NCBI GenBank assembly: GCA_012719495.1
Contig: JAAYAG010000087.1
Coordinates: forward strand, 1-64,000
DNA length: 64,000 nt
Direction: 5' to 3'
Origin: Bacteroidales bacterium
GTDB taxonomy: Bacteria > Bacteroidota > Bacteroidia > Bacteroidales > Prolixibacteraceae
The notes below the pieces were generated by a model, which did not search any database, was not told the origin of the DNA, and was given only the letters and a program-made list of their open reading frames with translations. Both the position numbers and the translations under genes were made by a program. This document shows, one piece after another, positions 1 through 64,000 of the stretch (positions are counted from its first letter, which is position 1; each line of letters begins with the position of its first letter).

Positions 1-42
1 CATTACTACATTAAAAATTAAACATAAAAGCTAATTTGCTTT

Positions 43-1818
43 ATGATTGAAAAACAAAATAATGCAAAAATAAATAGCACTAAAGTCAATAAATTGCATA
101 ACGAGGACCAACAATTTAAGAAGCAGATTGCCAATTACGAAGCAAAAATTGAGCAGTTGAAACAATCTTTCGATAAACAAACCTCGAAATATTCACGAAT
201 TACCAATTATTCTATTCAATTATCGAACAAAGCTTTTGATGAATTACCCCAGTTTATTGCTCAAACCCTTCGCGATATTTTCGAAGTAAAAGCAGTTTGG
301 GTCTCTACCTTCGATGAAAAAAAGCAACAATTACGCCTCGATGCATGCACCCTTCTTCCCGAAGAAGAAACTCTAATAAAACAATTTGTTGGCAATCCGA
401 TAATTGCGCCTTTTACCCCCGTAAATTCGGATGTTGTGCAAAAAATGATAGCAATAAAAATAGGCCCGCCTTCGACACTGAACACAATTTCATTCAATCA
501 AATTCCTGAAGAAACCAGCCAACTTGTTCACAATGCGATGAAAATAGGATGGTTTCAGGGAACATCTTTTTCACATCGGGGAAAGCTTATTGGAGGTATG
601 CTTATTGCGGGTCATAAAGAGCAAATTCCCATTAACGAAGAACAATTAGGAACTTTTATCGAGCTCACATCCAATATATTACAAAGAAAAAAGGTTGAAA
701 ATGATTTGATTGTAAGCGAACGGCGTTTTAGAGAGATGACCGATTTACTGCCGCAAATTGTTTTTGAAATCGACATGCAGGGAATCTTAACCTTCGTTAA
801 CAAATTTGCTCTCGACCTATTGGGTTACACCTACACCGAACTCAGCGAAGGCTTAAGTATTTCTGAAGTTGTGGCACCTGAAGACCTTCCGTTCGCGATA
901 CAACGCATAAAAGAAGTATTCAACGGCGCTGATACCACGCCCAAAGAATTAAAAATTTCAAAACGAAATGGCGAAATTTTCCCTGTAATATTGCAGGCAG
1001 AAGTTATTATGGACGAAGGGTTCTGCTCTGGCATGAGAGGAATTGGAATTGATATTTCAGAAATAAAAGAAGCTGAAGAACAGATTCATTTAAAAAATCA
1101 ACAACTCAAAAAAATCAATGCTGAAAAAGATAAACTACTTTCGATAATAGCCCACGATTTACGGAGTCCCTTCAACAGCTTTATTGGTTTCACTGAGCTA
1201 TTAACAGAAGAGGTACAAACTCTATCCCCCGCAAAATTGGAAGAAATTGCCAAAAGTATGAAAGAATCGGCAACGAACTTGTACGCACTGCTCGAAAACC
1301 TGCTCGAGTGGTCGAAAACACAGAGGGAAGGGACTGCATTTAACCCGCAAAAAATTAAACTGCATGAAGAAGTCTGCCATTGTCTTGAACTCGTAGGATA
1401 CCCAGCTTCAAAAAAGAATATTTCATTTGATATAAACATACCTCAAAAGTTTGACATTATGGCCGACAGGCCTATGCTCGATACAATCATCCGAAACCTA
1501 ATATCGAACGCAATTAAATTTACCCGCAAGAACGGTAAGGTAGAAATCTCTGCCCACGAGGAAAATTCAGGAATTCTAATCCGAGTAAAAGACAACGGCA
1601 TTGGCATGAGCAACGAACTGATAGACAGACTTTTTAAAATTGACAATATGGCAAATCGCCTTGGAACCGATGGAGAACCAAGCACCGGATTGGGATTAGC
1701 AATATGCAAAGAGCTCGTTGAAAAACACCAAGGGAAGATTTGGGCCACCAGTCAGGTTAACAAAGGAAGTGTGTTCTACTTTTTCATACCCAACACCTTC
1801 AGCGAGGCAGAGAACTAA
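43..1818 (+). CDS. Soluble GAF-PAS sensor histidine kinase
   Basis: 591-aa cytoplasmic histidine kinase with no signal peptide or membrane segment. In order it shows a charged coiled coil (about residues 20-50), a GAF-like sensor (about 60-215), a PAS domain (about 225-345), a dimerisation/phosphoacceptor helix with the H-box IAHDLRSPF (phosphoacceptor His371), and an HATPase domain with an N-box (NLISNAIKF), a G1 box (DNGIGM) and a G2 box (TGLGLAI). No receiver or output domain is fused, so the partner regulator must be elsewhere. The gene converges on the next kinase and their stop codons overlap by 4 nt. Signal and target are unknown; assignment as a histidine kinase is secure, the exact sensor ligand is not. 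Confidence 0.9.
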   Translation: MIEKQNNAKINSTKVNKLHNEDQQFKKQIANYEAKIEQLKQSFDKQTSKYSRITNYSIQLSNKAFDELPQFIAQTLRDIFEVKAVWVSTFDEKKQQLRLDACTLLPEEETLIKQFVGNPIIAPFTPVNSDVVQKMIAIKIGPPSTLNTISFNQIPEETSQLVHNAMKIGWFQGTSFSHRGKLIGGMLIAGHKEQIPINEEQLGTFIELTSNILQRKKVENDLIVSERRFREMTDLLPQIVFEIDMQGILTFVNKFALDLLGYTYTELSEGLSISEVVAPEDLPFAIQRIKEVFNGADTTPKELKISKRNGEIFPVILQAEVIMDEGFCSGMRGIGIDISEIKEAEEQIHLKNQQLKKINAEKDKLLSIIAHDLRSPFNSFIGFTELLTEEVQTLSPAKLEEIAKSMKESATNLYALLENLLEWSKTQREGTAFNPQKIKLHEEVCHCLELVGYPASKKNISFDINIPQKFDIMADRPMLDTIIRNLISNAIKFTRKNGKVEISAHEENSGILIRVKDNGIGMSNELIDRLFKIDNMANRLGTDGEPSTGLGLAICKELVEKHQGKIWATSQVNKGSVFYFFIPNTFSEAEN

Positions 1819-4800
1819 TCCAGAGGCAGAGTAAATCTAAATATTGAGCCCTTCCCAACTTCAGATTCTAACCAAATTCTGCCATTCATTAATTCTACCA
1901 AATTTTTCACTATGGCTAACCCAAGACCATTGCCCCCGAATAAGCGGGCTCTGTCGTTTTCAACCTGACGGAAGCGATCGAATACCGATTGGTGCATATT
2001 CGAAGGAATGCCAATCCCTGTGTCGGAAACAAAAAATACAACATGATCTTTTTCAATACTTTCAATACCAAACCTCACGCCACCCCTTTCGGTAAACTTC
2101 ATGGCGTTGTTAGCCAAGTTTGTTACAATTTGAATAAAACGGTTTTCATCGGCCATAACAGTTACATCGGTCTCGAGTTGTAGTTCAAGAATCAAATGTG
2201 ACTTGTTCATTTCGTTCAATTTATTACTGAAAATAAGGAAAAGCGAACGTAAAATTGGACCGACCTCAACCGGTTTCACCCATGTTTTCAACTGACCGGT
2301 TTCCAGACTAGAAATATCGATTATATCGTTGATAATTTGCAACAGGCTATCGGCACTCTTGGTAATAATATCTGAATATTCTTGTTTTTCGCGTTGAGTG
2401 AGGGTATCGTCACTCGTAAGGAAATTGCTGAAGCCGAGAATTGAATTGAGTGGTGTTCTAATTTCGTGGCTCATGTTAGCCAAAAACGACGATTTTAACC
2501 GGTCGCTCTCTTCTGCTTTAACCTTAGCTTCAATAAGCTCGGCCAGCATTCGCCTTTTTTCAGTAATATCTTCTTTAACAGCCACAAAGGAAATGATGCT
2601 CCCTGAGTCGTTCAATATTGGCGATATTTTCATGCTCTCCCAGAACAATTCCCCACTTTTCTTTCGGTTTTGCAAGTCGCCTTTCCAGTCATTCCCCGAG
2701 AGGATGGTTTGCCACATTTCCTGATAGAATTGTTGACCTTGCAACCCCGATTTTAATATGTTAGAGTTCTTCCCTACAGCTTCATGAAAAGAATAACCAG
2801 TTACCTCAACAAACTTGGGGTTAACATATTCGATAATCCCATTAAGATCGGTAATAACAATGCTCACAGGGCTCTGAGACACCGCATTGGTAAGCTTTAA
2901 CATTTCTTTTTCGTTCTTCTTCCTCTCGGTGATATCGTGTCCTATACCAATCAACCCAATAGTTCTCTTATCGCTATCTAACAAAGGGATTTTTGAAGTC
3001 GAAAGCCATTTTTCTTTTCCATTGAAGTTAACAAGGTACTCTACGCGTTGTAATATTGGATTCCCAGTCTTAAGCACGTTATCATCGTCTTCCCAAAATG
3101 AAGTAGCAATTTCGGAAGGGAAAAGATCGAAATCTGTTTTTCCAAGGAGTTCTTCTTCCGACAAAGCTCCGCAATTCTCAATGTCGGCTTTGTTGGCAAT
3201 AACCTTTCTTCCCTCAATGTCTTTTAAATAGATTGCGTCGGGAATATTGTCGATAATTGTTCGTAGCAATAGGTTTGCCTGCTGGATAGCTTCCGATGAA
3301 TTCCGAATTTCGGTGATATCAACAATAGTCCCTATATATCCCAACAGCTTACCCGATTCACTAAATTCAGGCACAGCACGCCCTTTTACCCAAACCACAC
3401 TACTATTTGACTTTACAAAACGGTATTCCGCATCGGAGTCGTTATAATCATTGGTGGCATTTTCCCACCCCTCAATAATCTGCAATCTATCATCAGGGTG
3501 AACCGAGTTAATCCACCCAATGCCCATTGCATCCTGAGGACTAAGCCCGGTTATTTTGCACCATTCTGGATTTACATAGGTTGTCAAACCGGCAGCATCG
3601 GTGCGGAAAATTCCCACTGTAGCATTCTCGGCTAAGGTTTGAAATAATTTCTCGCTGGCAGTGAGCGAAATTTCAGCACTTTTTCGGTCTGACACATCGG
3701 CAATAAAACCTTCAATGGCTAAAAGCGCACCATCATCATCATAAATGCCAATGCCCTTTTCCCATACCCATTTCAAATGGTCATCTTTTGTACTTATACG
3801 ATATTCAATTTGAAAAGGAGACTTGTTTTGGAGTGCTTCCTGTATGCTATTCCAAACACTAAGCCGATCGTCAGGATAAATAATCCTGTTGTATGATACG
3901 ATCTGGTTTCCTTCCATTTCCCATGTTGAATAACCGGTGAGTTCTTTACAGCCTTTGCTAACAAAATCCATCGTCCAATCGTGGTCATTCCGGCAACGGT
4001 AAGCCATCCCAGGCAAGTTCGACATCAGAGTAGAAAGTTTCCGCTGAATCTCGGCTGTTTTCTTTTGCTGCTTTCGGTCTTCGGTCTGGTCGCGAAAAAC
4101 CATAATTACCCCGGTAACATTCCCTTTGCTATCGAAAATAGGAGCACCACTATCGGAAATAGGCCACTCTTCTCCACTTCTTGATATCAAAAGTGTATGA
4201 TTTGCCAGGCCAACAACAACCCCTTGCCGTATTGCCTTGGCAACAGGGCTCTCGATCTTTTCACGCGTTTCTTCATTAATTATAATAAAAACATCGTCGA
4301 TTTTCCGGCCCTTTGCATCCTGTTCGCTCCATCCGGTAAGCTTCTCGGCCACAGGGTTCATGGTAATTATTGTGCCATCTTTTTTTGTAGAAATTACGGC
4401 ATCGCCAATACTATATAATATTGTTTTATACTCCTCCTGTGAATTGTAAAGCTGCTTGTATAATTTTCTTTGCCGATGGAGGTAAAGCACATAAAAAAAC
4501 ACAATGAGAATAAGGATGCCGGAGACTGAAAAAACTTCGGGCGTTGCTGTTTTGAACAAATAATTATCGTAAAGTTCGCTTTTGTCTGTTTTGGTTACCA
4601 ATACCCAACGGGTTCCCGGCACTGGGTTCAGGCTGGCCAGCACATTTTCTCCACGATAATCTTTTCCAACTGATATGCCTTCTTGCCCCATAGCTGCATT
4701 AACTTCAACACAAGAGTTAACAACAAGCGGCAATTTCATTTTCATTACCTCTCCAGATTTGTGCCGCAAATTAGACATAAACAACACCGAGTCAGCCTCA

Positions 4801-5435
4801 TTTCGTAACAATAGCGACTCCGAGGTCCGGCTTTGTACCGGCCAAGTTTCAACAAAAGGGAAAAGGAACTTATTAGGATCGTGCCTAAATACCACCATCG
4901 TTTTTCGGGAAATGTCGGGAAAGAAAAGCGGTGCCACAAAGTCGATGAAAACATCCCCATCTAACTCACAATCAAATAAATCGGTAGAAAGTGTTTTCTC
5001 CGAGAGTAGGCTTTGTTTCAAAGTCGTCAAGGTAACGTCGTTGAAATGAGGAACAACTACACCCGAAGAAACTTGCCTGTGCAAATCATCAGAAAATATA
5101 GTAACAGAATGATATCCATGTTCTTTTGCCAACTGACTCAACATGAGTGATACTTCAGCATTGCTATAGGTACCATCAGACAAAATCCATTGCTTCACAA
5201 TTTGAATGAAATGAGCATTGTCTACAATTATTTCTGCATCGAGAAGTTCGTCATCATACCACTCAGCAATTTGTTCAACTTTGATATTGGCAATCGACGA
5301 AAGCTCATCTTTTTTTGCATCGGCCATTTTTTGCCGCTGCACTTTAAAAAAATAATTAACGCTGGCAATAATTAGCAAACTACCAACAAACAGTAGAGAC
5401 AGAAAAAGTATAGTATTCTTGATATTCTTTTTCAC
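1815..5435 (-). CDS. Membrane-anchored multi-PAS sensor histidine kinase
   Basis: 1206-aa kinase. An N-terminal membrane helix (about residues 8-28) and a second at about 297-318 bracket a ~270-residue extracytoplasmic sensor that looks like a Cache-type domain. About five PAS/PAC units follow (starting near 335, 470, 595, 723 and 847), then a HisKA domain with MSHEIRTPLNS (phosphoacceptor His990) and an HATPase domain with N-box NLANNAMKF, DTGIGIP and GNGLGLAIVKNL. It ends without a receiver domain, so it is a classical rather than a hybrid kinase. It is transcribed toward the soluble GAF-PAS kinase and shares its last 4 nt with it. Likely input: an extracellular small molecule plus cytoplasmic cues through the PAS chain (inference). 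Confidence 0.9.
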   Translation of the reverse strand: MKKNIKNTILFLSLLFVGSLLIIASVNYFFKVQRQKMADAKKDELSSIANIKVEQIAEWYDDELLDAEIIVDNAHFIQIVKQWILSDGTYSNAEVSLMLSQLAKEHGYHSVTIFSDDLHRQVSSGVVVPHFNDVTLTTLKQSLLSEKTLSTDLFDCELDGDVFIDFVAPLFFPDISRKTMVVFRHDPNKFLFPFVETWPVQSRTSESLLLRNEADSVLFMSNLRHKSGEVMKMKLPLVVNSCVEVNAAMGQEGISVGKDYRGENVLASLNPVPGTRWVLVTKTDKSELYDNYLFKTATPEVFSVSGILILIVFFYVLYLHRQRKLYKQLYNSQEEYKTILYSIGDAVISTKKDGTIITMNPVAEKLTGWSEQDAKGRKIDDVFIIINEETREKIESPVAKAIRQGVVVGLANHTLLISRSGEEWPISDSGAPIFDSKGNVTGVIMVFRDQTEDRKQQKKTAEIQRKLSTLMSNLPGMAYRCRNDHDWTMDFVSKGCKELTGYSTWEMEGNQIVSYNRIIYPDDRLSVWNSIQEALQNKSPFQIEYRISTKDDHLKWVWEKGIGIYDDDGALLAIEGFIADVSDRKSAEISLTASEKLFQTLAENATVGIFRTDAAGLTTYVNPEWCKITGLSPQDAMGIGWINSVHPDDRLQIIEGWENATNDYNDSDAEYRFVKSNSSVVWVKGRAVPEFSESGKLLGYIGTIVDITEIRNSSEAIQQANLLLRTIIDNIPDAIYLKDIEGRKVIANKADIENCGALSEEELLGKTDFDLFPSEIATSFWEDDDNVLKTGNPILQRVEYLVNFNGKEKWLSTSKIPLLDSDKRTIGLIGIGHDITERKKNEKEMLKLTNAVSQSPVSIVITDLNGIIEYVNPKFVEVTGYSFHEAVGKNSNILKSGLQGQQFYQEMWQTILSGNDWKGDLQNRKKSGELFWESMKISPILNDSGSIISFVAVKEDITEKRRMLAELIEAKVKAEESDRLKSSFLANMSHEIRTPLNSILGFSNFLTSDDTLTQREKQEYSDIITKSADSLLQIINDIIDISSLETGQLKTWVKPVEVGPILRSLFLIFSNKLNEMNKSHLILELQLETDVTVMADENRFIQIVTNLANNAMKFTERGGVRFGIESIEKDHVVFFVSDTGIGIPSNMHQSVFDRFRQVENDRARLFGGNGLGLAIVKNLVELMNGRIWLESEVGKGSIFRFTLPLD

Positions 5436-5572
5436 AGCAACAACATTTTGAGTGTAATATAAGAAAAATAGGCATGTGTTTCTCTTATGATCAAAAAAAA
5501 CAGCAACTCAACTTATCTTGTTTTATTCCTCAAAAAAAGGAAAAAACAATCCCCTTTTTTGTACAGTTAGTT

Positions 5573-5580
5573 TATTTTTG
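5573..5580 (+). promoter_or_regulatory. Candidate Bacteroidota -7 box upstream of the acyl-CoA ligase
   Basis: TATTTTTG matches the Bacteroidota sigma-ABfr -7 consensus TAnnTTTG and lies about 90 nt before the ligase ATG. A TTTG lies only 11 nt upstream of it rather than the usual ~19, so the -33 partner is poor. The remaining 5436-5669 interval between the divergent kinase and ligase genes is AT-rich and holds nothing else I can support. Confidence 0.3.
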
Positions 5581-5669
5581 CAAGAAATAATGTTTTTTTT
5601 CATTTAAGTAAGTATCTTATCGTGCTTTTGCATAAAGATTTAACTTAATAACACTTTAAATTTTACTGT

Positions 5670-7310
5670 ATGGAACGCAAGAATTTGGCCAGCTTATACA
5701 CGAAATCATTCCGAGACAATTGGGATTTACCATTGTTTTCCGACTATGAAGGCGAAACATTTTTCTACAAAGATGTAGCCCTTTCAATTCAAACTATAAA
5801 GAGTGTTTTTTCGAATGTTGGTATTGCTAAAGGCGATAAAATTGCCATTTACGGACGTAACTCTTCTAACTGGGGAAAAATTTTCTTGGCCTGTGCTTCG
5901 TATGGAGTAATTGCCGTTCCTATTCTGCCTGACTTTAAACCCGACAATGTTCACAATATTGTAAATCACTCGGGGGCAATGTTCTTATTTGCCGCCCGTT
6001 CACTTTACTCAACTCTCAATATTGACGAAATGCCTAGTTTGAAAGGGGTTATCGCCATTGAAGATTTTGCCATTCTTAAAGCTATCGATGAAAATTTGCA
6101 AAATTTTACCAGCCAAGGACTTAACCTAATGAAAGATGGACACATCGATCGTGAAGCTTTTGAGTTCGAACCGGTCGACAGCGATGAAATGATGATCCTT
6201 TCATATACTTCGGGCTCCTCTGGCTTCTCAAAAGGGGTAATGATCCCTGTGCGAAGTGTATTTTCGAATGTGATTTTTGCTCAAGACCACATGCCATTGA
6301 AATCGGGCGACAAAATTGTTTCGTTCCTTCCCATGGCGCATGTCTTCGGGTTGCTCTTCGAGTACCTATTCCCGGTTTCGGTAGGTTGCCACATCACTTT
6401 CCTTAATAAAATGCCTAGCCCTCAGGTGCTTATCAAATCATTTCAACAAATTAAACCAAGGCTAATCCTCTCGGTTCCCTTGGTTATCGAAAAAATATAC
6501 AAGAAAAGTCTTTTGCCAACAATTCAAAAACCGGCCATCAAGATAATGCTCGGCATTCCAGGAATCAACAAATTGTTACACAAGAAGATAAATGCCAAAT
6601 TAATTGAAACTTTTGGCGGAAATTTCCACGAGATAGTCATTGGCGGGGCAGCACTAAGCAGCGAAGTTGAAACGTTCTTCCGCAAAATTGGCTTCCAATT
6701 CACCATTGGATATGGCATGACCGAATGCGGGCCGCTGATCAGCTATGCTGCCTGGAGCGAAACCCAACCTCTTTCAGCTGGCAAGTTGGTCGACCGGATG
6801 GAAATACGGATAGAATCTGAAGACCCCTACAAAATCGTTGGCGAAATTCAAGTAAAAGGTGATAATGTAATGCTTGGCTATTTCAACAACGATGAGGCCA
6901 ACAAAAACACATTTACCGAAGATGGCTGGTTCCGTACCGGAGACCTTGGAATTATTGACCATAACAACTTCGTATACATCAAAGGGCGCTCTAAGAATAT
7001 GCTGCTAGGCCCCAGCGGACAAAACATTTATCCCGAGGAACTTGAAGCCCGCTTAAGCAACCTGCCTTATGTTGCTGAATGCGTTGTTGTTCAGCGCGAA
7101 AACAAACTTGTTGCGCTGGTTTTTCCCGACAAAGATGGAATGCACACCAACAACATCGACGAAAATGCATTAAACACAATAATGGCCGATAACCGTAAAA
7201 ATTTCAATCATCACGTAGCTCAATACGAACAGCTATCGAAAATTGAAATTGTAAATGAAGAGTTTGAAAAAACTCCGAAAAAGAACATCAAAAGGTTCCT
7301 CTATTCATAA
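5670..7310 (+). CDS. AMP-forming acyl-CoA synthetase (fatty-acid CoA ligase family)
   Basis: 546-aa member of the ANL adenylating superfamily. Expected activity: fatty acid + ATP + CoA to acyl-CoA + AMP + PPi, in the cytosol or peripherally on the membrane. Motifs in order: the ATP-binding loop YTSGSSGFSKG (from residue 179), YGMTECGP (from 348), the GDLG ribose-binding Asp (about 424), and GRSKNMLLGPSGQNIYPEELE, which holds the hinge region. The C-terminal lysine expected in the last domain is plausibly in the final KTPKKNIKRFL stretch. Length fits a compact long-chain ligase. It is a single-gene unit, bounded by an upstream intergenic region and a strong terminator. Substrate chain length cannot be read from the sequence. 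Confidence 0.88.
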   Translation: MERKNLASLYTKSFRDNWDLPLFSDYEGETFFYKDVALSIQTIKSVFSNVGIAKGDKIAIYGRNSSNWGKIFLACASYGVIAVPILPDFKPDNVHNIVNHSGAMFLFAARSLYSTLNIDEMPSLKGVIAIEDFAILKAIDENLQNFTSQGLNLMKDGHIDREAFEFEPVDSDEMMILSYTSGSSGFSKGVMIPVRSVFSNVIFAQDHMPLKSGDKIVSFLPMAHVFGLLFEYLFPVSVGCHITFLNKMPSPQVLIKSFQQIKPRLILSVPLVIEKIYKKSLLPTIQKPAIKIMLGIPGINKLLHKKINAKLIETFGGNFHEIVIGGAALSSEVETFFRKIGFQFTIGYGMTECGPLISYAAWSETQPLSAGKLVDRMEIRIESEDPYKIVGEIQVKGDNVMLGYFNNDEANKNTFTEDGWFRTGDLGIIDHNNFVYIKGRSKNMLLGPSGQNIYPEELEARLSNLPYVAECVVVQRENKLVALVFPDKDGMHTNNIDENALNTIMADNRKNFNHHVAQYEQLSKIEIVNEEFEKTPKKNIKRFLYS

Positions 7311-7330
7311 TTTTCATCTAGCGATAATAT

Positions 7331-7371
7331 AATATTGTGAAGACGCACAACGATCTTCACAATATTTTTTT
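7331..7371 (+). terminator. Rho-independent terminator after the acyl-CoA ligase
   Basis: Perfect 13-bp inverted repeat (AATATTGTGAAGA at 7331-7343 and its complement at 7354-7366) with a 10-nt loop, running directly into a T run. It sits about 20 nt after the ligase stop and before the zinc-ribbon gene, so the two genes are probably separate transcripts. Confidence 0.8.
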
Positions 7372-7403
7372 GTACCGAACACAAACCATAACACCTTAAC
7401 TAT

Positions 7404-8030
7404 ATGACTGAAGAAATGCCTGTTGTGATAGAATGCCCAAGCTGTGGGGAAAGGTATCTTATTTGGGCAGCGATGAGCGAGTTACCGCAAGGAACTACCT
7501 ATTACAGTGACGGCTATTTCACTTCGGACAACAAGTGGCGCACACCCGAAATAATTGGCTGTGTAACCTGCGAACTGGGTTTTACCCCTCAAAGCGGCAA
7601 AATAATTGCCACCCCAAACCGTGAAGAATTTCTCCAACACTGGTCGCACCTAAAACCGGCGCAGCCCCCAACCACCGGAGCCTTGGTACTTGAGTTACGT
7701 GCCCGGAAAAACATGGATACTACGATGGAGAAAGTTCTCAGAAAAGAATTATGGTACAGCACTTCGCATACCACAGCCGGGAAAAACCTGTTGGAAAATA
7801 ACGCCAAATTCAGAAACTTCTGGAATGATAGCATGGTGCAGCTCGAAGCACTTTTCGACAGGAATAACCCGGCAGAATTGTTGCTAAAAGCTGAAGCTAA
7901 CCGCCAGTTGGGACACTATGAGCAGTGCCTGGAGCTTTTATTGGGCGAGCAGAGCAACATGGCCGAAGCCATAAGAAACGCCGCCCAACGCGAAAACTGC
8001 ACGCTTTTGGTTGTTGCAGGAAAGAAATGA
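7404..8030 (+). CDS. Zinc-ribbon protein of unknown function
   Basis: 208-aa soluble protein that I do not recognise. Near the N-terminus it has CPSCGERY and, about 40 residues later, CVTCELGF: two CxxC knuckles that would form one structural zinc site. The middle (about 85-150) is charged and probably helical. The C-terminal part (about 155-195: NPAELLLKAEANRQLGHYEQ) resembles a single TPR-like helical pair. No signal peptide is present, so the protein should be cytosolic. It follows a strong terminator and converges on the DUF4249 gene. The zinc ribbon is directly visible; a nucleic-acid or protein-binding role is only a guess. Confidence 0.7.
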   Translation: MTEEMPVVIECPSCGERYLIWAAMSELPQGTTYYSDGYFTSDNKWRTPEIIGCVTCELGFTPQSGKIIATPNREEFLQHWSHLKPAQPPTTGALVLELRARKNMDTTMEKVLRKELWYSTSHTTAGKNLLENNAKFRNFWNDSMVQLEALFDRNNPAELLLKAEANRQLGHYEQCLELLLGEQSNMAEAIRNAAQRENCTLLVVAGKK

Positions 8031-8091
8031 GAACCACTGGAAAACAATGCTTTACGCCAATATAAACTTTAAAAATAAAATCGAACTCAGG

Positions 8092-9168
8092 TTAATAACT
8101 TATCATTCCATAGGAGTAGTCTACACCGCCAATAGGATAGCGGCCATACTGAATGTTGTAAGTTGACGAAGATGCTGCCCCAAAAATACCCAAGCCATTA
8201 GCAATGTTGCTATATACCTGTACTGGTTCGGTGAAAAGCCCCATGCCCGATTCGTTTGAATCGTCAATCGACTTGAGGTAATAATACATATCCTTGGTTA
8301 TCGACTGCAATTCGAAATGAACAATATAATACCCGCCCATAGTGGTGTCAACATGAGCCATGTCCCAAGCCCAATGTTCGTAAAGCTCGAACGACAATTC
8401 GTAGGGTTTACCTTTTAGCAATTTATCGTCGAAGATTGTATAGCCAAACGATGATGTTTCGCCCAGAATATTGTTGGGGTCGTTGTTATTTGAAAACACA
8501 GGGTCAGAAGAAGTGAGTTGCTGATTTACAAAGTAATCCATCACAAGAACACGAATACCTTCTTCACCATTCGGCTTGGTCGTCTCAAATCCCTCTCCCA
8601 CACTAAGATATACATAAAGGCGATAATAATTTTCCTCATCGGGCGTATCGGTAAACGTGATGCTGGCATTCACTTTTGACGATGAATTGTCAAGAATATC
8701 ATCATTTTTAACCACCTCAACAAAAGCAGACTCGATGGGAACCGGCATTGCACCTATCATTTCACCCACAGCTACGTGTTTAAAATCGGGATGCGACACC
8801 TCAACGCGGTACTTTTTCCCGCTTTTGACCACTGTTTTTCCAGAATAACGGGCTAAAAACAAGTCTTCCAACTTTGCTCTCACCGAATCACCGACATTAA
8901 CACATTGCAATATTTCGGTTTCTTCATCATCTACAAAGACTTTTACAGTTGCATTAGGAATAAAGCGAAATTTACTCTCAAATCCGGGAATGAGCTTTGT
9001 TGCCGAAACCTCTACCTCGAGCAAACTATCGACCAAACAAATGCTGTTAACAACCAGTTTGGGTTCTAGTTCTTCTCCTTTGAATTCTACTTCTGTAGAA
9101 CAAGCCGTGAACAATGCCGAAAAAAGCAGCAACACCAGCACACAATATATTTTATCTGAAATTCTCAT
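8092..9168 (-). CDS. DUF4249 outer-membrane lipoprotein (partner of receptor 1)
   Basis: 358-aa lipoprotein: signal peptide with lipobox LFTAC (lipidated Cys23), followed by the VVNSICLVDSLLEVEVSATK region typical of DUF4249. Members of this family sit beside TonB-dependent receptors in Bacteroidota and have no established biochemical role; a surface-exposed substrate-binding partner, analogous to SusD, is the usual inference. It starts 10 nt after the stop of the receptor upstream, so the two are co-transcribed and probably translationally linked. It is the last gene of the locus: the plus-strand zinc-ribbon gene converges on it with 61 nt between stops. The C-terminal Tyr-rich segment (YNIQYGRYP, DYSYGM) is typical of beta-rich secreted proteins. 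Confidence 0.82.
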   Translation of the reverse strand: MRISDKIYCVLVLLLFSALFTACSTEVEFKGEELEPKLVVNSICLVDSLLEVEVSATKLIPGFESKFRFIPNATVKVFVDDEETEILQCVNVGDSVRAKLEDLFLARYSGKTVVKSGKKYRVEVSHPDFKHVAVGEMIGAMPVPIESAFVEVVKNDDILDNSSSKVNASITFTDTPDEENYYRLYVYLSVGEGFETTKPNGEEGIRVLVMDYFVNQQLTSSDPVFSNNNDPNNILGETSSFGYTIFDDKLLKGKPYELSFELYEHWAWDMAHVDTTMGGYYIVHFELQSITKDMYYYLKSIDDSNESGMGLFTEPVQVYSNIANGLGIFGAASSSTYNIQYGRYPIGGVDYSYGMISY

Positions 9169-9178
9169 TACTAGTAAA

Positions 9179-11611
9179 TTAGAATTTATACGAATACGAA
9201 AACGATGGAATAATAGGATAGAGGCTAAATTTCTTCAAGATGGTTTTATCGCCCATCACTTTAATTTCCTTTCCATCCTGCACAATGGTGTGCATTTCTC
9301 TCTTCCAGTCCCACATAAGCACAAATGCATTTTGCCGGCTATACACATTGTATATCGAAATGTTCCAGGTACGCATACCGTGTTTTTTCTGTTTATGAAA
9401 ATTTATCCCCAAATCCATACGGTGATAAGGCGGCATACGATAATTGTTACGCCCCTGATATTCTGTAATACCGGGCCGTCCGTGAAAATTGTCATGAATA
9501 CTGGGCACATCGGCACCGAGATATTCACGGGTTCCAAGAGTAATGGCATTCCCGGTATTAAAAACCCAGGTTGCCCCCATGTCAATCCGCTTGTTGAAAG
9601 TATGTGTAAGGGCAATGCTAATGTCGTGCCGGCTATCGTATTTAGCGGGGAATACGTTTCCAAAATTCAGGTTTTCGAACTGCCGCTGGCTCCACGAAAG
9701 GGTATAAGCCAGCCAGCCTGTTGTTTTCCCAACCGTTTTTTCAAGCATCAATTCTGCACCGTACGACCAGCCACGGCCTTTTTCCACCTTGCTTTCCCAG
9801 TTGGTTGAGTTTCCTACAAACGTTGCCCCCTCTTTGTATTCGATAAGGTTCTCCATGGTTTTATAAAAACCTTCAACAGTAAGGGTTAAATCCCGGGGAA
9901 GGTTAATTGCAGTACCCAATGCCACCTGGTCTGAAATTGGCGGCGCAAAAGTTTTGGTAACCGGCAACCAAAGATCGGTTGGCAAACTTATGCCAGAGGT
10001 TGTAAGTAAGTGCACATGTTGTGCCATACGCGAATACGAAGCTTTTATTGAGACATCGGGCGAGGCTTTGTAGCGGAGCGAGAGGCGGGGCTGTAATCTC
10101 AGGTAAGTTTCGTCTTGCACGTTGAAAACCGACAAATGAATGCCCGCATTCATGCGCAACGAAGGCGAGAGCACCATGTCGTCTTCAATATAAGCGGCCA
10201 TTTCGTGGGCTGTAATTTCGCGGTTACCATAGAGAGAATCAAGCACGTTTTTCATTTCACTGGTCATATCCTCGAACTTCAACTGGGTAACCCCCGGAGA
10301 AAAAAGATGATGGGTATACTGCGCCCCAAATTTTATTTCATGCCCTGGTAAAGGAAAATAGTCGAAATCAACTTTTGCAGAAAGGTCTTCAATACCCGAA
10401 TAATACTTGTAGAAATTATACTCCCTTGTTTTTTCAATCAGATCGTTTAGTTCAGCTTCCATGCCAAACCCAAAATTATAGTTGCTGTAAGTTAATGTGG
10501 TATTGCTAAATAACTTCTTGCCAATCAAATAATTCCACCGAAGCGAAGCAATAGTATTCCCCCAGCTAAGCTCCATGTTGTTTTCTTCTTCTGAATTCAC
10601 TTTATACCCGTCTAGCTCATACTTGTTCGTCGATTTGTCTCCCATATATCCTTTGTCTTTCCCATGATAAGCACTAAAGAACAAACGGCTGCGGTCTGAG
10701 AAAATGTGGTTCACTTTTAGGTTAAGGTCGTGGAAATAGGCTCCTGCTTTAACTTTCTCTCCGTTGTTGGCATTCAGTGCAAGAATAAGCGGCTGGGCAA
10801 GCACATCGATATAAGTGCGGCGGACCGAAAAGATAAACGAGGTTTTATCTTTCACTATAGGCCCTTCGAGCGAAAGTTTCGAAGCGATGAGCCCAATAGT
10901 GAAGTTTCCTTCCAGCTTTTTCATATTGCCGTCTTTCATGGTCATATCGATCACCGACGAGAGACGGCCTCCATACCTTGCGGGGAACCCTCCTTTATAA
11001 AGCTTTACCGATTTTATAGCATCGGCATTGAAAACCGAGAAAAAACCGAGCAAGTGGCTGGCATTGTAAACCGGCACGCCGTCGAGAAGGAAAAGGTTCT
11101 GGTCGGGGCCGCCACCGCGCACATAAATACCGCTTGTACCTTCGGTGCCGCCTTTTACTCCGGGTAGCAACTGCATGACTTTCAGCACATCAGTCTCGCC
11201 CAACATTACGGGTAATGATTGCAGTTTTTGCACCGGGATGTCAATTACGCTCATTTGCGTTTCTTCTACTTTCGATTTGGTGCCAACAACGGTCACTTCG
11301 TCGATAAGGTCGGAATTGAGTTTTAAGCCGAAATTAACCACCGTATCGTGGCTGAGACTAATCGTTAGGAACTGAGGCTCGTAGCCAATAAACGAGGCAT
11401 TTATTACTATGTTGCCTGCTGGCAACGACAAGCTGTAAAACCCGTAATTATTTGCTGTTGTACCCTTTAGCGATTTGGTTTCATAGATGTTGGCATTTAC
11501 CAGCCGCTCGCCACTGGCGGCATCGGAAATATACCCGCTAATGGTGAATTTCTGCCCAAGAACTAAAGACGATAATAATGTAATGAAAAATAGCAGGGTA
11601 ATTCGTTTCAT
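9179..11611 (-). CDS. TonB-dependent outer-membrane receptor 1 (CarboxypepD-like N-domain)
   Basis: 810 aa. Signal peptide (about 1-20), a carboxypeptidase-D-regulatory-like beta domain (about 22-105, with GYISDAASGERLVNANIYE), a plug domain (about 120-230, with VRGGGPDQNLFLLDGVPVYN and FPARYGGRLSSVIDM), then a 22-strand barrel ending in an aromatic C-terminus (YSYKF) suited to BAM insertion. No extra signalling domain precedes the plug. It imports an unidentified ligand using TonB/ExbBD energy. The start codon overlaps the stop of the preceding small lipoprotein gene by 4 nt and DUF4249 follows after 10 nt, so lipoprotein, receptor and DUF4249 form one operon. The substrate cannot be inferred. 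Confidence 0.92.
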   Translation of the reverse strand: MKRITLLFFITLLSSLVLGQKFTISGYISDAASGERLVNANIYETKSLKGTTANNYGFYSLSLPAGNIVINASFIGYEPQFLTISLSHDTVVNFGLKLNSDLIDEVTVVGTKSKVEETQMSVIDIPVQKLQSLPVMLGETDVLKVMQLLPGVKGGTEGTSGIYVRGGGPDQNLFLLDGVPVYNASHLLGFFSVFNADAIKSVKLYKGGFPARYGGRLSSVIDMTMKDGNMKKLEGNFTIGLIASKLSLEGPIVKDKTSFIFSVRRTYIDVLAQPLILALNANNGEKVKAGAYFHDLNLKVNHIFSDRSRLFFSAYHGKDKGYMGDKSTNKYELDGYKVNSEEENNMELSWGNTIASLRWNYLIGKKLFSNTTLTYSNYNFGFGMEAELNDLIEKTREYNFYKYYSGIEDLSAKVDFDYFPLPGHEIKFGAQYTHHLFSPGVTQLKFEDMTSEMKNVLDSLYGNREITAHEMAAYIEDDMVLSPSLRMNAGIHLSVFNVQDETYLRLQPRLSLRYKASPDVSIKASYSRMAQHVHLLTTSGISLPTDLWLPVTKTFAPPISDQVALGTAINLPRDLTLTVEGFYKTMENLIEYKEGATFVGNSTNWESKVEKGRGWSYGAELMLEKTVGKTTGWLAYTLSWSQRQFENLNFGNVFPAKYDSRHDISIALTHTFNKRIDMGATWVFNTGNAITLGTREYLGADVPSIHDNFHGRPGITEYQGRNNYRMPPYHRMDLGINFHKQKKHGMRTWNISIYNVYSRQNAFVLMWDWKREMHTIVQDGKEIKVMGDKTILKKFSLYPIIPSFSYSYKF

Positions 11612-12072
11612 TCGGTTTTTTTGCTAAGTTTTGTGAACAAGTAAGAGGGATTATACAATTTTTCTTCGTTTACATAATCAAGGCCAAAATTTGAGTAGAA
11701 TTCAATTGTCTTTTTGTCAATTTTATTAAATTCATAACACATTGAAATAAAATCCATTAAAGAACCTCTCTTATAATTTGCTTCATCGAAATAAAAGCAA
11801 CAAGAATTATCAGACACATAGTATTTAAAATAAGTTGTGTCACTTCCAATAATCTGAATTCCTGAGTCATCAGCTGATATTGAGCTTTGATCATTTTTAA
11901 AGATCAAGGTAAAATCTGACTCATTAATGACTTTTACTGCCCCGGTCGAATCTTCGTATTGCATACTTTCCAACTTCCAGGTTCCCTTAATATCTTCGTT
12001 GGCCTTTTCCAAATCGTCTTTGCAGGAAAGGAACAACACAATCACTGACATGGCCAAAAACAATTTTCTCAT
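11608..12072 (-). CDS. Small lipocalin-like lipoprotein, second of a tandem pair
   Basis: 154-aa lipoprotein: signal peptide with LFLSC (Cys17), then EDIKGTWKLESMQYEDSTG, the start of a lipocalin-like beta-barrel as found in many Bacteroidota 'lipocalin-like' lipoproteins. It is a clear paralogue of the gene 27 nt upstream (GTWKLE, Y-D-S-G/L-V, KIDKKTIEF, SYLFTK all shared). Its stop overlaps the receptor start by 4 nt, placing it in the receptor 1 operon. Function unknown; a periplasmic or surface binding protein is plausible. Confidence 0.75.
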   Translation of the reverse strand: MRKLFLAMSVIVLFLSCKDDLEKANEDIKGTWKLESMQYEDSTGAVKVINESDFTLIFKNDQSSISADDSGIQIIGSDTTYFKYYVSDNSCCFYFDEANYKRGSLMDFISMCYEFNKIDKKTIEFYSNFGLDYVNEEKLYNPSYLFTKLSKKTE

Positions 12073-12099
12073 TCTACTCAGCTTGTTTATAGCTTGATA

Positions 12100-12573
12100 C
12101 TATTTTGGGAGATTAGCAATTTTAGTGAACAAATATGATGTATTTCTTATAAGTAAGGTGGAAGAATGTTCCACTTCCAAATCGGCACTAAACTCAATCG
12201 TTTTCTTGTCAATTTTATCCCAATGATAAACTTGCATACGCCCAATGGCAGCTAGTGGCAATTTTACGGTATCTAAATGAGCATTAAGCATAATATCAAT
12301 ATCATTGAACTCGTGATCAATAGAGTAACTAAACACAATAGTATCCTTATCAACAATTTCGTATCCATTGCTCGAAGTCTCTTTAATGTCGTTCAAAAAT
12401 GTTAACGATATGTTTGAATCACTGATTGTATTAACAACGCCCAATGAATCGGTATAAGACATCTCTTCCAGTTTCCAGGTACCAGCGAAACTTTCGTTTA
12501 CTTTCTCCCTTTCGCTTTGGCAAGAAAAAGCAAACAGCATTAAACCTAAAAGAATTTTAGATAGTGTTTTCAT
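12100..12573 (-). CDS. Small lipocalin-like lipoprotein, first of a tandem pair
   Basis: 157-aa lipoprotein with lipobox AFSC (Cys18), then ESFAGTWKLEEMSYTDSLG and a C-terminal KIDKKTIEF...SYLFTK shared with the downstream paralogue, so the two arose by tandem duplication. It is the first gene of the run lipoprotein-lipoprotein-receptor-DUF4249 and has its own promoter copy (the G-tract promoter repeat ending about 65 nt upstream of the ATG). The 5' leader is short here, in contrast to the two large lipoprotein genes that use the same promoter type. Confidence 0.75.
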   Translation of the reverse strand: MKTLSKILLGLMLFAFSCQSEREKVNESFAGTWKLEEMSYTDSLGVVNTISDSNISLTFLNDIKETSSNGYEIVDKDTIVFSYSIDHEFNDIDIMLNAHLDTVKLPLAAIGRMQVYHWDKIDKKTIEFSADLEVEHSSTLLIRNTSYLFTKIANLPK

Positions 12574-12624
12574 CGTAGTATACTGTTTAATGATTATTTT
12601 TTTTCAAGATGTTTTAGTTTTTCC

Positions 12625-12712
12625 GGTTAATAGTTATGATTACAAGTATAAATAAAAAATTAATATTATGTACCCCCCCCCATTTATTTATCTGTTTTTT
12701 TGACGAATGGCT
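12625..12712 (-). promoter_or_regulatory. G-tract promoter repeat, copy C (short form)
   Basis: Read on the minus strand, this segment shares with the copies near 15.8 kb and 24.5 kb: a TTCGTCAAAAAAA block (12698-12710), AATAAAT followed by a G-tract (9 nt here, 12673-12681), a 22-nt A/T spacer, TATACTTG (12643-12650; one mismatch to the -7 consensus TAnnTTTG) and AACTATTAACC. The G-tract lies where a -33 element would be. It precedes the lipoprotein-receptor 1 operon by about 65 nt. Promoter function is inferred from position, three-fold conservation and the -7 match. Confidence 0.5.
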
Positions 12713-12769
12713 ATTTAGTAGTGAACTTTTCTAAAAATTATCCCATTGGAATAGAGAAACAGAATCTTT

Positions 12770-13348
12770 TTATTTAAGCCTCATTAAAATTATTGGAAGG
12801 ACACTTATGTAAGTTGGCCCATACTGGTATGCAAGACTTCCCGATGCATTCATCCCAATAGAAATGCCATTTCTAAAATTATAGAGATATTGGAGGGAAA
12901 TATCAACACCAACCATCTGATTTTCATACTTATCTAACATAAACATTCCGTTATCATCAGAAGTCGGAGTAGTTTTCAATTCAGTGGAGTAGAATGGCCC
13001 TAACATAGGAATAATGGAATGCCGATGATTCTTGGTCATAAATTCATACCCTAAATTTAGCGAAAGCCATTTATAACTATACACAAAGTTCCATGTTACA
13101 TCTTTAAAATCAGGATAATTTGCAATGTCGTTTAATGCATCGGCAAAATTCATCTTTAAAGATACCAAATAACTGTTCTTCAACTTAAGCCCTATCTCTC
13201 CCGAAAGGATATTCCCATCAATCATCTGATCAGCATTAAAATAGCCATAGCCCAATTTAACAAATGGAATGTTTTGTCTGTTAGGTTCTTCTTGAGCATA
13301 AAGTAGTTGCACAAAAAGACACAACACAATAAAAAGAAAATTCTTCAT
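12770..13348 (-). CDS. Outer-membrane beta-barrel-like protein, 192 aa
   Basis: Signal peptide (about 1-18, ending LLYAQ) followed by alternating amphipathic strands rich in Tyr/Gly (VKLGYGYFNAD, LNLGYEFMTKN, QYLYNFRNGISIGMNASG), typical of a small 8-strand outer-membrane barrel. It starts 18 nt after the preceding 229-aa gene, so the two are an operon pair. No named family recognised. It separates the large lipoprotein locus from the promoter of the receptor 1 operon. Confidence 0.65.
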   Translation of the reverse strand: MKNFLFIVLCLFVQLLYAQEEPNRQNIPFVKLGYGYFNADQMIDGNILSGEIGLKLKNSYLVSLKMNFADALNDIANYPDFKDVTWNFVYSYKWLSLNLGYEFMTKNHRHSIIPMLGPFYSTELKTTPTSDDNGMFMLDKYENQMVGVDISLQYLYNFRNGISIGMNASGSLAYQYGPTYISVLPIILMRLK

Positions 13349-13366
13349 AATAATTTTTATTTAAAA

Positions 13367-14056
13367 TTAAAACTTGAATCCCAAGCCAGCAGAGAGACAA
13401 AGCGGAGATTCGCGGTATAGTGTTTGGCTATACTTCTGACTCGCAACTTCCTCATCAAATACATAATTATAAAGTATTTGTGCAGTTACAAACAGGTTAT
13501 TTTTAAAATAGTAGTTTCCATTGAAAATGAAGTGAACTCCTGTGTCTACAATTTTGTCGATATCGTAACGCCAATATGTGAAATCTCTATAAAACAACTT
13601 ATTATTCTCATCAAAATCTTCTTGCTCAAGCGTAACACCTCTTCCAGCCCAATAATAATTAGAAAAACCGATATCGAAACCAACACCAACTTTTAATTTA
13701 AAACGCTCAGTTGCTATAGGACTAGCCATAAAACTCAAATCAATTTTATATGAGTTATAAGCTGATTGCACCCATTTTGAGATATTATCCCATGAGTTCT
13801 GTTCAATCATACTATGATACCTCATCCCCGTCTGTATTCCAATACTCTTCAGAATATCACGCTCATATTTGATTTGAAAAACAGAACTTTGATCAATAAA
13901 GAATTGCTCAGTAGTTATTCCAGATAAAATAACAATTTCATTTTTCTGAGGTAGAGCATTCAACCCAATGGTAATTAAGGTAAAAAGTACCACACATTTT
14001 TTCAAAAATGAAAATCTTAATTTTATTAGCTGGGTGCTCTTAATACTATTGGTCAT
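13367..14056 (-). CDS. Outer-membrane beta-barrel-like protein, 229 aa
   Basis: A long N-region (about 18 residues, basic) precedes a hydrophobic signal segment (CVVLFTLITIGLNALPQ), then beta-rich sequence with repeated aromatic-Gly strands (FKLKVGVGFDIGFSNYYWAG, GVHFIFNGNYYFKNNLF) and a C-terminal LGLGFKF, the kind of aromatic end recognised by the BAM complex. The long N-region could mean the true start is internal, but no later ATG would keep the signal peptide. It lies just downstream of the 443-aa lipoprotein gene, beyond a strong hairpin. Function unknown. Confidence 0.62.
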   Translation of the reverse strand: MTNSIKSTQLIKLRFSFLKKCVVLFTLITIGLNALPQKNEIVILSGITTEQFFIDQSSVFQIKYERDILKSIGIQTGMRYHSMIEQNSWDNISKWVQSAYNSYKIDLSFMASPIATERFKLKVGVGFDIGFSNYYWAGRGVTLEQEDFDENNKLFYRDFTYWRYDIDKIVDTGVHFIFNGNYYFKNNLFVTAQILYNYVFDEEVASQKYSQTLYRESPLCLSAGLGFKF

Positions 14057-14112
14057 AACTTATTGTTTTTGTTTTGTTTAAATAAACGACAACTCAAATT
14101 CTATAAATAGAA

Positions 14113-14157
14113 TACAATAAGGATGATGTGTTTAAACACTTATTCATCCTTATTGTA
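14113..14157 (-). terminator. Strong hairpin after the 443-aa lipoprotein gene
   Basis: Perfect 14-bp inverted repeat (TACAATAAGGATGA at 14113-14126, complement at 14144-14157) starting 10 nt after the stop codon at 14167; the loop itself contains GTGTTTAAACAC. There is no long U run on the minus strand, so it may be a partial terminator or a 3'-end stabiliser between this gene and the barrel genes rather than an absolute stop. Confidence 0.6.
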
Positions 14158-14166
14158 CATTAATAA

Positions 14167-15498
14167 CTATCTAGTCCCTACTTCACAATGAGTGACGTAA
14201 AATAATTCATTTGTAGCCTTTCTAACTGGTCTCCAAAATCCACTACTTACTTCAACCCATCCGCTACCATGAACTGAGCTCCATGTGTCAGAAACATTAT
14301 ATAACTGTTTGTAACTATATCGCGGCCAAACTTTATTGTCATAAAGTTTATCTCCAGCTTCAATACTCTTAGATACTGTATTCGAAATACCTCCTTCGGG
14401 TTTCAAAAGCAAATCAAGAGGAGGTAATGGTACTTTCATTTCAGCTTTAAACGCAGCACTTAATGTCGTAGATTCAGTATTAGTTCTTTTGGGTAAATCA
14501 GCAAAAAAACCAAAACTGATACTACTTATTCCTGGATGCCAATCTAATATGTGTCGCTGCATAATTGGAAACATCCCCTTAACATAACCATCCCTTGCAT
14601 AACCTTCATACTTCCTTGGGAACCTTACACTTGAATGATTTTCCTCAGATGTTGAAATGTTCTTTATAGAAGAATTTGAGCTATCGAATGACAATCCCCC
14701 ACTGCAATAATGAATCTGTGCTTCTGTTTGAAACAAACCTTCTACATAGTCGTTTAAAATATATAAATAATCAATATATATGGTAAATGTGTAAGCTGTA
14801 TTATCCCATACTGAAATTGGATCAATGCTTGTTGCGCTTTTATAATTATTCTCCTGACAATCTAAAGACAAAGATTTTAAGATCTCATCTTCGCCTACAA
14901 CTGATGGAGTAACAATTATTACTGGTAAAACATCTGTAAGCTCTTGATTTGCTATGACTGTCTTATCAATATTTCCTAAATAATAACCTATGTTCTCAAA
15001 TTCATTATCAAGGGGTGTTGATGTTACAACAATTTCTGTTCCCTCAGGATAATCTTCAATAGGATATGGAATATACACCTCAACACCGTTAGCTTCTAAA
15101 TTATCGATAAGTGTACTTGTAGACTTAAATTCACCTTTTGATAATTTGCTATTAAATGCTTTTGCAAATTTTCCTTGCTTAAAATTAACACTCGCTGATT
15201 TCAATTTTTGAGTTGAATTCATCAGTTCCGCAAATTTTACACGATCTTCCATTACACGGGGCTGAACCTTAATCGTTCCAACAATTTCATCCAAAACTTC
15301 TTTGTCTGATGCTATTTCTGCGATAATCTTTGCTGCTTCAGCCAATTCTGTTTTAAGCTTTGCTTCTTCAGGTGTTAGTTCTTTATACTCAATTTCAGAA
15401 TTATTCTCATTAGGAATATCTTCTGGTGTATCATTACATGAAAACAAGGTCGTAACCAGCAAAAAGATGACTGGATAAATGAACATTTTTCTTTTCAT
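14167..15498 (-). CDS. Large lipoprotein of unknown function, 443 aa
   Basis: Signal peptide with lipobox LFSC (Cys21), then an acidic low-complexity stretch (DTPEDIPNENNSEIEYKE) that resembles a Bacteroidota lipoprotein surface-export signal, a helical Glu/Ala/Lys segment (about 40-75) and a beta-rich remainder. Cys residues occur in the mature part (SLDCQEN, IHYCSGG, VTHCEVG). No family recognised. The ATG sits at the very edge of a 370-bp repeat that supplies promoter and leader. The same repeat abuts the ATG of the 317-aa lipoprotein at 24186, although the two proteins show no obvious sequence similarity. Surface exposure is inferred, not shown. Confidence 0.72.
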   Translation of the reverse strand: MKRKMFIYPVIFLLVTTLFSCNDTPEDIPNENNSEIEYKELTPEEAKLKTELAEAAKIIAEIASDKEVLDEIVGTIKVQPRVMEDRVKFAELMNSTQKLKSASVNFKQGKFAKAFNSKLSKGEFKSTSTLIDNLEANGVEVYIPYPIEDYPEGTEIVVTSTPLDNEFENIGYYLGNIDKTVIANQELTDVLPVIIVTPSVVGEDEILKSLSLDCQENNYKSATSIDPISVWDNTAYTFTIYIDYLYILNDYVEGLFQTEAQIHYCSGGLSFDSSNSSIKNISTSEENHSSVRFPRKYEGYARDGYVKGMFPIMQRHILDWHPGISSISFGFFADLPKRTNTESTTLSAAFKAEMKVPLPPLDLLLKPEGGISNTVSKSIEAGDKLYDNKVWPRYSYKQLYNVSDTWSSVHGSGWVEVSSGFWRPVRKATNELFYVTHCEVGTR

Positions 15499-15870
15499 TT
15501 TCTTAATTTTGTTTCGTTAAACATTAGTTTAATTAAACCTCATCACAACGTACTGTCTTCAAAATCCGTATGAGGTGGTGAGGTTGCTTTTTTTGTTCAG
15601 CATTTTGGGTATAGCCACTTTCCCGAACAACTGCCTTGCAGCCTCCGAAATGTTAGAAAGAGATCAGTGCCCGGCAATTCCTCCTTCCTTGTCAATTATG
15701 TTACGTAGTATTTTGTTGCCCGGCGCGGGGCTTTTCATTTGAGGTTTTTGCATGTTGTTTTCCCAAAGTGGGTGTTAAGGTTAATAGTTATTATTGCAAG
15801 TATAAATAAAAAAATAATATGATCTACCCCCCCCATTTATTTATTCATTTTTTTGACGAATGACTGTTTT
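15496..15870 (-). repeat. 370-bp promoter/leader repeat, copy A
   Basis: Nearly identical to 24184-24552: both begin exactly at the ATG of a large lipoprotein gene and extend upstream through a structured-looking leader to a promoter. The most conserved core, identical over about 60 nt, spans roughly 15630-15690. On the minus strand the leader can form GCCC-N6-GGGC, CTGC-AAG-GCAG, a stem pairing AACCTCACCAC with GTGATGAGGTT, and the palindrome GTTTAATTAAAC just before the start codon. Weaker similarity continues to about 15915. This explains the 458-nt interval 15499-15956, which holds no credible gene. Confidence 0.75.
15797..15866 (-). promoter_or_regulatory. G-tract promoter, copy A
   Basis: Minus-strand reading: CAGTCATTCGTCAAAAAAA block, AATAAATG8 (G-tract 15827-15834), 22-nt A/T spacer, TATACTTG (15797-15804; close to TAnnTTTG). 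Transcription starting about 7 nt later would give a leader of roughly 290 nt before the 443-aa lipoprotein ATG. The layout is the same in the other two copies. The homopolymer sits in the -33 region and could vary in length by slipped-strand mispairing. Confidence 0.5.
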
Positions 15871-15956
15871 TTGGTGACAAAAAAGGGAAAGAACGGAGAA
15901 TTACAGTGTTGTGATATTGCTGGAAACATTCTTTAATATTTCCACGTTCAATTAAC

Positions 15957-16880
15957 TCATTCCCATAGTATATCGTTAACATATTGCCATTTACCCACAA
16001 ATACACCTGCCCCATTTTCAACATTGGTATAAACCTGAGCTGGCGTGGCAAATTCATTTCCGGCGTTTTCTTGTGCTATCTGCAACGATTTAAGGTATTC
16101 CCAATAATCATTATTCAACACCTCAATAATAATCGACTTCTTTAACGAAGTGGAAAAATCAGAAATATCAACGACTATCTCAAATTCGTTGTTTTTAAAA
16201 TAGTTGTCGGAAAAGTACAGGTTGGAAAAGCACCGGGGCAAGGTGTGAGCATCGGCAAAATTCAATTGCGGTTTTAATAGCCAGTTGTCTTGAACGATAA
16301 AATATTCGACAAATGAATAACTGGATTCTAAATTAAAGAAAAGCTTTCTGATGATGGTATCCGACTCATGATCAGGAATATAATTGGGAACATAATCCAC
16401 CCCCTTAAGGCAGAAATATTTCTCATTTTCCTTTTTTATACGAATTCTGAATCTCCTGTACCCGTCATTAACACCTTCTTCTTCGTGTACATCAATTTCT
16501 AAAGATGATTCAGGAACAGTAGTCGCAGCGTTAATTTTCTGGCCTTCGGAGTTTTCAAAAACAAGTTCGTAACTCTCCCCCTTTTCAAATTCAAAATCGG
16601 GTATGGTGAAAGACACAGAATCAATTTTATGAAGCGGATAATGTTGTCCAATTGTGTTTAATTCACCACTCACAATAGCAGGCAACCTTTTGCCCTGGTT
16701 CAGCTTGTTGGTCGTTTGAAATACGCGGAATACCGGATTTGTCCGATTTGAAATTACTGCATCGATAACATAAACAGGTTGTTGCTCTTCTATTTCAACA
16801 TCAAGTATTTTTGATTGACAAGCCCAAAGACTCAAAAACGAAAAGATTACTATAATTTTGACAACTACATTCATTTGCAA
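15957..16880 (-). CDS. DUF4249 lipoprotein (partner of receptor 2)
   Basis: 307 aa; lipobox LWAC (Cys21 from the first Met; Met3 is an alternative start), then VYVIDAVISNRTNPVFRVFQTT, the typical DUF4249 N-terminal beta region, and the C-terminal PAQVYTNVENGAGVFVGK motif, which matches the ETVQVYSNIANGLGIFGA and ASPVYSNIENANGIFSG segments of the other two DUF4249 proteins here. It follows receptor 2 after 88 nt that contain a small hairpin. It is the last gene of the 23-kb-to-16-kb operon. A presumed ligand-binding partner of the receptor; no biochemical function is established for the family. Confidence 0.8.
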   Translation of the reverse strand: MQMNVVVKIIVIFSFLSLWACQSKILDVEIEEQQPVYVIDAVISNRTNPVFRVFQTTNKLNQGKRLPAIVSGELNTIGQHYPLHKIDSVSFTIPDFEFEKGESYELVFENSEGQKINAATTVPESSLEIDVHEEEGVNDGYRRFRIRIKKENEKYFCLKGVDYVPNYIPDHESDTIIRKLFFNLESSYSFVEYFIVQDNWLLKPQLNFADAHTLPRCFSNLYFSDNYFKNNEFEIVVDISDFSTSLKKSIIIEVLNNDYWEYLKSLQIAQENAGNEFATPAQVYTNVENGAGVFVGKWQYVNDILWE

Positions 16881-16929
16881 ATTTCTTCAAGCAGTTAATT
16901 TAATTTCGATTAACACATTTCAATATTGG

Positions 16930-16948
16930 CTCTGTGCAATTCACAGAG
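16930..16948 (-). terminator. Small intercistronic hairpin between receptor 2 and its DUF4249 gene
   Basis: Perfect 7-bp stem CTCTGTG/CACAGAG with a 5-nt loop in the 88-nt gap. There is no T run after it, so it is more likely a processing or stability element, or a weak attenuator, than a full terminator. Confidence 0.35.
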
Positions 16949-16968
16949 TAAGCATGTTCGTTTCATCA

Positions 16969-19317
16969 TCAATAAAATTTAAAGGCGTACGATATGGATG
17001 GAATAATCGGGAAAAGGCTTTCTTGCTCAACATGTGCATTGCCAGTACGGCCTGTTTCTTCGTTGTAATCACCATTTACAATTGAAACATAGAAGGGGTT
17101 TTGCCGGTTATAGGCATTATAAACCCCCACTCTCCAGGTACGGATTCCTTTCTTTTTTGGTTTGTCGAACGCGACGCTTACATCGAGCCGATGATATGCC
17201 GGTGTTTGAAAGTTGTTCCTTTCATCTACATAATCGATGGTCTCAAGGTTTTTACCCGTCAAATCGGTAAGAACTGGAATTGACTGGGTTGGCAAGGTAA
17301 CATGAAAGCCCGACATGTAAACCCATGCTGCCGACAGTTGCACATTCTTTTTCAATTGATAAACACCAGCAACGGCAAAATTGTGCCGCCGGTCGTAATC
17401 AAAGGGAAATGGCTTACCAGCATTTATCGATGCAAACTCCCTATCGGTTTTCGAAAGCGTGTAACTAAGCCAGCCAGTGAGTTTACCTTTCTTTTTCTCA
17501 ACAAAAAATTCAATCCCCTTGCTTGAGCCGTTTCCCGACACAATTTTATCGATATTGTCAACAGGATTTTCCATAAAAGAAACCCCATCGAGATAGGCAA
17601 TGAGGTTTTTCATCTGCTTGGTATACAAATCGATAGAAATACGATAGGACGAATTGTTAAAGCTCGCACCAACAGAATATTGTGAAGCTTTTTCGGGCAA
17701 AAGGTGGCTTTGTGCAGGCAACCAGTAGTCGGTAGGCATCCCGATAGTTGCATTGGTCAGCAAGTGAATATTTTGTCCCATCTGTGTATACGAAGCATTG
17801 GCCGAAAAGTTCCTACGCAGCGAATATGACACCATTGCTCTTGGCTCAATGGTCGAGAATTTACTGTTTTCATACAAAAAAAGGTTCGAATGAACACCAA
17901 AAAGAAATTGGAGCCGGTGTAAAATGCTACCCCCAAGCTCGAAATACAGTGAAGACTCAGACGCAAATGAATTTTTCACCAGAGAATCGGGGACAAAATA
18001 ATCGTTCGCTCTATTTACAAGGCTTCCCTGAAAGGTTTTGCTCCCTGAATCGAAAAAATGCCCAACCAAAGACACCCCTGATTTAAAATAATAATTCCCC
18101 ATAAAAGGAACTTCAACATCAGATCGAACACCAACATCTTGTATGCCAGACTTGTAGTTATAATAGAAGTTTTCGGAATACTCATCAGAAGTGAAACGTT
18201 CTTTAATCTGGGTTTTGTAATCATAGCCCGAAAAATAGAGGGTAGTATTCATAAAAGAATTCTTCCGAAAAAGGTGGCTCCACCGTAAAGAAGCTATTGA
18301 ATTTCCCCAGGAAATAGACTGGCTATTAACATTCTGCTTAACATCAGTCTTATTTTTCTCCGACATTTTTGCTTTATCTTTTCCCAAATATATGTTCAAG
18401 TAAATCCGGTCGGTTAAACTGAACGTGTAATTTGCCTTAGCATTTATATCGCCAAAATAATAGTTGATACCGCCACCTTTAGATAATTGAGAAACCGGAT
18501 AGGTAAACAAATCGATAAACGTGCGCCGCACAGCAACATTGAAGGAGCTTTTTTCCTTACTAATTGGCCCTTCGATATGAAATTTCCCCATAAGTATGCC
18601 AATTTCACCACCGCCGGTAAGCCTTTTATTGTTTCCGTCGTAAAGCACCAAATCGATGACCGACGAAGCCCGTCCCCCGTATTTTGCAGGGAAGCCACTT
18701 TTATATATATCACAACTTTTTATTACATCGGAATTTACGACCGAGAAGAAACCCAATAAATGATTCGTATTATACACAGGAACATCATCGATAATAACAA
18801 GATTTTGCCCCGGATCTCCTCCACGAACAAAAATATTACTCGTTCCTTCCGTACCGGCCTGAATTCCAGGAGTTAGCTGCAATGTTTTAAACACATCGGG
18901 CTCCGATAAAATAACTGGCAGTTGAGTGATTTTGCTAACCGGCAAAGATATTTTCCCCGTTTGACTCACTTCCCGGTCAGATGCTTCGTAAAAAACATCA
19001 ACAGCATCAAGCACAGTATTTTCAGCAAGTTTAAATGTAAGAACCTCTCCAAAAGCCGAATCGCGAACAACAAACAATTGTTTTTCATGTCCGATATACG
19101 ACAATTGAAGAGTATCGCCCAAAGAAACAGCAATTGTAAAATAACCGTAATTATTAGAAACCACTCCTTTAGCCTTGGAAAAGTTGTAAACATTAGCACC
19201 AGTTAACCGTTCGCCATTCAATTTGCTTTCAACAATTCCAGAAATAGTTTTCTCTTGTGAAAAAACAATCAACGGAAATACAATCAAGATTTGTACAATA
19301 AGCCAGAACCTATTCAT
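16969..19317 (-). CDS. TonB-dependent outer-membrane receptor 2
   Basis: 782 aa. Signal peptide (about 1-20), CarboxypepD-like domain (about 23-105: GIVESKLNGERLTGANVYN), plug (about 115-225: FVRGGDPGQNLVIIDDVPVYN, FPAKYGGRASSVIDL), then a long beta-barrel ending SYAFKFY. Close in architecture to receptors 1 and 3, all three sharing the LPV-ETDVLK/LSEPDVFK-like stretch before the plug. It starts 12 nt after the stop of receptor 3, so the two receptors are expressed from one transcript. The function is uptake of an unknown ligand; plug variants between the three suggest different ligands (inference). Confidence 0.92.
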   Translation of the reverse strand: MNRFWLIVQILIVFPLIVFSQEKTISGIVESKLNGERLTGANVYNFSKAKGVVSNNYGYFTIAVSLGDTLQLSYIGHEKQLFVVRDSAFGEVLTFKLAENTVLDAVDVFYEASDREVSQTGKISLPVSKITQLPVILSEPDVFKTLQLTPGIQAGTEGTSNIFVRGGDPGQNLVIIDDVPVYNTNHLLGFFSVVNSDVIKSCDIYKSGFPAKYGGRASSVIDLVLYDGNNKRLTGGGEIGILMGKFHIEGPISKEKSSFNVAVRRTFIDLFTYPVSQLSKGGGINYYFGDINAKANYTFSLTDRIYLNIYLGKDKAKMSEKNKTDVKQNVNSQSISWGNSIASLRWSHLFRKNSFMNTTLYFSGYDYKTQIKERFTSDEYSENFYYNYKSGIQDVGVRSDVEVPFMGNYYFKSGVSLVGHFFDSGSKTFQGSLVNRANDYFVPDSLVKNSFASESSLYFELGGSILHRLQFLFGVHSNLFLYENSKFSTIEPRAMVSYSLRRNFSANASYTQMGQNIHLLTNATIGMPTDYWLPAQSHLLPEKASQYSVGASFNNSSYRISIDLYTKQMKNLIAYLDGVSFMENPVDNIDKIVSGNGSSKGIEFFVEKKKGKLTGWLSYTLSKTDREFASINAGKPFPFDYDRRHNFAVAGVYQLKKNVQLSAAWVYMSGFHVTLPTQSIPVLTDLTGKNLETIDYVDERNNFQTPAYHRLDVSVAFDKPKKKGIRTWRVGVYNAYNRQNPFYVSIVNGDYNEETGRTGNAHVEQESLFPIIPSISYAFKFY

Positions 19318-19329
19318 CTCAACACATTT

Positions 19330-21660
19330 TTAAAAGAACAATTTATACGAAATAGAAGGGATGCAAGGGAAATAGCTAATTTGATACTTCTTTATCGGTT
19401 CATACTTTTCCTCGTTGGGCATCATGCCTCCATCTTTGTTGTACCCATAGTAATATGCAGCCGGGTTGTGCCGGTTATAAACATTGTAAACCGAGAAATT
19501 CCACTGGGCTTTTCTTCCCCGCTTGGTAGTTATGTTCTTTATAAAACCAACATCGAGTCGATGGTAGTCCTTCATGCGGTCGCTATTTCTTTCGCCATAA
19601 ATGAACGCTTCCTCGTAGGTAATGCCTCCATGCCCGTCGGAATCGGGAACAGGCACTATCTGGCGACCTTCGACCGGGGTATAAGGCAACCCAGTTTGAT
19701 AAACCCACAAGGCATTGAACGACCACGCATCGTTAATCTTTTTGCTCACTGTCAATGAAATGGAATGAGGCCTGTCGAATTCAAACAGATACTCCTCGCC
19801 TTTATTGATGCCCGGGAACTTACGGGTAGTTTTCGAATAGGTGTAGCCCAAAAACCCGGTCCACTCCCCTTTCGTTTTCCTAATCAGGAACTCAATTCCC
19901 TTTGATGTTCCACTCCCACCTATTTCTAATTTCTTTCGCCAACCGCCATCGCCCATCAAACTCGAGTATCCTTCTTTATAGGCCACCAACTGGTTCATCT
20001 CCTTATGGTAATACGTTAGTTCGGCATCGAATAAATTATTAGCAAAAGCCCCTTTCCAGCCAAAAGTGTACTGTGTCGATGTCGATGGTGAAATTGCGTT
20101 ATCGGCTGGTACCCAAACCTCGCTATTGAAAATATTCCCGGAGGTGAATACAAGATGGGCATATTGACTTACTTGCTGCCAAGTTGCGTTAAGAGAATGA
20201 GTTTTGAAAATATGTGCCGAAAGAGACAAGCGGGGCTCAAATCCTAACTTAGAAAAGCCCTCAGCACCAAAATGAACCACCCGCATTCCAAGGTCGGCAT
20301 CAACATGATTGAATATTGAGATTTTATTCGACAAGTACCCTGCCAGCTCATTGGTGTGTATTCTTTCATTAGTCTCTAGGCTCTGCGTGCCCGAGATAGT
20401 TGTATGGTTTGGAACATGAATATAAGACGTATATTTTGCCCCAAAATCGATATTCCAGTATTTCACAAGCTTAAACTGCCAATCACTTCTGAGCGAAAAA
20501 TCGTCGACCGAAGAGATATAATTATTTTCATAATCAACAGTATCCAATTTACTTTCGGAATGATATTGGCCTACCGCATTGAGCCGGTAACGAGTATACG
20601 AAAATGAATTATCGGCAAAAAGTCGAGGCGAAATAACCTTGCTCCAACGCACCGAAGCCATATTGTTCCCCCAGGTGTTTCCCATCGATGATTTTTCTTT
20701 ATCCTTGCCATTCCGTTTCGTCCAGTATTTTAAGTAATCATCTCCCAAGTAAAGGTTTATCGAGACACTGTTTTTTTTGTCGGGTTGCCATGTAAATTTC
20801 CCGTTGAGATCGTGGAATCCATAAAAAACATAGAAATCACCGCCGTCCGACAATCCACTGATTAAGATCATTATCGGATCGATCAATGTTTTTCGCCCTG
20901 TTACCATGAGGCTTGCAGTTTTATTAAACAGAGGGCCTTCTACACTGAACGAAACATCGGTAAGGCCAATGCCCAGCGAGCCGCGAAAGCCCGACTTGTT
21001 TCCTTCTTTTTGTGTTATTGCCACAACCGATGAAAGTTTTCCTCCGTATCTGGCAGGAAATCCTCCCTTAAAAACTTCAATGTTATTGATCATTTCAGGA
21101 TTGAACACCGACATAAACCCGCCCAAGTGGTTTACATAAATCAGCGGCACATTATCAATCAGGTAAAGGTTTTCGCCGGGGTTTCCGCCACGCACGTTTA
21201 ATAAACTTGACCCTTCTTGCTGAGCCTGAATCCCGGGCATCAACTGCATGGCTTTCAACACATCGGGCTTGCCACCAAGAGACGGTATGTTAAGCAAATC
21301 CTGTTTGCCCATCAAAGAGACATTGAACTGCTTCGCCTGCTCGCCCTTTATAACAATTTCTTCGAGTGTTTCTCCGGCATCGAGGGCAATGGTTAATAGG
21401 GTATCGTTTCTCACAGCAACGGATTGCTGACGATACCCGATAAACGATACCTGAACTTTCCCGCTCTTCACAATCAACGAAAAATAACCGTTATTATCGG
21501 TCGATTGCCCATTGTTGGTTCCTTCTTCAACTACATTTGCCCCGATGAGCCGCTCTCCGGTTTGGCTGTCGGTTACAAAGCCGGAAACATGCAACTGGGC
21601 TGAAACATTACAGGCCAGCACTACAGAAAAAAACAAAATAATTATCGACTTAAAATTCAT
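19330..21660 (-). CDS. TonB-dependent outer-membrane receptor 3
   Basis: 776 aa. Signal peptide (1-21), CarboxypepD-like domain (GFVTDSQTGERLIGANVVE), plug with LNVRGGNPGENLYLIDNVPLIY and FPARYGGKLSSVVAI, beta-barrel to a terminal SYKLFF. Its first 11 nt overlap the end of the DUF4249 gene upstream, which indicates translational coupling. In this pair DUF4249 precedes the receptor, the reverse of pairs 1 and 2. It is followed after 12 nt by receptor 2, making a contiguous DUF4249-receptor-receptor-DUF4249 block. Confidence 0.92.
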   Translation of the reverse strand: MNFKSIIILFFSVVLACNVSAQLHVSGFVTDSQTGERLIGANVVEEGTNNGQSTDNNGYFSLIVKSGKVQVSFIGYRQQSVAVRNDTLLTIALDAGETLEEIVIKGEQAKQFNVSLMGKQDLLNIPSLGGKPDVLKAMQLMPGIQAQQEGSSLLNVRGGNPGENLYLIDNVPLIYVNHLGGFMSVFNPEMINNIEVFKGGFPARYGGKLSSVVAITQKEGNKSGFRGSLGIGLTDVSFSVEGPLFNKTASLMVTGRKTLIDPIMILISGLSDGGDFYVFYGFHDLNGKFTWQPDKKNSVSINLYLGDDYLKYWTKRNGKDKEKSSMGNTWGNNMASVRWSKVISPRLFADNSFSYTRYRLNAVGQYHSESKLDTVDYENNYISSVDDFSLRSDWQFKLVKYWNIDFGAKYTSYIHVPNHTTISGTQSLETNERIHTNELAGYLSNKISIFNHVDADLGMRVVHFGAEGFSKLGFEPRLSLSAHIFKTHSLNATWQQVSQYAHLVFTSGNIFNSEVWVPADNAISPSTSTQYTFGWKGAFANNLFDAELTYYHKEMNQLVAYKEGYSSLMGDGGWRKKLEIGGSGTSKGIEFLIRKTKGEWTGFLGYTYSKTTRKFPGINKGEEYLFEFDRPHSISLTVSKKINDAWSFNALWVYQTGLPYTPVEGRQIVPVPDSDGHGGITYEEAFIYGERNSDRMKDYHRLDVGFIKNITTKRGRKAQWNFSVYNVYNRHNPAAYYYGYNKDGGMMPNEEKYEPIKKYQISYFPCIPSISYKLFF

Positions 21661-22585
21661 ACGGAGGAGGGGTTATCGTGTCGGTTTTGACAAATGAATA
21701 TCCTGAAAAAATCCCATTGGCATTTTCTATGTTTGAATAGACTGGAGATGCGGTTATCGGGGTTATCAAACCATCGGCCGAACGGCCTCTAGAATAAAGG
21801 TACAACTGTTTGCGGTAGCGATAATAATCATACGTCAACGACCTGAGTTCTATAATCAAAGGGGAAAGCATTGTAACGTATGATCCTGACACGCCATACG
21901 ATGCACCTGTTGTATAATTAAGAACCATGGTGTACAACGAATCGGTAATAATTTCGTTACTGAACAACATGAGGGGTAACCCTTCATTTAATAATACAGG
22001 GTCGTTAACTAATGGGATGTATACCGGATCTTCTTCAGTATATTCCTCCTCGCCGCCCCAACTACCTATGCGTTGAATATATCTAATGCTTATTTCGTAA
22101 TACCTTGTTTGGTTAGGATTGTTTTTAAATGTAAGTTTTACCGCCGGGAAAGTGGTACCTTCTTCGTCGCGCCCTGCAATGTTAATATGTTCAATTTTTT
22201 CAATTTCTGCCGGTTCAGGTATGGTTTCGCGACAATACACCGTTTGGTAGCCAGGAACTACTATTTCACAGGAGTATTCTACCAAGGGTTCTACAATCCG
22301 CGATGAAACATAAAGACCATTGCCATGTTTTTCAAGCTGTTCAACAAAGACAGAGTCAACCCATAAATCAACCTTCGCGTTGTTTTCCATAGGCAACAAT
22401 GTTGAATCAAGCTTTCCGGTCATTGAAATATGTACCGTTAACGGCTGCCCTTGAACTAAAATACAATTGATAACCGGTTTCTGTCCATGGTCGGGAAATT
22501 CATCTTCAACCAAGCTTCGACATGAAAAAACAGCCAATAAGCAACAGGCCAGCAAGAAAAGGAGCAAATAGTTTTTTACGTTCAT
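21650..22585 (-). CDS. DUF4249 lipoprotein (partner of receptor 3)
   Basis: 311 aa; lipobox VFSC (Cys22), KPVINCILVQGQPLTVHISMTGKL as the DUF4249 opening strand pair, and the ASPVYSNIENANGIFSGYSF motif near the C-terminus. It ends by overlapping the receptor 3 start by 11 nt and begins 12 nt after the small barrel gene. A surface ligand-binding role beside the receptor is inferred from genomic pairing only. Confidence 0.82.
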   Translation of the reverse strand: MNVKNYLLLFLLACCLLAVFSCRSLVEDEFPDHGQKPVINCILVQGQPLTVHISMTGKLDSTLLPMENNAKVDLWVDSVFVEQLEKHGNGLYVSSRIVEPLVEYSCEIVVPGYQTVYCRETIPEPAEIEKIEHINIAGRDEEGTTFPAVKLTFKNNPNQTRYYEISIRYIQRIGSWGGEEEYTEEDPVYIPLVNDPVLLNEGLPLMLFSNEIITDSLYTMVLNYTTGASYGVSGSYVTMLSPLIIELRSLTYDYYRYRKQLYLYSRGRSADGLITPITASPVYSNIENANGIFSGYSFVKTDTITPPPYEF

Positions 22586-22597
22586 ATTTCATTTTTA

Positions 22598-23158
22598 TTA
22601 AAATCGGAAACAAAGGCCCGCCCGCCAATCAACAAAATTGCCACGACCATATTCTCCATATATCCCCCAGTGTTTCGCTGGGTAAAGGGCTAGCCCAGCA
22701 TAAATTCCATAATCAAAAGGTTCGCGATAATCTTTAATAGCCATGCCAGAATTCACAAACAAAAAACTCCCAAATCTTGCCGAGATGTATGGATCAATCC
22801 AAAAATCGTTTTTGCGAAAAATTAATGGCACGGGTTTGAAATTTGCACCCACCCCATAAAAAAGCAAGGGGCGATACACCGGAAACCCCATTGTCAACTC
22901 ATCATTGAAAACTACATCCTTATAGCGCCATGCACCAAGATAAATTCCTGCTTCAAAATAATTAGTCCATCGATAACTTGTCTCAATTGTAAAACTAGAT
23001 GTTTTATCTACGAAACTATAGGGTTGTATAATATGTTCCAACAATGGATACAAGCCATAGGCCAATTTTGCTTTAAAACGCATACCGGTAACGGGTTCAG
23101 AAGCAAAAGAACTGGCTAGCAAAATTGTACAAAAAAAGGTAATCATTATGCTCTTCAT
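22598..23158 (-). CDS. Small outer-membrane beta-barrel-like protein, 186 aa
   Basis: Signal peptide (MKSIMITFFCTILLASSFA) and then alternating aromatic strands (FTIETSYRWTNYFEAGIYLGAW, YGVGANFKPVPL, YGIYGEYGRGNF) ending in LCFRF, typical of a BAM-inserted barrel. No family name recognised. First gene of the DUF4249/receptor block, lying just after the hairpin that follows the 317-aa lipoprotein. The parallel position of the 229-aa barrel gene after the 443-aa lipoprotein makes the two loci look organised alike. Confidence 0.65.
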   Translation of the reverse strand: MKSIMITFFCTILLASSFASEPVTGMRFKAKLAYGLYPLLEHIIQPYSFVDKTSSFTIETSYRWTNYFEAGIYLGAWRYKDVVFNDELTMGFPVYRPLLFYGVGANFKPVPLIFRKNDFWIDPYISARFGSFLFVNSGMAIKDYREPFDYGIYAGLALYPAKHWGIYGEYGRGNFVDWRAGLCFRF

Positions 23159-23176
23159 ATAAGTATGATTTAATGT

Positions 23177-23216
23177 ATATTTCTATCTGGCATCAAAGAA
23201 TGCCAGATAGAAATAT
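23177..23216 (-). terminator. Strong hairpin after the 317-aa lipoprotein gene
   Basis: Perfect 17-bp inverted repeat (23177-23193 with 23200-23216, 6-nt loop; arm begins ATATTTCTATCTGGCAT) lying between the lipoprotein stop at 23233 and the barrel gene start at 23158. No T run follows on the minus strand. I see no convincing promoter in the 74-nt gap, so transcription of the barrel-receptor block may depend on read-through past this hairpin. Confidence 0.65.
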
Positions 23217-23232
23217 CTGCTCGTTACTTGTA

Positions 23233-24186
23233 TTATTCACAATAAGCTTTAGCTTGGTTAGTGTATTCTTGTTGCGCCCAACTATCATACGAATGTAAGC
23301 CAATTTGGCTAGAGTTGTTGCAGTACCCCACCGGAAGATACTTCTCTATAACTTTAGTATTCTCAATAGTTCCAACACAATAAGCATGATTATCGCTCCA
23401 AATATTATTCGAATTTAAATATGTTACTCCAATATTGATATCGACTGAAACATCTCTCGTACAATAATACCAAATTCCCAAAAAACCTTGATGATAAGGA
23501 CGAGCTTCAAAATAAGCGCAAGCAAGATAAGGGTATGATATATCTGCCCATTTACCAATTTTAAGTCTAATTCTCTCATCCCCAGAATCACTTCTAAAAG
23601 TACTCGAAACACAATCAATTGATTCGCTTTTATAATAGCTATTATTTGAAGATGTTAGCAAAGAAGAATTTTCGATACTTACAGCCGTGTTAAAATCAGC
23701 ATTTTTCAGTTCATCAATTTTGTTTTCATCAACAGAAACAACAGCATCCTTGTATACTTTGCAGATTTTGTTGTTAACTTGAAAAAGACAATCACTATTT
23801 GCAAAAAAACGATATGGATTATCGCTAAATATAACATCCAACTCATATCCTCCAGCATTGTCCTCAACTAATTGCAAAAAGTTACTGTTCTTTTTTACAA
23901 ACTGCTTCACTTCTTCAACCGACTTGAAGTCTTCAGGTTCGACACTTGCATAAAAACGTTCAGATTCCAACCCAAGCGATTTAAAACCTTTTGAAACTTC
24001 CCATACTTCCCGGTCTTCTTCGTTCATTTCGAAAACTTTATTTAATTCACTAACACAATCATCAATGGTTTCAAAATACAGCATATTCTCACAGCCTTGC
24101 GATTGCAACGATGTAATTTCATCGTTTTGACACGACATTAAAAACACAATTATTATTGCGCTTAAAAAAGAAGTTTTAGTCTTCAT
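23233..24186 (-). CDS. Large lipoprotein of unknown function, 317 aa
   Basis: Signal peptide with lipobox LMSC (Cys19), then an N-terminal region opening with CENMLYFETIDDCVSEL that resembles Bacteroidota lipoproteins of the DUF4848 type (a tentative resemblance). The C-terminal half is rich in Cys, Tyr and Trp (YYCTRDVSVDI, HAYCVGTIEN, VGYCNNS) and ends AKAYCE, suggesting a disulfide-stabilised extracytoplasmic domain. The ATG lies at the edge of the 370-bp promoter/leader repeat, and a 17-bp hairpin follows the stop. No function can be assigned. Confidence 0.7.
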   Translation of the reverse strand: MKTKTSFLSAIIIVFLMSCQNDEITSLQSQGCENMLYFETIDDCVSELNKVFEMNEEDREVWEVSKGFKSLGLESERFYASVEPEDFKSVEEVKQFVKKNSNFLQLVEDNAGGYELDVIFSDNPYRFFANSDCLFQVNNKICKVYKDAVVSVDENKIDELKNADFNTAVSIENSSLLTSSNNSYYKSESIDCVSSTFRSDSGDERIRLKIGKWADISYPYLACAYFEARPYHQGFLGIWYYCTRDVSVDINIGVTYLNSNNIWSDNHAYCVGTIENTKVIEKYLPVGYCNNSSQIGLHSYDSWAQQEYTNQAKAYCE

Positions 24187-24552
24187 TTTCTTAATTTTGT
24201 TTCGTTAAACATTAGTTTAATTAAACCTCATCACACCTTACTGGCTCTGAAACTTGTATGAGGTGGTGAGGTTGCTTTTTGTTCAGCAATTTGGGTATAG
24301 CCACTTTCCCGGACAACTGCCTTGCAGCCTCCGAAATGTTAGAAAGAGATCAGTGCCCGGCAATTCCTCCTTCCTTGTTAATTTTGTTACGTTGTATTTT
24401 GTTGCCCGACGCGGGGCTTTTCATCAGGGGTTTTTGCATGTTGTTTTCCAAGGGATTGTTAAGGTTAATAGTTATTATTGCAAGTATAAATAAAAAAATA
24501 ATATGATCTACCCCCCCCATTTATTTATTCATTTTTTTGACGAATGACTGTT
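24184..24552 (-). repeat. 370-bp promoter/leader repeat, copy B
   Basis: Second full copy of the element at 15496-15870, again starting exactly at the ATG of a large lipoprotein. Differences from copy A cluster in loops (for example GCCC-GACGCG-GGGC against GCCC-GGCGCG-GGGC on the plus strand) and in the segment just upstream of the start codon. A short open frame in the leader that ends in GGIAGH before a TGA differs between copies mostly at non-synonymous sites, so it is unlikely to be selected as a peptide. From about 24590 to 24717 I see nothing but the TPR gene promoter. Confidence 0.75.
24481..24550 (-). promoter_or_regulatory. G-tract promoter, copy B
   Basis: Same order as in copies A and C: CAGTCATTCGTC block, G-tract of 8 (24511-24518), 22-nt spacer, TATACTTG (24481-24488). 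It would give a leader of about 290 nt before the 317-aa lipoprotein gene. Three-fold conservation of spacing is the main support. Confidence 0.5.
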
Positions 24553-24693
24553 TCGCGGTGACGAAAGCAAGGGAAGACAGTGTTGTCGTCAGGTTTTACA
24601 TAAAACATCCGTTTTAAAGGCAAACTTTTCACACTGATTACTTGGTTTACGTTTCATTAACACGAAAAAAGATGCACAACAACATAAAACCGT

Positions 24694-24701
24694 TATTTTT
24701 G
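24694..24701 (+). promoter_or_regulatory. Candidate -7 box for the TPR-protease-ruvC run
   Basis: TATTTTTG matches TAnnTTTG and ends 19 nt before the ATG at 24721. A well-matched -33 box at 19-nt spacing is not evident. It is divergent from promoter copy B. Confidence 0.35.
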
Positions 24702-24720
24702 TGCAGAAGGAAAAATAGTG

Positions 24721-26610
24721 ATGAGAAAAATAAGAATACTGCTGATTATACTAATTGCCTCGATTAGCCTGCTTCAAGCGCAGACAACCGATCAAACGCA
24801 GAGCAAAGTATTGCTGGCTTCGTCGTTTTACCGCAACAACGATTTTGCCAAAGCCGCCCCACTCTATCTCGAGCTGTTTGAATCGTCGAACTCATCCTAC
24901 TACTTCGAAAACTACATAAACTGCCTCATTGGAATGAAAGATTTTGAAGAGGCCGAGAAAGCGCTGAAAAAACAAAATAAAAAGAGAAAAGAAGCTAACT
25001 ACAGCATCATGCTCGGATACATTGCCAAAGAAAAAGGGGATGTTGAAAAAGCAAAATCGATTTACGATGAAGTGCTAAAAGATATGCCCAATAACATAGG
25101 GCTTGTCGTTTCAATTGCCAACAACTTCTTTAACCGTCGCGAATATGAATATGCCGAAAAGGCTTACATGCGTGGCCGCGAGCTTGTTCCCGGCGAAATG
25201 TTCCGTTCGAACCTGGCCACAATATATGCTTACTCGCGCAACTACTCGCGCATGATGGAAGAATACCTTTGGCTTATCAAAGAAGATGAAAAACAACTTC
25301 AATCGGTGCAAGGACGGCTCAACTCGCTCATCAGGTACGACTTCGACAAAACCCTAAGTACAACGGTAAAAAAAGAAGTACTGAGGAAAATAAACGAAGA
25401 ACCCAATTCTCTAATTTACAACCGTTTGTTGATTTGGTTTTTCATTCAGGAAGAAAACTACGACCTCGCCTTATCGCATTCAATCTCGCTCGACAAACGA
25501 ACCCGGAGCGAAGAAGGTGCCATCCTCGATTTTTCGTTTGCCGCCACACAAAACGAACTTTACGATATTGCCCTCAGGGGATTAAATTACCTGGAAAGCC
25601 GGACACCTGTTGTAAAAAACCTTCCCGAGGTGAAAAGGCAAATTGTTTCGGTTGAATACCGTAAATTCATTTCACTCCCTGCAGATCAGCGTGTTTCAGC
25701 CGAAAAGTTAATGTCCAAATTTGACCAGCTACTGGCAGAACAAGGGTTCACTGCACAAAATAGTGCCTTTATACTCGACTACGCCCATTTTCTGGCCTTC
25801 TATCTAAACCAGATCCCGAAAGCCTTCGAAATGCTGGAACGTGCCGTTGACCTGCCCGATTTGGGTAACCTTCAGCGTTCGGCATTGAAACTTGAACTCG
25901 CCGACCTAAACGTGTACGACAATAACCTTTGGGCTGCCACACTATTGTATGCCCAAATAATTGACAGCAACAAAGATAACCCCATTGGAGATGAAGCTAA
26001 ACTAAAAAAAGCCAAATTGGGGTTCTACCTGGGCGACATTACCTGGGCAAAGGCCCAACTCGATGTGCTTAAGGCAAGTACCTCTAAACTGATAGCCAAC
26101 GATGCCATGGAACTATCACTGCTCATCGCCTCGTATTATGAGCTCGACACGGTTGACCTGCCGATCCAGATTTTTGCCCGTGGCGACCTGCTAACTTTCA
26201 GGAACAAAGACAACGAAGCCATTGAAACCTACGATTCTATCATCGCCCTGTTTCCCGGCCATTCGCTTCAGGATAAAATACTTATGCGAAAAGCCCAGAT
26301 CAGTCAAAAAAACTTCCGTTTCGAAGAGGCTGTTGGCTTTTACAAACAACTGCTTGCCGATTTTGCTTCCTCAACCTCGGCCGACGATGCTTTATACAAC
26401 ATGGCTGTAATTATGGAGGAAAAGCTTGGGCAAAAAGAGCAAGCCAGCGAACTTTTCAAACAGATGCTCACCACCTATCCGTCGAGCATTTTTACGGCCG
26501 ACTCGCGCCAACGCTACCGGAAATTTCGCGGCGACTTGCCCGAAGATGAAGTCCCGGCTACTGAAGCCGAAAAAGAACGAATGCTGAATGAAACGTTCAG
26601 GCCCGAATGA
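24721..26610 (+). CDS. Secreted TPR-repeat protein
   Basis: 629-aa protein with a signal peptide (MRKIRILLIILIASISLLQAQ) and tetratricopeptide-like helical pairs over most of its length (for example NDFAKAAPLYLELFE, KGDVEKAKSIYDEVL, EYEYAEKAYMRGREL, FEEAVGFYKQLLADF, KEQASELFKQML). An in-frame GTG lies one codon earlier, but the ATG at 24721 is the better start. Bacteroidota TPR proteins of this type sit in the periplasm or at the outer membrane as assembly scaffolds; the specific partner is unknown. The S41 protease gene follows after 54 nt and ruvC after that, suggesting a shared transcript. Confidence 0.8.
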   Translation: MRKIRILLIILIASISLLQAQTTDQTQSKVLLASSFYRNNDFAKAAPLYLELFESSNSSYYFENYINCLIGMKDFEEAEKALKKQNKKRKEANYSIMLGYIAKEKGDVEKAKSIYDEVLKDMPNNIGLVVSIANNFFNRREYEYAEKAYMRGRELVPGEMFRSNLATIYAYSRNYSRMMEEYLWLIKEDEKQLQSVQGRLNSLIRYDFDKTLSTTVKKEVLRKINEEPNSLIYNRLLIWFFIQEENYDLALSHSISLDKRTRSEEGAILDFSFAATQNELYDIALRGLNYLESRTPVVKNLPEVKRQIVSVEYRKFISLPADQRVSAEKLMSKFDQLLAEQGFTAQNSAFILDYAHFLAFYLNQIPKAFEMLERAVDLPDLGNLQRSALKLELADLNVYDNNLWAATLLYAQIIDSNKDNPIGDEAKLKKAKLGFYLGDITWAKAQLDVLKASTSKLIANDAMELSLLIASYYELDTVDLPIQIFARGDLLTFRNKDNEAIETYDSIIALFPGHSLQDKILMRKAQISQKNFRFEEAVGFYKQLLADFASSTSADDALYNMAVIMEEKLGQKEQASELFKQMLTTYPSSIFTADSRQRYRKFRGDLPEDEVPATEAEKERMLNETFRPE

Positions 26611-26664
26611 AACCAGTAGTGCGATACTACAAAATTTATTACCTGTACTAACCCGGAACAGAAA

Positions 26665-27966
26665 ATGAAAAATTGTATATCCCGAAAAAAAAACAATATC
26701 AGCAAGATACCCTTACTGCTCATCGTGTTTTTTTCTACAGCTACCTTTCTTACAACCTCTTGCTCGTCGTTTCGCCACGAAGAAGATAAAACAGCCAACG
26801 AATATATCTACGAAACCTTTCAGGATTGGTATTTGTGGAACAATATGCTCCCAAAAGTTGACCCGAATACATTCGAAACAGGTCAGGAACTCATCGATTC
26901 TATCTGTGTAGAACAAGACCGGTGGAGCTTTGCCGGATCATTGACCAGCGTTAAGCAACTTTTTGAGGCAGGTGAATTTACTGGATTTGGTGGCAGCATG
27001 ATGCTTGATGCCCAAAAACGCATCTGGATTGGCCAGGTTTACCGCAACTCTCCTATGGGTCGGATTGGCGTACAGCGGGGCTGGGAAATAAAGAGTATCG
27101 ACGGCTTCACTACCGAATATCTGGAAGAGATTAACAATGCATTAGCCAGAAATCAATCAGTAACTTTCGAATTTGTCGACAATAACGGGGAAACCCACAC
27201 GGCAACCCTTAAGCGCGAAGTGGTGACCATGAATACAGTGCTGCACTCATCAATAATCGAAGAAGGGCCTCATAAAATTGGCTATCTGGTTTTCGATAGT
27301 TTTGTAGAAACCTCAGAAGCCGAACTCGACTCGGTTTTCACCCGTTTCAATCAGGAAAAAATTACCGATTTAATTGTTGACTTACGATATAATGGTGGCG
27401 GGCTGAACGATATCGCGTACAAACTAACAGCCATGATCGGCGGGAGCAAAGTGAAAAACAAGCTCATTACACTGACCCAACATAACAGCAACCATTTCAA
27501 TTACAATTCAGAAAAGATAGCCGATTACAAAGGAACTTCAGTTGAAGTGCCAACAGTGCACTTTATTACCACAAAAGAAACAGCCTCGGCCAGCGAAGTA
27601 GTAATCAACAACCTAATCCCATACATGGAAGTAGTGATTGTTGGCAGAGCCACGCACGGCAAACCGGTGGGAATGTATATTTTTGAAGTAGAGAAGCTAG
27701 ATTTGGCCATTTTGCCTATATGCTTCAAAACCACCAACAAAGATGGAAACGGTGACTATTTCAACGGGCTTCAGCCAACACTTGAAGTTGCCGACGACAT
27801 TACCCGGCCTTGGGGCGACCCCGAAGAGGGTATGTTGAAAGCAACGATAGCATGCATAGCAAACCCGGCGTTGGCAAGCAGCAGCACAGCTTTAAAAAGC
27901 CAGGCAATACACGCCTTGGAGCCATTGAAATATCAGGGCATTCACCAATTAATAGGAGCCTACTAA
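26665..27966 (+). CDS. S41-family (CtpA-like) PDZ peptidase lipoprotein
   Basis: 433-aa protease: a long signal peptide with lipobox TTSC (Cys33), an N-terminal helical domain, a PDZ-like segment (about 105-185, with GFGGSM, GVQRGWEIKSIDGF), then the S41 catalytic core. The catalytic dyad is visible: Ser308 in ETASASE and Lys333 in RATHGK, 25 residues apart as in plant CtpA. DLRYNGGG is the typical core strand. Predicted to cleave unfolded or C-terminally exposed proteins in the periplasm. The stop codon TAA overlaps the ruvC start (TAATG), so the two genes are translationally coupled. Confidence 0.88.
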   Translation: MKNCISRKKNNISKIPLLLIVFFSTATFLTTSCSSFRHEEDKTANEYIYETFQDWYLWNNMLPKVDPNTFETGQELIDSICVEQDRWSFAGSLTSVKQLFEAGEFTGFGGSMMLDAQKRIWIGQVYRNSPMGRIGVQRGWEIKSIDGFTTEYLEEINNALARNQSVTFEFVDNNGETHTATLKREVVTMNTVLHSSIIEEGPHKIGYLVFDSFVETSEAELDSVFTRFNQEKITDLIVDLRYNGGGLNDIAYKLTAMIGGSKVKNKLITLTQHNSNHFNYNSEKIADYKGTSVEVPTVHFITTKETASASEVVINNLIPYMEVVIVGRATHGKPVGMYIFEVEKLDLAILPICFKTTNKDGNGDYFNGLQPTLEVADDITRPWGDPEEGMLKATIACIANPALASSSTALKSQAIHALEPLKYQGIHQLIGAY

Positions 27967-28562
27967 TGAACAGCAAGCGAGTAGTTTTGGGCATCGACCC
28001 GGGATCGAACGTAATGGGTTACGGGATAATTCAAACCGAAGGGAAACAATCGGGCATTGTAGCCATGGGAACTATTTCGCCGGGTAAAATAACAGATCAC
28101 TACGCCAAATTGAAATATATTTTCGACAGGGTGCTTCATGTAATCGATGAATACAAACCCACCGAAGTTGCCCTCGAAGCGCCGTTCTTTGGCAAAAATG
28201 TGCAATCAATGCTAAAACTTGGGCGCGCTCAGGGAATAGCCATGGCAGCAGCCATGTATCACAACCTTCCCATTTTTGAATACGCTCCGTTGAAAGTAAA
28301 ACAGTCAATTACCGGTATGGGGCAAGCTTCGAAAGAGCAGGTCGCCTATTTTCTGAATAAAATTTATGGCATCGAAATACCCCATCTGCTCGATGCAACC
28401 GATGCTGTAGCCGTTGCATACTGCCATATTCTTCAATCGAGCCGGCCAGCTCTGACCAAGGAATTCAGAAATTGGGAAGATTTTATACGGAAAAACCCTG
28501 ACAAAGTGATAGCTCCCAATCCACGGAAATCCACCCAAAACAAAAAAGCCCCTGATAAATAA
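27966..28562 (+). CDS. ruvC: Holliday junction resolvase RuvC
   Basis: 198 aa from the ATG at 27966. The start is set by alignment to the family N-terminus (RVVLGIDPGSNVMGYGII); the open frame extends upstream, but that part lies inside the protease gene. Acidic active-site residues are visible: Asp11 (GIDPG), the Glu in LEAPFFG, and the Asp pair in LLDATDAVAVA. It resolves four-way junctions with RuvAB during recombination. It carries a ~25-residue basic tail beyond the usual ~173-residue length. Coupled to the protease gene by a 1-nt overlap and converging on ppnP with 18 nt between stops. Confidence 0.95.
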   Translation: MNSKRVVLGIDPGSNVMGYGIIQTEGKQSGIVAMGTISPGKITDHYAKLKYIFDRVLHVIDEYKPTEVALEAPFFGKNVQSMLKLGRAQGIAMAAAMYHNLPIFEYAPLKVKQSITGMGQASKEQVAYFLNKIYGIEIPHLLDATDAVAVAYCHILQSSRPALTKEFRNWEDFIRKNPDKVIAPNPRKSTQNKKAPDK

Positions 28563-28580
28563 ACATTTAGTGCAAAGGGT

Positions 28581-28862
28581 TTATTTATAAAGACATTTGT
28601 ACGCGCAATCGGCCTCAATTACCAATTTGAACGACAGGTCTTTCCCTACCACAAACGTATCGTACGGCTTAAAATCTTTCCATTCGGTTTCACCGGGAAG
28701 AAGAACTCTCATCTTTCCCGAGATAACGGTCATATATTCAACCGATGATGTTGAAAATTCATACTCACCAGCTGCCATTATACCTACTGTAGCCCTGCCT
28801 TCTTCATTTTCGAATGCCATGCTCATTACGCAATCATCGAAATATCGATTCACTTTAAACAT
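28581..28862 (-). CDS. ppnP: Pyrimidine/purine nucleoside phosphorylase PpnP (cupin fold)
   Basis: 93 aa from the Met that aligns with the E. coli YaiE/PpnP start (MFKVNRYFDDCVMSM against MLQSNEYFSGKVKSI). An in-frame ATG 21 nt further upstream (28883) is possible but adds residues the family lacks. Family hallmarks: GRATVGIMAAGEYEFST, EYMTVISGKMRVLLPG, ATW-like EWKDF, Y-x-C-x-Y near the C-terminus. The enzyme performs phosphorolysis of diverse nucleosides, giving free base and pentose-1-phosphate. Single-gene unit converging on ruvC. Confidence 0.9.
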   Translation of the reverse strand: MFKVNRYFDDCVMSMAFENEEGRATVGIMAAGEYEFSTSSVEYMTVISGKMRVLLPGETEWKDFKPYDTFVVGKDLSFKLVIEADCAYKCLYK

Positions 28863-29084
28863 ATTGATGTCCTTTTTCGACAATTCTAACCATTATTATA
28901 CAAAAAAGACGCAATAAAAACACTACAGTCGACATAATTGAAAAAATATTAACTTTTGCAAATCACTCCTATTCGAAATAGAATAAAAAACACAACACAA
29001 AAAAGACAAAAGCAGGAAAAAATACCCAGCCATGAGCAACATTTGCCCCTCCCTTTTCTGACGAAACGATTGAAGCCATATTCG

Positions 29085-29092
29085 TATATTTG
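29085..29092 (+). promoter_or_regulatory. Candidate -7 box for the beta-mannosidase gene
   Basis: TATATTTG is a perfect match to TAnnTTTG and ends 27 nt before the ATG at 29119. No clear -33 TTTG at 19-nt spacing. The rest of 28884-29118 is AT-rich with nothing else supported. Confidence 0.4.
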
Positions 29093-29118
29093 AAAATGTA
29101 ACACATAAACGAATACCA

Positions 29119-31707
29119 ATGAGAGCAGCTGTAATTTTCTTGTTATTATCCCTGTCGCTTTTCGCATGCACAAATTCTGCAACAACAAGTAGCGAGTCTT
29201 TCATTTCGAAAGAAATTTCTGAAAACTGGACCTTCAGGCAAACTAATGGCGAACGTGCAGGGAAGGCGCAAGTTCCGGGAACAATTCACACCGATCTGAT
29301 GAACAATGGGTTAATTGAAGACCCATTTTACAGGACAAACGAAAAGAATGTACAATGGATCGACAAAACCGACTGGGAATACAGCACCACATTCGTGGTA
29401 AGCAACGACGAAAACAACAAAGAAAATCAGGAACTTTGCTTTAAGGGCCTCGATACCTATGCCGATGTTTACCTGAACGATTCGCTTATTTTGCAAACCG
29501 ATAATATGTTCAGGAATTGGGAAATTGCTGTAAAAGGTATTGCACACGAAGGAGAAAATCAACTCCGCCTGTTGCTTCACTCGCCCATTAACCGTGGATT
29601 AGCTTTTCTTGAAAAATCGGCTTACCCGTATCCTGCAGCCAACGATCAATCGGAAAACGGAGGCCTTGGTGATAAGAAAGTTTCTGTTTTTACGCGCAAG
29701 GCAGGATATCATTATGGTTGGGACTGGGGTCCACGATTGGTTACATCGGGCATCTGGCGGCCTGTTTATTTCAATGCCTGGGATTCGGGCCGAATTGAAA
29801 ATGTTTTTATCATGCAACCCGATGTTACTGCTCAGAAAGCATCACTTGTTGCTTCGGTGACATTCAGTGCAAACAAAGAATCAGATGTTGAAGTCACAAT
29901 ATATCAAGACAATAAAAAAATTACAAGCAAGAAAACAAAGGCCATCCCTGGAGAAAACCAACTTGAACTTCCGTTTACTATTTCGAAGCCTAAACTATGG
30001 TGGTCGAACGGATTAGGCGAAGCAAACCTCTACACGTTCACTACACAACTGAAGATAAATGGCAACGTTTTTCATTCAATTTCAACACAAACTGGAATAA
30101 AAAGCCTGAAACTTGTACGCACCCCCGACGACAAAGGTGAATCGTTCTATTTCGAACTAAACGGGGTGCCAGTATTTGCCAAAGGGGCAAACTATATCCC
30201 TAACGACAATTTTCTCCCCCGCGTAAGCCGGCAACAGTACGAAAAAGTTATTTCAGATGCCGTTGATGCCAACATGAACATGCTGCGGGTTTGGGGTGGC
30301 GGAATCTATGAAAACGACTACTTTTACGAACTCTGTGACGAACAGGGCATTATGGTTTGGCAAGACTTTATGTTTGCTTGTTCAATGTACCCCGGCAACG
30401 AGGCATTTTTGAAGAGCGTAGCTGCCGAAGCCAAAGACAATATCATAAGGTTGCGCAACCACCCCAGCATAGTGTTATGGTGCGGAAACAACGAAATAGA
30501 TGCGGCTTGGCAGTACAGCAACGAACATGGAGGTTGGGGTTGGAAACAACGATACTCAACGCAACAACGCGACGAAATTCAACAAGCACATCTAGCTATT
30601 TTTCACGACATTCTGCCTAGTGCGGTAGAAAAATATACAGATGGCGATTATTATTGGCCCTCGTCTCCGATGTCGGGCGACAAACCCAACCAGCACTCGA
30701 ATTACACTTCGGGCGATGTACACTACTGGGGCGTATGGCATGGCCTTCATAAATTCAGCGAATTCGAAACCAACATTGGACGTTTTATGAGCGAATACGG
30801 GTTCCAGTCGTTTCCAGCGTTCGAAACCGTTAAAAAATATGCATTGCCCGAGGATTATTCAATCGAATCTGAAGTAATGGCTGCCCACCAACGAAGTGGA
30901 ATTGGCAACCTTCGCATAAGGGAATATATGAGCTGGGATTATAATGTGCCCACTGATTTTGAACAGTTTCTGTATGTTGGCCAACTACTGCAATCGCGCG
31001 GAATAAAAGCAGCAATTGAAGCGCACCGCCGTGCAATGCCTTTCTGCATGGGATCTCTTTACTGGCAAATAAACGACTGCTGGCCAGTGGCTAGCTGGTC
31101 GAGCACCGACTATTACCACAACTGGAAAGCGATGCACTACATGGCCCGAAAAGCCTTTATGCCAGTTATTATATCAGTTTTTGAAAAAGAAGGTCAAATT
31201 ACCTTTACCGCAGCATCAGACCAACTACAAAACATTGATACTGAACTTGAAATTAAAATCATTGATTTTGCAGGAACCGAATTGAGCAAAATGACAGTTC
31301 CGGCACAAATAAACGCCAACAGTGCTACCCTGCTAAAAACAATATCGAAACAAGAATTGACCGGCAACAGTAACCCGGCGCACATAGCCCTTGTCGCCTC
31401 GTTAAAGTCAAATGGGAAAACCCTGGCAGATAACATCTTCTACTTCGTCCCGCCCAAAGATCTGGTGCTGGAAAAACCAGCGCTGAAAGTATCTGTTTCG
31501 GAAGAAAATGGCGATAAAATAATCAGACTGAAAAGCGAAACACTGGTAAAAGACATTATGCTATATGTCCCCGATGCGCAATTAGCCTTTATCGACAACT
31601 ACTTTGATATGCTGCCCAACACCGAATATAGTGTCAGTGTTAAAACCACAATGAGTGCCAAGGAACTTTCGGAGAAGCTAAAATTCAGGGATTTGTCAAT
31701 GAAGTAA
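29119..31707 (+). CDS. GH2 beta-mannosidase lipoprotein
   Basis: 862-aa exo-beta-mannosidase. Lipobox LFAC (Cys17) implies attachment to a membrane, in the periplasm or at the surface. The order is typical of GH2 mannosidases: sugar-binding jelly roll (about 35-210; WTFRQ, VPGTIHTDL, WEYSTTF), an immunoglobulin-like domain, and the catalytic TIM barrel (RVWGGGIYENDYFYELCDE). The acid/base is Glu459 in WCGNNE and the nucleophile is Glu559 in SEYGFQ, both correctly placed. Hydrolyses terminal beta-mannose from mannosides or N-glycan cores. It stands alone, with no other carbohydrate enzyme or SusCD pair in the window, and converges on the endonuclease-like gene. Confidence 0.93.
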   Translation: MRAAVIFLLLSLSLFACTNSATTSSESFISKEISENWTFRQTNGERAGKAQVPGTIHTDLMNNGLIEDPFYRTNEKNVQWIDKTDWEYSTTFVVSNDENNKENQELCFKGLDTYADVYLNDSLILQTDNMFRNWEIAVKGIAHEGENQLRLLLHSPINRGLAFLEKSAYPYPAANDQSENGGLGDKKVSVFTRKAGYHYGWDWGPRLVTSGIWRPVYFNAWDSGRIENVFIMQPDVTAQKASLVASVTFSANKESDVEVTIYQDNKKITSKKTKAIPGENQLELPFTISKPKLWWSNGLGEANLYTFTTQLKINGNVFHSISTQTGIKSLKLVRTPDDKGESFYFELNGVPVFAKGANYIPNDNFLPRVSRQQYEKVISDAVDANMNMLRVWGGGIYENDYFYELCDEQGIMVWQDFMFACSMYPGNEAFLKSVAAEAKDNIIRLRNHPSIVLWCGNNEIDAAWQYSNEHGGWGWKQRYSTQQRDEIQQAHLAIFHDILPSAVEKYTDGDYYWPSSPMSGDKPNQHSNYTSGDVHYWGVWHGLHKFSEFETNIGRFMSEYGFQSFPAFETVKKYALPEDYSIESEVMAAHQRSGIGNLRIREYMSWDYNVPTDFEQFLYVGQLLQSRGIKAAIEAHRRAMPFCMGSLYWQINDCWPVASWSSTDYYHNWKAMHYMARKAFMPVIISVFEKEGQITFTAASDQLQNIDTELEIKIIDFAGTELSKMTVPAQINANSATLLKTISKQELTGNSNPAHIALVASLKSNGKTLADNIFYFVPPKDLVLEKPALKVSVSEENGDKIIRLKSETLVKDIMLYVPDAQLAFIDNYFDMLPNTEYSVSVKTTMSAKELSEKLKFRDLSMK

Positions 31708-31785
31708 ACAGGCTCTCCCTTTTTTAGGGCCATTGATTTACATCTTTAATGTACAAATCCATGGTTTTTTTGAGGTTGAAGGTTG

Positions 31786-32838
31786 TTATTTTTTTCTCAA
31801 ATCGAGTAATATGGGCAAATGGTCACTAAAACCACCGTTATATTTTACACCTACAAAAGTTCGGTTAAGTTTTTCGCCCAGGTTATTCTCATCTTTGACC
31901 AATAAATAGGATGGTGAAAAAACAGAGAAGGCATCAGAATGAGAGGCCATTCCATCTTTCGACACAAGATTCCGGCTCACGATAAACTGGTCGATGAGAT
32001 CCCATTTGGAGCGATATTTATTGGTCCCAATTCCTTTTTTAGCCAAGGGATATGCCAAATTATACAAACCCGACGGAGATGGTTTCCCCACAGGCTTTGC
32101 ACCAAGCACCCCTGCAACACTTTTGTCGAGAGGAGAATCGTTCAGGTCGCCCATAATTATAATGTTGGCTGACGGGTTGCGAGCAAGCAGACTGTCGGTT
32201 TGTGCCCTTAACACCGAAGCAGCCAACGCCCTGCGAGGCTTCGTTGCGCTCACTCCCCCGTATTTTGATGGCCAATGGTTAACAAAAAAATGCATGGTAT
32301 CAGTACCAAGCAGGCCTTTCACATATAAAATATCACGCGTGGCAAAAGAAGGATCGGCGGGGTCTGAAACCCTGATCGCCCTGAAAAATTGAGGCGAAAA
32401 CATATCTTTACGATATAGCATGGCCACATCAATTCCCCGCGAATCGGGCGACTCTTGGTGAACAATGCCATAATCGATTTTTTTGAGCGGGGTAAAATGA
32501 ATCAACGACTCAAGAACCTGATGGTTTTCAACCTCACACATGCCTATAACTGCAGGAAATCCATTTTCGCCAGTAGCCACTATCACCTGCGACAGGCGCT
32601 GCAATTTTATGTAAAAGCGGTAACCTCCCCAATTTCGAACACCATCGGGTAAAAATTCTTCGTCGCTTTTGTCAGGATTATCAATAGTATCAAAAAGATT
32701 TTCGACATTATAGAACATAATTCGTGCCGAAGGCTTTTGACCCGGAGAAAAAGCGAGCAACGCAAAAAGCCCAACAATGAGAACTAAAGAAACACTGTTA
32801 CTTTTCTTCTTCCTTTTTTTCAATATAGATGTATTCAT
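31786..32838 (-). CDS. Secreted endonuclease/exonuclease/phosphatase-fold protein
   Basis: 350 aa from Met at 32838 (MNTSILKKRKKKS...), which gives a basic N-region plus hydrophobic signal segment; an ATG 24 nt further upstream also exists. EEP-fold motifs: MFYNVENLFDT, GMCEVEN (metal-binding Glu), NHWPSKYGG, MGDLNDSP and GGFSDHLPILLD with the catalytic Asp-His. Could act on extracellular DNA, phosphoesters or lipids; the fold does not decide which. It overlaps the end of the beta-helix lipoprotein gene by about 40 nt in a different frame. Confidence 0.85.
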   Translation of the reverse strand: MNTSILKKRKKKSNSVSLVLIVGLFALLAFSPGQKPSARIMFYNVENLFDTIDNPDKSDEEFLPDGVRNWGGYRFYIKLQRLSQVIVATGENGFPAVIGMCEVENHQVLESLIHFTPLKKIDYGIVHQESPDSRGIDVAMLYRKDMFSPQFFRAIRVSDPADPSFATRDILYVKGLLGTDTMHFFVNHWPSKYGGVSATKPRRALAASVLRAQTDSLLARNPSANIIIMGDLNDSPLDKSVAGVLGAKPVGKPSPSGLYNLAYPLAKKGIGTNKYRSKWDLIDQFIVSRNLVSKDGMASHSDAFSVFSPSYLLVKDENNLGEKLNRTFVGVKYNGGFSDHLPILLDLRKK

Positions 32839-34240
32839 AGGCGCCAATATCGGGGCCATCATCGCTGAGCCGTGAGGTATTTGCTAAGTCTGTTGGAACT
32901 TTTTCAGCAAAGCTCCTATCCCCAAAACCTCTAAGGGGCGACAACGAATCGGGCATATAGTTATATTCTCGAACATCGGTAAACAGGGTATCCCTATTCC
33001 TCATAAGTGATTGGAATAAAGAAGAATTAGCATCATAGACCGAATCACTCACCTTCACATAACAATGGTCGAACGAAACGTCGAAATTGTACCCTGGGTC
33101 ATTCCCAAAAATCACTTCAGAGCTGGCTAAATCGCCACTTATTACGCTATTTTCCCACCGGGACTGAATATTACCGTAATAAGTAGAGTCACCATTTACA
33201 ACAGAGTTACTAATCAACACAGCTGGGGATGTACGGTGGGTTAACGAGCCCCAATAGTTGGCAACAGTACAATGCGTAAAAGAATAATTTCCGTCTAGAA
33301 GCGCCGTGATTCCATAGAACCCGCAATCACCAACCAACACATTGGTAGCCTGAACATTAGATCCAATACAAAAGAGACCGGCATACGACATATTTTCAAT
33401 ACGGACATTATGTAGTTTTGCAGTGGCATAGCCATCAACCTCGAGCATTCCAACTTGCAAGCCAATAACAGCATTTTTGATGATGACATTTTCGAACTTG
33501 CTGCTCATTCTTCCCGGACTAATTTTAATTCCTTCCCATTGCGAAGGAACATCACTATACATTTTTTCTAAGCGGTCACCCTCGAAAACAATTGGATTTT
33601 CAACAGTTCCAACGGCATTTATAGCCCCCTCGACCCAACAAAAAGCATCTTTATGAAAATGGATCTTAACTCCAGGCTGTATGGTTAATTGCTGATTTTT
33701 GTTCACAGTCAACGCATTGAGTACCAGAAAAGGCTTGCCCGGCAAAAGAGTTCTTGGTTTCGAGATAACACCATCGAGCAAAATCACATCCTGACCGTAT
33801 GCCACTAAATCAACATCCTGAGATACCCCGTCAACAGTGAACACTACAGAATCTTTCACAACCATAGGCTGATCAACACCATTCGGGTCAATGGTCACTT
33901 CAACAAAAATATATATGCTATCCTGTCCCCGAAGGCTGATGTTTTGAGCTTTATTAACCATTTCCCCATCAATATTCAATCGGTAAAACGATTGGTCACC
34001 ACCGGCCAAGACTATCGAAGAAATTTCAACCGGATTAACCGAAGGGTTAATTACCTTAAACGCCTGAGTTGTTGAACCAAACGTGGTGAAAATGGTATCG
34101 AACATAACGGTGTCGGTAGAAAAAGCCAGTTTCGCATCGCCAGTAACCAGATATTTTTCCTTCTCGCAAGAAACAACTATCATCCAAGATAGTAAAATAA
34201 GCAAAATCGAATATTTTAGACTTTTCACAGAAGTGATCAT
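32798..34240 (-). CDS. Right-handed beta-helix lipoprotein
   Basis: 480 aa. Lipobox VVSC (Cys25), a first beta-sandwich domain (about 35-150, resembling a choice-of-anchor/Ig-like fold with LAFSTDTVMFDTIFTTFGS), then repeating short strands with N/V/I ladders (about 165-420: KFENVIIKNAVIGLQVG, LHNVRIENMSYAGLFC, VQATNVLVGDCGFYG, YSFTHCTVANYWG) that indicate a parallel beta-helix. No pectate-lyase active site is recognised. The charged C-terminal EKKEEEK overlaps the next gene. Probably a surface carbohydrate- or adhesin-like protein of unknown role. Confidence 0.8.
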   Translation of the reverse strand: MITSVKSLKYSILLILLSWMIVVSCEKEKYLVTGDAKLAFSTDTVMFDTIFTTFGSTTQAFKVINPSVNPVEISSIVLAGGDQSFYRLNIDGEMVNKAQNISLRGQDSIYIFVEVTIDPNGVDQPMVVKDSVVFTVDGVSQDVDLVAYGQDVILLDGVISKPRTLLPGKPFLVLNALTVNKNQQLTIQPGVKIHFHKDAFCWVEGAINAVGTVENPIVFEGDRLEKMYSDVPSQWEGIKISPGRMSSKFENVIIKNAVIGLQVGMLEVDGYATAKLHNVRIENMSYAGLFCIGSNVQATNVLVGDCGFYGITALLDGNYSFTHCTVANYWGSLTHRTSPAVLISNSVVNGDSTYYGNIQSRWENSVISGDLASSEVIFGNDPGYNFDVSFDHCYVKVSDSVYDANSSLFQSLMRNRDTLFTDVREYNYMPDSLSPLRGFGDRSFAEKVPTDLANTSRLSDDGPDIGAYEYIYIEKKEEEK

Positions 34241-34588
34241 TTATATAGACAAACAAATAAACGCAAGAATCGGGAAAAAATTACACAACGTGTTACTTTC
34301 CTGGCTCAATACCTAAATAGATATCCTTGCAAGTTCTTCTAAAAACGCAACAAAAATATAAAACAAATCGACTAATACCGATTAAAAAATGTAACAGTCC
34401 AATCTTCGCTCACTCGATTTGCCTTGACATTTCTATTCATCGGCATTATGCCTGAGTGGTTTGGTCTGTTTTTAAATTGCACTTGGTATAATATAAGAAC
34501 AACCCGACTCCTATTATTGCACCAACGTTTTAGCAAGTATGATTATCCCCATTATACACCCACGCTAAGTTTGGTCAAAAGGAAATTG
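34241..34588 (-). other. 348-nt intergenic region without a gene
   Basis: Lies between the beta-helix lipoprotein start and the DUF4143 ATPase stop. On the minus strand TATTTTTG (34351-34358) is a possible -7 box for the beta-helix gene, without a good -33. A short GGCAT/ATGCC hairpin occurs near 34441-34452. No credible ORF or RNA gene seen. Confidence 0.4.
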
Positions 34589-35752
34589 TTACAAATTTTG
34601 AAAGTAGCTTTTCAAAAAGTCTGGAAACGAGCACACCCGAATATTTTCCTTCATCAAAAAATCGTCGGACGAAGGTGTAATTACATAATTAACAGGCGAT
34701 TTTAAATCTTCGAACGCCTGATAATTACCTTTCGAGAGTTGTGGCGAGTTGGAATATTTAACTTCGGCCGTAGCTACAACCGTTAATCCTCGGGCAAAAA
34801 CCAAATCGACTTCGGCTCCGTGATGGGTACGGTAAAAATAAAGGTCAATCTCCTCGGGTTTCACTGCCATCACCTGATTGAACACGAACGATTCCCACGA
34901 ACTGCCAATTATGGGGTTGCCCGAAAGCGAAACAAAGTCGTTCACCCCCAACAAATGGTGCAAAATACCGGTATCGGTAAGGAAAACCTTAGGAGTTTTC
35001 ACCAAACGCTTCGAGATGTTCCAATGAAACGGGTGCAGGCTTTTCAACAAAAAAGCATCTTCCAGAAAATCGACATAACGCTTGGCCGTTGGGGTTGTAA
35101 TTCCCAGCGAGTTGCCAATGGTGGTGGCGTTTAGCAATTGTCCGTTTAGGTGCGCCATCATGGTCCACAAGTTGCGGATTACCTTGGGCGAAGCATTCAG
35201 TCCCAATTGCAGCAAATCGCGGTTCAGGTAGGTACTGATGAAATTTTCCATCCAACGGCGCGCAAGATTCGGTTTATCGGTAAAAAGCATATTGGGAAAA
35301 CCACCTTTCAGCCACAAATCGTTTTGCGAAACCGTATCCGGAATTTCGGTAAGGCCAATGGGGAAAAGCTGATGATAGGCAATGCGCCCGGCCAACGATT
35401 CCGACGAATCGCGGATTAACTCGGGAGATGCAGAACCTAAAAGCAAAAAACGGGCGGGCACCCGATGCTGATCAACCAAGCCCCGGATAAGCGGATACAA
35501 CTCCTTTTTTAGTTGTACTTCGTCAATCACCACCAAATGATCGGCATGTTGCGAAAGGAACAATTCGGCATCGTTCAGCTTGAACAAATCCGACTGGATT
35601 TCCAAATCAAGATAAAGCGTAGGCTTATCCACTTGTTTCATAATCTGTTTGGCCAAGGTGGTTTTTCCCACTTGTCGAGGCCCCACAATGGAAACAACTG
35701 GAAAAAAACTCAACGAATCGTTGATGTCGGCAATTATTCTTCGATCAATCAT
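34589..35752 (-). CDS. AAA ATPase with DUF4143 domain
   Basis: 387 aa. AAA_14-type ATPase core with Walker A GPRQVGKTT, Walker B HLVVIDEVQ and a sensor-like LLGSASPEL; C-terminal DUF4143 with a winged-helix-like TAKRYVDFLEDAFL and a nuclease-like EVDLVF...AEVKYS pair reminiscent of the PD-(D/E)xK fold. The family is abundant in Bacteroidota, often acquired horizontally, and has no settled function. It stands alone, divergent from the ABC export operon, with an inverted repeat just upstream. Confidence 0.88.
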   Translation of the reverse strand: MIDRRIIADINDSLSFFPVVSIVGPRQVGKTTLAKQIMKQVDKPTLYLDLEIQSDLFKLNDAELFLSQHADHLVVIDEVQLKKELYPLIRGLVDQHRVPARFLLLGSASPELIRDSSESLAGRIAYHQLFPIGLTEIPDTVSQNDLWLKGGFPNMLFTDKPNLARRWMENFISTYLNRDLLQLGLNASPKVIRNLWTMMAHLNGQLLNATTIGNSLGITTPTAKRYVDFLEDAFLLKSLHPFHWNISKRLVKTPKVFLTDTGILHHLLGVNDFVSLSGNPIIGSSWESFVFNQVMAVKPEEIDLYFYRTHHGAEVDLVFARGLTVVATAEVKYSNSPQLSKGNYQAFEDLKSPVNYVITPSSDDFLMKENIRVCSFPDFLKSYFQNL

Positions 35753-35794
35753 GACCTTATGCTTTAAATTTTCATTACAAATATAGTAATTTAT

Positions 35795-35831
35795 CCGTGA
35801 AATTCTAAATTTGATTTTTAATATTTCACGG
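35795..35831. promoter_or_regulatory. Inverted repeat upstream of the DUF4143 ATPase gene
   Basis: Perfect 9-bp arms CCGTGAAAT (35795-35803) and ATTTCACGG (35823-35831) separated by 19 nt, 43 nt upstream of the ATPase start. Position and symmetry fit an operator, possibly autoregulatory. It could instead affect the divergent ABC operon, but the candidate activator boxes for that operon begin 20 nt further on. Confidence 0.4.
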
Positions 35832-35849
35832 TAATATGAATTTCATTGT

Positions 35850-35888
35850 CGTCAACTTATTTTACACCCAGTGTATATTTTTTTTACA
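35850..35888 (+). promoter_or_regulatory. Paired activator boxes upstream of the ABC operon
   Basis: Two 17-nt boxes of the form nGTn-N9-TACA: 35850-35866 (CGTC...TACA) and 35872-35888 (TGTA...TACA), 22 nt apart centre to centre, i.e. about two helical turns. The same pair, with the same spacing and the same distance to the -24 GG, precedes tolC (61673-61711). Best explanation: binding sites of the NtrC-type regulator encoded at 60197-61561. Confidence 0.6.
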
Positions 35889-35939
35889 GTTGAATGTGGA
35901 ATATTTTAAATGACAACTGAATATCAATACATTTACTTC

Positions 35940-35956
35940 TTGGCATTGTGCTTGTA
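35940..35956 (+). promoter_or_regulatory. Candidate sigma-54 promoter of the ABC operon
   Basis: TTGGCATTGTGCTTGTA: -24 element TTGGCA with GG at 35942-35943 and -12 element TTGT, exactly 12 nt between the first G of GG and the G of the -12 box. The -12 C is replaced by T. A start about 12 nt on (near 35967) would give a 17-nt leader before the ATPase ATG. It aligns without a gap to the tolC promoter. Confidence 0.6.
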
Positions 35957-35983
35957 AAACCACATCAAAATAAATGAACGATT

Positions 35984-36658
35984 ATGATTATACTTAAAAA
36001 CATTTTCAAATACTACGACAACAAGTTTCAGCGCACATTCGTACTGAAAGATGTAAACCTTACCATAAAAGAAGGTGAATTTGTATCCATTATGGGCCCC
36101 AGCGGTGCCGGAAAATCGACGTTGCTCAACATCATTGGCATGCTGGATGAGCCAAACGAAGGCGAATACTTTTTCCTCGAGCAGCCTGCACATCAGTTAA
36201 ATGAAAAGAAGAAAACAGAGTTTCACCGAAACTATGTGGGCTTCATTTTTCAGGCTTTTCACCTGATTGATGAGATGACCGTGGCTGAAAACATTGAAAC
36301 ACCATTGATTTACAAAGGCGTAAAAAGCCGCGACCGTCAAGCCATGGTGGCCGATATGCTCGACCGTTTCAATATGGTGGCCAAAAAAGACTTGTTCCCA
36401 GCCCAACTCTCGGGCGGACAACAACAATTGGTCGGCATTGCCCGTGCCATTGTGGGCAAACCAAAACTGCTTTTGGCCGATGAACCTACCGGAAACTTAC
36501 ATTCCGATCAGGGAAAAGAGATCATGAAGCTATTACAAAAATTAAACGAAGAAGGAATTACCATCATTCAGGTTACACACAACGAAGAATTTGCCAACTA
36601 CGGAAAACGGATTATCCGCATTGCCGATGGATTGATTTCAAGCGACACAAAGCTTTAG
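35984..36658 (+). CDS. ABC transporter ATPase (MacB/LolD type)
   Basis: 224-aa nucleotide-binding subunit, the only ATPase in the export locus. Walker [10 protein letters not shown] (residues 38-46), Q-loop in [10 protein letters not shown], signature LSGGQ (142-146), Walker [12 protein letters not shown]-loop THNEEFA. The residue after LSGGQQQ, normally Arg in this family (QQQRVAIAR), is Leu149. MacB/LolD-type ATPases power mechanotransmission permeases that move substrate from periplasm or inner-membrane leaflet outward. It heads the operon of nine permease genes, so one ATPase presumably serves all of them. Confidence 0.93.
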
Positions 36659-36689
36659 ATTTATATTGATTAGATTAGTTTTTAGTGAG

Positions 36690-36744
36690 TTAATTCTTGT
36701 CCTTCCTTAATATTGATTTACAAAACGGAAGGTACAAGAATTAA
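36690..36744 (+). terminator. Long intercistronic hairpin between ATPase and permease 1
   Basis: TTAATTCTTGT-CCTTCC (36690-36706) pairs with GGAAGGT-ACAAGAATTAA (36727-36744) with a single bulge: about 17 bp. It is not followed by a U run. In the 132-nt gap it could set an ATPase-to-permease expression ratio by partial termination or 3'-end protection. Confidence 0.45.
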
Positions 36745-36790
36745 GCTGAGACAAAAGACAAACAAGCAGTCAAAAAAATAAAATTTAGCC

Positions 36791-39118
36791 ATGAAAACCA
36801 TTTTATTGACATTTCGAAAACTGCGCAAAAACAAAGCGGCCACTTCGCTCGGATTAGCCGGGCTGGTCGTGGGACTGGTTTGTGTCATCTACATTTTCTT
36901 TTGGGTTACCGACGAAACCAGCTACGACCGATTCCATGAAAACATCGACCGCATTTTTGTGGTACATGCCTACCTCGAAGGCGACAAACAAGAGGTTCCC
37001 TTTGGAGGTTGTCCCCCCGCAGTAGCCCCTTCGTTGGTCAACGAGTATCCCGAGGTGGAAAGCGTTTGCCGCTACATGCCCGGTCAATATTTCGAACACC
37101 TGGTTGCTTTTGGCACCCAAAAGAATATGTTGAAGACCAGCTATGCCGACCCTTCGTTGTTCGACATCTTTACAATCCCGTTTGTTTACGGCAGCAAAGG
37201 CACTCCCGGCGATCCAAACCAAATTGTGCTGACCCAAACAACTGCCTCGCGCTACTTTGGAGATGAAAACCCCGTGGGCAAAATTGTACGTTTCAACAAC
37301 AACATCGACATGACCGTAGCCGGGGTTATTAAAGACCTTCCGCACAACACCTTCCTAAAGTTCGATGCTGTTGTGCCCCTCGAAATCATGAAAAAAACAT
37401 GGGAACAGGAAAACATTTTGGACACCTGGTACAACAATAGTTTTGCAACCTTTGGCCTGTTGAAATCGCCCGATAGCTTCGACAAAATTGCGGCGGGCAT
37501 TACCAAACGCATCCAAAAAGAAATGCCCGAATCGACCAACTTCCTCAGGGCCTATCGGTTTGAAGACGGGCACTTGTACGAAGAGAAAAATATTCGCAAC
37601 GTTAAAATATTCAGTTTGATTGGTTTATTGGTTTTATTGGCCGCAACCCTTAACTTCATCAACCTTACCACCGCCCGATCGACCAAGCAAGCCAAGGAAA
37701 CCGGGCTTCGTAAATCGATTGGGGCAACGCGTGCCAATATCATCCGCCTCATTTATTCCGATGTGGCCATCGTTTGTTTCATGGCTTTTACAGCTGCGCT
37801 GTTGCTCGCATTCATCGGCCTGCCATTTTTCAACAACCTTATTGGCAAGCAAATTCTGTTCACATCGCTGTTCTCGCCCATTCCGTTCAGCATTTTCATA
37901 GGCATCTATTTGCTAACAGTTTTGCTGGCTGGTAGCTATCCCGCATTTTTCCTTTCGTCGTTTTCGGTAAGCGAAACGCTCAAATCGAGCTTTCACTCGG
38001 TTAAGAACAAAGGATTTATGCGGAATGCACTGATCGTAACCATTTTTGCAGTATCGATCGCCTTGCTGACCTCAACGCTCATCATCAGCAAACAAACGAT
38101 GTTTTTGCAAAATATGGACATGGGGTTCAACAAAGAACAATTGATGTATATCACCCTCGACGGCCAACTAAGAGAAAAAGCAAAAACACTAAAGGACGAA
38201 ATCAAACGCTCGCCCGAGGTTCTTTCAGCCTCAATAACCCAATTCTTACCCGTTAATATTGGGAGCAATGGTGAAGGTTGGAACTGGGAAGGGAAAGATC
38301 CAAACTTTAAATTGCTGGTTTCAAACTACGAAACCGATGAAGACTTTTTAGCAACCGTTGAAGCCAAACTCCTCGAAGGCAACTTTTTCAGTAGCGATCG
38401 CCAAGGTATCGTAATCAACAAAGCTTTTGCTGACGCCATTGGCTGGTCGAGTTTCGAAGGAAAAACACTGAATGCTTACGGACAGGATCGCCAAGTGGTT
38501 GGGGTGATCGAAAACATTCAATACAATTCGCTGGCCGAAACATGCCGCCCCATGGCCATTTCGAATATCGGCAATTGGGCAACCCGCTATTTGATTGTGC
38601 GCACCAATACCGATCATTATGAACAGACCATCCACACAATGAAGCAGATCTGTGAACGAATTGAGCCGAACTTTCCCTTTAAGTATGGCTTTGTGGACGA
38701 TGAATTTGCGAAGCTTGTAGAAACAGAATCGAACCTGAAACGTTTGGTTGGCATCTTTTCGGCATTTGCAATGGTCGTATTGTGTTTGGGTCTGTTGGGA
38801 GTTATCATGTTCCTGACCGAACAAAAAACCAAAGAGATTGGTGTACGGAAATGCCTGGGCGAAAGGGTGTCGTCGATCATTCTCACCCTGCTGAAACCTT
38901 TCGTATTCTCGGGGCTCATAGCCAGTGTGTTTGCCGTGCCTGCAACGTGGTTCCTGATGAACCGCTGGCTGCAAAACTACACCAACCGCATCGATTTGAA
39001 TGTGTGGATATTTGCCCTGTCGATTGTCTTTGCCATTCTCATTGCAGTTGTTACAGTAAGCTGGCAAAGCTGGCGTGCAGCAACACGAAATCCTGTGGAA
39101 AGTTTGAGATACGAATAA
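36791..39118 (+). CDS. ABC permease 1 (double FtsX/MacB-type)
   Basis: 775 aa with about eight membrane helices in two matching halves: TM1 (about 18-42), a MacB-PCD extracytoplasmic domain (43-275), TM2-TM4 (about 276-395); then TM5 (about 418-440), a second extracytoplasmic domain (to about 655) and TM6-TM8. The start of the first domain carries the family motif SYDRFHENIDRIF. Each chain thus looks like an internal pseudodimer of the 4-TM MacB permease. Its C-terminal 100 residues (KCLGERVSSIILTLLKP...) differ from permeases 2-7, apart from the last segment VSWQSWRAATRNPVESLRYE. Confidence 0.9.
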   Translation: MKTILLTFRKLRKNKAATSLGLAGLVVGLVCVIYIFFWVTDETSYDRFHENIDRIFVVHAYLEGDKQEVPFGGCPPAVAPSLVNEYPEVESVCRYMPGQYFEHLVAFGTQKNMLKTSYADPSLFDIFTIPFVYGSKGTPGDPNQIVLTQTTASRYFGDENPVGKIVRFNNNIDMTVAGVIKDLPHNTFLKFDAVVPLEIMKKTWEQENILDTWYNNSFATFGLLKSPDSFDKIAAGITKRIQKEMPESTNFLRAYRFEDGHLYEEKNIRNVKIFSLIGLLVLLAATLNFINLTTARSTKQAKETGLRKSIGATRANIIRLIYSDVAIVCFMAFTAALLLAFIGLPFFNNLIGKQILFTSLFSPIPFSIFIGIYLLTVLLAGSYPAFFLSSFSVSETLKSSFHSVKNKGFMRNALIVTIFAVSIALLTSTLIISKQTMFLQNMDMGFNKEQLMYITLDGQLREKAKTLKDEIKRSPEVLSASITQFLPVNIGSNGEGWNWEGKDPNFKLLVSNYETDEDFLATVEAKLLEGNFFSSDRQGIVINKAFADAIGWSSFEGKTLNAYGQDRQVVGVIENIQYNSLAETCRPMAISNIGNWATRYLIVRTNTDHYEQTIHTMKQICERIEPNFPFKYGFVDDEFAKLVETESNLKRLVGIFSAFAMVVLCLGLLGVIMFLTEQKTKEIGVRKCLGERVSSIILTLLKPFVFSGLIASVFAVPATWFLMNRWLQNYTNRIDLNVWIFALSIVFAILIAVVTVSWQSWRAATRNPVESLRYE

Positions 39119-39242
39119 CCTCCCAACCCACTGAGGGGGGCTTAAAACTACACAATTGGGAAATTCATGCATTGAAGTGAAAAAAAGGAATAAACGTAAA
39201 TAACAATATACAGAAAACTTAACTCCCCCATTAGGGCAGGGT
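39119..39242. repeat. GC-rich short repeats between permeases 1 and 2
   Basis: The 138-nt gap contains CCAACCCACTGAGGGGGGC (about 39123-39141) and AACTCCCCCATTAGGGCAGGGT (39221-39242). The second is, inverted, nearly the same as ACCCTGCCCCTAAGGGGGG at 41632-41651 after permease 2, so permease 2 is bracketed by an inverted pair (about 18 of 21 positions). These resemble small intergenic palindromic repeats common in Bacteroidota. Confidence 0.45.
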
Positions 39243-39256
39243 AAAACAGATTAACC

Positions 39257-41629
39257 ATGCAAAATATTTTCAAATCAACCTACCGAAATTTTATCCGTAA
39301 ACCGGCAACCAACCTGATCAATCTGGTTGGTCTGGCCGTTAGCCTAGCTTTGGTCGTCATCCTCTCGGTTTACTCGTACAGCGAACTGACCACCGACAGT
39401 CAGCATAAAAATGGCGACCGGGTTTATTTGTACTCCGACCTCGTGAATGGCCGGATTAATGCACCAGCTATGTTGAAAACCCAAATCGACCTGACTATTC
39501 CCGAAGTGGAATCGACAGTAACAGTGGGCGGTCCGTGGGACAATCCTGTTTTTCAGGTCGAAGGTCGCGACCCGATTGCGTCGGATATTATTACCGCTGA
39601 TCCCGATTTCTTTAAGCTCTTCACCTACGAGGCCATTGAAGGAAATTTGACCACGGCACTAAACGACCCTATGACCGTTGTGCTAACCAAGCCTCTGGCT
39701 GATAAATTGTTTGGCAAAGGATCAGTCGTCGGAAAAACAGTTAAAATCGACAATAAGAATTCACTTACAGTTTCGGCTGTTATAAAAGTTCCTCAGGTAA
39801 AAAGCACATTGTCGTTCAACGCGATAACCTCCAATGCTTCCAGAAAAGCCATTTACCCCAACCCGGAAGAATTCGAAAGATGGGACTATCGAAATTTCCA
39901 ATTGTTTGTGCTTTTGAAACAAGGTACAAATGCGGATGACGTATCGAATCGAATCTCAACGTTGTTCCCCGACTACGACAAGTATAAAGAAAACTACGAT
40001 TTACTGAAACTGAACCCGATAGAACAGGTATATTTTTCAAAATTTAGGCTTTATGGCAGTACTTACCTGAAACATGGCGACAAAACGAAGGTTATGATTC
40101 TGCTGCTGGTAGCAGCCCTGGTTTTGATTATCGCGTTGGTCAACTTCATCAACATTTCGTCGTCGCAATGGTCCGAAAAAATAAAGCAAACGGTTGTACT
40201 AAAAGTAATTGGCGCCGACAGAACGTCGATATTAAAAGGGGCACTTGGCGAGGCGTTTATTCTGTTCCTTTTGTCCCTTCTTTTGGCAATCCTGTTCGTT
40301 CTGCTTTTGTACCCTTTTGTAAGAAACTTTACAGGAATCAGTTTTAGTGCGTCATTACTCTATAAACCTTTGTTTTTGTTTGTTTCGGTTGGCGGTGTAT
40401 TTTTGTTAAGTCTGATTTTCAGCCTGATTCCTGCTATGCGAATTTCGTCGTCAAAAGCAGTCGATAACCTGAAAAAGTCAATTGATTCCCGAAATTCCAA
40501 GTCGGTTTCCAGAGGAATATTGGTGACTACCCAATTTACAATAGCCATTGTGCTGATTGCCTTTACGGTACTGGTACAAAAACAAGTTGATTTTGGAAGC
40601 AGTAACTTCGGGTTCGACAAAGAAAACGTGATAGGTATAAAACTCACTCCTCAGTTAATGGAGAAAAAGGATGTGCTGAAAAAGCTCATTCAGGACAACC
40701 CAAATACAGGCAAAGTTTCATTTACACAGTATTTTCCGGGCAAGCTAAACGAACACTGGTCCAGACCCCAGGTTATAAACGGAGAAAAGAAGCAGTTTGG
40801 CTTCGATACATTCAATGGCGATGCCAATTTGCTGTCGATTCTTAGTTTGCAATTGGTTGAAGGCCGCTTTTATTCGGATGATTTGGCTACAGATTCAAAA
40901 AAAATGGTAGTGAACGAAACCTTTGTCCGCGAGCATAAAATGGAAAATCCTGTCGGGACAAAATTAGCCATGGGTTCTGGCGAAAATTCTCCGCTTTCTG
41001 AGATTGTGGGAGTTGTGAAAGATTTTCATTATAAGCATGCCAACATTCCTATTGGTTCACTGATCATTAAAAATGACACGTACGTTTCCTATTGTCTGGT
41101 CACGGTTTCCACAAGCAACTTTAAATCGCTCAGTAGCTTTGTACAATACGTTAAAAATGAAACCAGCAAACTTTCACCAACTTTCCCGGTCGAGGTTAGT
41201 TTCCTCGATCAGGCGATTGAAAACCTCTACCAATCCGAAATTCAGTTCAGGCGGACATTTACGCTTTTTGCCGGATGTGCCATTGTAATTTGTTGCCTGG
41301 GCATTTTTGCCATGTCGATGTTTGCCTGCCAGCGGCGGATAAAGGAAGTCGGCATCCGCAAGGTGAATGGTGCCAAAGTTTCGGAGGTACTGGCCATGCT
41401 GAACAAAGACTTTGTGAAATGGGTCGCTATTGCTTTTATAATTGCAACGCCCATTGCCTGGTACTTCATGAACAAGTGGCTGGAAAGTTTTGCTTGCAAA
41501 ACCGAGCTCAGTTGGTGGATATTTGCATTGGCCGGATTAATGGCAATGGGAATTGCGCTGCTGACAGTGAGCTGGCAAAGCTGGCGAGCGGCTATAAGGA
41601 ACCCGGTGGAAAGTTTGAGGTATGAATAA
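39257..41629 (+). CDS. ABC permease 2 (double FtsX/MacB-type)
   Basis: 790 aa, same eight-helix, two-ectodomain plan as permease 1. TM1 is NLINLVGLAVSLALVVILSVYS and is followed by TTDSQHKNGDRVYLY, a weak form of the FHEN-DRIY motif. The C-terminal tail from KEVGIRKVNGAKVSEVLAML onward is almost the same as in permeases 3-7, and a 48-nt stretch (41417-41464) is identical to 43893-43940 in permease 3. GC-rich repeats flank the gene on both sides. One Cys (SFACKTELSWW) replaces the Tyr found in the other homogenised tails. Confidence 0.9.
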   Translation: MQNIFKSTYRNFIRKPATNLINLVGLAVSLALVVILSVYSYSELTTDSQHKNGDRVYLYSDLVNGRINAPAMLKTQIDLTIPEVESTVTVGGPWDNPVFQVEGRDPIASDIITADPDFFKLFTYEAIEGNLTTALNDPMTVVLTKPLADKLFGKGSVVGKTVKIDNKNSLTVSAVIKVPQVKSTLSFNAITSNASRKAIYPNPEEFERWDYRNFQLFVLLKQGTNADDVSNRISTLFPDYDKYKENYDLLKLNPIEQVYFSKFRLYGSTYLKHGDKTKVMILLLVAALVLIIALVNFINISSSQWSEKIKQTVVLKVIGADRTSILKGALGEAFILFLLSLLLAILFVLLLYPFVRNFTGISFSASLLYKPLFLFVSVGGVFLLSLIFSLIPAMRISSSKAVDNLKKSIDSRNSKSVSRGILVTTQFTIAIVLIAFTVLVQKQVDFGSSNFGFDKENVIGIKLTPQLMEKKDVLKKLIQDNPNTGKVSFTQYFPGKLNEHWSRPQVINGEKKQFGFDTFNGDANLLSILSLQLVEGRFYSDDLATDSKKMVVNETFVREHKMENPVGTKLAMGSGENSPLSEIVGVVKDFHYKHANIPIGSLIIKNDTYVSYCLVTVSTSNFKSLSSFVQYVKNETSKLSPTFPVEVSFLDQAIENLYQSEIQFRRTFTLFAGCAIVICCLGIFAMSMFACQRRIKEVGIRKVNGAKVSEVLAMLNKDFVKWVAIAFIIATPIAWYFMNKWLESFACKTELSWWIFALAGLMAMGIALLTVSWQSWRAAIRNPVESLRYE

Positions 41630-41631
41630 AC

Positions 41632-41658
41632 ACCCTGCCCCTAAGGGGGGGGCTGGGA
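41632..41658. repeat. GC-rich short repeat after permease 2
   Basis: ACCCTGCCCCTAAGGGGGG and following GCTGGGA just after the permease 2 stop; inverse match to 39221-39242. Could also form a short CCCC/GGGG hairpin. Confidence 0.4.
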
Positions 41659-41702
41659 ACTGCCAAAAATAAAGACTTGAAAATATTTAAAACAGATGAT
41701 AT

Positions 41703-44105
41703 ATGATCCGATTTTTAGCCTTATATCTGCGCAACATCAGAAACAATCCAAGGTTGTTCCTGATCAACATTCTCAGTTTTTCAATTGGGATTGTAGCGGT
41801 TTTGTTCATTACCTTATTTGTTGCAAAAGAATTTAGCGCTGACCGTTTTCATAGCAAGCATAAAGATATCTACAGGCTGTTACACAACGTGCAGGACGCT
41901 CCGGTCAGGTATTCTCAGACAGAATACCCTTTGGGAAAACTACTTCAAAACAATCATCCTGAAATTGAAGAATACGCGAGGTTTAACGATCTTGAAGGAT
42001 ATAACTTAACTGTTGACAACAAAGAATATACAGATCAGAAGATCAGTTTTACCGATCGTTCCTTTTTCTCCATTTTTGATTTTAAATTGCAGACAGGCGA
42101 TCTCAATTCATTATTCAAACAGCCCAACACAATTATTATTGACCAGCCAACGGCCAAACAATATTTCAATACCATTGACGTAATTGGTAAAACGATTACT
42201 TCTGAATATCCTGGGGTAGAAGAAAAAAAGGAATATACGATTGTTGGTGTACTTGAAAATTATCCCGAAGAATCGACTTTACAACCCCATCTGATTGCTG
42301 ATATAAAAAAGATGGCGGAAGAATATGAAGATCAGTATTTTTCCTCTTTTCCACAATTATTTTTGTACATTCCTAACTGTATTGACCCACAAAAAATGGC
42401 GCAGGATTTTTCTGCCACCTACAATCGAAAATACAATGAATTAACAGGACGCAGTGAACCTGATGATCGGAACAGGTATTACCTGCAAAAGTTAACCGAC
42501 CTCTATTTAAAATCATCGGATGTTACCGACAAACTTCCTAAAGGAGATTATGTGCTTGTATGGGTTTTAACTGGCATCGGCTTTGTCCTACTGCTGGTAA
42601 CATTTATGAATTATTTGATTCTAAATTTGGGCATTAGCCTTAAAAACCAAAAACAAAATCAGATCAGAACCATATTGGGCAGCAGTTCTGGCTGGTTAAA
42701 AATGAAGTACGCCTCTGAATCGGTTTTTTATTCACTGATCACCTTCATTGTGGCTTTATTCCTGCTTCCTGTTGTTCATCAGCTTGTTGCTAATTTTTCG
42801 AATTACCGGTACACGCTTTTTTCCAGTTCTGATCCTAAACTTATTGTATTGTTTCTGCTGTTTTTAATCGCAATGGGTGTTTTGAGCGGGTATTTGCAAT
42901 ATGTTTTATTGTTCCAACGGAAAAACCCTAATGCACAGCTGGCTAGCTTTAAAACCCGAAAACCACACTTTCGATACCTTATTGAATTTCAATTGCTCAT
43001 TTTTATTGTAATCGTTTCCAGTGTGATCGTTATTAACCGACAAATGAATTTTATACGCAACCAGGATTTGGGTTTTGATCTTAAAAACACGGTAACCGTG
43101 ACTTTAAACAATGATTTTGACAGACAACGCTTTATGGAGGAATGCTCCAACTATCCTATGGTTAAAAATGTGTCACTTGGCCATACACTTTTTAACAATA
43201 CACCCTATTTACATGAAGTTACCGTTGAGAAAAGCCGAGAAGTTGTTAAAGCTCAGTGTATATGGGGAGACAACAACTACATCAGCACCTACAACATCAA
43301 ATTGCTTTCGGGTAAAAACATTGATGGAGCCAAATTACCGCCGGTTGCTTCGGCATATTCTTACCCCAGAGATAATGATGTGCTGGATATTTTGGTCAAT
43401 GAAGAATTTGTGAAAAAATCAGGTTTAAAAGATCCATTGGGAACCATGATTTCGATAAACCATAACGGAACGAATAAAGGACGAATAACTGGAATTATTG
43501 GAGATGTAAAAAATACCCCATTTTATAATTCTGTCACACCACTTATTATTGGCTATGGCATGAACTATATGCCATCTATTGTAGTATCTGTTAATGAGGG
43601 ACAGGTGGATGAGTTCAATAAAATGGCTGATAATTTCTTTATAAAGATTGGTAAAAAGTCCTATTTGGGCTATCAGACATTTAATTTCGATTTTGAAGCA
43701 TGGTATCATAAAGAACAGGTATTAATGCAATTGTTGACATTGCTGTCAATGATTATTCTTGCTATCCTCTTTTTGGGATTATTAGGGATTAGTCTCTTTC
43801 TTTCAGAAAACAAGACCAAAGAAATAGGCATCCGTAAAATTAACGGGGCAAGGGCCTCAGAGATACTCTCGATGCTTAATATAGACTTTGTAAAATGGGT
43901 CGCTATTGCTTTTATAATTGCAACGCCCATTGCCTGGTACGCCATGCACAAATGGCTCGAAAGCTTTGCCTATAAAACCGAACTGAGTTGGTGGATCTTC
44001 GCACTGGCGGGGTTGATGGCACTGGGGATTGCACTGCTAACGGTTAGCTGGCAAAGCTGGAGGACGGCGAGGAGAAATCCGGTGGAGGCATTGCGGTATG
44101 AATAA
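41703..44105 (+). CDS. ABC permease 3 (double FtsX/MacB-type)
   Basis: 800 aa. TM1 LFLINILSFSIGIVAVLFITLFV, then SADRFHSKHKDIYRLL as the ectodomain motif. The middle membrane block (about 275-400) is TGIGFVLLLVTFMNYLILNLG onward, and a third hydrophobic run precedes the second ectodomain (YLIEFQLLIFIVIVSSVIVINRQ). The tail KEIGIRKINGARASEILSML...SWRTARRNPVEALRYE belongs to the homogenised set. Codon and base composition of the body looks more AT-rich than the tail, which supports a separate history for the tail. Starts 73 nt after permease 2. Confidence 0.9.
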   Translation: MIRFLALYLRNIRNNPRLFLINILSFSIGIVAVLFITLFVAKEFSADRFHSKHKDIYRLLHNVQDAPVRYSQTEYPLGKLLQNNHPEIEEYARFNDLEGYNLTVDNKEYTDQKISFTDRSFFSIFDFKLQTGDLNSLFKQPNTIIIDQPTAKQYFNTIDVIGKTITSEYPGVEEKKEYTIVGVLENYPEESTLQPHLIADIKKMAEEYEDQYFSSFPQLFLYIPNCIDPQKMAQDFSATYNRKYNELTGRSEPDDRNRYYLQKLTDLYLKSSDVTDKLPKGDYVLVWVLTGIGFVLLLVTFMNYLILNLGISLKNQKQNQIRTILGSSSGWLKMKYASESVFYSLITFIVALFLLPVVHQLVANFSNYRYTLFSSSDPKLIVLFLLFLIAMGVLSGYLQYVLLFQRKNPNAQLASFKTRKPHFRYLIEFQLLIFIVIVSSVIVINRQMNFIRNQDLGFDLKNTVTVTLNNDFDRQRFMEECSNYPMVKNVSLGHTLFNNTPYLHEVTVEKSREVVKAQCIWGDNNYISTYNIKLLSGKNIDGAKLPPVASAYSYPRDNDVLDILVNEEFVKKSGLKDPLGTMISINHNGTNKGRITGIIGDVKNTPFYNSVTPLIIGYGMNYMPSIVVSVNEGQVDEFNKMADNFFIKIGKKSYLGYQTFNFDFEAWYHKEQVLMQLLTLLSMIILAILFLGLLGISLFLSENKTKEIGIRKINGARASEILSMLNIDFVKWVAIAFIIATPIAWYAMHKWLESFAYKTELSWWIFALAGLMALGIALLTVSWQSWRTARRNPVEALRYE

Positions 44106-44118
44106 AAACGTATAAACT

Positions 44119-46617
44119 ATGAACACAACTAATCTAAAAATCATTTTCAGGAACATCAGGAAACAAAAGACTGCCAACCTTTTGAGCATCCTTGTTTTAA
44201 CTTTCGGGATGGCTTCCTTTATGCTGATATTCTACTACATTAAATACGAGAAAGGATTCGACCGTTTTTGGCCCGATGCCAACCAAATGTACCGCATTAC
44301 ATTGAACAAGAGCAATCCCGATGGAACAGTTTTGAAAACTGCAGGGAATTATCCCGGATTAGGTTGGGTAATGGCCGATGAAATTCCTGAAATTGAATCG
44401 TCAACAAGCCTTTGGGAAGATAAGATAATGGCTTATACCCCCGAACGGAATATGACCGATGTTCACTTCTTTTGGAGCGACCCTTCCGTTTTCAGGGTTT
44501 TCGATTGCAAATTTTCATATGGGAATGCAAAAGAACCGTTCCCTACAATCAGATCGATGGTAATTTCTGAATCTGCTGCAAAAGTTTTGTTTGGCACCGA
44601 TAACCCTTTGGGGAAAACTTTTAAGATCAATGAAGGATGGGAGTTTGAGGTATCGGGTGTTTTTGCCGATTTCTCAACGGAAAGCCACCTAAAGGTCGAT
44701 ATGGTTGGAACTTGCAACCAACTTTTCTATTACATGAGCCATTTCGATTACACCACTTCAACGTTACGAAACGACCCGAACGTGCGCTCTTCGTTGCCAA
44801 ATCCTTCATCGGCTTGGTTGTGGACCAACCCCGACGCATATACCTACGTTAAGCTTAAAAAAGGCACATCGCCCGAAAAGGTAAATGCTGCATTTGGAAA
44901 TATTTACAAGAAATATACCTCGCACTTGATTTCTTCAGGTGTTAAGTCTGAATTTGTGATGCAACCAGTTTCTGACATCCACACCGGACCAACATTGGCC
45001 CACGAAACATCGCCCACTATCGACAGCAAAACCATTGCCGCACTTTGGGTAATTGCTATCATGGCTTTGCTCATGAGTTGGATTATCTTCATCAATTTCC
45101 AGATAACACAAAGCGTAGAGAGGTCGAAGGAAATTGGGATGAAAAAGGTTATAGGGGCAAAGCGGTCAGAGCTTACACTACAAATTTTACTTCAATCGTT
45201 CGTGGTTAATGCCATAAGCATGCTCATGGCATTTGCGGTTTTTGTTGCATTAAGAAATGCATTAAGCAACTTTCTCGATTTGAAGCACCTTATCCCCATT
45301 GATGTGCCGAGTATTGTGCTGTTTATTTCGCTTTTCGCAGTTGGGTCTGTTTTAAGCGGTCTTTATCCTGCACTAATCTTGTTGCCACGAAAGCCAAATC
45401 TTCTGCTTTCTAAGAATTTTGTGCAAAAAAACGACGGATTTGGGCTTCGACGTTCATTAACTGTTTTTCAGTTTGCAGCGTCCATTGCGCTAATTATTGC
45501 AACAACGGTGATTGTTAGGCAGGTCGATTTCATGAAGAACAAAGACCTTGGGCTTACCATCAACCAAACAGCATATTCCTATATCCCAATGAGCGACCTG
45601 AAAAAACCAGGATCGACAGAAAAACTAAGGGCTTTTATGAACGAAGTAAATCGAATGCCCGGTGTTCGAAGTTCAACACTTACATCGAGTATCCCTGGTA
45701 ACGCAATCAGTTTTCACAGCAACCAGATTTTTGCTTCCGATGCACCCGATAAAGCTGGCATAAGCTATGGGGTGCTTACAGTTGAAAACCATTTCGACGA
45801 GGTATATCAACCCAAATTATTGGCCGGTAGATTATTTTCTGAAGAGGATAAACCCGAGAACAAACTTCTGGTATTGAACCACGAAGCATGCGAAAAGCTT
45901 GGGTTGGGATTGCCCGAAAATGCCGTGGGTAAATTTGTTAATGTAAGTCTTCACGATTATATCAACATCGACAAGGTAAACTATCAGGTTTGCGGTGTAG
46001 TTGAGGATTTTCACCATGAATCGCCCCGAAAAATGATTGAACCATTGCTGATTATTAACGATCTTAAATGGAAATACGATATTGGCTATGTTTCTGTAGC
46101 ATTCGATCAAAAATCAGGGAACAATGCTTTCGCGGCATTTCGTAAAAAGTGGGAAACATTTTATCCTGCCGATCCTTTCGATTTCAGGTTTACCCAGGAA
46201 ACCTATCGACTTCAAATGAAATCGGACGAAAAACTGGCAGGTCTCTTTTCGGCGTACACCCTGTTGTCGATTTTGCTGGCAATTATTGGATTGTTGGGAT
46301 TGGCATCGAACGCAACCAGAAAAAGGGTAAAAGAGATCGGCATTCGAAAAGTGAACGGAGCACGAATTTCGGAAATACTGGTTTTGCTCAACAAGGACTT
46401 TGCATTTGGGATATTGATTGCTTTTGTAATAGCAGTCCCTATTTCAGCTTTTGCCATGAATAAATGGCTTGAAAACTTTGCCTATAAATCAGAACTAAGC
46501 TGGTGGATTTTCGCATTAGCAGGCTTGCTGGCATTGGGAATTGCGCTGCTGACAGTGAGCTGGCAAAGCTGGCGAGCTGCAACCAGAAATCCGGTGGAGG
46601 CACTCAGGTATGAATAA
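44119..46617 (+). CDS. ABC permease 4 (double FtsX/MacB-type)
   Basis: 832 aa, the longest of the array, because both ectodomains are larger (first one to about residue 300; it contains VHFFWSDPSVFRVFDCKFSYG). Ectodomain motif GFDRFWPDANQMYRI. The conserved cytoplasmic loop SKEIGMKKVIGAKRSELTLQ follows TM2, showing the first half also keeps the KEIG(I/M)KKVxGA coupling motif. The last 56 nt of the coding region (46558-46613) are identical to the end of permease 5 (48938-48993). Only 13 nt separate it from permease 3, so one transcript is certain to span them. Confidence 0.9.
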   Translation: MNTTNLKIIFRNIRKQKTANLLSILVLTFGMASFMLIFYYIKYEKGFDRFWPDANQMYRITLNKSNPDGTVLKTAGNYPGLGWVMADEIPEIESSTSLWEDKIMAYTPERNMTDVHFFWSDPSVFRVFDCKFSYGNAKEPFPTIRSMVISESAAKVLFGTDNPLGKTFKINEGWEFEVSGVFADFSTESHLKVDMVGTCNQLFYYMSHFDYTTSTLRNDPNVRSSLPNPSSAWLWTNPDAYTYVKLKKGTSPEKVNAAFGNIYKKYTSHLISSGVKSEFVMQPVSDIHTGPTLAHETSPTIDSKTIAALWVIAIMALLMSWIIFINFQITQSVERSKEIGMKKVIGAKRSELTLQILLQSFVVNAISMLMAFAVFVALRNALSNFLDLKHLIPIDVPSIVLFISLFAVGSVLSGLYPALILLPRKPNLLLSKNFVQKNDGFGLRRSLTVFQFAASIALIIATTVIVRQVDFMKNKDLGLTINQTAYSYIPMSDLKKPGSTEKLRAFMNEVNRMPGVRSSTLTSSIPGNAISFHSNQIFASDAPDKAGISYGVLTVENHFDEVYQPKLLAGRLFSEEDKPENKLLVLNHEACEKLGLGLPENAVGKFVNVSLHDYINIDKVNYQVCGVVEDFHHESPRKMIEPLLIINDLKWKYDIGYVSVAFDQKSGNNAFAAFRKKWETFYPADPFDFRFTQETYRLQMKSDEKLAGLFSAYTLLSILLAIIGLLGLASNATRKRVKEIGIRKVNGARISEILVLLNKDFAFGILIAFVIAVPISAFAMNKWLENFAYKSELSWWIFALAGLLALGIALLTVSWQSWRAATRNPVEALRYE

Positions 46618-46639
46618 ACAATAACTAAAAAACACGAAT

Positions 46640-48997
46640 ATGTATTGGGCACAATTTAAACTTATGTTTCGAAATCTGAGGAGAAATAAACTCCATTCGA
46701 TAATTAATATTTTCGGGTTGGCCATTGCCGTGACCTTTGTGTTAGTATTATCCGCTTATGTTTCAAATGAGACTTCGGTCGATTCATTTCATGAAAACAA
46801 GGCGAGGATATATCGGGTACATGGTGACAATATTGAAACATTCGCACCTCCATACGGACAATATATTTTAGACAATATCTCAGAAGCAGAAAGTTACACC
46901 AGGGTTTTCTCTCAGAATGGAACCGTTAGCTATAAAGATTTGAAACTCGAAAGCGGTAATTGCCTTTTGGTCGATTCGGCTTTCTTTACGATGTTTTCAT
47001 ATCCCTTAGTAGTTGGAGATTCCCATCAATTGTTGTCAGCCAAAGAAAATGTTGTATTATCAGAAAGCTTTGCCAAAATAGTTTTTCGAGACAAAAATCC
47101 CATCGGGGAGAGCATCGAATTTAGCGGGAGTCAGTTTACTGTTTCTGGCATCTTCAAAGATTTTAAAGACGACACCCATTTTGCTAAGCCCAATATGATC
47201 TTCAATTTTACGATGTTGCCTGCAATATGGGGAATGAAAGACGAAAACTCGTCTAAATATTTTCTGCAAGATTATGGGAACAGTTCATTCGGGCTATATG
47301 TAATGGCACATAAAAACAGCAACATAAAAGCAAAAGAAGACGAACTTCTTAAAAAATCAAAAGATTTTTATTGGGTTTTTCAGAACGACAGAAACCACAA
47401 AATTTCATTTATGCCGCTCGAAGAGGTTTACTTTAACCGGTCGAGCCTCTCGTACATTGGGACGCGGCAAGGCAATAAAAAATTCCTTAGTATTCTTTCA
47501 GTTATTGCTTTAGCCATTGTAATAATTGCAGCCATCAATTACATTAATTTAAGCATTACCCAATCGGTTAACAGAGCCAGGGAAGTAGGTATAAAAAAGA
47601 TTATCGGCTCATTTCGCCGGAATATCATCAACCAATTCTTAGTAGAATCAATCATTGTCAGCCTAATTTCAACTTCGATAGCCATTTTGCTTACAATCAT
47701 TGTTTTACCAAGCTTCAATCATTTGGTTAGCACAAGCTTTACCTTTTCCGTTGTGTTCAATAATGGTTTTATACTCCGTAGCATAGTTATTGTTTTTGCC
47801 ATCGGGTTCATTGCAGGTTTAGTTCCTGCGCTAATTCTTTCAGGATATAAACCTGTTGAAATTGTAAAGGGTGTTCCGCCTCGGCTTAAAAGTAATTTCA
47901 GTCAAAAAGCTATGGTTGTTTTTCAGTATACTGTTTCCATCGCATTGATTATATTGGTTATACTCATTATCAAGCAAACGAATTACATGAAAAATTACGA
48001 TCTCGGATTCGATAAAGATCATACATTTTACATAAAAATGAACAGTGAAACCAATAAGCAAAAAAATGCGTTCAGAAATGAGTTATTAAAAATCCCAGGG
48101 GTGAAGGCAGTTTCTTTTTGCAGCGATTTTCCAGGAGGCCCCATCAACAATCAATCCTTTGTTTATAACGAAAAACCTTTGAGTTTCGATGAGTTCAGGG
48201 TCGATACAGCTTTCTTTTCGGCACTTGGCATCACCTTGGAAAAAAGAATTTCAGTTACTGACAATGCTAATCAGAACCAGAAATTTGCAGTGCTTTTAAA
48301 TCAAACAGCGGTTAATGAACTGGAACTTACACCCCCGTATTCCGAATTCAAATTATTCGATAACATGATAAAGGTAAGCGAAGTGGTTGAAGACATGAAT
48401 TTCAGGTCACTATACCAAAAACCCCGTCCCACTTTATTCATGGTATCAGATGTGAATTGGGCTCCATACGTATTGATAAGAGGCTCAGGTGAAAATTTAA
48501 GTTCGATAGTAGCACAGGCAAAAACCATTTTTAAAGATCTAGCCCCGTCTGAACCATTAATGCTGAATTTCATTGATGATGCTTTAAATGAAGCCTACCA
48601 AAAAGAAGAACGTACTGCCAAAATAGTGGGTTATTTCGCAATTTTCGCAAGACTGATATCATCACTTGGAATATTTGCTCTTGCTAGCTATTCAACTCAA
48701 AATCGCAAAAAAGAAATAGGACTTCACAAAGTAAACGGAGCCAAAATTTCTGAAATTCTTTTCCTGCTAAATAAAGACTTTTTGAAATGGGTAGCTATTG
48801 CCTTTGTGATTGCGACACCAGTTGCCTTGTATGCCATGAACAAATGGCTCGAAAGTTTTGCCTACAAAACCACACTGAGTTGGTGGATTTTTGCTCTGGC
48901 AGGTTTGCTGGCATTGGGAATAGCATTACTCACAGTAAGCTGGCAAAGCTGGCGAGCTGCAACCAGAAATCCGGTGGAGGCACTCAGGTATGAGTGA
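46640..48997 (+). CDS. ABC permease 5 (double FtsX/MacB-type)
   Basis: 785 aa. TM1 SIINIFGLAIAVTFVLVLSAYV, motif SVDSFHENKARIYRVHG. First-half coupling loop REVGIKKIIGSFRRNI; second-half loop KKEIGLHKVNGAKISEIL, where His-Lys replaces the usual Arg-Lys. The tail LSWWIFALAGLLALGIALLTVSWQ... matches permeases 4, 6 and 7 and its last 56 coding nt are identical to those of permease 4. The 96-nt gap after it holds an apparent fossil of another permease 3' end (see 49037-49069). Confidence 0.9.
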   Translation: MYWAQFKLMFRNLRRNKLHSIINIFGLAIAVTFVLVLSAYVSNETSVDSFHENKARIYRVHGDNIETFAPPYGQYILDNISEAESYTRVFSQNGTVSYKDLKLESGNCLLVDSAFFTMFSYPLVVGDSHQLLSAKENVVLSESFAKIVFRDKNPIGESIEFSGSQFTVSGIFKDFKDDTHFAKPNMIFNFTMLPAIWGMKDENSSKYFLQDYGNSSFGLYVMAHKNSNIKAKEDELLKKSKDFYWVFQNDRNHKISFMPLEEVYFNRSSLSYIGTRQGNKKFLSILSVIALAIVIIAAINYINLSITQSVNRAREVGIKKIIGSFRRNIINQFLVESIIVSLISTSIAILLTIIVLPSFNHLVSTSFTFSVVFNNGFILRSIVIVFAIGFIAGLVPALILSGYKPVEIVKGVPPRLKSNFSQKAMVVFQYTVSIALIILVILIIKQTNYMKNYDLGFDKDHTFYIKMNSETNKQKNAFRNELLKIPGVKAVSFCSDFPGGPINNQSFVYNEKPLSFDEFRVDTAFFSALGITLEKRISVTDNANQNQKFAVLLNQTAVNELELTPPYSEFKLFDNMIKVSEVVEDMNFRSLYQKPRPTLFMVSDVNWAPYVLIRGSGENLSSIVAQAKTIFKDLAPSEPLMLNFIDDALNEAYQKEERTAKIVGYFAIFARLISSLGIFALASYSTQNRKKEIGLHKVNGAKISEILFLLNKDFLKWVAIAFVIATPVALYAMNKWLESFAYKTTLSWWIFALAGLLALGIALLTVSWQSWRAATRNPVEALRYE

Positions 48998-49036
48998 CGA
49001 AATCCCGATAACGAAGCCAATCTGGTCACAGAAAAA

Positions 49037-49069
49037 GCAATCGGGATAGAAGCACTGAGATACGAATAA
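49037..49069 (+). pseudogene. Fossil permease C-terminus
   Basis: In the gap after permease 5, an in-frame stretch reads AIGIEALRYE then TAA. EALRYE-stop is the exact terminus of permeases 3-7, yet no permease body precedes it; only the last ~7 codons are recognisable. It most simply marks a past deletion, duplication or tail exchange at this junction. The match is short, so chance cannot be excluded. Confidence 0.4.
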
Positions 49070-49093
49070 AACAACAATTTAAAACGATTAACA

Positions 49094-51427
49094 ATGAAAT
49101 GGTTCAATTTAAAATTAGTCATCCGAAACCTGATTAAAAACAAGGTTTATTCGTCTCTAATAATCGGAGGTTTTGCATTAGGGTTTGCGACCGTTATCCT
49201 TATTGGACTGTTCTACAACAACGAAACCAGTGTAAATAAAGATTTTGCAAACCACAAACAACTATACAGGCTCTACGATGCCAAAAAGAACCGGTGCAAC
49301 CTGAACTGGGATTTATTCCCTGTCCTTGCAACTGATTTTGCTTCGGTTGAAAATGCCTGCCCGCTTGAGTATAACGTATGGAAAATGACTGTTAAAAATG
49401 AACAAACACATGCGTTTACAGAAATTAAGCACCTACTGACCACTACCAATAATTTCTTTTCAATATTTTCGGTTGAAATGGTTGAAACTTTAGCCAGTAA
49501 TCCGTTCGACGGGAAAGAGTCTGTTGTCATTTCACGAGCAATAGCCAAAAAACTTTTCGGAACACAAAACCCGCTAGGACAACAGATTAACGTGAACAAC
49601 TTTTTTTCAGGCACTGTCACCGGAATCTTCAACGAACTTCCCCCAAATTCCAGTTTCCAGGCTGATGTTATCCTTAACAGCGAGAATGAGGAATTCCGGA
49701 TGTCAACAACCTGTAACAATGGCAAATGTTACAACCCTACCAACCTTTTTGTAATGCTTAAAAGTGGGGCAAAACCCAGCACTTTTGCCAATGAGTTGAA
49801 CAATTCCTCTACGCTTAAATCGCTTGATGTTGACAGTTTGGCACTGCAAAGCCTTGACGATATTTACCTTTCGGAGCTCACCATGAAAAGCAGCCATGCC
49901 AAAGGGAACCCCGCACTATTGAAAATCTTCATCGCTATTGCCGCGCTCATCCTGCTCCTTTCGAGCATCAACTACCTAAGCTACTCCATTTCGATGCAAT
50001 ATGCCAAACTGAAGGAAATCGGTATCAACAAAACCAATGGTGCCGACTGGAAAAATTTAGTCAGCTATATATTCACCGAAGTCACATTCGGCATTCTCAT
50101 CTCTTTTCTCCTTTCTGTTGTTATCGCTGTGTTGGTTATGCCCTATTCTGAAAGTCTTTTCGGGAAAGTGCTTCATGTTACCTGGCACAACTGGATTTCT
50201 GTTGCTCCTTTCTTTTTGGCCGCAGTGTCAGTTGTAATTTGTATCAATAGTTTAGCACCGATGTACATCTTGTCGAAGTTTAAAATTACCGAATTCCTAT
50301 CAGGGTTCAAGGGAAAACATAACAGGCGGCAATTCGGAAAACAAGCCATGTTAACCTTCCAGCTTACAGTTTCGATTGCCCTGATTGCGGTGGTATTGAT
50401 TATTTTCAAACAACTTAGCTATGTAAAGCACTCCGATTTGGGTTTCGATCGCGAACTGTTGGTAAGGATTGACCTCCCCTACGAATTTCAACAAACAAAC
50501 ACCATGAGGCAAGAAATCGCCAAACTTCCGTTTGTTAAGGGGACTTCGTTGAGTTCTGGTTGTCCAGGAATGATTAACAACCGATATGGCAGCAATACAG
50601 GAGAGAATAGTTTTGATATCAACTGCATACTGGTGGGGGATAATTATCTTGAAACGATGGGAATTGAGCTGCTTGAAGGACGAAAATTTCTGGATGGCGA
50701 TCTAAATAAGTCTTGTCTGATTAATGAAGAGGCCCTAAAACAATTTGGCTGGGACAGTTTCGAGGGAAAAAGATTCAATAACGGAGTGGAAGGTGGCTAC
50801 GAAGTAATTGGCATCCTGAATGACTTCAAATTCGAATCGTACCACAGCACCGTTGAGCCTTTGGCTTTGCTTTTTGATGGGGGCTCTTACAGCAATGTGC
50901 TTTCGGTACGGCTTGCCTCTGGGAATATCGGGCAGGATATCGGGCAGATTAAACAAATATGGAAATCCATTTCACCACACGAACCTTTTAGTTTTATTTT
51001 TTACGACGATCTTTTCCAATCCATGTATGAGAAGGAAGAGAAGCTGGCCAGTTCAATCACCTTCTTTTCGCTTATAGCTATTGTACTGACCTGCATGGGT
51101 ATCCTGGGTCACATTTTTATGATTTGCCTGAACCGGGTGAAAGAAATCGGCATCCGCAAAATCAACGGTGCCCGCATCTCAGAAGTAATGGCTCTGCTGA
51201 ACCGCGACTTTGTGAAATGGGTTGCCATTGCTTTTGTAATTGCTACGCCCATTGCCTACTTCGCCATGAATAAATGGCTCGAAAACTTTGCCTACAAAAC
51301 CGAACTGAGCTGGTGGATTTTTGCGTTGGCTGGTTTGCTGGCAATGGGAATTGCATTGCTAACTGTTTCGTTTCAATCGTGGAAAGCGGCAACAAGAAAT
51401 CCGGTGGAAGCGCTGAGGTATGAATAG
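49094..51427 (+). CDS. ABC permease 6 (double FtsX/MacB-type)
   Basis: 777 aa. TM1 YSSLIIGGFALGFATVILIGLFY, followed by SVNKDFANHKQLYRLYDAK. The first ectodomain carries a Cys-containing insertion (STTCNNGKCYNPTNLFV). First-half coupling loop KEIGINKTNGADWKNL; second-half loop KEIGIRKINGARISEVMALL. The tail pairs with permease 7 in having VSFQSWKAATRNPVEALRYE in place of the VSWQSWRA of permeases 2-5. It follows the fossil tail by 24 nt. Confidence 0.9.
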   Translation: MKWFNLKLVIRNLIKNKVYSSLIIGGFALGFATVILIGLFYNNETSVNKDFANHKQLYRLYDAKKNRCNLNWDLFPVLATDFASVENACPLEYNVWKMTVKNEQTHAFTEIKHLLTTTNNFFSIFSVEMVETLASNPFDGKESVVISRAIAKKLFGTQNPLGQQINVNNFFSGTVTGIFNELPPNSSFQADVILNSENEEFRMSTTCNNGKCYNPTNLFVMLKSGAKPSTFANELNNSSTLKSLDVDSLALQSLDDIYLSELTMKSSHAKGNPALLKIFIAIAALILLLSSINYLSYSISMQYAKLKEIGINKTNGADWKNLVSYIFTEVTFGILISFLLSVVIAVLVMPYSESLFGKVLHVTWHNWISVAPFFLAAVSVVICINSLAPMYILSKFKITEFLSGFKGKHNRRQFGKQAMLTFQLTVSIALIAVVLIIFKQLSYVKHSDLGFDRELLVRIDLPYEFQQTNTMRQEIAKLPFVKGTSLSSGCPGMINNRYGSNTGENSFDINCILVGDNYLETMGIELLEGRKFLDGDLNKSCLINEEALKQFGWDSFEGKRFNNGVEGGYEVIGILNDFKFESYHSTVEPLALLFDGGSYSNVLSVRLASGNIGQDIGQIKQIWKSISPHEPFSFIFYDDLFQSMYEKEEKLASSITFFSLIAIVLTCMGILGHIFMICLNRVKEIGIRKINGARISEVMALLNRDFVKWVAIAFVIATPIAYFAMNKWLENFAYKTELSWWIFALAGLLAMGIALLTVSFQSWKAATRNPVEALRYE

Positions 51428-51492
51428 GCAGGTCTCTTTTTGAATGCGGATTTTTAGAAGAGAATTGAAGTGATAATATTAAATGAATAAAA

Positions 51493-53922
51493 ATGTACAT
51501 ATTAAAACAAACAATTCGATTGATAAATAAAAACAGAAGGACAAGTGTATTTCTGATTTTTTCGCTGTTTGTTGGATTGACAAGCTATCTTTTAATTTCT
51601 GCACGTGTGAATTATCACCACTCTTTCGACAGCCACGTGCCTGGTTACCGGCAAATTTACCGCGTTGTTTCATCGGCTTACACCGACAATGTTTTGACTG
51701 TCAGCCAGCCCCGTTGTCAGCGGGCTTTAGGCGAAACCCTGGAAAAAGAATTACCGGAGGTTGAAGCAACTGGCTACCTTTGCGGTGTTGTTGAAAATCA
51801 TTTTAAAATCGGGGACGAAGCTTTTACTAATGACAATGCATTTCATTGTTCAAACAGTTTTCTGAAATTATTCAATGTTCAGCCTCTGCAGGGCAATTTG
51901 CAAAGTTTACTTACACGTCCTTATACTGCAATTATATCGGAAAGCTTTGCCAGAAAGTATTTTTCCGATGAAAATCCGGTTGGTAAAAGCATTTTACAAT
52001 ACCCGGGAGGACAAATCGAAATTGAGGCAGTTTACAAGGATTTACCCGCAAACTCGCATTTTCACGCCGATTTTCTGCTGTCGTTTCATGATAATATGCG
52101 CCTACCCCCGCCATTAAAAGAAAACTGGGGAGAATTTGCTTTTTACACTTATCTGAAACTGGGCCCTGAGGCAGATTTAGGTAAAATTGAAAACGCGATG
52201 TCGCAACTTACACTAAAAAATAATCACGGCGAAATGAAAGATTCGCGAAGCAGTTATACATTTGAGCTGCAACCTCTGACAAGCATTCATACCCAGTCGC
52301 ATTTAAAAAATGAGATAGAGCCCAATGTACGTGGAGATTACCTTTCTATTTTAAAGCTCATCAGTATTTACATTTTGGCGATTTCAGGGTTCAACTACAT
52401 TTATTTCACACACACACGTATCGTTAAGAACTCGGTACAATATGGTATCCGAAAGGTTTTTGGGGCAAAACCCGGCGCTTTGTTTCAGATTTTTCTGGCA
52501 GAATCTGTCTTTATTCATTTGACGGCTGTTGCACTTTTTGTGGCTACTTATTCTGTTTTAAAAGGCACTCTTTTCTCGATATTGCCTGAAATGAATCCGG
52601 TTAACTTGCCAGGCAGGTTTTGGACAGGATTTATATTGGTTCTCATGGTCAGTATCATACTTAATCCGGCAATCATTTTAATTTCTGTTTATCACCATAA
52701 GTCACTTTCGTTATTATCACGACAGAAGATGAATTACGCTACAGGATATTCGCACAGACAGCTATTGACGATCGTTCAATTTGTGATTATCGTGTTTTTA
52801 CTGACTTCAATAATTGGTATTCAAAAGCAATTAGGATATTTAAAGTCGCGTGACAACGGAATTGATATAACCAATAAACTTGTAATTAAATCACCTGCGA
52901 ATCTTTGGCGCAACAGTCAACGGTTTGTAAATCTTGACGCTTTTGAACAGGAACTTTCTGAACTTCCGGCGGTAAAAAGTTTGTCCATTTCCAATAATGT
53001 CCCTGGTGATGTTCCTTCATTCAATTTCAGCGTTTCTGACGGGCAAAATGAGAAATCGGTAAAAACGGCTGTATTCCTTGCAAACCGTAATTTTGTAAAT
53101 GCTTATAACCTCCAGGTAATTGCTGGTGAAAGCTTTTTCGACACAGGCTGGAACACATCAGAAAAAATTGAAAAAGGGTGTATTTTAAACGAAACCTGCC
53201 TGCTTCAGCTGGGTTATTCTGCCCCTGAAGAAGTAATTGGCCGCAATCTGATTCTTGCAGACGAAAGCGGTTTGGATAATACGGAAACACGTGTTGCAGG
53301 AGTATGTAAGGATTTCAATTTTACTTCGGTTAAAGAAATACCCGGCCCTGTTATCCTGCTGGATTGGACCCATAGCATTATGGTTGGGCGCTATACGTTA
53401 ACCTTAAATCCGAATATTGATAAAGCGGTATTGCTTGCTGATGTAAAAGAGCGGTTTATGAAAACCTTCCCCAATTTTTCATTTAATTATTTCTGGCTCG
53501 ATGATCACTTTAACAAGCAGTTCACCGAAGAAGATTCGATTGAACGCGCATTAAAGGTATTTGCAATTATGGCTATTGCACTGGGAATTTTAAGTTTGTT
53601 TTCAATGGTTTGGCATGTATCGGTTGCCCGTACCAAAGAAATTGGCATCCGCAAAATAAATGGTGCAGAAACCAGTAATATTATGGCAATGCTGAATATG
53701 AATTTTATTAAATCGGTGCTTATTGCTTTTGTAATTGCCACACCCATTGCTTACTACGCCATGCACAAATGGCTCGAAAACTTTGCCTACAAAACCGAAC
53801 TAAGCTGGTGGATTTTTGCACTTGCAGGGTTGCTGGCCTTGGGAATTGCATTGCTGACTGTTTCGTTTCAATCGTGGAAAGCGGCAACACGGAACCCGGT
53901 GGAAGCGTTGAGATATGAATAA
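51493..53922 (+). CDS. ABC permease 7 (double FtsX/MacB-type)
   Basis: 809 aa. TM1 SVFLIFSLFVGLTSYLLISARV, then HHSFDSHVPGYRQIYRVVSS. First ectodomain about 45-280; a first-half coupling loop VQYGIRKVFGAKPGALFQ; second-half loop KEIGIRKINGAETSNIMAML. The tail LENFAYKTELSWWIFALAGLLALGIALLTVSFQSWKA belongs to the homogenised set and is closest to permease 6. The 65-nt gap before it is featureless. Confidence 0.9.
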   Translation: MYILKQTIRLINKNRRTSVFLIFSLFVGLTSYLLISARVNYHHSFDSHVPGYRQIYRVVSSAYTDNVLTVSQPRCQRALGETLEKELPEVEATGYLCGVVENHFKIGDEAFTNDNAFHCSNSFLKLFNVQPLQGNLQSLLTRPYTAIISESFARKYFSDENPVGKSILQYPGGQIEIEAVYKDLPANSHFHADFLLSFHDNMRLPPPLKENWGEFAFYTYLKLGPEADLGKIENAMSQLTLKNNHGEMKDSRSSYTFELQPLTSIHTQSHLKNEIEPNVRGDYLSILKLISIYILAISGFNYIYFTHTRIVKNSVQYGIRKVFGAKPGALFQIFLAESVFIHLTAVALFVATYSVLKGTLFSILPEMNPVNLPGRFWTGFILVLMVSIILNPAIILISVYHHKSLSLLSRQKMNYATGYSHRQLLTIVQFVIIVFLLTSIIGIQKQLGYLKSRDNGIDITNKLVIKSPANLWRNSQRFVNLDAFEQELSELPAVKSLSISNNVPGDVPSFNFSVSDGQNEKSVKTAVFLANRNFVNAYNLQVIAGESFFDTGWNTSEKIEKGCILNETCLLQLGYSAPEEVIGRNLILADESGLDNTETRVAGVCKDFNFTSVKEIPGPVILLDWTHSIMVGRYTLTLNPNIDKAVLLADVKERFMKTFPNFSFNYFWLDDHFNKQFTEEDSIERALKVFAIMAIALGILSLFSMVWHVSVARTKEIGIRKINGAETSNIMAMLNMNFIKSVLIAFVIATPIAYYAMHKWLENFAYKTELSWWIFALAGLLALGIALLTVSFQSWKAATRNPVEALRYE

Positions 53923-54008
53923 GTTCCAAAAAAGAAAAACAAAAAAAGCCAGAGTTGAAGATTTGTGCATTGAAATAGAAAATAACAAATGAAGTTTACA
54001 ATATAGCC

Positions 54009-56375
54009 ATGAATTCAATTTTTATTAAATTGTCGTTTCGAAAACTACTGAAAAGCAAGGTGTATTCTATCACAAACCTTGTGGGCCTTACCATTGGTTT
54101 TGTTGCCTTTACTCTCATTGCGCTATACATTCAGCACGAAACAAGCTGGGACAAAAGCCATGAGAACTACGACCGGATCTACCGCATACAACGACAAATG
54201 ACCAATGCTACCCAGGTGGTTGCCGGGAATGACATTTCGCCGCATACACGGGCTGTAACAGCAGAACTAATCGAAGGGAAATTTCCTGAATTTGAAAAAA
54301 TAACCGTTATTCGCGAGATCAATTCGGCCTTCCTTTCTACAAATTCCGAACAAATGATCCACGAAAAAGAGGGCATCCACGCCGACAACTACTTTTTCGA
54401 TATTTTCACCTACCATTTTATTGAAGGAAACACGAAAACGGCTTTGGAACAGCCCTATTCGGTGGCCATTTCTGAATCATTGGCGCAAAAACTTTTCAAT
54501 AAAACCAATGTAGTGGGGCAAACCATCACCTTCGAGAAGAAATACCCGCTGACCGTAACGGGCGTGTATACCGATTTGCCCTTCAATTCAAGCCTGAGAC
54601 CTGACTTTATTATCTCCTTTTCAACCTTAAAGCCCATGCAAAAAATCAATCGATCGGACTTGTGGTCGGGCGATTGCATGAACTACGCCCTGCTAAAGCC
54701 CGGGGCTTCGAAACAAGTGGCCGAATCGAAAATCAAATACCTGTTCAACAATTACGAAGAGCTTAAATACGAAGAACTGCAATTGTGCCCCCTTTCGAAA
54801 GTGTACCTCAACTTTAACGACAGGAGCGACTATCGCATTATATTGAAACTATTTGGTCTCATTGGGATTTTCATTTTAATGATGTCGGGCTTCAACTATA
54901 TCAACCTTTCGCTAGCCCAAACCTCGATGCGCGGCAAAGAAGTGGCCATCAAAAAAGTGGTTGGAAGCCGCAAACACAGTGTTGTTATTCAGTTCTTGAC
55001 CGAAACCATTGGCATATCACTTGTAGCTTTGACTTTGGCTCTGGCGTTCAGCAAATTGATCCTTCCGATTTTCAACAACGTAGTGGACAAGCACATCTCG
55101 TTTCATTGTGTAAACGATTGGAGCCTGGTGTTAATATTGATTGCAGTAGCCTTGGTAACGGGCTTGCTTTCGGGCTTGTATCCTGCGCTGTTTATGGCCT
55201 CGAACAAAATTGTGACCCTGTTTAAAGGGAACTTCTTCTCGGGTCAACGCAACCAACTGGGGCTAAAAAAAGCCTTGGTGACCTTTCAATTTACCATTTC
55301 GCTATTCCTGATTATTTTAACGGCCTCGTTCTCGATGCAAATCAAGCACATTTCGAACAAAGACTTGGGGTTTAACCAAGAAGGCTTGCTCTATTCGACG
55401 ATAAACATCTCGGAAAACAAGGTGCAATTCGACCAGTTTAGAGACCGGCTTTTACAGCATCCCGAGATTGCAGATGTTTCCATTTCGAAGAATTTCCCCT
55501 TTGTGGGCCAAGGTGGCGGAATGACGAATTGGGAGGGCGGAAACCCGGATGAGGAAGTGATTTGCCGATTCAATCAGGTGAGCGCTAATTACCTATCGTT
55601 GCTGGATGCCCAAATTACTGCAGGCCGCAACTTGTCGACAGATTTTGGAGACGAGAGCAACAATTGTGTGATCAACGAGACAGCTGTACGCTATTTTGGA
55701 TGGGACAACCCCATTGGCAAGCGCGTGAACAACAACCGCTTGATCGTTGTAGGTGTGGTTCGCGATTTTGTTTACCACGACATGCACAACCCTATTGAAC
55801 CCACATTGATGACCTTGGCTCCCAATTCCATTCTGGGAAACTGGACCTTTGCATTCAGGGTTAACGAATCGGACGTTCAGACCGCAAAAACAATTATTTC
55901 CAATGAATTAACTACGGCATTTCCCAACGATGCCTTCGAAATAACCGATTTCAAAATGGCGTTCAACAACGAAAACAGCTATCGTATATATCACTCAATC
56001 AACAAATCGCTCGTGTTTTTTACCGTATTGAACGTGCTGCTTGCAATTTTGGGCATGTTTGGTTTGGTTTCATTCTCTGTTGCACGGCGCACCAAGGAAA
56101 TTGGAATCCGTAAAATCAACGGCAGCACAGTGCTGGGCATTTTCAACCTACTAAACAGCGAATACTACATTCTGGTAATTTCAGCTATTGTGATGGCTTT
56201 TCCCGGAGCATGGTTTGCTTACATGGCCCTGCCCAGTGCCAATAAGCTGCCGGCACAAACATGGGTATTTGCCCTCAGCGCCTTGGCCCTGCTGCTCATC
56301 GTTTTAATCAGCACTGGATATCAAACATGGAAAGCCGCTACAAGAAATCCCGTGGAAAGTTTGCGGTACGAGTAA
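54009..56375 (+). CDS. ABC permease 8 (double FtsX/MacB-type)
   Basis: 788 aa. TM1 SITNLVGLTIGFVAFTLIALYI, motif SWDKSHENYDRIYRIQR. First-half loop KEVAIKKVVGSRKHSVV; second-half loop KEIGIRKINGSTVLGIFNLL. The tail is not of the shared type (YYILVISAIVMAFPGAWFAYMALP...QTWVFALSALALLLIVLIS) but still ends WKAATRNPVESLRYE. Together with permease 1 it shows what unhomogenised members look like. The broken ninth permease follows after 35 nt. Confidence 0.9.
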   Translation: MNSIFIKLSFRKLLKSKVYSITNLVGLTIGFVAFTLIALYIQHETSWDKSHENYDRIYRIQRQMTNATQVVAGNDISPHTRAVTAELIEGKFPEFEKITVIREINSAFLSTNSEQMIHEKEGIHADNYFFDIFTYHFIEGNTKTALEQPYSVAISESLAQKLFNKTNVVGQTITFEKKYPLTVTGVYTDLPFNSSLRPDFIISFSTLKPMQKINRSDLWSGDCMNYALLKPGASKQVAESKIKYLFNNYEELKYEELQLCPLSKVYLNFNDRSDYRIILKLFGLIGIFILMMSGFNYINLSLAQTSMRGKEVAIKKVVGSRKHSVVIQFLTETIGISLVALTLALAFSKLILPIFNNVVDKHISFHCVNDWSLVLILIAVALVTGLLSGLYPALFMASNKIVTLFKGNFFSGQRNQLGLKKALVTFQFTISLFLIILTASFSMQIKHISNKDLGFNQEGLLYSTINISENKVQFDQFRDRLLQHPEIADVSISKNFPFVGQGGGMTNWEGGNPDEEVICRFNQVSANYLSLLDAQITAGRNLSTDFGDESNNCVINETAVRYFGWDNPIGKRVNNNRLIVVGVVRDFVYHDMHNPIEPTLMTLAPNSILGNWTFAFRVNESDVQTAKTIISNELTTAFPNDAFEITDFKMAFNNENSYRIYHSINKSLVFFTVLNVLLAILGMFGLVSFSVARRTKEIGIRKINGSTVLGIFNLLNSEYYILVISAIVMAFPGAWFAYMALPSANKLPAQTWVFALSALALLLIVLISTGYQTWKAATRNPVESLRYE

Positions 56376-56410
56376 GTTATGGATCATTCAAAATTCTAAA
56401 AGGAATCAAA

Positions 56411-58810
56411 ATGAAAAGTATAAAACAAGCATTCCGTCGATTGTTCCGCAAAGGAGAAAACACGGCAACACGCATCATTTCTCTTACGTCCGGATTGGCA
56501 TTCGGCATCCTGTAGTTGGCCGAAGTACTTTATTATTTCAGCTTCGACAGTTTTTATCCCGATGCAAACAGCATTTACGTTGTTCACGAAAACTTCAAAG
56601 CCGACAAATCGTCAGATAAGATGACCAGTTATCCGCGGGTAAGCGGCGCCATTGCTCCCGGGCTAAAAAGCGAAGTCCCTGGCATTGAAGCGGCAACCCG
56701 GTTGAACAACATTGGCCCATCGGTGTTCTATACCGAAGATAAAAATAGCTACGAAGCTCTATTTTCTCTTGCCGATGAATGCTTGTTCGATGTTCTTCCG
56801 CGCCCCATCATAAGCGGGAATCCAAAAGAAATATTGAAATCGCCGATGCTTTGCATGGTATCATCGACCATTGCCGAGGCCATTGGTGGAAATGTGATTG
56901 GGAAAGTCATCGAATTAAAAGAATATCCTGAGAAAAAACTCACCATTTCGGGCATTTTCAAAGCCTTGCCCGAGAATACAAACTACAAGTACGATGTAAT
57001 CATATCGATGACTTCCACCCCTCGCTTTTTCTCTTGGGATGGATCGCAAAACTGGTTGGGCAACGACCGCTATTATGCTGCAGTGAAACTGGCTCCGGGC
57101 GTATCGCCTAAAAGCCTTGCTCCTGCCGTACGCGCCATGCAAGTTAAAAATCAGGACATTGAAAATCTGGAAAAACAACAAGGAGGCGAAATTTTGAAAT
57201 ATTCTTTTAAGCCGATTCAAAAATTGTACTCCGACGGCATCAAAGACATGGCCCTTATTTTGGCCACCATTGCATTTGCCGTTTTGTTCGTTTCACTGTT
57301 GAATTACACACTTCTAACCTTAAGTGCCTTAATCAAACGCGCTAAGAGTTCGGCCATTCATAAAACCTGTGGAGCACAATCGCACAACTTGTTACAACTC
57401 ATTTTTTCTGAAACCGTTTTACTGTTTGTGATTTCGTTTGTAGGAGCCATTATCACCATCTGGCTGCTCAAACCCATAGCCGAAGCACAATTGGGGCATA
57501 AATTATCATCGACACTTACGGCTTCGGTTGTTGGGACATTGATGGTGTTGGTTGTCGTCCTAATATTTGCTACAAGCTACTTTCCTGGTCGTTTCTTTGC
57601 ACGCATCCCCGTTGCTACAGCATTCAACAACTATCGACAAAAAAAGAATAAATGGAAACTGGCACTCCTTTCGGTTCAATTCGTTGGAGCTACATTCATT
57701 TTAACCATGCTGATTGTGGTGAGCATGCAATACAACAAAGCGCTGACTACAGACCATGGATACCAAACCCAGGGTGTTTATTATGGCTCAACCAGCGGAA
57801 TCGAGGGCAACAGAGTTTCCATTCTTTTGGATGAACTGAAATCGATGCCAAGGGTCGAAAATGTGGGATTGGGATATTGCATGCCAACAGAATGGGCTTC
57901 GGGCAACAATGTGAAATCGCCCGACGGGGAAAAGGATTTGTTCAACATCGCCGATCTCTATTGGATCGATGAAAATTATCTGTCGATTTTAGGGATACCA
58001 GTAAGCGAAGGTGAAACGTTTTCGAGAAAGAATTCAGTAGACAACGACCTTCTGATCAGCGAAAAGGGTGCAGCCAAACTACGGTTAATCAATGGTTGGA
58101 ATCAAGTGGTAGGCCAGCAGATAGATATCAGCCAACATGGCATGTCGACCATTCGTGGTATTTTCCCCGATTTCATCATTAAGTCCATAACCAATCCCGA
58201 TTTGAGACCTGCCATTTTCCACTATCATTCAAAAGAGAAGTTTGAACAACTTAAAGCAGAGAATCCTTCTAATTCATTTTATGTATTGGTAAAAGTGGAC
58301 GAAAAATACCAACAAGGCATGTTGAAAAAAATCACAGACACCTTCAATCAATTTTCACCACATAAAGATGCAATTGTTAAAAGCCTGGAGCAAGAGCAGA
58401 AGCTGAACTACCAATCGGAAAACGGATTCCGAAAAACCATGATGGCCGGCAATGTGGTGATCCTGTTGATAACAGTCATTGGACTTCTGGGCTACACAAC
58501 CAATGAAGCGACTCGTCGCAGGAAAGAATTGGCAATCAGGAGGATCAATGGCGCCACACTGGGCAACATTATTTGGGCTTTTGTGCTCGATTTGGCTTAC
58601 ATTGCCCTCCCGGCTATTCTCATCGGATTAGTATTTGCATGGATTACGGCCACCAAATGGATGCAAAACTTTGAATCAAAGATAACGCTTCACTGGGCTT
58701 TATTTGCACTATGTTGCTTGTTCATCCTTGTATCGATTGCCATTATTGCAGCAGTGAACTATGCTCGCACGGCACGTCACAACCCGGTAGAAAGTCTGCG
58801 GTACGAATAA
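56411..58810 (+). pseudogene. ABC permease 9, interrupted by an in-frame amber codon
   Basis: From ATG 56411 the frame encodes MKSIKQAFRRLFRKGENTAT and the start of TM1 (LTSGLAFGIL), then TAG at 56513-56515 (codon 35), then continues in the same frame for 765 codons with no further stop (LAEVLYYFSFDSFYPDANSIY... to NPVESLRYE). A single T-to-A change of a Leu codon (TTG) would explain it. Restart at the TTG right after the stop, or at the next in-frame ATG about 35 codons on, would lose TM1. Recent nonsense mutation, base-call error or read-through are all possible. The tail (RRRKELAIRRINGATLGNI...) is not homogenised. Confidence 0.75.
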
Positions 58811-58829
58811 ATATGAACGATTCAACGTA

Positions 58830-58856
58830 TAAAGGGTTTTTAATATAAACTCTTTA
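58830..58856. terminator. Candidate bidirectional terminator between permease 9 and the sensor kinase
   Basis: TAAAGGGTTT (58830-58839) pairs with AAACTCTTTA (58847-58856), 9 of 10 positions, in the 53-nt gap between convergent genes; the plus-strand side is followed by CCTGTTTTT. Fits the end of the permease operon and of the regulator-kinase operon. Confidence 0.45.
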
Positions 58857-58863
58857 CCTGTTT

Positions 58864-60207
58864 TTACCAAACCAGCCGAAACACTGTTTTTCCAGGTTCA
58901 GAATTGCACCCGATACTGCCACCATGTGCCCGCATAATTTGGCGCGAATGACTGAGCCCAATTCCAGTACCGGTGGCTTTTGTGGTGAAAAAGGGAACAA
59001 ATATTTCTTCTAAAATCTCCTCAGGAACACCTGGTCCATTGTCGCTCACCAAAATTTCTACCTTGTCGCCCGGAAGCTTATTTGCATGAATTTCAATTTT
59101 GGGGCTTTCACAACCTTGCAATGCCTCGACACTGTTTTTCACCAAATTGATGACCACCTGAACCATCATTTGCTCGTCTATTTGAACCTCAAAGTCGGGA
59201 TCTGGGGCATAAAACTGAATGGCAACTCTGTATTCAGCTTTCAAAGGCGATACCAAAATGCTCAGTCGATCGAACAGATTCTGAACGCTTACCTTCGAAA
59301 ATTGCGGAACTGGAACTTTGGTCAACATGCGGTAGCTTTGCACAAAACGGATAAGCCCCTCTCCACGTTCGCCAATCACTTCGAGGCCTTTCATGGTACT
59401 TTCAATGGCATCGTCGGAGCAATTGGGTTGAACTTCAAGTTTCTCTTTCCATATTGAATTAAGTGACTGTGCAATAGATGTTACGGGCGCCAATGAATTC
59501 ATAATTTCGTGACTCAAAACACGTATCAATTTCACCCACGAATCGAGTTCTTTTCGCTCCAATTCGCCTCGAATATCCTGAAGGGTTATGAGTTTAATGT
59601 CTTCTTCTTTCAAGTTGATTACCGAACAGCGCGTAACAATTTGAATGGCGTCGTTGCCCTTTCGCAGGGTAATAACTTGCTTATTCGATCCGGCCAAGAG
59701 TTGAAGTTCATTTTTGAATTTCGGATCGACCCGATCAAGCTGGGTGATGTGTGTGAGATTTTGAATTCCAAATAAATCGAGTGCAGCCGGGTTCACCTCT
59801 GTAATAAATCCTTTTTCGTTGAGAACCAACACACCCGTTCCGATGTGTTGCAAAATTTCGCTGAAATAGCGCTCGCGAATTTGATTGCTCACCTTGGCCT
59901 TTTGCAAAATCACGTTCAGTTCGTTTAGGCTGTTGTGCAAATCATTAATAATGGCATTTCCGGTTTTCATTGGGAACCGCAAGGTGGTATCGTCGTTATT
60001 AATTGCTTGAATGAAAAAACTGATTTGACGGTTTGTAGAATTCAAAAAATTAACGAATTCGGCTACCAAAATCACTTCAACCGAACTTAAAAAAATGATG
60101 AAAAACAGAGATTTACCCATCATCACCAAACACCCAATTGCAAAGGCCAATCCAACAATCACCACCAAACGGATTACGAGCAAACGGTTGTAGTGCTTAA
60201 AGGCCAT
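58864..60207 (-). CDS. NtrB-like membrane sensor histidine kinase
   Basis: 447 aa. Two membrane helices at the N-terminus (about 10-50) with almost no loop, so no extracellular sensor domain; then a linker, a PAS domain (about 115-190: GVLVLNEKGFITEVNPAALDLFG), a HisKA-like helix with VLSHEIMNSLAPVTS and an HATPase domain with N-box INLVKNSVEAL and TGIGLSHSRQIM. The HEIMNSLAP H-box is that of kinases paired with NtrC-type regulators. Its start overlaps the regulator stop by 11 nt. Likely senses membrane or envelope state (inference from its buried sensor helices) and phosphorylates the regulator. Confidence 0.9.
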   Translation of the reverse strand: MAFKHYNRLLVIRLVVIVGLAFAIGCLVMMGKSLFFIIFLSSVEVILVAEFVNFLNSTNRQISFFIQAINNDDTTLRFPMKTGNAIINDLHNSLNELNVILQKAKVSNQIRERYFSEILQHIGTGVLVLNEKGFITEVNPAALDLFGIQNLTHITQLDRVDPKFKNELQLLAGSNKQVITLRKGNDAIQIVTRCSVINLKEEDIKLITLQDIRGELERKELDSWVKLIRVLSHEIMNSLAPVTSIAQSLNSIWKEKLEVQPNCSDDAIESTMKGLEVIGERGEGLIRFVQSYRMLTKVPVPQFSKVSVQNLFDRLSILVSPLKAEYRVAIQFYAPDPDFEVQIDEQMMVQVVINLVKNSVEALQGCESPKIEIHANKLPGDKVEILVSDNGPGVPEEILEEIFVPFFTTKATGTGIGLSHSRQIMRAHGGSIGCNSEPGKTVFRLVW

Positions 60208-61561
60208 AACGTTTAATTTTATTGTACAATGTTTGACGAGTAATCCCCAATTGATTGGCTACCGAAGTCATATTCCCTTCACACGTTGAAATAGCCTCGG
60301 CTATTAACTTCTGTTCCATTTCTTCGAGCGTACAATTCGATTGAATATCAGAAACAGAATCGGAACTGCGAAACAGGAAATCGGACGGTTGCAGCATTGC
60401 TGAATCACTTAAAATCACAGCCTTTTCAATGGCATGTTGCAGCTCGCGCACATTACCTGGCCACGCATAAGTTTCGAGTTTTTGTAAGGCTGCTTCCGTA
60501 ATGCTTAAGCTTGGCTTGTTGTATTTTTCAACATATTTTCTCAGGAAGAAATTGGCCAATTCAGCAATATCGGCACGGCGGTTGCGCAGCGGAGGCAATT
60601 CAATGTGAATGGTATTGATACGGTAAAGCAAGTCCTCGCGGAAGCGGCCATTGGCGACCATTTGCAGCAGGTTGCAGTTGGTAGCGCAGATGAGCCGGAC
60701 ATCAACTGGAACTGGAATATTTTCGCCAACACGCGTAATGGCACGATTTTGTAATACCGACAGCAGTTTGGCCTGCATCGGAAGCGGTAAGTTCCCAATT
60801 TCATCGAGGAATAGCGTACCTTCGTGTGCTGTTTCTATTTTACCTGTACGGTCGGAATGGGCATCAGTAAATGCACCCTTTTTATGACCAAAGAGTTCGC
60901 TCTCGAACAAGGTTTCGGTTATGGACCCCATGTCAACGGTTACCATCACCTTGTCGGAACGTGGTGAAAGTCGGTGTATCTCGCGGGCAATCAACTCCTT
61001 GCCCGTTCCATTCTCGCCTGTAATCAGTACATTGGCATTGGTAGCAGCCACCTTGGCCACCAACTCTATAACCTGTTTCCATGCGCCCGAAGAACCAATT
61101 AGGTCTTGCACCGGACGGTTGATTTCGGCAATTAATTGCTTTTCTTTAAGTTTCAGCTTTTTCACCTCTTTGCGCGACTGGTTTAGTTTATAAGCCGATT
61201 CGATCGTCGCGAGCATTTTCTCGTTCTCCCATGGTTTGAGCACAAAATCGACGGAACCCATGCGTACAGCTTTCACTGCCAATTCCACATCGCCAAAGGC
61301 TGTAATCATTACCACACTAAGGCCTGACTCCTGATCCAAAACCCGCTGTAGCCAGTAAATCCCTTCATTCCCGGTATTAATCCCTGCCGAAAAATTCATA
61401 TCGAGCAAAAGCACGTCGTAGGCCTCACTTTTCAGTTCGCTTAAAAGCAGGTTAGGTGTCGACAAGGTTTTCACCTTGGCACAACGCCCTTTAAGTAAGA
61501 GTTCCAACGCACTGAGGATACTCTTGTTATCGTCGACAATTAAGATATTTGCGTTTTTCAT
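60197..61561 (-). CDS. NtrC-family sigma-54-dependent response regulator
   Basis: 454 aa from ATG 61561; a GTG 21 nt upstream overlaps the putative promoter and is not favoured. Receiver domain with acidic pair D10/D11, phosphoacceptor Asp54 (LLLDMNF) and a conserved Lys (FVLKPWEN); AAA+ domain with Walker A GENGTGKE, the sigma-54-contact loop as GAFTDA rather than canonical GAFTGA, Walker B GTLFLDEIGNLP and an arginine-finger region; C-terminal Fis-type helix-turn-helix (NMTSVANQLGITRQTLYNKI). Should activate sigma-54 promoters; both candidates in this window, before the ATPase and tolC genes, carry matching paired boxes. Confidence 0.93.
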   Translation of the reverse strand: MKNANILIVDDNKSILSALELLLKGRCAKVKTLSTPNLLLSELKSEAYDVLLLDMNFSAGINTGNEGIYWLQRVLDQESGLSVVMITAFGDVELAVKAVRMGSVDFVLKPWENEKMLATIESAYKLNQSRKEVKKLKLKEKQLIAEINRPVQDLIGSSGAWKQVIELVAKVAATNANVLITGENGTGKELIAREIHRLSPRSDKVMVTVDMGSITETLFESELFGHKKGAFTDAHSDRTGKIETAHEGTLFLDEIGNLPLPMQAKLLSVLQNRAITRVGENIPVPVDVRLICATNCNLLQMVANGRFREDLLYRINTIHIELPPLRNRRADIAELANFFLRKYVEKYNKPSLSITEAALQKLETYAWPGNVRELQHAIEKAVILSDSAMLQPSDFLFRSSDSVSDIQSNCTLEEMEQKLIAEAISTCEGNMTSVANQLGITRQTLYNKIKRYGL

Positions 61562-61581
61562 ATTTTCAAACACTAAGGTCA

Positions 61582-61589
61582 CAAAGGTA
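61582..61589 (-). promoter_or_regulatory. -7 box of the regulator-kinase operon
   Basis: Minus-strand TACCTTTG is a perfect TAnnTTTG match, 20 nt before the regulator ATG at 61561. It supports housekeeping transcription of the regulator and rules out the upstream GTG as the start. A -33 box is not clear. Confidence 0.5.
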
Positions 61590-61672
61590 TTTCACAAAGA
61601 ATTACAAAAATGAATCCCATTTGATTACTATCTGATCAACAACCAGATACATTTTCCCGCAAGTTAGTGGTT

Positions 61673-61711
61673 TGTAAAAGAATTTTACAGTGGTTGTCTA
61701 ATTTATTTACA
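61673..61711 (+). promoter_or_regulatory. Paired activator boxes upstream of tolC
   Basis: 61673-61689 (TGTA-N9-TACA, with a near-palindrome TGTAAAA/TTTTACA) and 61695-61711 (TGTC-N9-TACA), 22 nt apart. The pair sits at exactly the same offset from the -24 GG (62 nt from the centre of the proximal box) as the pair before the ATPase gene. It lies in the shared divergent region with the regulator gene, so it could also affect the regulator's own promoter. Confidence 0.6.
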
Positions 61712-61762
61712 CACCTAATTCAAGTTTCATCATAAAGCGTTTATTTAAAGATTATTGCAATT

Positions 61763-61780
61763 TTGGCACATCCTTGGCTA
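61763..61780 (+). promoter_or_regulatory. Candidate sigma-54 promoter of tolC
   Basis: TTGGCACATCCTTGGCTA: -24 element TTGGCAC with GG at 61765-61766 and -12 element TGGC with GC at 61777-61778, 12 nt from GG to GC as required. The expected start near 61790 lies after the GTG at 61784 and 15 nt before the ATG at 61805, which decides the tolC start codon. Confidence 0.7.
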
Positions 61781-61804
61781 TGAGTGGGGAAATTGAAAAT
61801 TGAA

Positions 61805-63136
61805 ATGAAGCACATTGGATTAATTATAGCAGTTTTTGTCATTTTTTTGAAAACAGGCCACGCGCAAGAAACATGGACGCTGGAGCGGTGCATCGAACAT
61901 GCCTTGCAGCAAAACATCGACCTAAAAATTCAACAAAACCTGAACGAAAAAGCGGCTTACAATCGCCAGCAAAGTCAATGGGAATTGTTACCATCGGTGA
62001 ACGGTTGGGGAAGTTCGAGCTTCGATTTTCGCCGTTCAACCAACCAAAACAACCAAATTACGTCGGGCACCACTTATAATATGAGCTACGGCATTTCGGC
62101 CTCAATGAATTTGTTTTCAGGCTTTACGGCCATGAATTCTATTGCGGCCAGCAGGTTCAACGAATTGGCCGTTCGCGAAAGCTCAAAAATGGCCGAAAAC
62201 ACGCTCATCACTTCTGTTACAGAACTCTTTTCGCAAGTGCTTTTTCAGAAAAACCTTGTTGACATAGCCCGAGAACAATTAGAAATCAGCCAGTACGAAG
62301 CCCGCCGAATTGCAGCTACCATTGCTGCCGGACAGTTAGAACCTGTTGCACAGCACGAAATTGATGCCAGCGTGTCGGGAAACCAATTGCAACTGAAACG
62401 TGCCGAAAGCGAGCTCCAATTACTGAAACTCAAACTGGCCCAGCTTATTGAATTGCCTGAAAACACAAACTTTAATCTTGAATCAGAATCATTCGAAACA
62501 GCTCAACCGGCAACTTACCCTTCCGAAATTTCGGAGGTTTACCTAAAAGCCAGCACCCACTACCCTTCCATCCTCGAGCGCGAATATCAATTGGATTATT
62601 ATCGCAAGGCCTTGCATATTGCCAAGGGAAATATGGCACCAAACCTTTCGCTCAATGGAAGTTACGGTTCCAATTTCTTTTCGACCGACACCTTGGCCAA
62701 TGGGAAACAAACCCCCGCAAGGCAACAATTCAACAATTACTTGAATCCGTCTGTGGGTCTGTCGTTAAGCATCCCCATTTTCAACGGACGCTCCAGAAAT
62801 TTTCAGGTGAAACGCAGCCGGATTGACTTCGAAAATGCAGCCTTCACCCTTGAAAGCGAAAAGAAAAAAATACGCCGCGAAATAGAAGAAGCATTGTTGC
62901 GCCTCGAAAACCTGAAACTGGAATACGAATCGGCCAGCGACCATTTGCACTTTGTCGAAAAATCGTTCGAAACTTACCGCGAGAAATTCCGGTTGGGACT
63001 TATTTCGACCACCGATTTCATGACTGCTCAAAACCAGCTGGCTGTAGCAAAATCGGACCAAACCCTCGCCAAATACAGTTGGATTGTGCAAAGGGAAACG
63101 ATAAAGTTGTATGAAGGAAATGCATTAAATAGATGA
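61805..63136 (+). CDS. TolC-family outer-membrane channel
   Basis: 443 aa from ATG 61805, chosen because the sigma-54 start site falls after the upstream GTG at 61784. Signal peptide (MKHIGLIIAVFVIFLKTGHA), then the TolC repeat organisation: WTLERCIEHALQQNIDLKIQQ at the N-terminus and its partner EYQLDYYRKALHIAKGNMAPNLSLNGSYG in the second half, with long coiled-coil helices (ESELQLLKLKLAQL; KKKIRREIEEALLRLENLKLE). Forms a trimeric exit duct for tripartite efflux. The HlyD-type adaptor gene follows after 74 nt, so both are expected from the same sigma-54 promoter. Confidence 0.9.
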   Translation: MKHIGLIIAVFVIFLKTGHAQETWTLERCIEHALQQNIDLKIQQNLNEKAAYNRQQSQWELLPSVNGWGSSSFDFRRSTNQNNQITSGTTYNMSYGISASMNLFSGFTAMNSIAASRFNELAVRESSKMAENTLITSVTELFSQVLFQKNLVDIAREQLEISQYEARRIAATIAAGQLEPVAQHEIDASVSGNQLQLKRAESELQLLKLKLAQLIELPENTNFNLESESFETAQPATYPSEISEVYLKASTHYPSILEREYQLDYYRKALHIAKGNMAPNLSLNGSYGSNFFSTDTLANGKQTPARQQFNNYLNPSVGLSLSIPIFNGRSRNFQVKRSRIDFENAAFTLESEKKKIRREIEEALLRLENLKLEYESASDHLHFVEKSFETYREKFRLGLISTTDFMTAQNQLAVAKSDQTLAKYSWIVQRETIKLYEGNALNR

Positions 63137-63210
63137 AAAACTGAAAGAAGGAAAATAAGTGAATAATTTAAATAGAAAATTATAAATAATAAATAGAAAA
63201 TCATCTTGCC

Positions 63211-64000
63211 ATGGGAATGGATCGAAAAATAGAAAAGAAAAAAGGAATCAGGCCAAAACACGTGATTTATACCGTGACCGGAATTGCAGTAGTAGCCCTG
63301 CTGGTGTATTTGATAAAAACAGCCGGAACTTCAACATTTAGAGCTGATAAGGAAAAAATAACCATTTCGGCGGTTGAAGCCGGAAGTTTCAAGGACTACA
63401 TTTCCATTATCGGAACTGTTGCCCCCATGACCACCATCTATCTCGATGTGGAAGAAGGTGGAAAAGTAACCGAAAAGGTAATTGAAGAAGGAGAATTGGT
63501 TAAAAAAGGTGATGTGATCATACGTATGGTCAACAACGACCTAAACCTTCAAATTTTGAATACCGAATCGCAATTGGCCTACCAAAGCAACGAACTTCGC
63601 AATACGCTCATTGGCATGGAACAACAAAAAATAAGCAACAAACAACAACTGTTGAACATTGACTACGAGTTGATTCGATTGAAGCGGAACTACGAACAAA
63701 ACAAGGAGTTATTCGATAAAGGATTCATTTCAAAAGAAAACTATCTGATATCAAAGGACAACTTTGAACTGGCACAGCGCGATCGCGAACTACGCTATGA
63801 GCGGATGGTTCAAGATTCGATTTTCCGCGAAAATCAAAAAGCACAAATGAACAACAGTTTGCGCAACATGCAGCAAAACCTGGCCATGGTTCGCCAGCGT
63901 TTGGAAGACCTTAACGTGAAAGCCCCTGCTGACGGACAGTTAGGAACACTCGACATAGAAATCGGACAGTCCATCAGCCGCGGACAACGCATTGGCCAGC
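63211..64000 (+). CDS. HlyD/MacA-type periplasmic adaptor (partial, runs off the window)
   Basis: ATG at 63211; 263 codons are present and the frame is open at the window end. Basic N-terminus, one membrane anchor (about 20-40: VIYTVTGIAVVALLVYLIK), a barrel-sandwich first half (SIIGTVAPMTTIYLDVEEGGKV, EEGELVKKGDVIIRM), a long coiled-coil hairpin (about 110-235: NTESQLAYQSNELRN ... RNMQQNLAMVRQRL) and the returning lipoyl half (LNVKAPADGQLGTLDIEIGQS). Expected to bridge the permeases to the TolC-type channel. The start is set by the anchor; the C-terminal membrane-proximal domain is outside the window. Confidence 0.9.
   Translation, partial: MGMDRKIEKKKGIRPKHVIYTVTGIAVVALLVYLIKTAGTSTFRADKEKITISAVEAGSFKDYISIIGTVAPMTTIYLDVEEGGKVTEKVIEEGELVKKGDVIIRMVNNDLNLQILNTESQLAYQSNELRNTLIGMEQQKISNKQQLLNIDYELIRLKRNYEQNKELFDKGFISKENYLISKDNFELAQRDRELRYERMVQDSIFRENQKAQMNNSLRNMQQNLAMVRQRLEDLNVKAPADGQLGTLDIEIGQSISRGQRIGQ

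Follow-up and report, generated by a model that had tools for sequence, protein, structure and literature searches.

Two predicted sigma-54 promoters with a shared candidate operator and a candidate bend site at a MacB/FtsX-type exporter locus of the Bacteroidales

The window analysed here is a 64,000-nucleotide stretch (positions 1 to 64,000) of contig JAAYAG010000087.1 from a Bacteroidales bacterium of the Prolixibacteraceae (assembly GCA_012719495.1). It carries a MacB/FtsX-type exporter set, consisting of ABC ATPase, MacB_PCD+FtsX permease, adaptor and TolC. An ABC ATPase gene (35984..36658, plus strand, PF00005) is the first gene after a predicted promoter, P1, and is followed on the same strand by nine tandem genes for MacB_PCD+FtsX permeases (36791..58810, Pfam). 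A second predicted promoter, P2, precedes plus-strand genes for a TolC-type outer membrane channel (61805..63136, PF02321) and a periplasmic adaptor that scores above the NCBIfam TIGR01730 cut-off (63211..64000, continuing to contig position 64467). Inspection of the contig sequence 3' of the adaptor suggests a small gene, a second ABC ATPase (64990-65685) and a tenth permease (66293-68683). The plus-strand terminator-like matches listed all lie inside reading frames, and none falls in the gaps between permease genes.

The nine permeases are 22-34% identical to each other overall, and their last ~100 residues, ending NPVE[AS]LRYE, are far more alike. Permease genes of other genera share about 66-83% DNA identity with the 3' ends of the nine genes. 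Gene conversion was considered as the main cause of the alike 3' ends and rejected, since third-position identity at identical residues is barely raised there (0.41-0.55 versus 0.28-0.52). The ninth permease begins at ATG 56411 and has an in-frame stop at 56513-56515 within its first hydrophobic stretch, the listed ORF starting from the next TTG; the stop could reflect a broken gene, a read error or a second start. The best NCBIfam models are DarD for the ATPase, DarC for the adaptor, and ADOP followed by DarB for the first permease, with all scores below the cut-offs (DarB 109/700, DarC 190/450 and DarD 256/375 bits; ADOP also below). Because the best models of both ATPase and adaptor belong to the darobactin exporter, even though below cut-off, peptides are hinted at as the cargo. 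Unlike the darobactin exporter DarBCDE or ADOP, the window has nine permease genes in a row.

Between the two units, on the minus strand, lie genes for a histidine kinase (58864..60207; Pfam PAS and HATPase) and a response regulator (60197..61582, likely start ATG at 61561), convergent to the P1 unit and divergent from the P2 unit. The regulator has the receiver, Sigma54_activat and Fis-type HTH domains of the NtrC type (PF00072, PF00158, PF02954). The classical sigma-54-contact loop is GAFTGA; here the loop reads GAFTDA. Viewed by eye, the kinase has a hydrophobic N-terminus, with two closely spaced hydrophobic stretches and no sizeable outside part, which suggests the mere idea of sensing inside the membrane or by way of the permeases. 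In the Bce-type modules of Firmicutes the regulator is of the OmpR type. The window shares with them a two-component kinase almost without an outside part, encoded beside FtsX-type permeases, and differs in its NtrC-type regulator and predicted sigma-54 control.

The preliminary description of this DNA placed four elements (two activator boxes, the -24 GG and the -12 G) at identical relative positions in P1 and P2, and the sequence bears out all four coordinate pairs exactly, every offset being 25,823. The list was incomplete, as it missed a third conserved element at 35910-35934 and 61733-61757. All features of both promoters are on the plus strand. P1 comprises candidate activator box 1 (35850..35866, CGTCAACTTATTTTACA, left arm weak), candidate activator box 2 (35872..35888, TGTATATTTTTTTTACA, a 17-bp inverted repeat), the third element (35910..35934, ATGACAACTGAATATCAATACATTT) and a sigma-54 -24/-12 match (35941..35956, TGGCATTGTGCTTGTA; -24 GG at 35942, -12 G at 35954). 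The corresponding features of P2 are box 1 (61673..61689, TGTAAAAGAATTTTACA, with perfect 7-bp arms), box 2 (61695..61711, TGTCTAATTTATTTACA), the third element (61733..61757, TAAAGCGTTTATTTAAAGATTATTG) and a sigma-54 match (61764..61779, TGGCACATCCTTGGCT; -24 GG at 61765, -12 G at 61777). Both matches carry the sigma-54 signature of the TGGCAC-N5-TTGC type, with 12 bp from the first G of GG to the -12 G (TGGCATTGTGCTTGT, TGGCACATCCTTGGC); the -12 of P1 is GT, not GC. Box 1 starts 92 bp upstream of the -24 GG in both promoters. Ungapped identity between P1 and P2 is 55/128 over 128-bp stretches, elements included, so the earlier statement that the surroundings are otherwise divergent stands. 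With the GG set as -25/-24, the predicted transcription starts are ~35967 (P1) and ~61790 (P2). The tolC frame is open from GTG 61784, and in view of the predicted P2 start ATG 61805 is the more likely beginning of the gene; it lies 28 nt past the P2 -12 G, a gap that is the same in many relatives.

The boxes are 17-bp inverted repeats with the consensus TGTMWAW-N3-WTTKACA. They had been described as sharing nGTn-N9-TACA at a distance of 22 bp. Both that sequence and that distance are present; the asymmetric reading was discarded, as the boxes are inverted repeats whose symmetric form is conserved in relatives. Locus L001, from another genus, has CGTCAACTTATTATACA at the place of P1 box 1 and an identical copy of P1 box 2. 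Three copies of the exact double box, GT-N10-TACA-N6-GT-N10-TACA, were counted in the 4.19-Mb genome, and P1 and P2 account for two of them; the third, in a stretch of C17, yielded no composite with a sigma-54 match in the spacing-agnostic scan described below. When one mismatch is allowed the count in the genome is 17, versus 16 for the reversed pattern. The boxes by themselves are therefore no proof, and the comparison across loci is the real support for an operator. Perfect single boxes elsewhere in the genome (stretches in C57, C100 and C126) gave no composite. Separately, ~120 bp of the window (34373-34491) recur with 83% identity elsewhere in the genome (L114:1329-1459), near the perfect single box at C126:6627.

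The scan covered the window, 8 further stretches of its genome and 80 + 30 loci of other genomes, in total 1,583,835 bp, mostly loci of related regulators, with the duplicates L081, L085 and L111 left out. A composite was scored wherever two boxes spaced 17-33 bp apart preceded a sigma-54 GG by 40-259 bp. There are 47 composites in these 1.58 Mb, versus 0 in the reversed-sequence control. Although the scan was agnostic to spacing within these limits, the boxes of a pair are 21-24 bp apart in 44 of the 47, the other three (L009, L054) having a spacing of 33 bp. Box 1 lies 91-96 bp from the GG in 27/47 and 103-105 bp from it in 10/47, with none at 97-102 bp; the remaining 10 are scattered from 78 to 250 bp, several of them being second sigma-54 matches for pairs already counted. 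The two distance groups are about one helical turn apart, as expected for a DNA loop this long in which the activator has to face the polymerase. Sites in the 30-locus set alone cover 18 genus labels.

The third element lies between the boxes and the -24. Alignment of 35 sites, with shifts of at most 2 bp, gives the 25-column consensus TAA-N4-CTGATaaTCAG-N4-TTA, in palindromic form TAA-N4-CTGATNATCAG-N4-TTA, centred ~20 bp upstream of the -24. For this alignment L054 (pair spacing 33) and L003 and L105 (near-copies of L002 and L104) were left out, and L088 was entered by hand with an alternative overlapping pair. The element contains 12.4 bits of information, versus 4.7 +/- 0.25 (maximum 5.3) in 100 shuffled sets treated alike, and its distance is constant to the -24 and not to the boxes. 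The two half-sites are equally conserved on average. Single elements are often lopsided, including the two in the window: the P1 element, centred at about -45, matches the consensus at 7/8 positions in its right half and 4/8 in its left (matrix score 11.5), and the P2 element at 7/8 in its left half and 5/8 in its right (matrix score 9.9). The element resembles the IHF consensus WATCARNNNNTTR read rightwards and again read leftwards, and the best match to that consensus in the linker has 8/9 positions at P1 and at P2. According to passages in two papers (PMC8421141, PMC9519438), IHF recognises this consensus and kinks DNA at two points 9 bp apart. The A|R and Y|T steps of YTGATNATCAR are likewise 9 bp apart and would fit the IHF kinks if the steps are so assigned.

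The same element is found at promoters of other activators. Of the 110 regions examined upstream of other regulators, 53 supplied 67 candidate sigma-54 sites; the element is present at -34 to -30 with a score above 5 in 26 of these sites, versus a mean of 0.33 and a maximum of 2 in control windows; under a stricter sigma-54 threshold it is present in 9/24, versus a control mean of 0.014. An IHF-consensus site between enhancer and -24 is accordingly seen both in the 35-site consensus and at these other promoters. Equal conservation of the half-sites was found again in the 26 sites together with 3 own-genome sites; the 26 were selected with a symmetrised matrix, which favours symmetry, so the 35-site alignment, made without such a matrix, is the cleaner evidence. 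From site to site the two halves show a negative correlation (-0.45 and -0.34). Tandem palindromes of their own, 20-23 bp apart, are present in 13/29 other-activator promoters, versus 1.5 in the shuffled control; TGTCCATTTTTGGACA and TGTCCATGACTGGACA in L109 are an example. In the genome of the window, sigma-54 matches within 1.5 kb of other activators have the element at C25 (two) and C5, and it was not seen at the sigma-54 matches flanking the activator genes on C103 and C115, two of five such genes. The two matches at C25 (L133, L127) lie beside another activator, with boxes of the GTCCCA/TGGGAC type and the same third element; the gene beside them is presumably PorP/SprF-like. Similar boxes are present in L199 of G003, a genome that is assigned, like that of the window, to the Prolixibacteraceae.

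The palindrome of the element has 64 matches in the genome of the window, versus 15 for the reversed pattern; the two window copies, with 5 mismatches each, are absent from the 64. A strict pattern of half-element plus TTGC-type -12 gave 7 matches versus 5 reversed in 41 genomes of the phylum, with scattered gaps and in numbers too small to weigh. A looser half-element pattern gave 5 versus 2 reversed in the window's own genome, and one of the five, at C25, has the expected gap of 6.

As to what might bind the element, PF00216 matches in the genome comprise two small proteins of the HU/IHF family (C100:20016 and C126:47178) and a third, partial match. Both small proteins fall below the NCBIfam cut-offs for IHF (alpha, beta) and for HU, so an IHF heterodimer was not recognised among them and the binder is called HU/IHF-type only; a homodimer would account for the symmetry of the element. 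We propose, from the sequence features given above, that the third element is a candidate HU/IHF-type bend site. It might instead be contacted by the activator family itself or, akin to an upstream element, by the sigma-54 polymerase, and its place directly upstream of the -24, at a distance kept to the -24 and not to the boxes, is what such a contact would look like. Such a contact fits poorly with the presence of the element at promoters of other activators and with a consensus that is 25 bp long, two-fold symmetric and IHF-like in both directions. The 64 genomic palindromes versus 15 reversed, of which sigma-54 matches were checked at C25 only, also tell against it. We regard the contact reading as unlikely, though it keeps a real share of the probability.

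The preliminary description took the boxes to be a likely operator of the NtrC-type regulator encoded between the two promoters, and the comparison supports this assignment. Leaving out the duplicates L081 and L085, 31 loci encode a regulator with 56% or more identity to that of the window, and 30 of them carry a composite at the usual distance. The exception, L006, has a box pair but no sigma-54 match at that distance. Among loci with more distant regulators only L015 and L036 have such a composite. Cultivable relatives that carry the site include Marinifilum flexuosum DSM 21950 (L005) and Labilibaculum sp. K2S (L002). In 104 loci with enough sequence, a box pair within 700 bp is strongly associated with the recognition helix TRQTLYNK (29 loci with both, 71 with neither, one with the helix only, three with the pair only; p = 3e-21, for relatives that are phylogenetically non-independent and from which duplicate loci were only partly removed). 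In the helix-only locus, L096, the pair sits further upstream. Two of the pair-only loci carry SRQTLYNK, while L036, the remaining one, differs in its helix and also has a deviant operator. Regulator-specific palindromes upstream of the -24, the mark of an NtrC-type enhancer, are thus present as judged by comparison. The boxes could belong to some other DNA-binding protein, a repressor or one-component regulator, and the single boxes elsewhere in the genome would suit that reading; it is nonetheless improbable, given that the pair tracks the recognition helix over the 104 loci, is fixed in its distance to the sigma-54 match, and in all but one of the 31 closest loci accompanies such a match close to the regulator gene. 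That the boxes are the putative operator of the neighbouring NtrC-type regulator is well supported.

Each of the two promoters has counterparts of its own: L001 and L196 for the ATPase side, L082 and L083 for the regulator side. In L001 the ATPase-side promoter is kept upstream of an 87%-identical ATPase, 5.6 kb from the regulator-side site of that locus. If the likeness of P1 and P2 reflected recent copying, with a geometry of no functional meaning, their place within one cluster would be expected; their identity of 55/128, the separate counterparts and a layout kept in 30 loci of other genomes make this very improbable. Chance matches in AT-rich intergenic DNA, which the AT-rich boxes and a one-mismatch double box no commoner than its control might suggest, are scarcely credible beside 47 composites versus 0 in the control and 18 genus labels in the 30-locus set. 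Both explanations are already contradicted by the comparison. Two composite promoters per locus, as in the window, also occur in L097 (2912 and 3620) and L015 (9626 and 3770). The block of P1 and ATPase is 81% identical in DNA between two genera (window 35789-36634 and L001:3441-4286), versus 67% for the regulator and kinase of the same two genera.

A sequence model of 27 composites, with P1 and P2 in the training set, was run over 37 genomes. In the window's own genome, this search, which had been set as a check, returned P2 (7.4e-17) and P1 (1.0e-14), both training members, as the only strong matches; after them come overlaps with these two sites on the antisense strand (4.1e-6 and 0.003), and then matches with E of at least 0.04. 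In G017, about a dozen matches fall below 1e-5 among the matches listed. Thirty further matches in relatives, picked by eye from the stronger listed ones outside the studied sites, were examined, and in 23 the first downstream ORF is an exporter gene (16 MacB/FtsX permeases, 2 ABC ATPases, 4 TolC and 1 adaptor). The other seven have a transglutaminase-like protein followed by a permease (L197), no near gene and different boxes (L199), a 3-keto-disaccharide hydrolase (L207), an Rce1-like protein (L215), CarboxypepD_reg proteins, one with a TonB plug domain (L216, L218), or a metallo-beta-lactamase-fold protein (L217). In four of the 30 (L198, L212, L216, L219) no match to a loose sigma-54 expression was found, and L223 fits the model only without box 1. 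Since the first ORF is an exporter gene in 23/30, the candidate operator marks, for the most part, an exporter regulon in which the permease genes may be scattered. A search for internal sigma-54 promoters in the permease array of the window gave one weak coding-strand match, at 57661, with an element score of 3.9.

These comparisons establish, at the level of DNA and protein sequence, a three-part layout that is conserved, phased, and linked to the recognition helix and to exporter genes; from them we infer the binding, phosphorylation, sigma-54 dependence, bending, operon extent and inducing signal that the following scheme assumes. Upon a signal, the neighbouring kinase presumably phosphorylates the NtrC-type regulator. 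Two regulator dimers would bind the tandem 17-bp palindromes near -109 and -87, 22 bp apart and on nearly the same face of the DNA, and so build up the AAA+ activator. The element near -45 would be occupied by a dimeric protein of the HU/IHF type that folds the DNA back, so that the activator could meet the sigma-54 polymerase at -24/-12 and open the promoter. P1 would then yield one ATPase and nine permeases, and P2 the channel, the adaptor and probably the second ATPase and tenth permease, the joint product being a MacB/FtsX-type exporter with many permeases. We consider it highly probable that this proposal holds, with a third element whose role is probably architectural. The finding is sound and broader than the preliminary description claimed.

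NtrC/glnA, ZraR and AtoC are NtrC-type two-component systems whose enhancers serve sigma-54 promoters. The window system shares with them an activator with receiver, AAA+ and Fis-type HTH domains, a -24/-12 promoter, and tandem palindromic enhancer sites about 85-110 bp upstream; it differs in the GAFTDA loop and in its predicted control of MacB/FtsX exporter genes. According to passages in PMC3897727 and PMC7962754, Proteobacteria and Desulfovibrio offer established cases of IHF acting between the activator sites and a sigma-54 promoter, and an IHF site at -43 is described for D. vulgaris orp2 in a passage of PMC3897727. As far as these passages go, orp1/orp2 likewise have an IHF-consensus site between activator palindromes and the -24/-12, whereas the consensus described here is two-fold symmetric, fixed in place, shared by several activators and found in Bacteroidota. 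Passages of a 2025 matrix study (PMC12316311) predict sigma-54 control of COG0577 ABC antimicrobial-peptide permeases in Bacteroidia and Gammaproteobacteria and count permease control in Bacteroidia among unreported processes. That prediction concerns the same promoter class upstream of the same permease class; the main text has no mention of IHF, integration host factor, MacB or upstream activator sites, and the passages contain no operator, regulator or spacing. In the part of the open literature searched, neither the operator TGTMWAW-N3-WTTKACA nor a paper on the bend-element rule in Bacteroidota was found, nor anything closer on Bacteroidetes sigma-54 with IHF, BHFa, NtrC and permeases, or FtsX with response regulators. 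Against these sources the operator, the phasing and the bend element look new, while sigma-54 control of such permeases had been predicted before (PMC12316311).

The results provide a predicted operator, regulator and regulon for a widespread, little understood class of Bacteroidota exporters, whose members could be found by sequence and whose inducer could be sought with two reporter fusions. The symmetric, position-locked candidate bend element amounts to a testable general rule for the build of sigma-54 enhancers in Bacteroidota. A wider reading, which we hold tentatively and consider quite possible, is that Bacteroidota sigma-54 promoters have a built-in symmetric site for an HU/IHF-like homodimer and that Prolixibacteraceae have a master switch of 'spare' permeases. 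If so, the element ~20 bp upstream of the -24 would let any activator sit whole helical turns further upstream, and one activator in Prolixibacteraceae and relatives would control scattered 'spare' permease genes whose products share one ATPase, adaptor and channel.

Two minor observations concern the distribution of the element. An identical copy of the palindrome is present near the ends of three contigs (C44:83-107, C67:60-84, C89:55-79), and because of this contig-end position the copies probably lie within a repeat, such as an insertion sequence or rRNA flank. The gammaproteobacterial loci L064, L075 and L079 have related regulators and sigma-54 candidates, with a weaker element at nearly the same offset.
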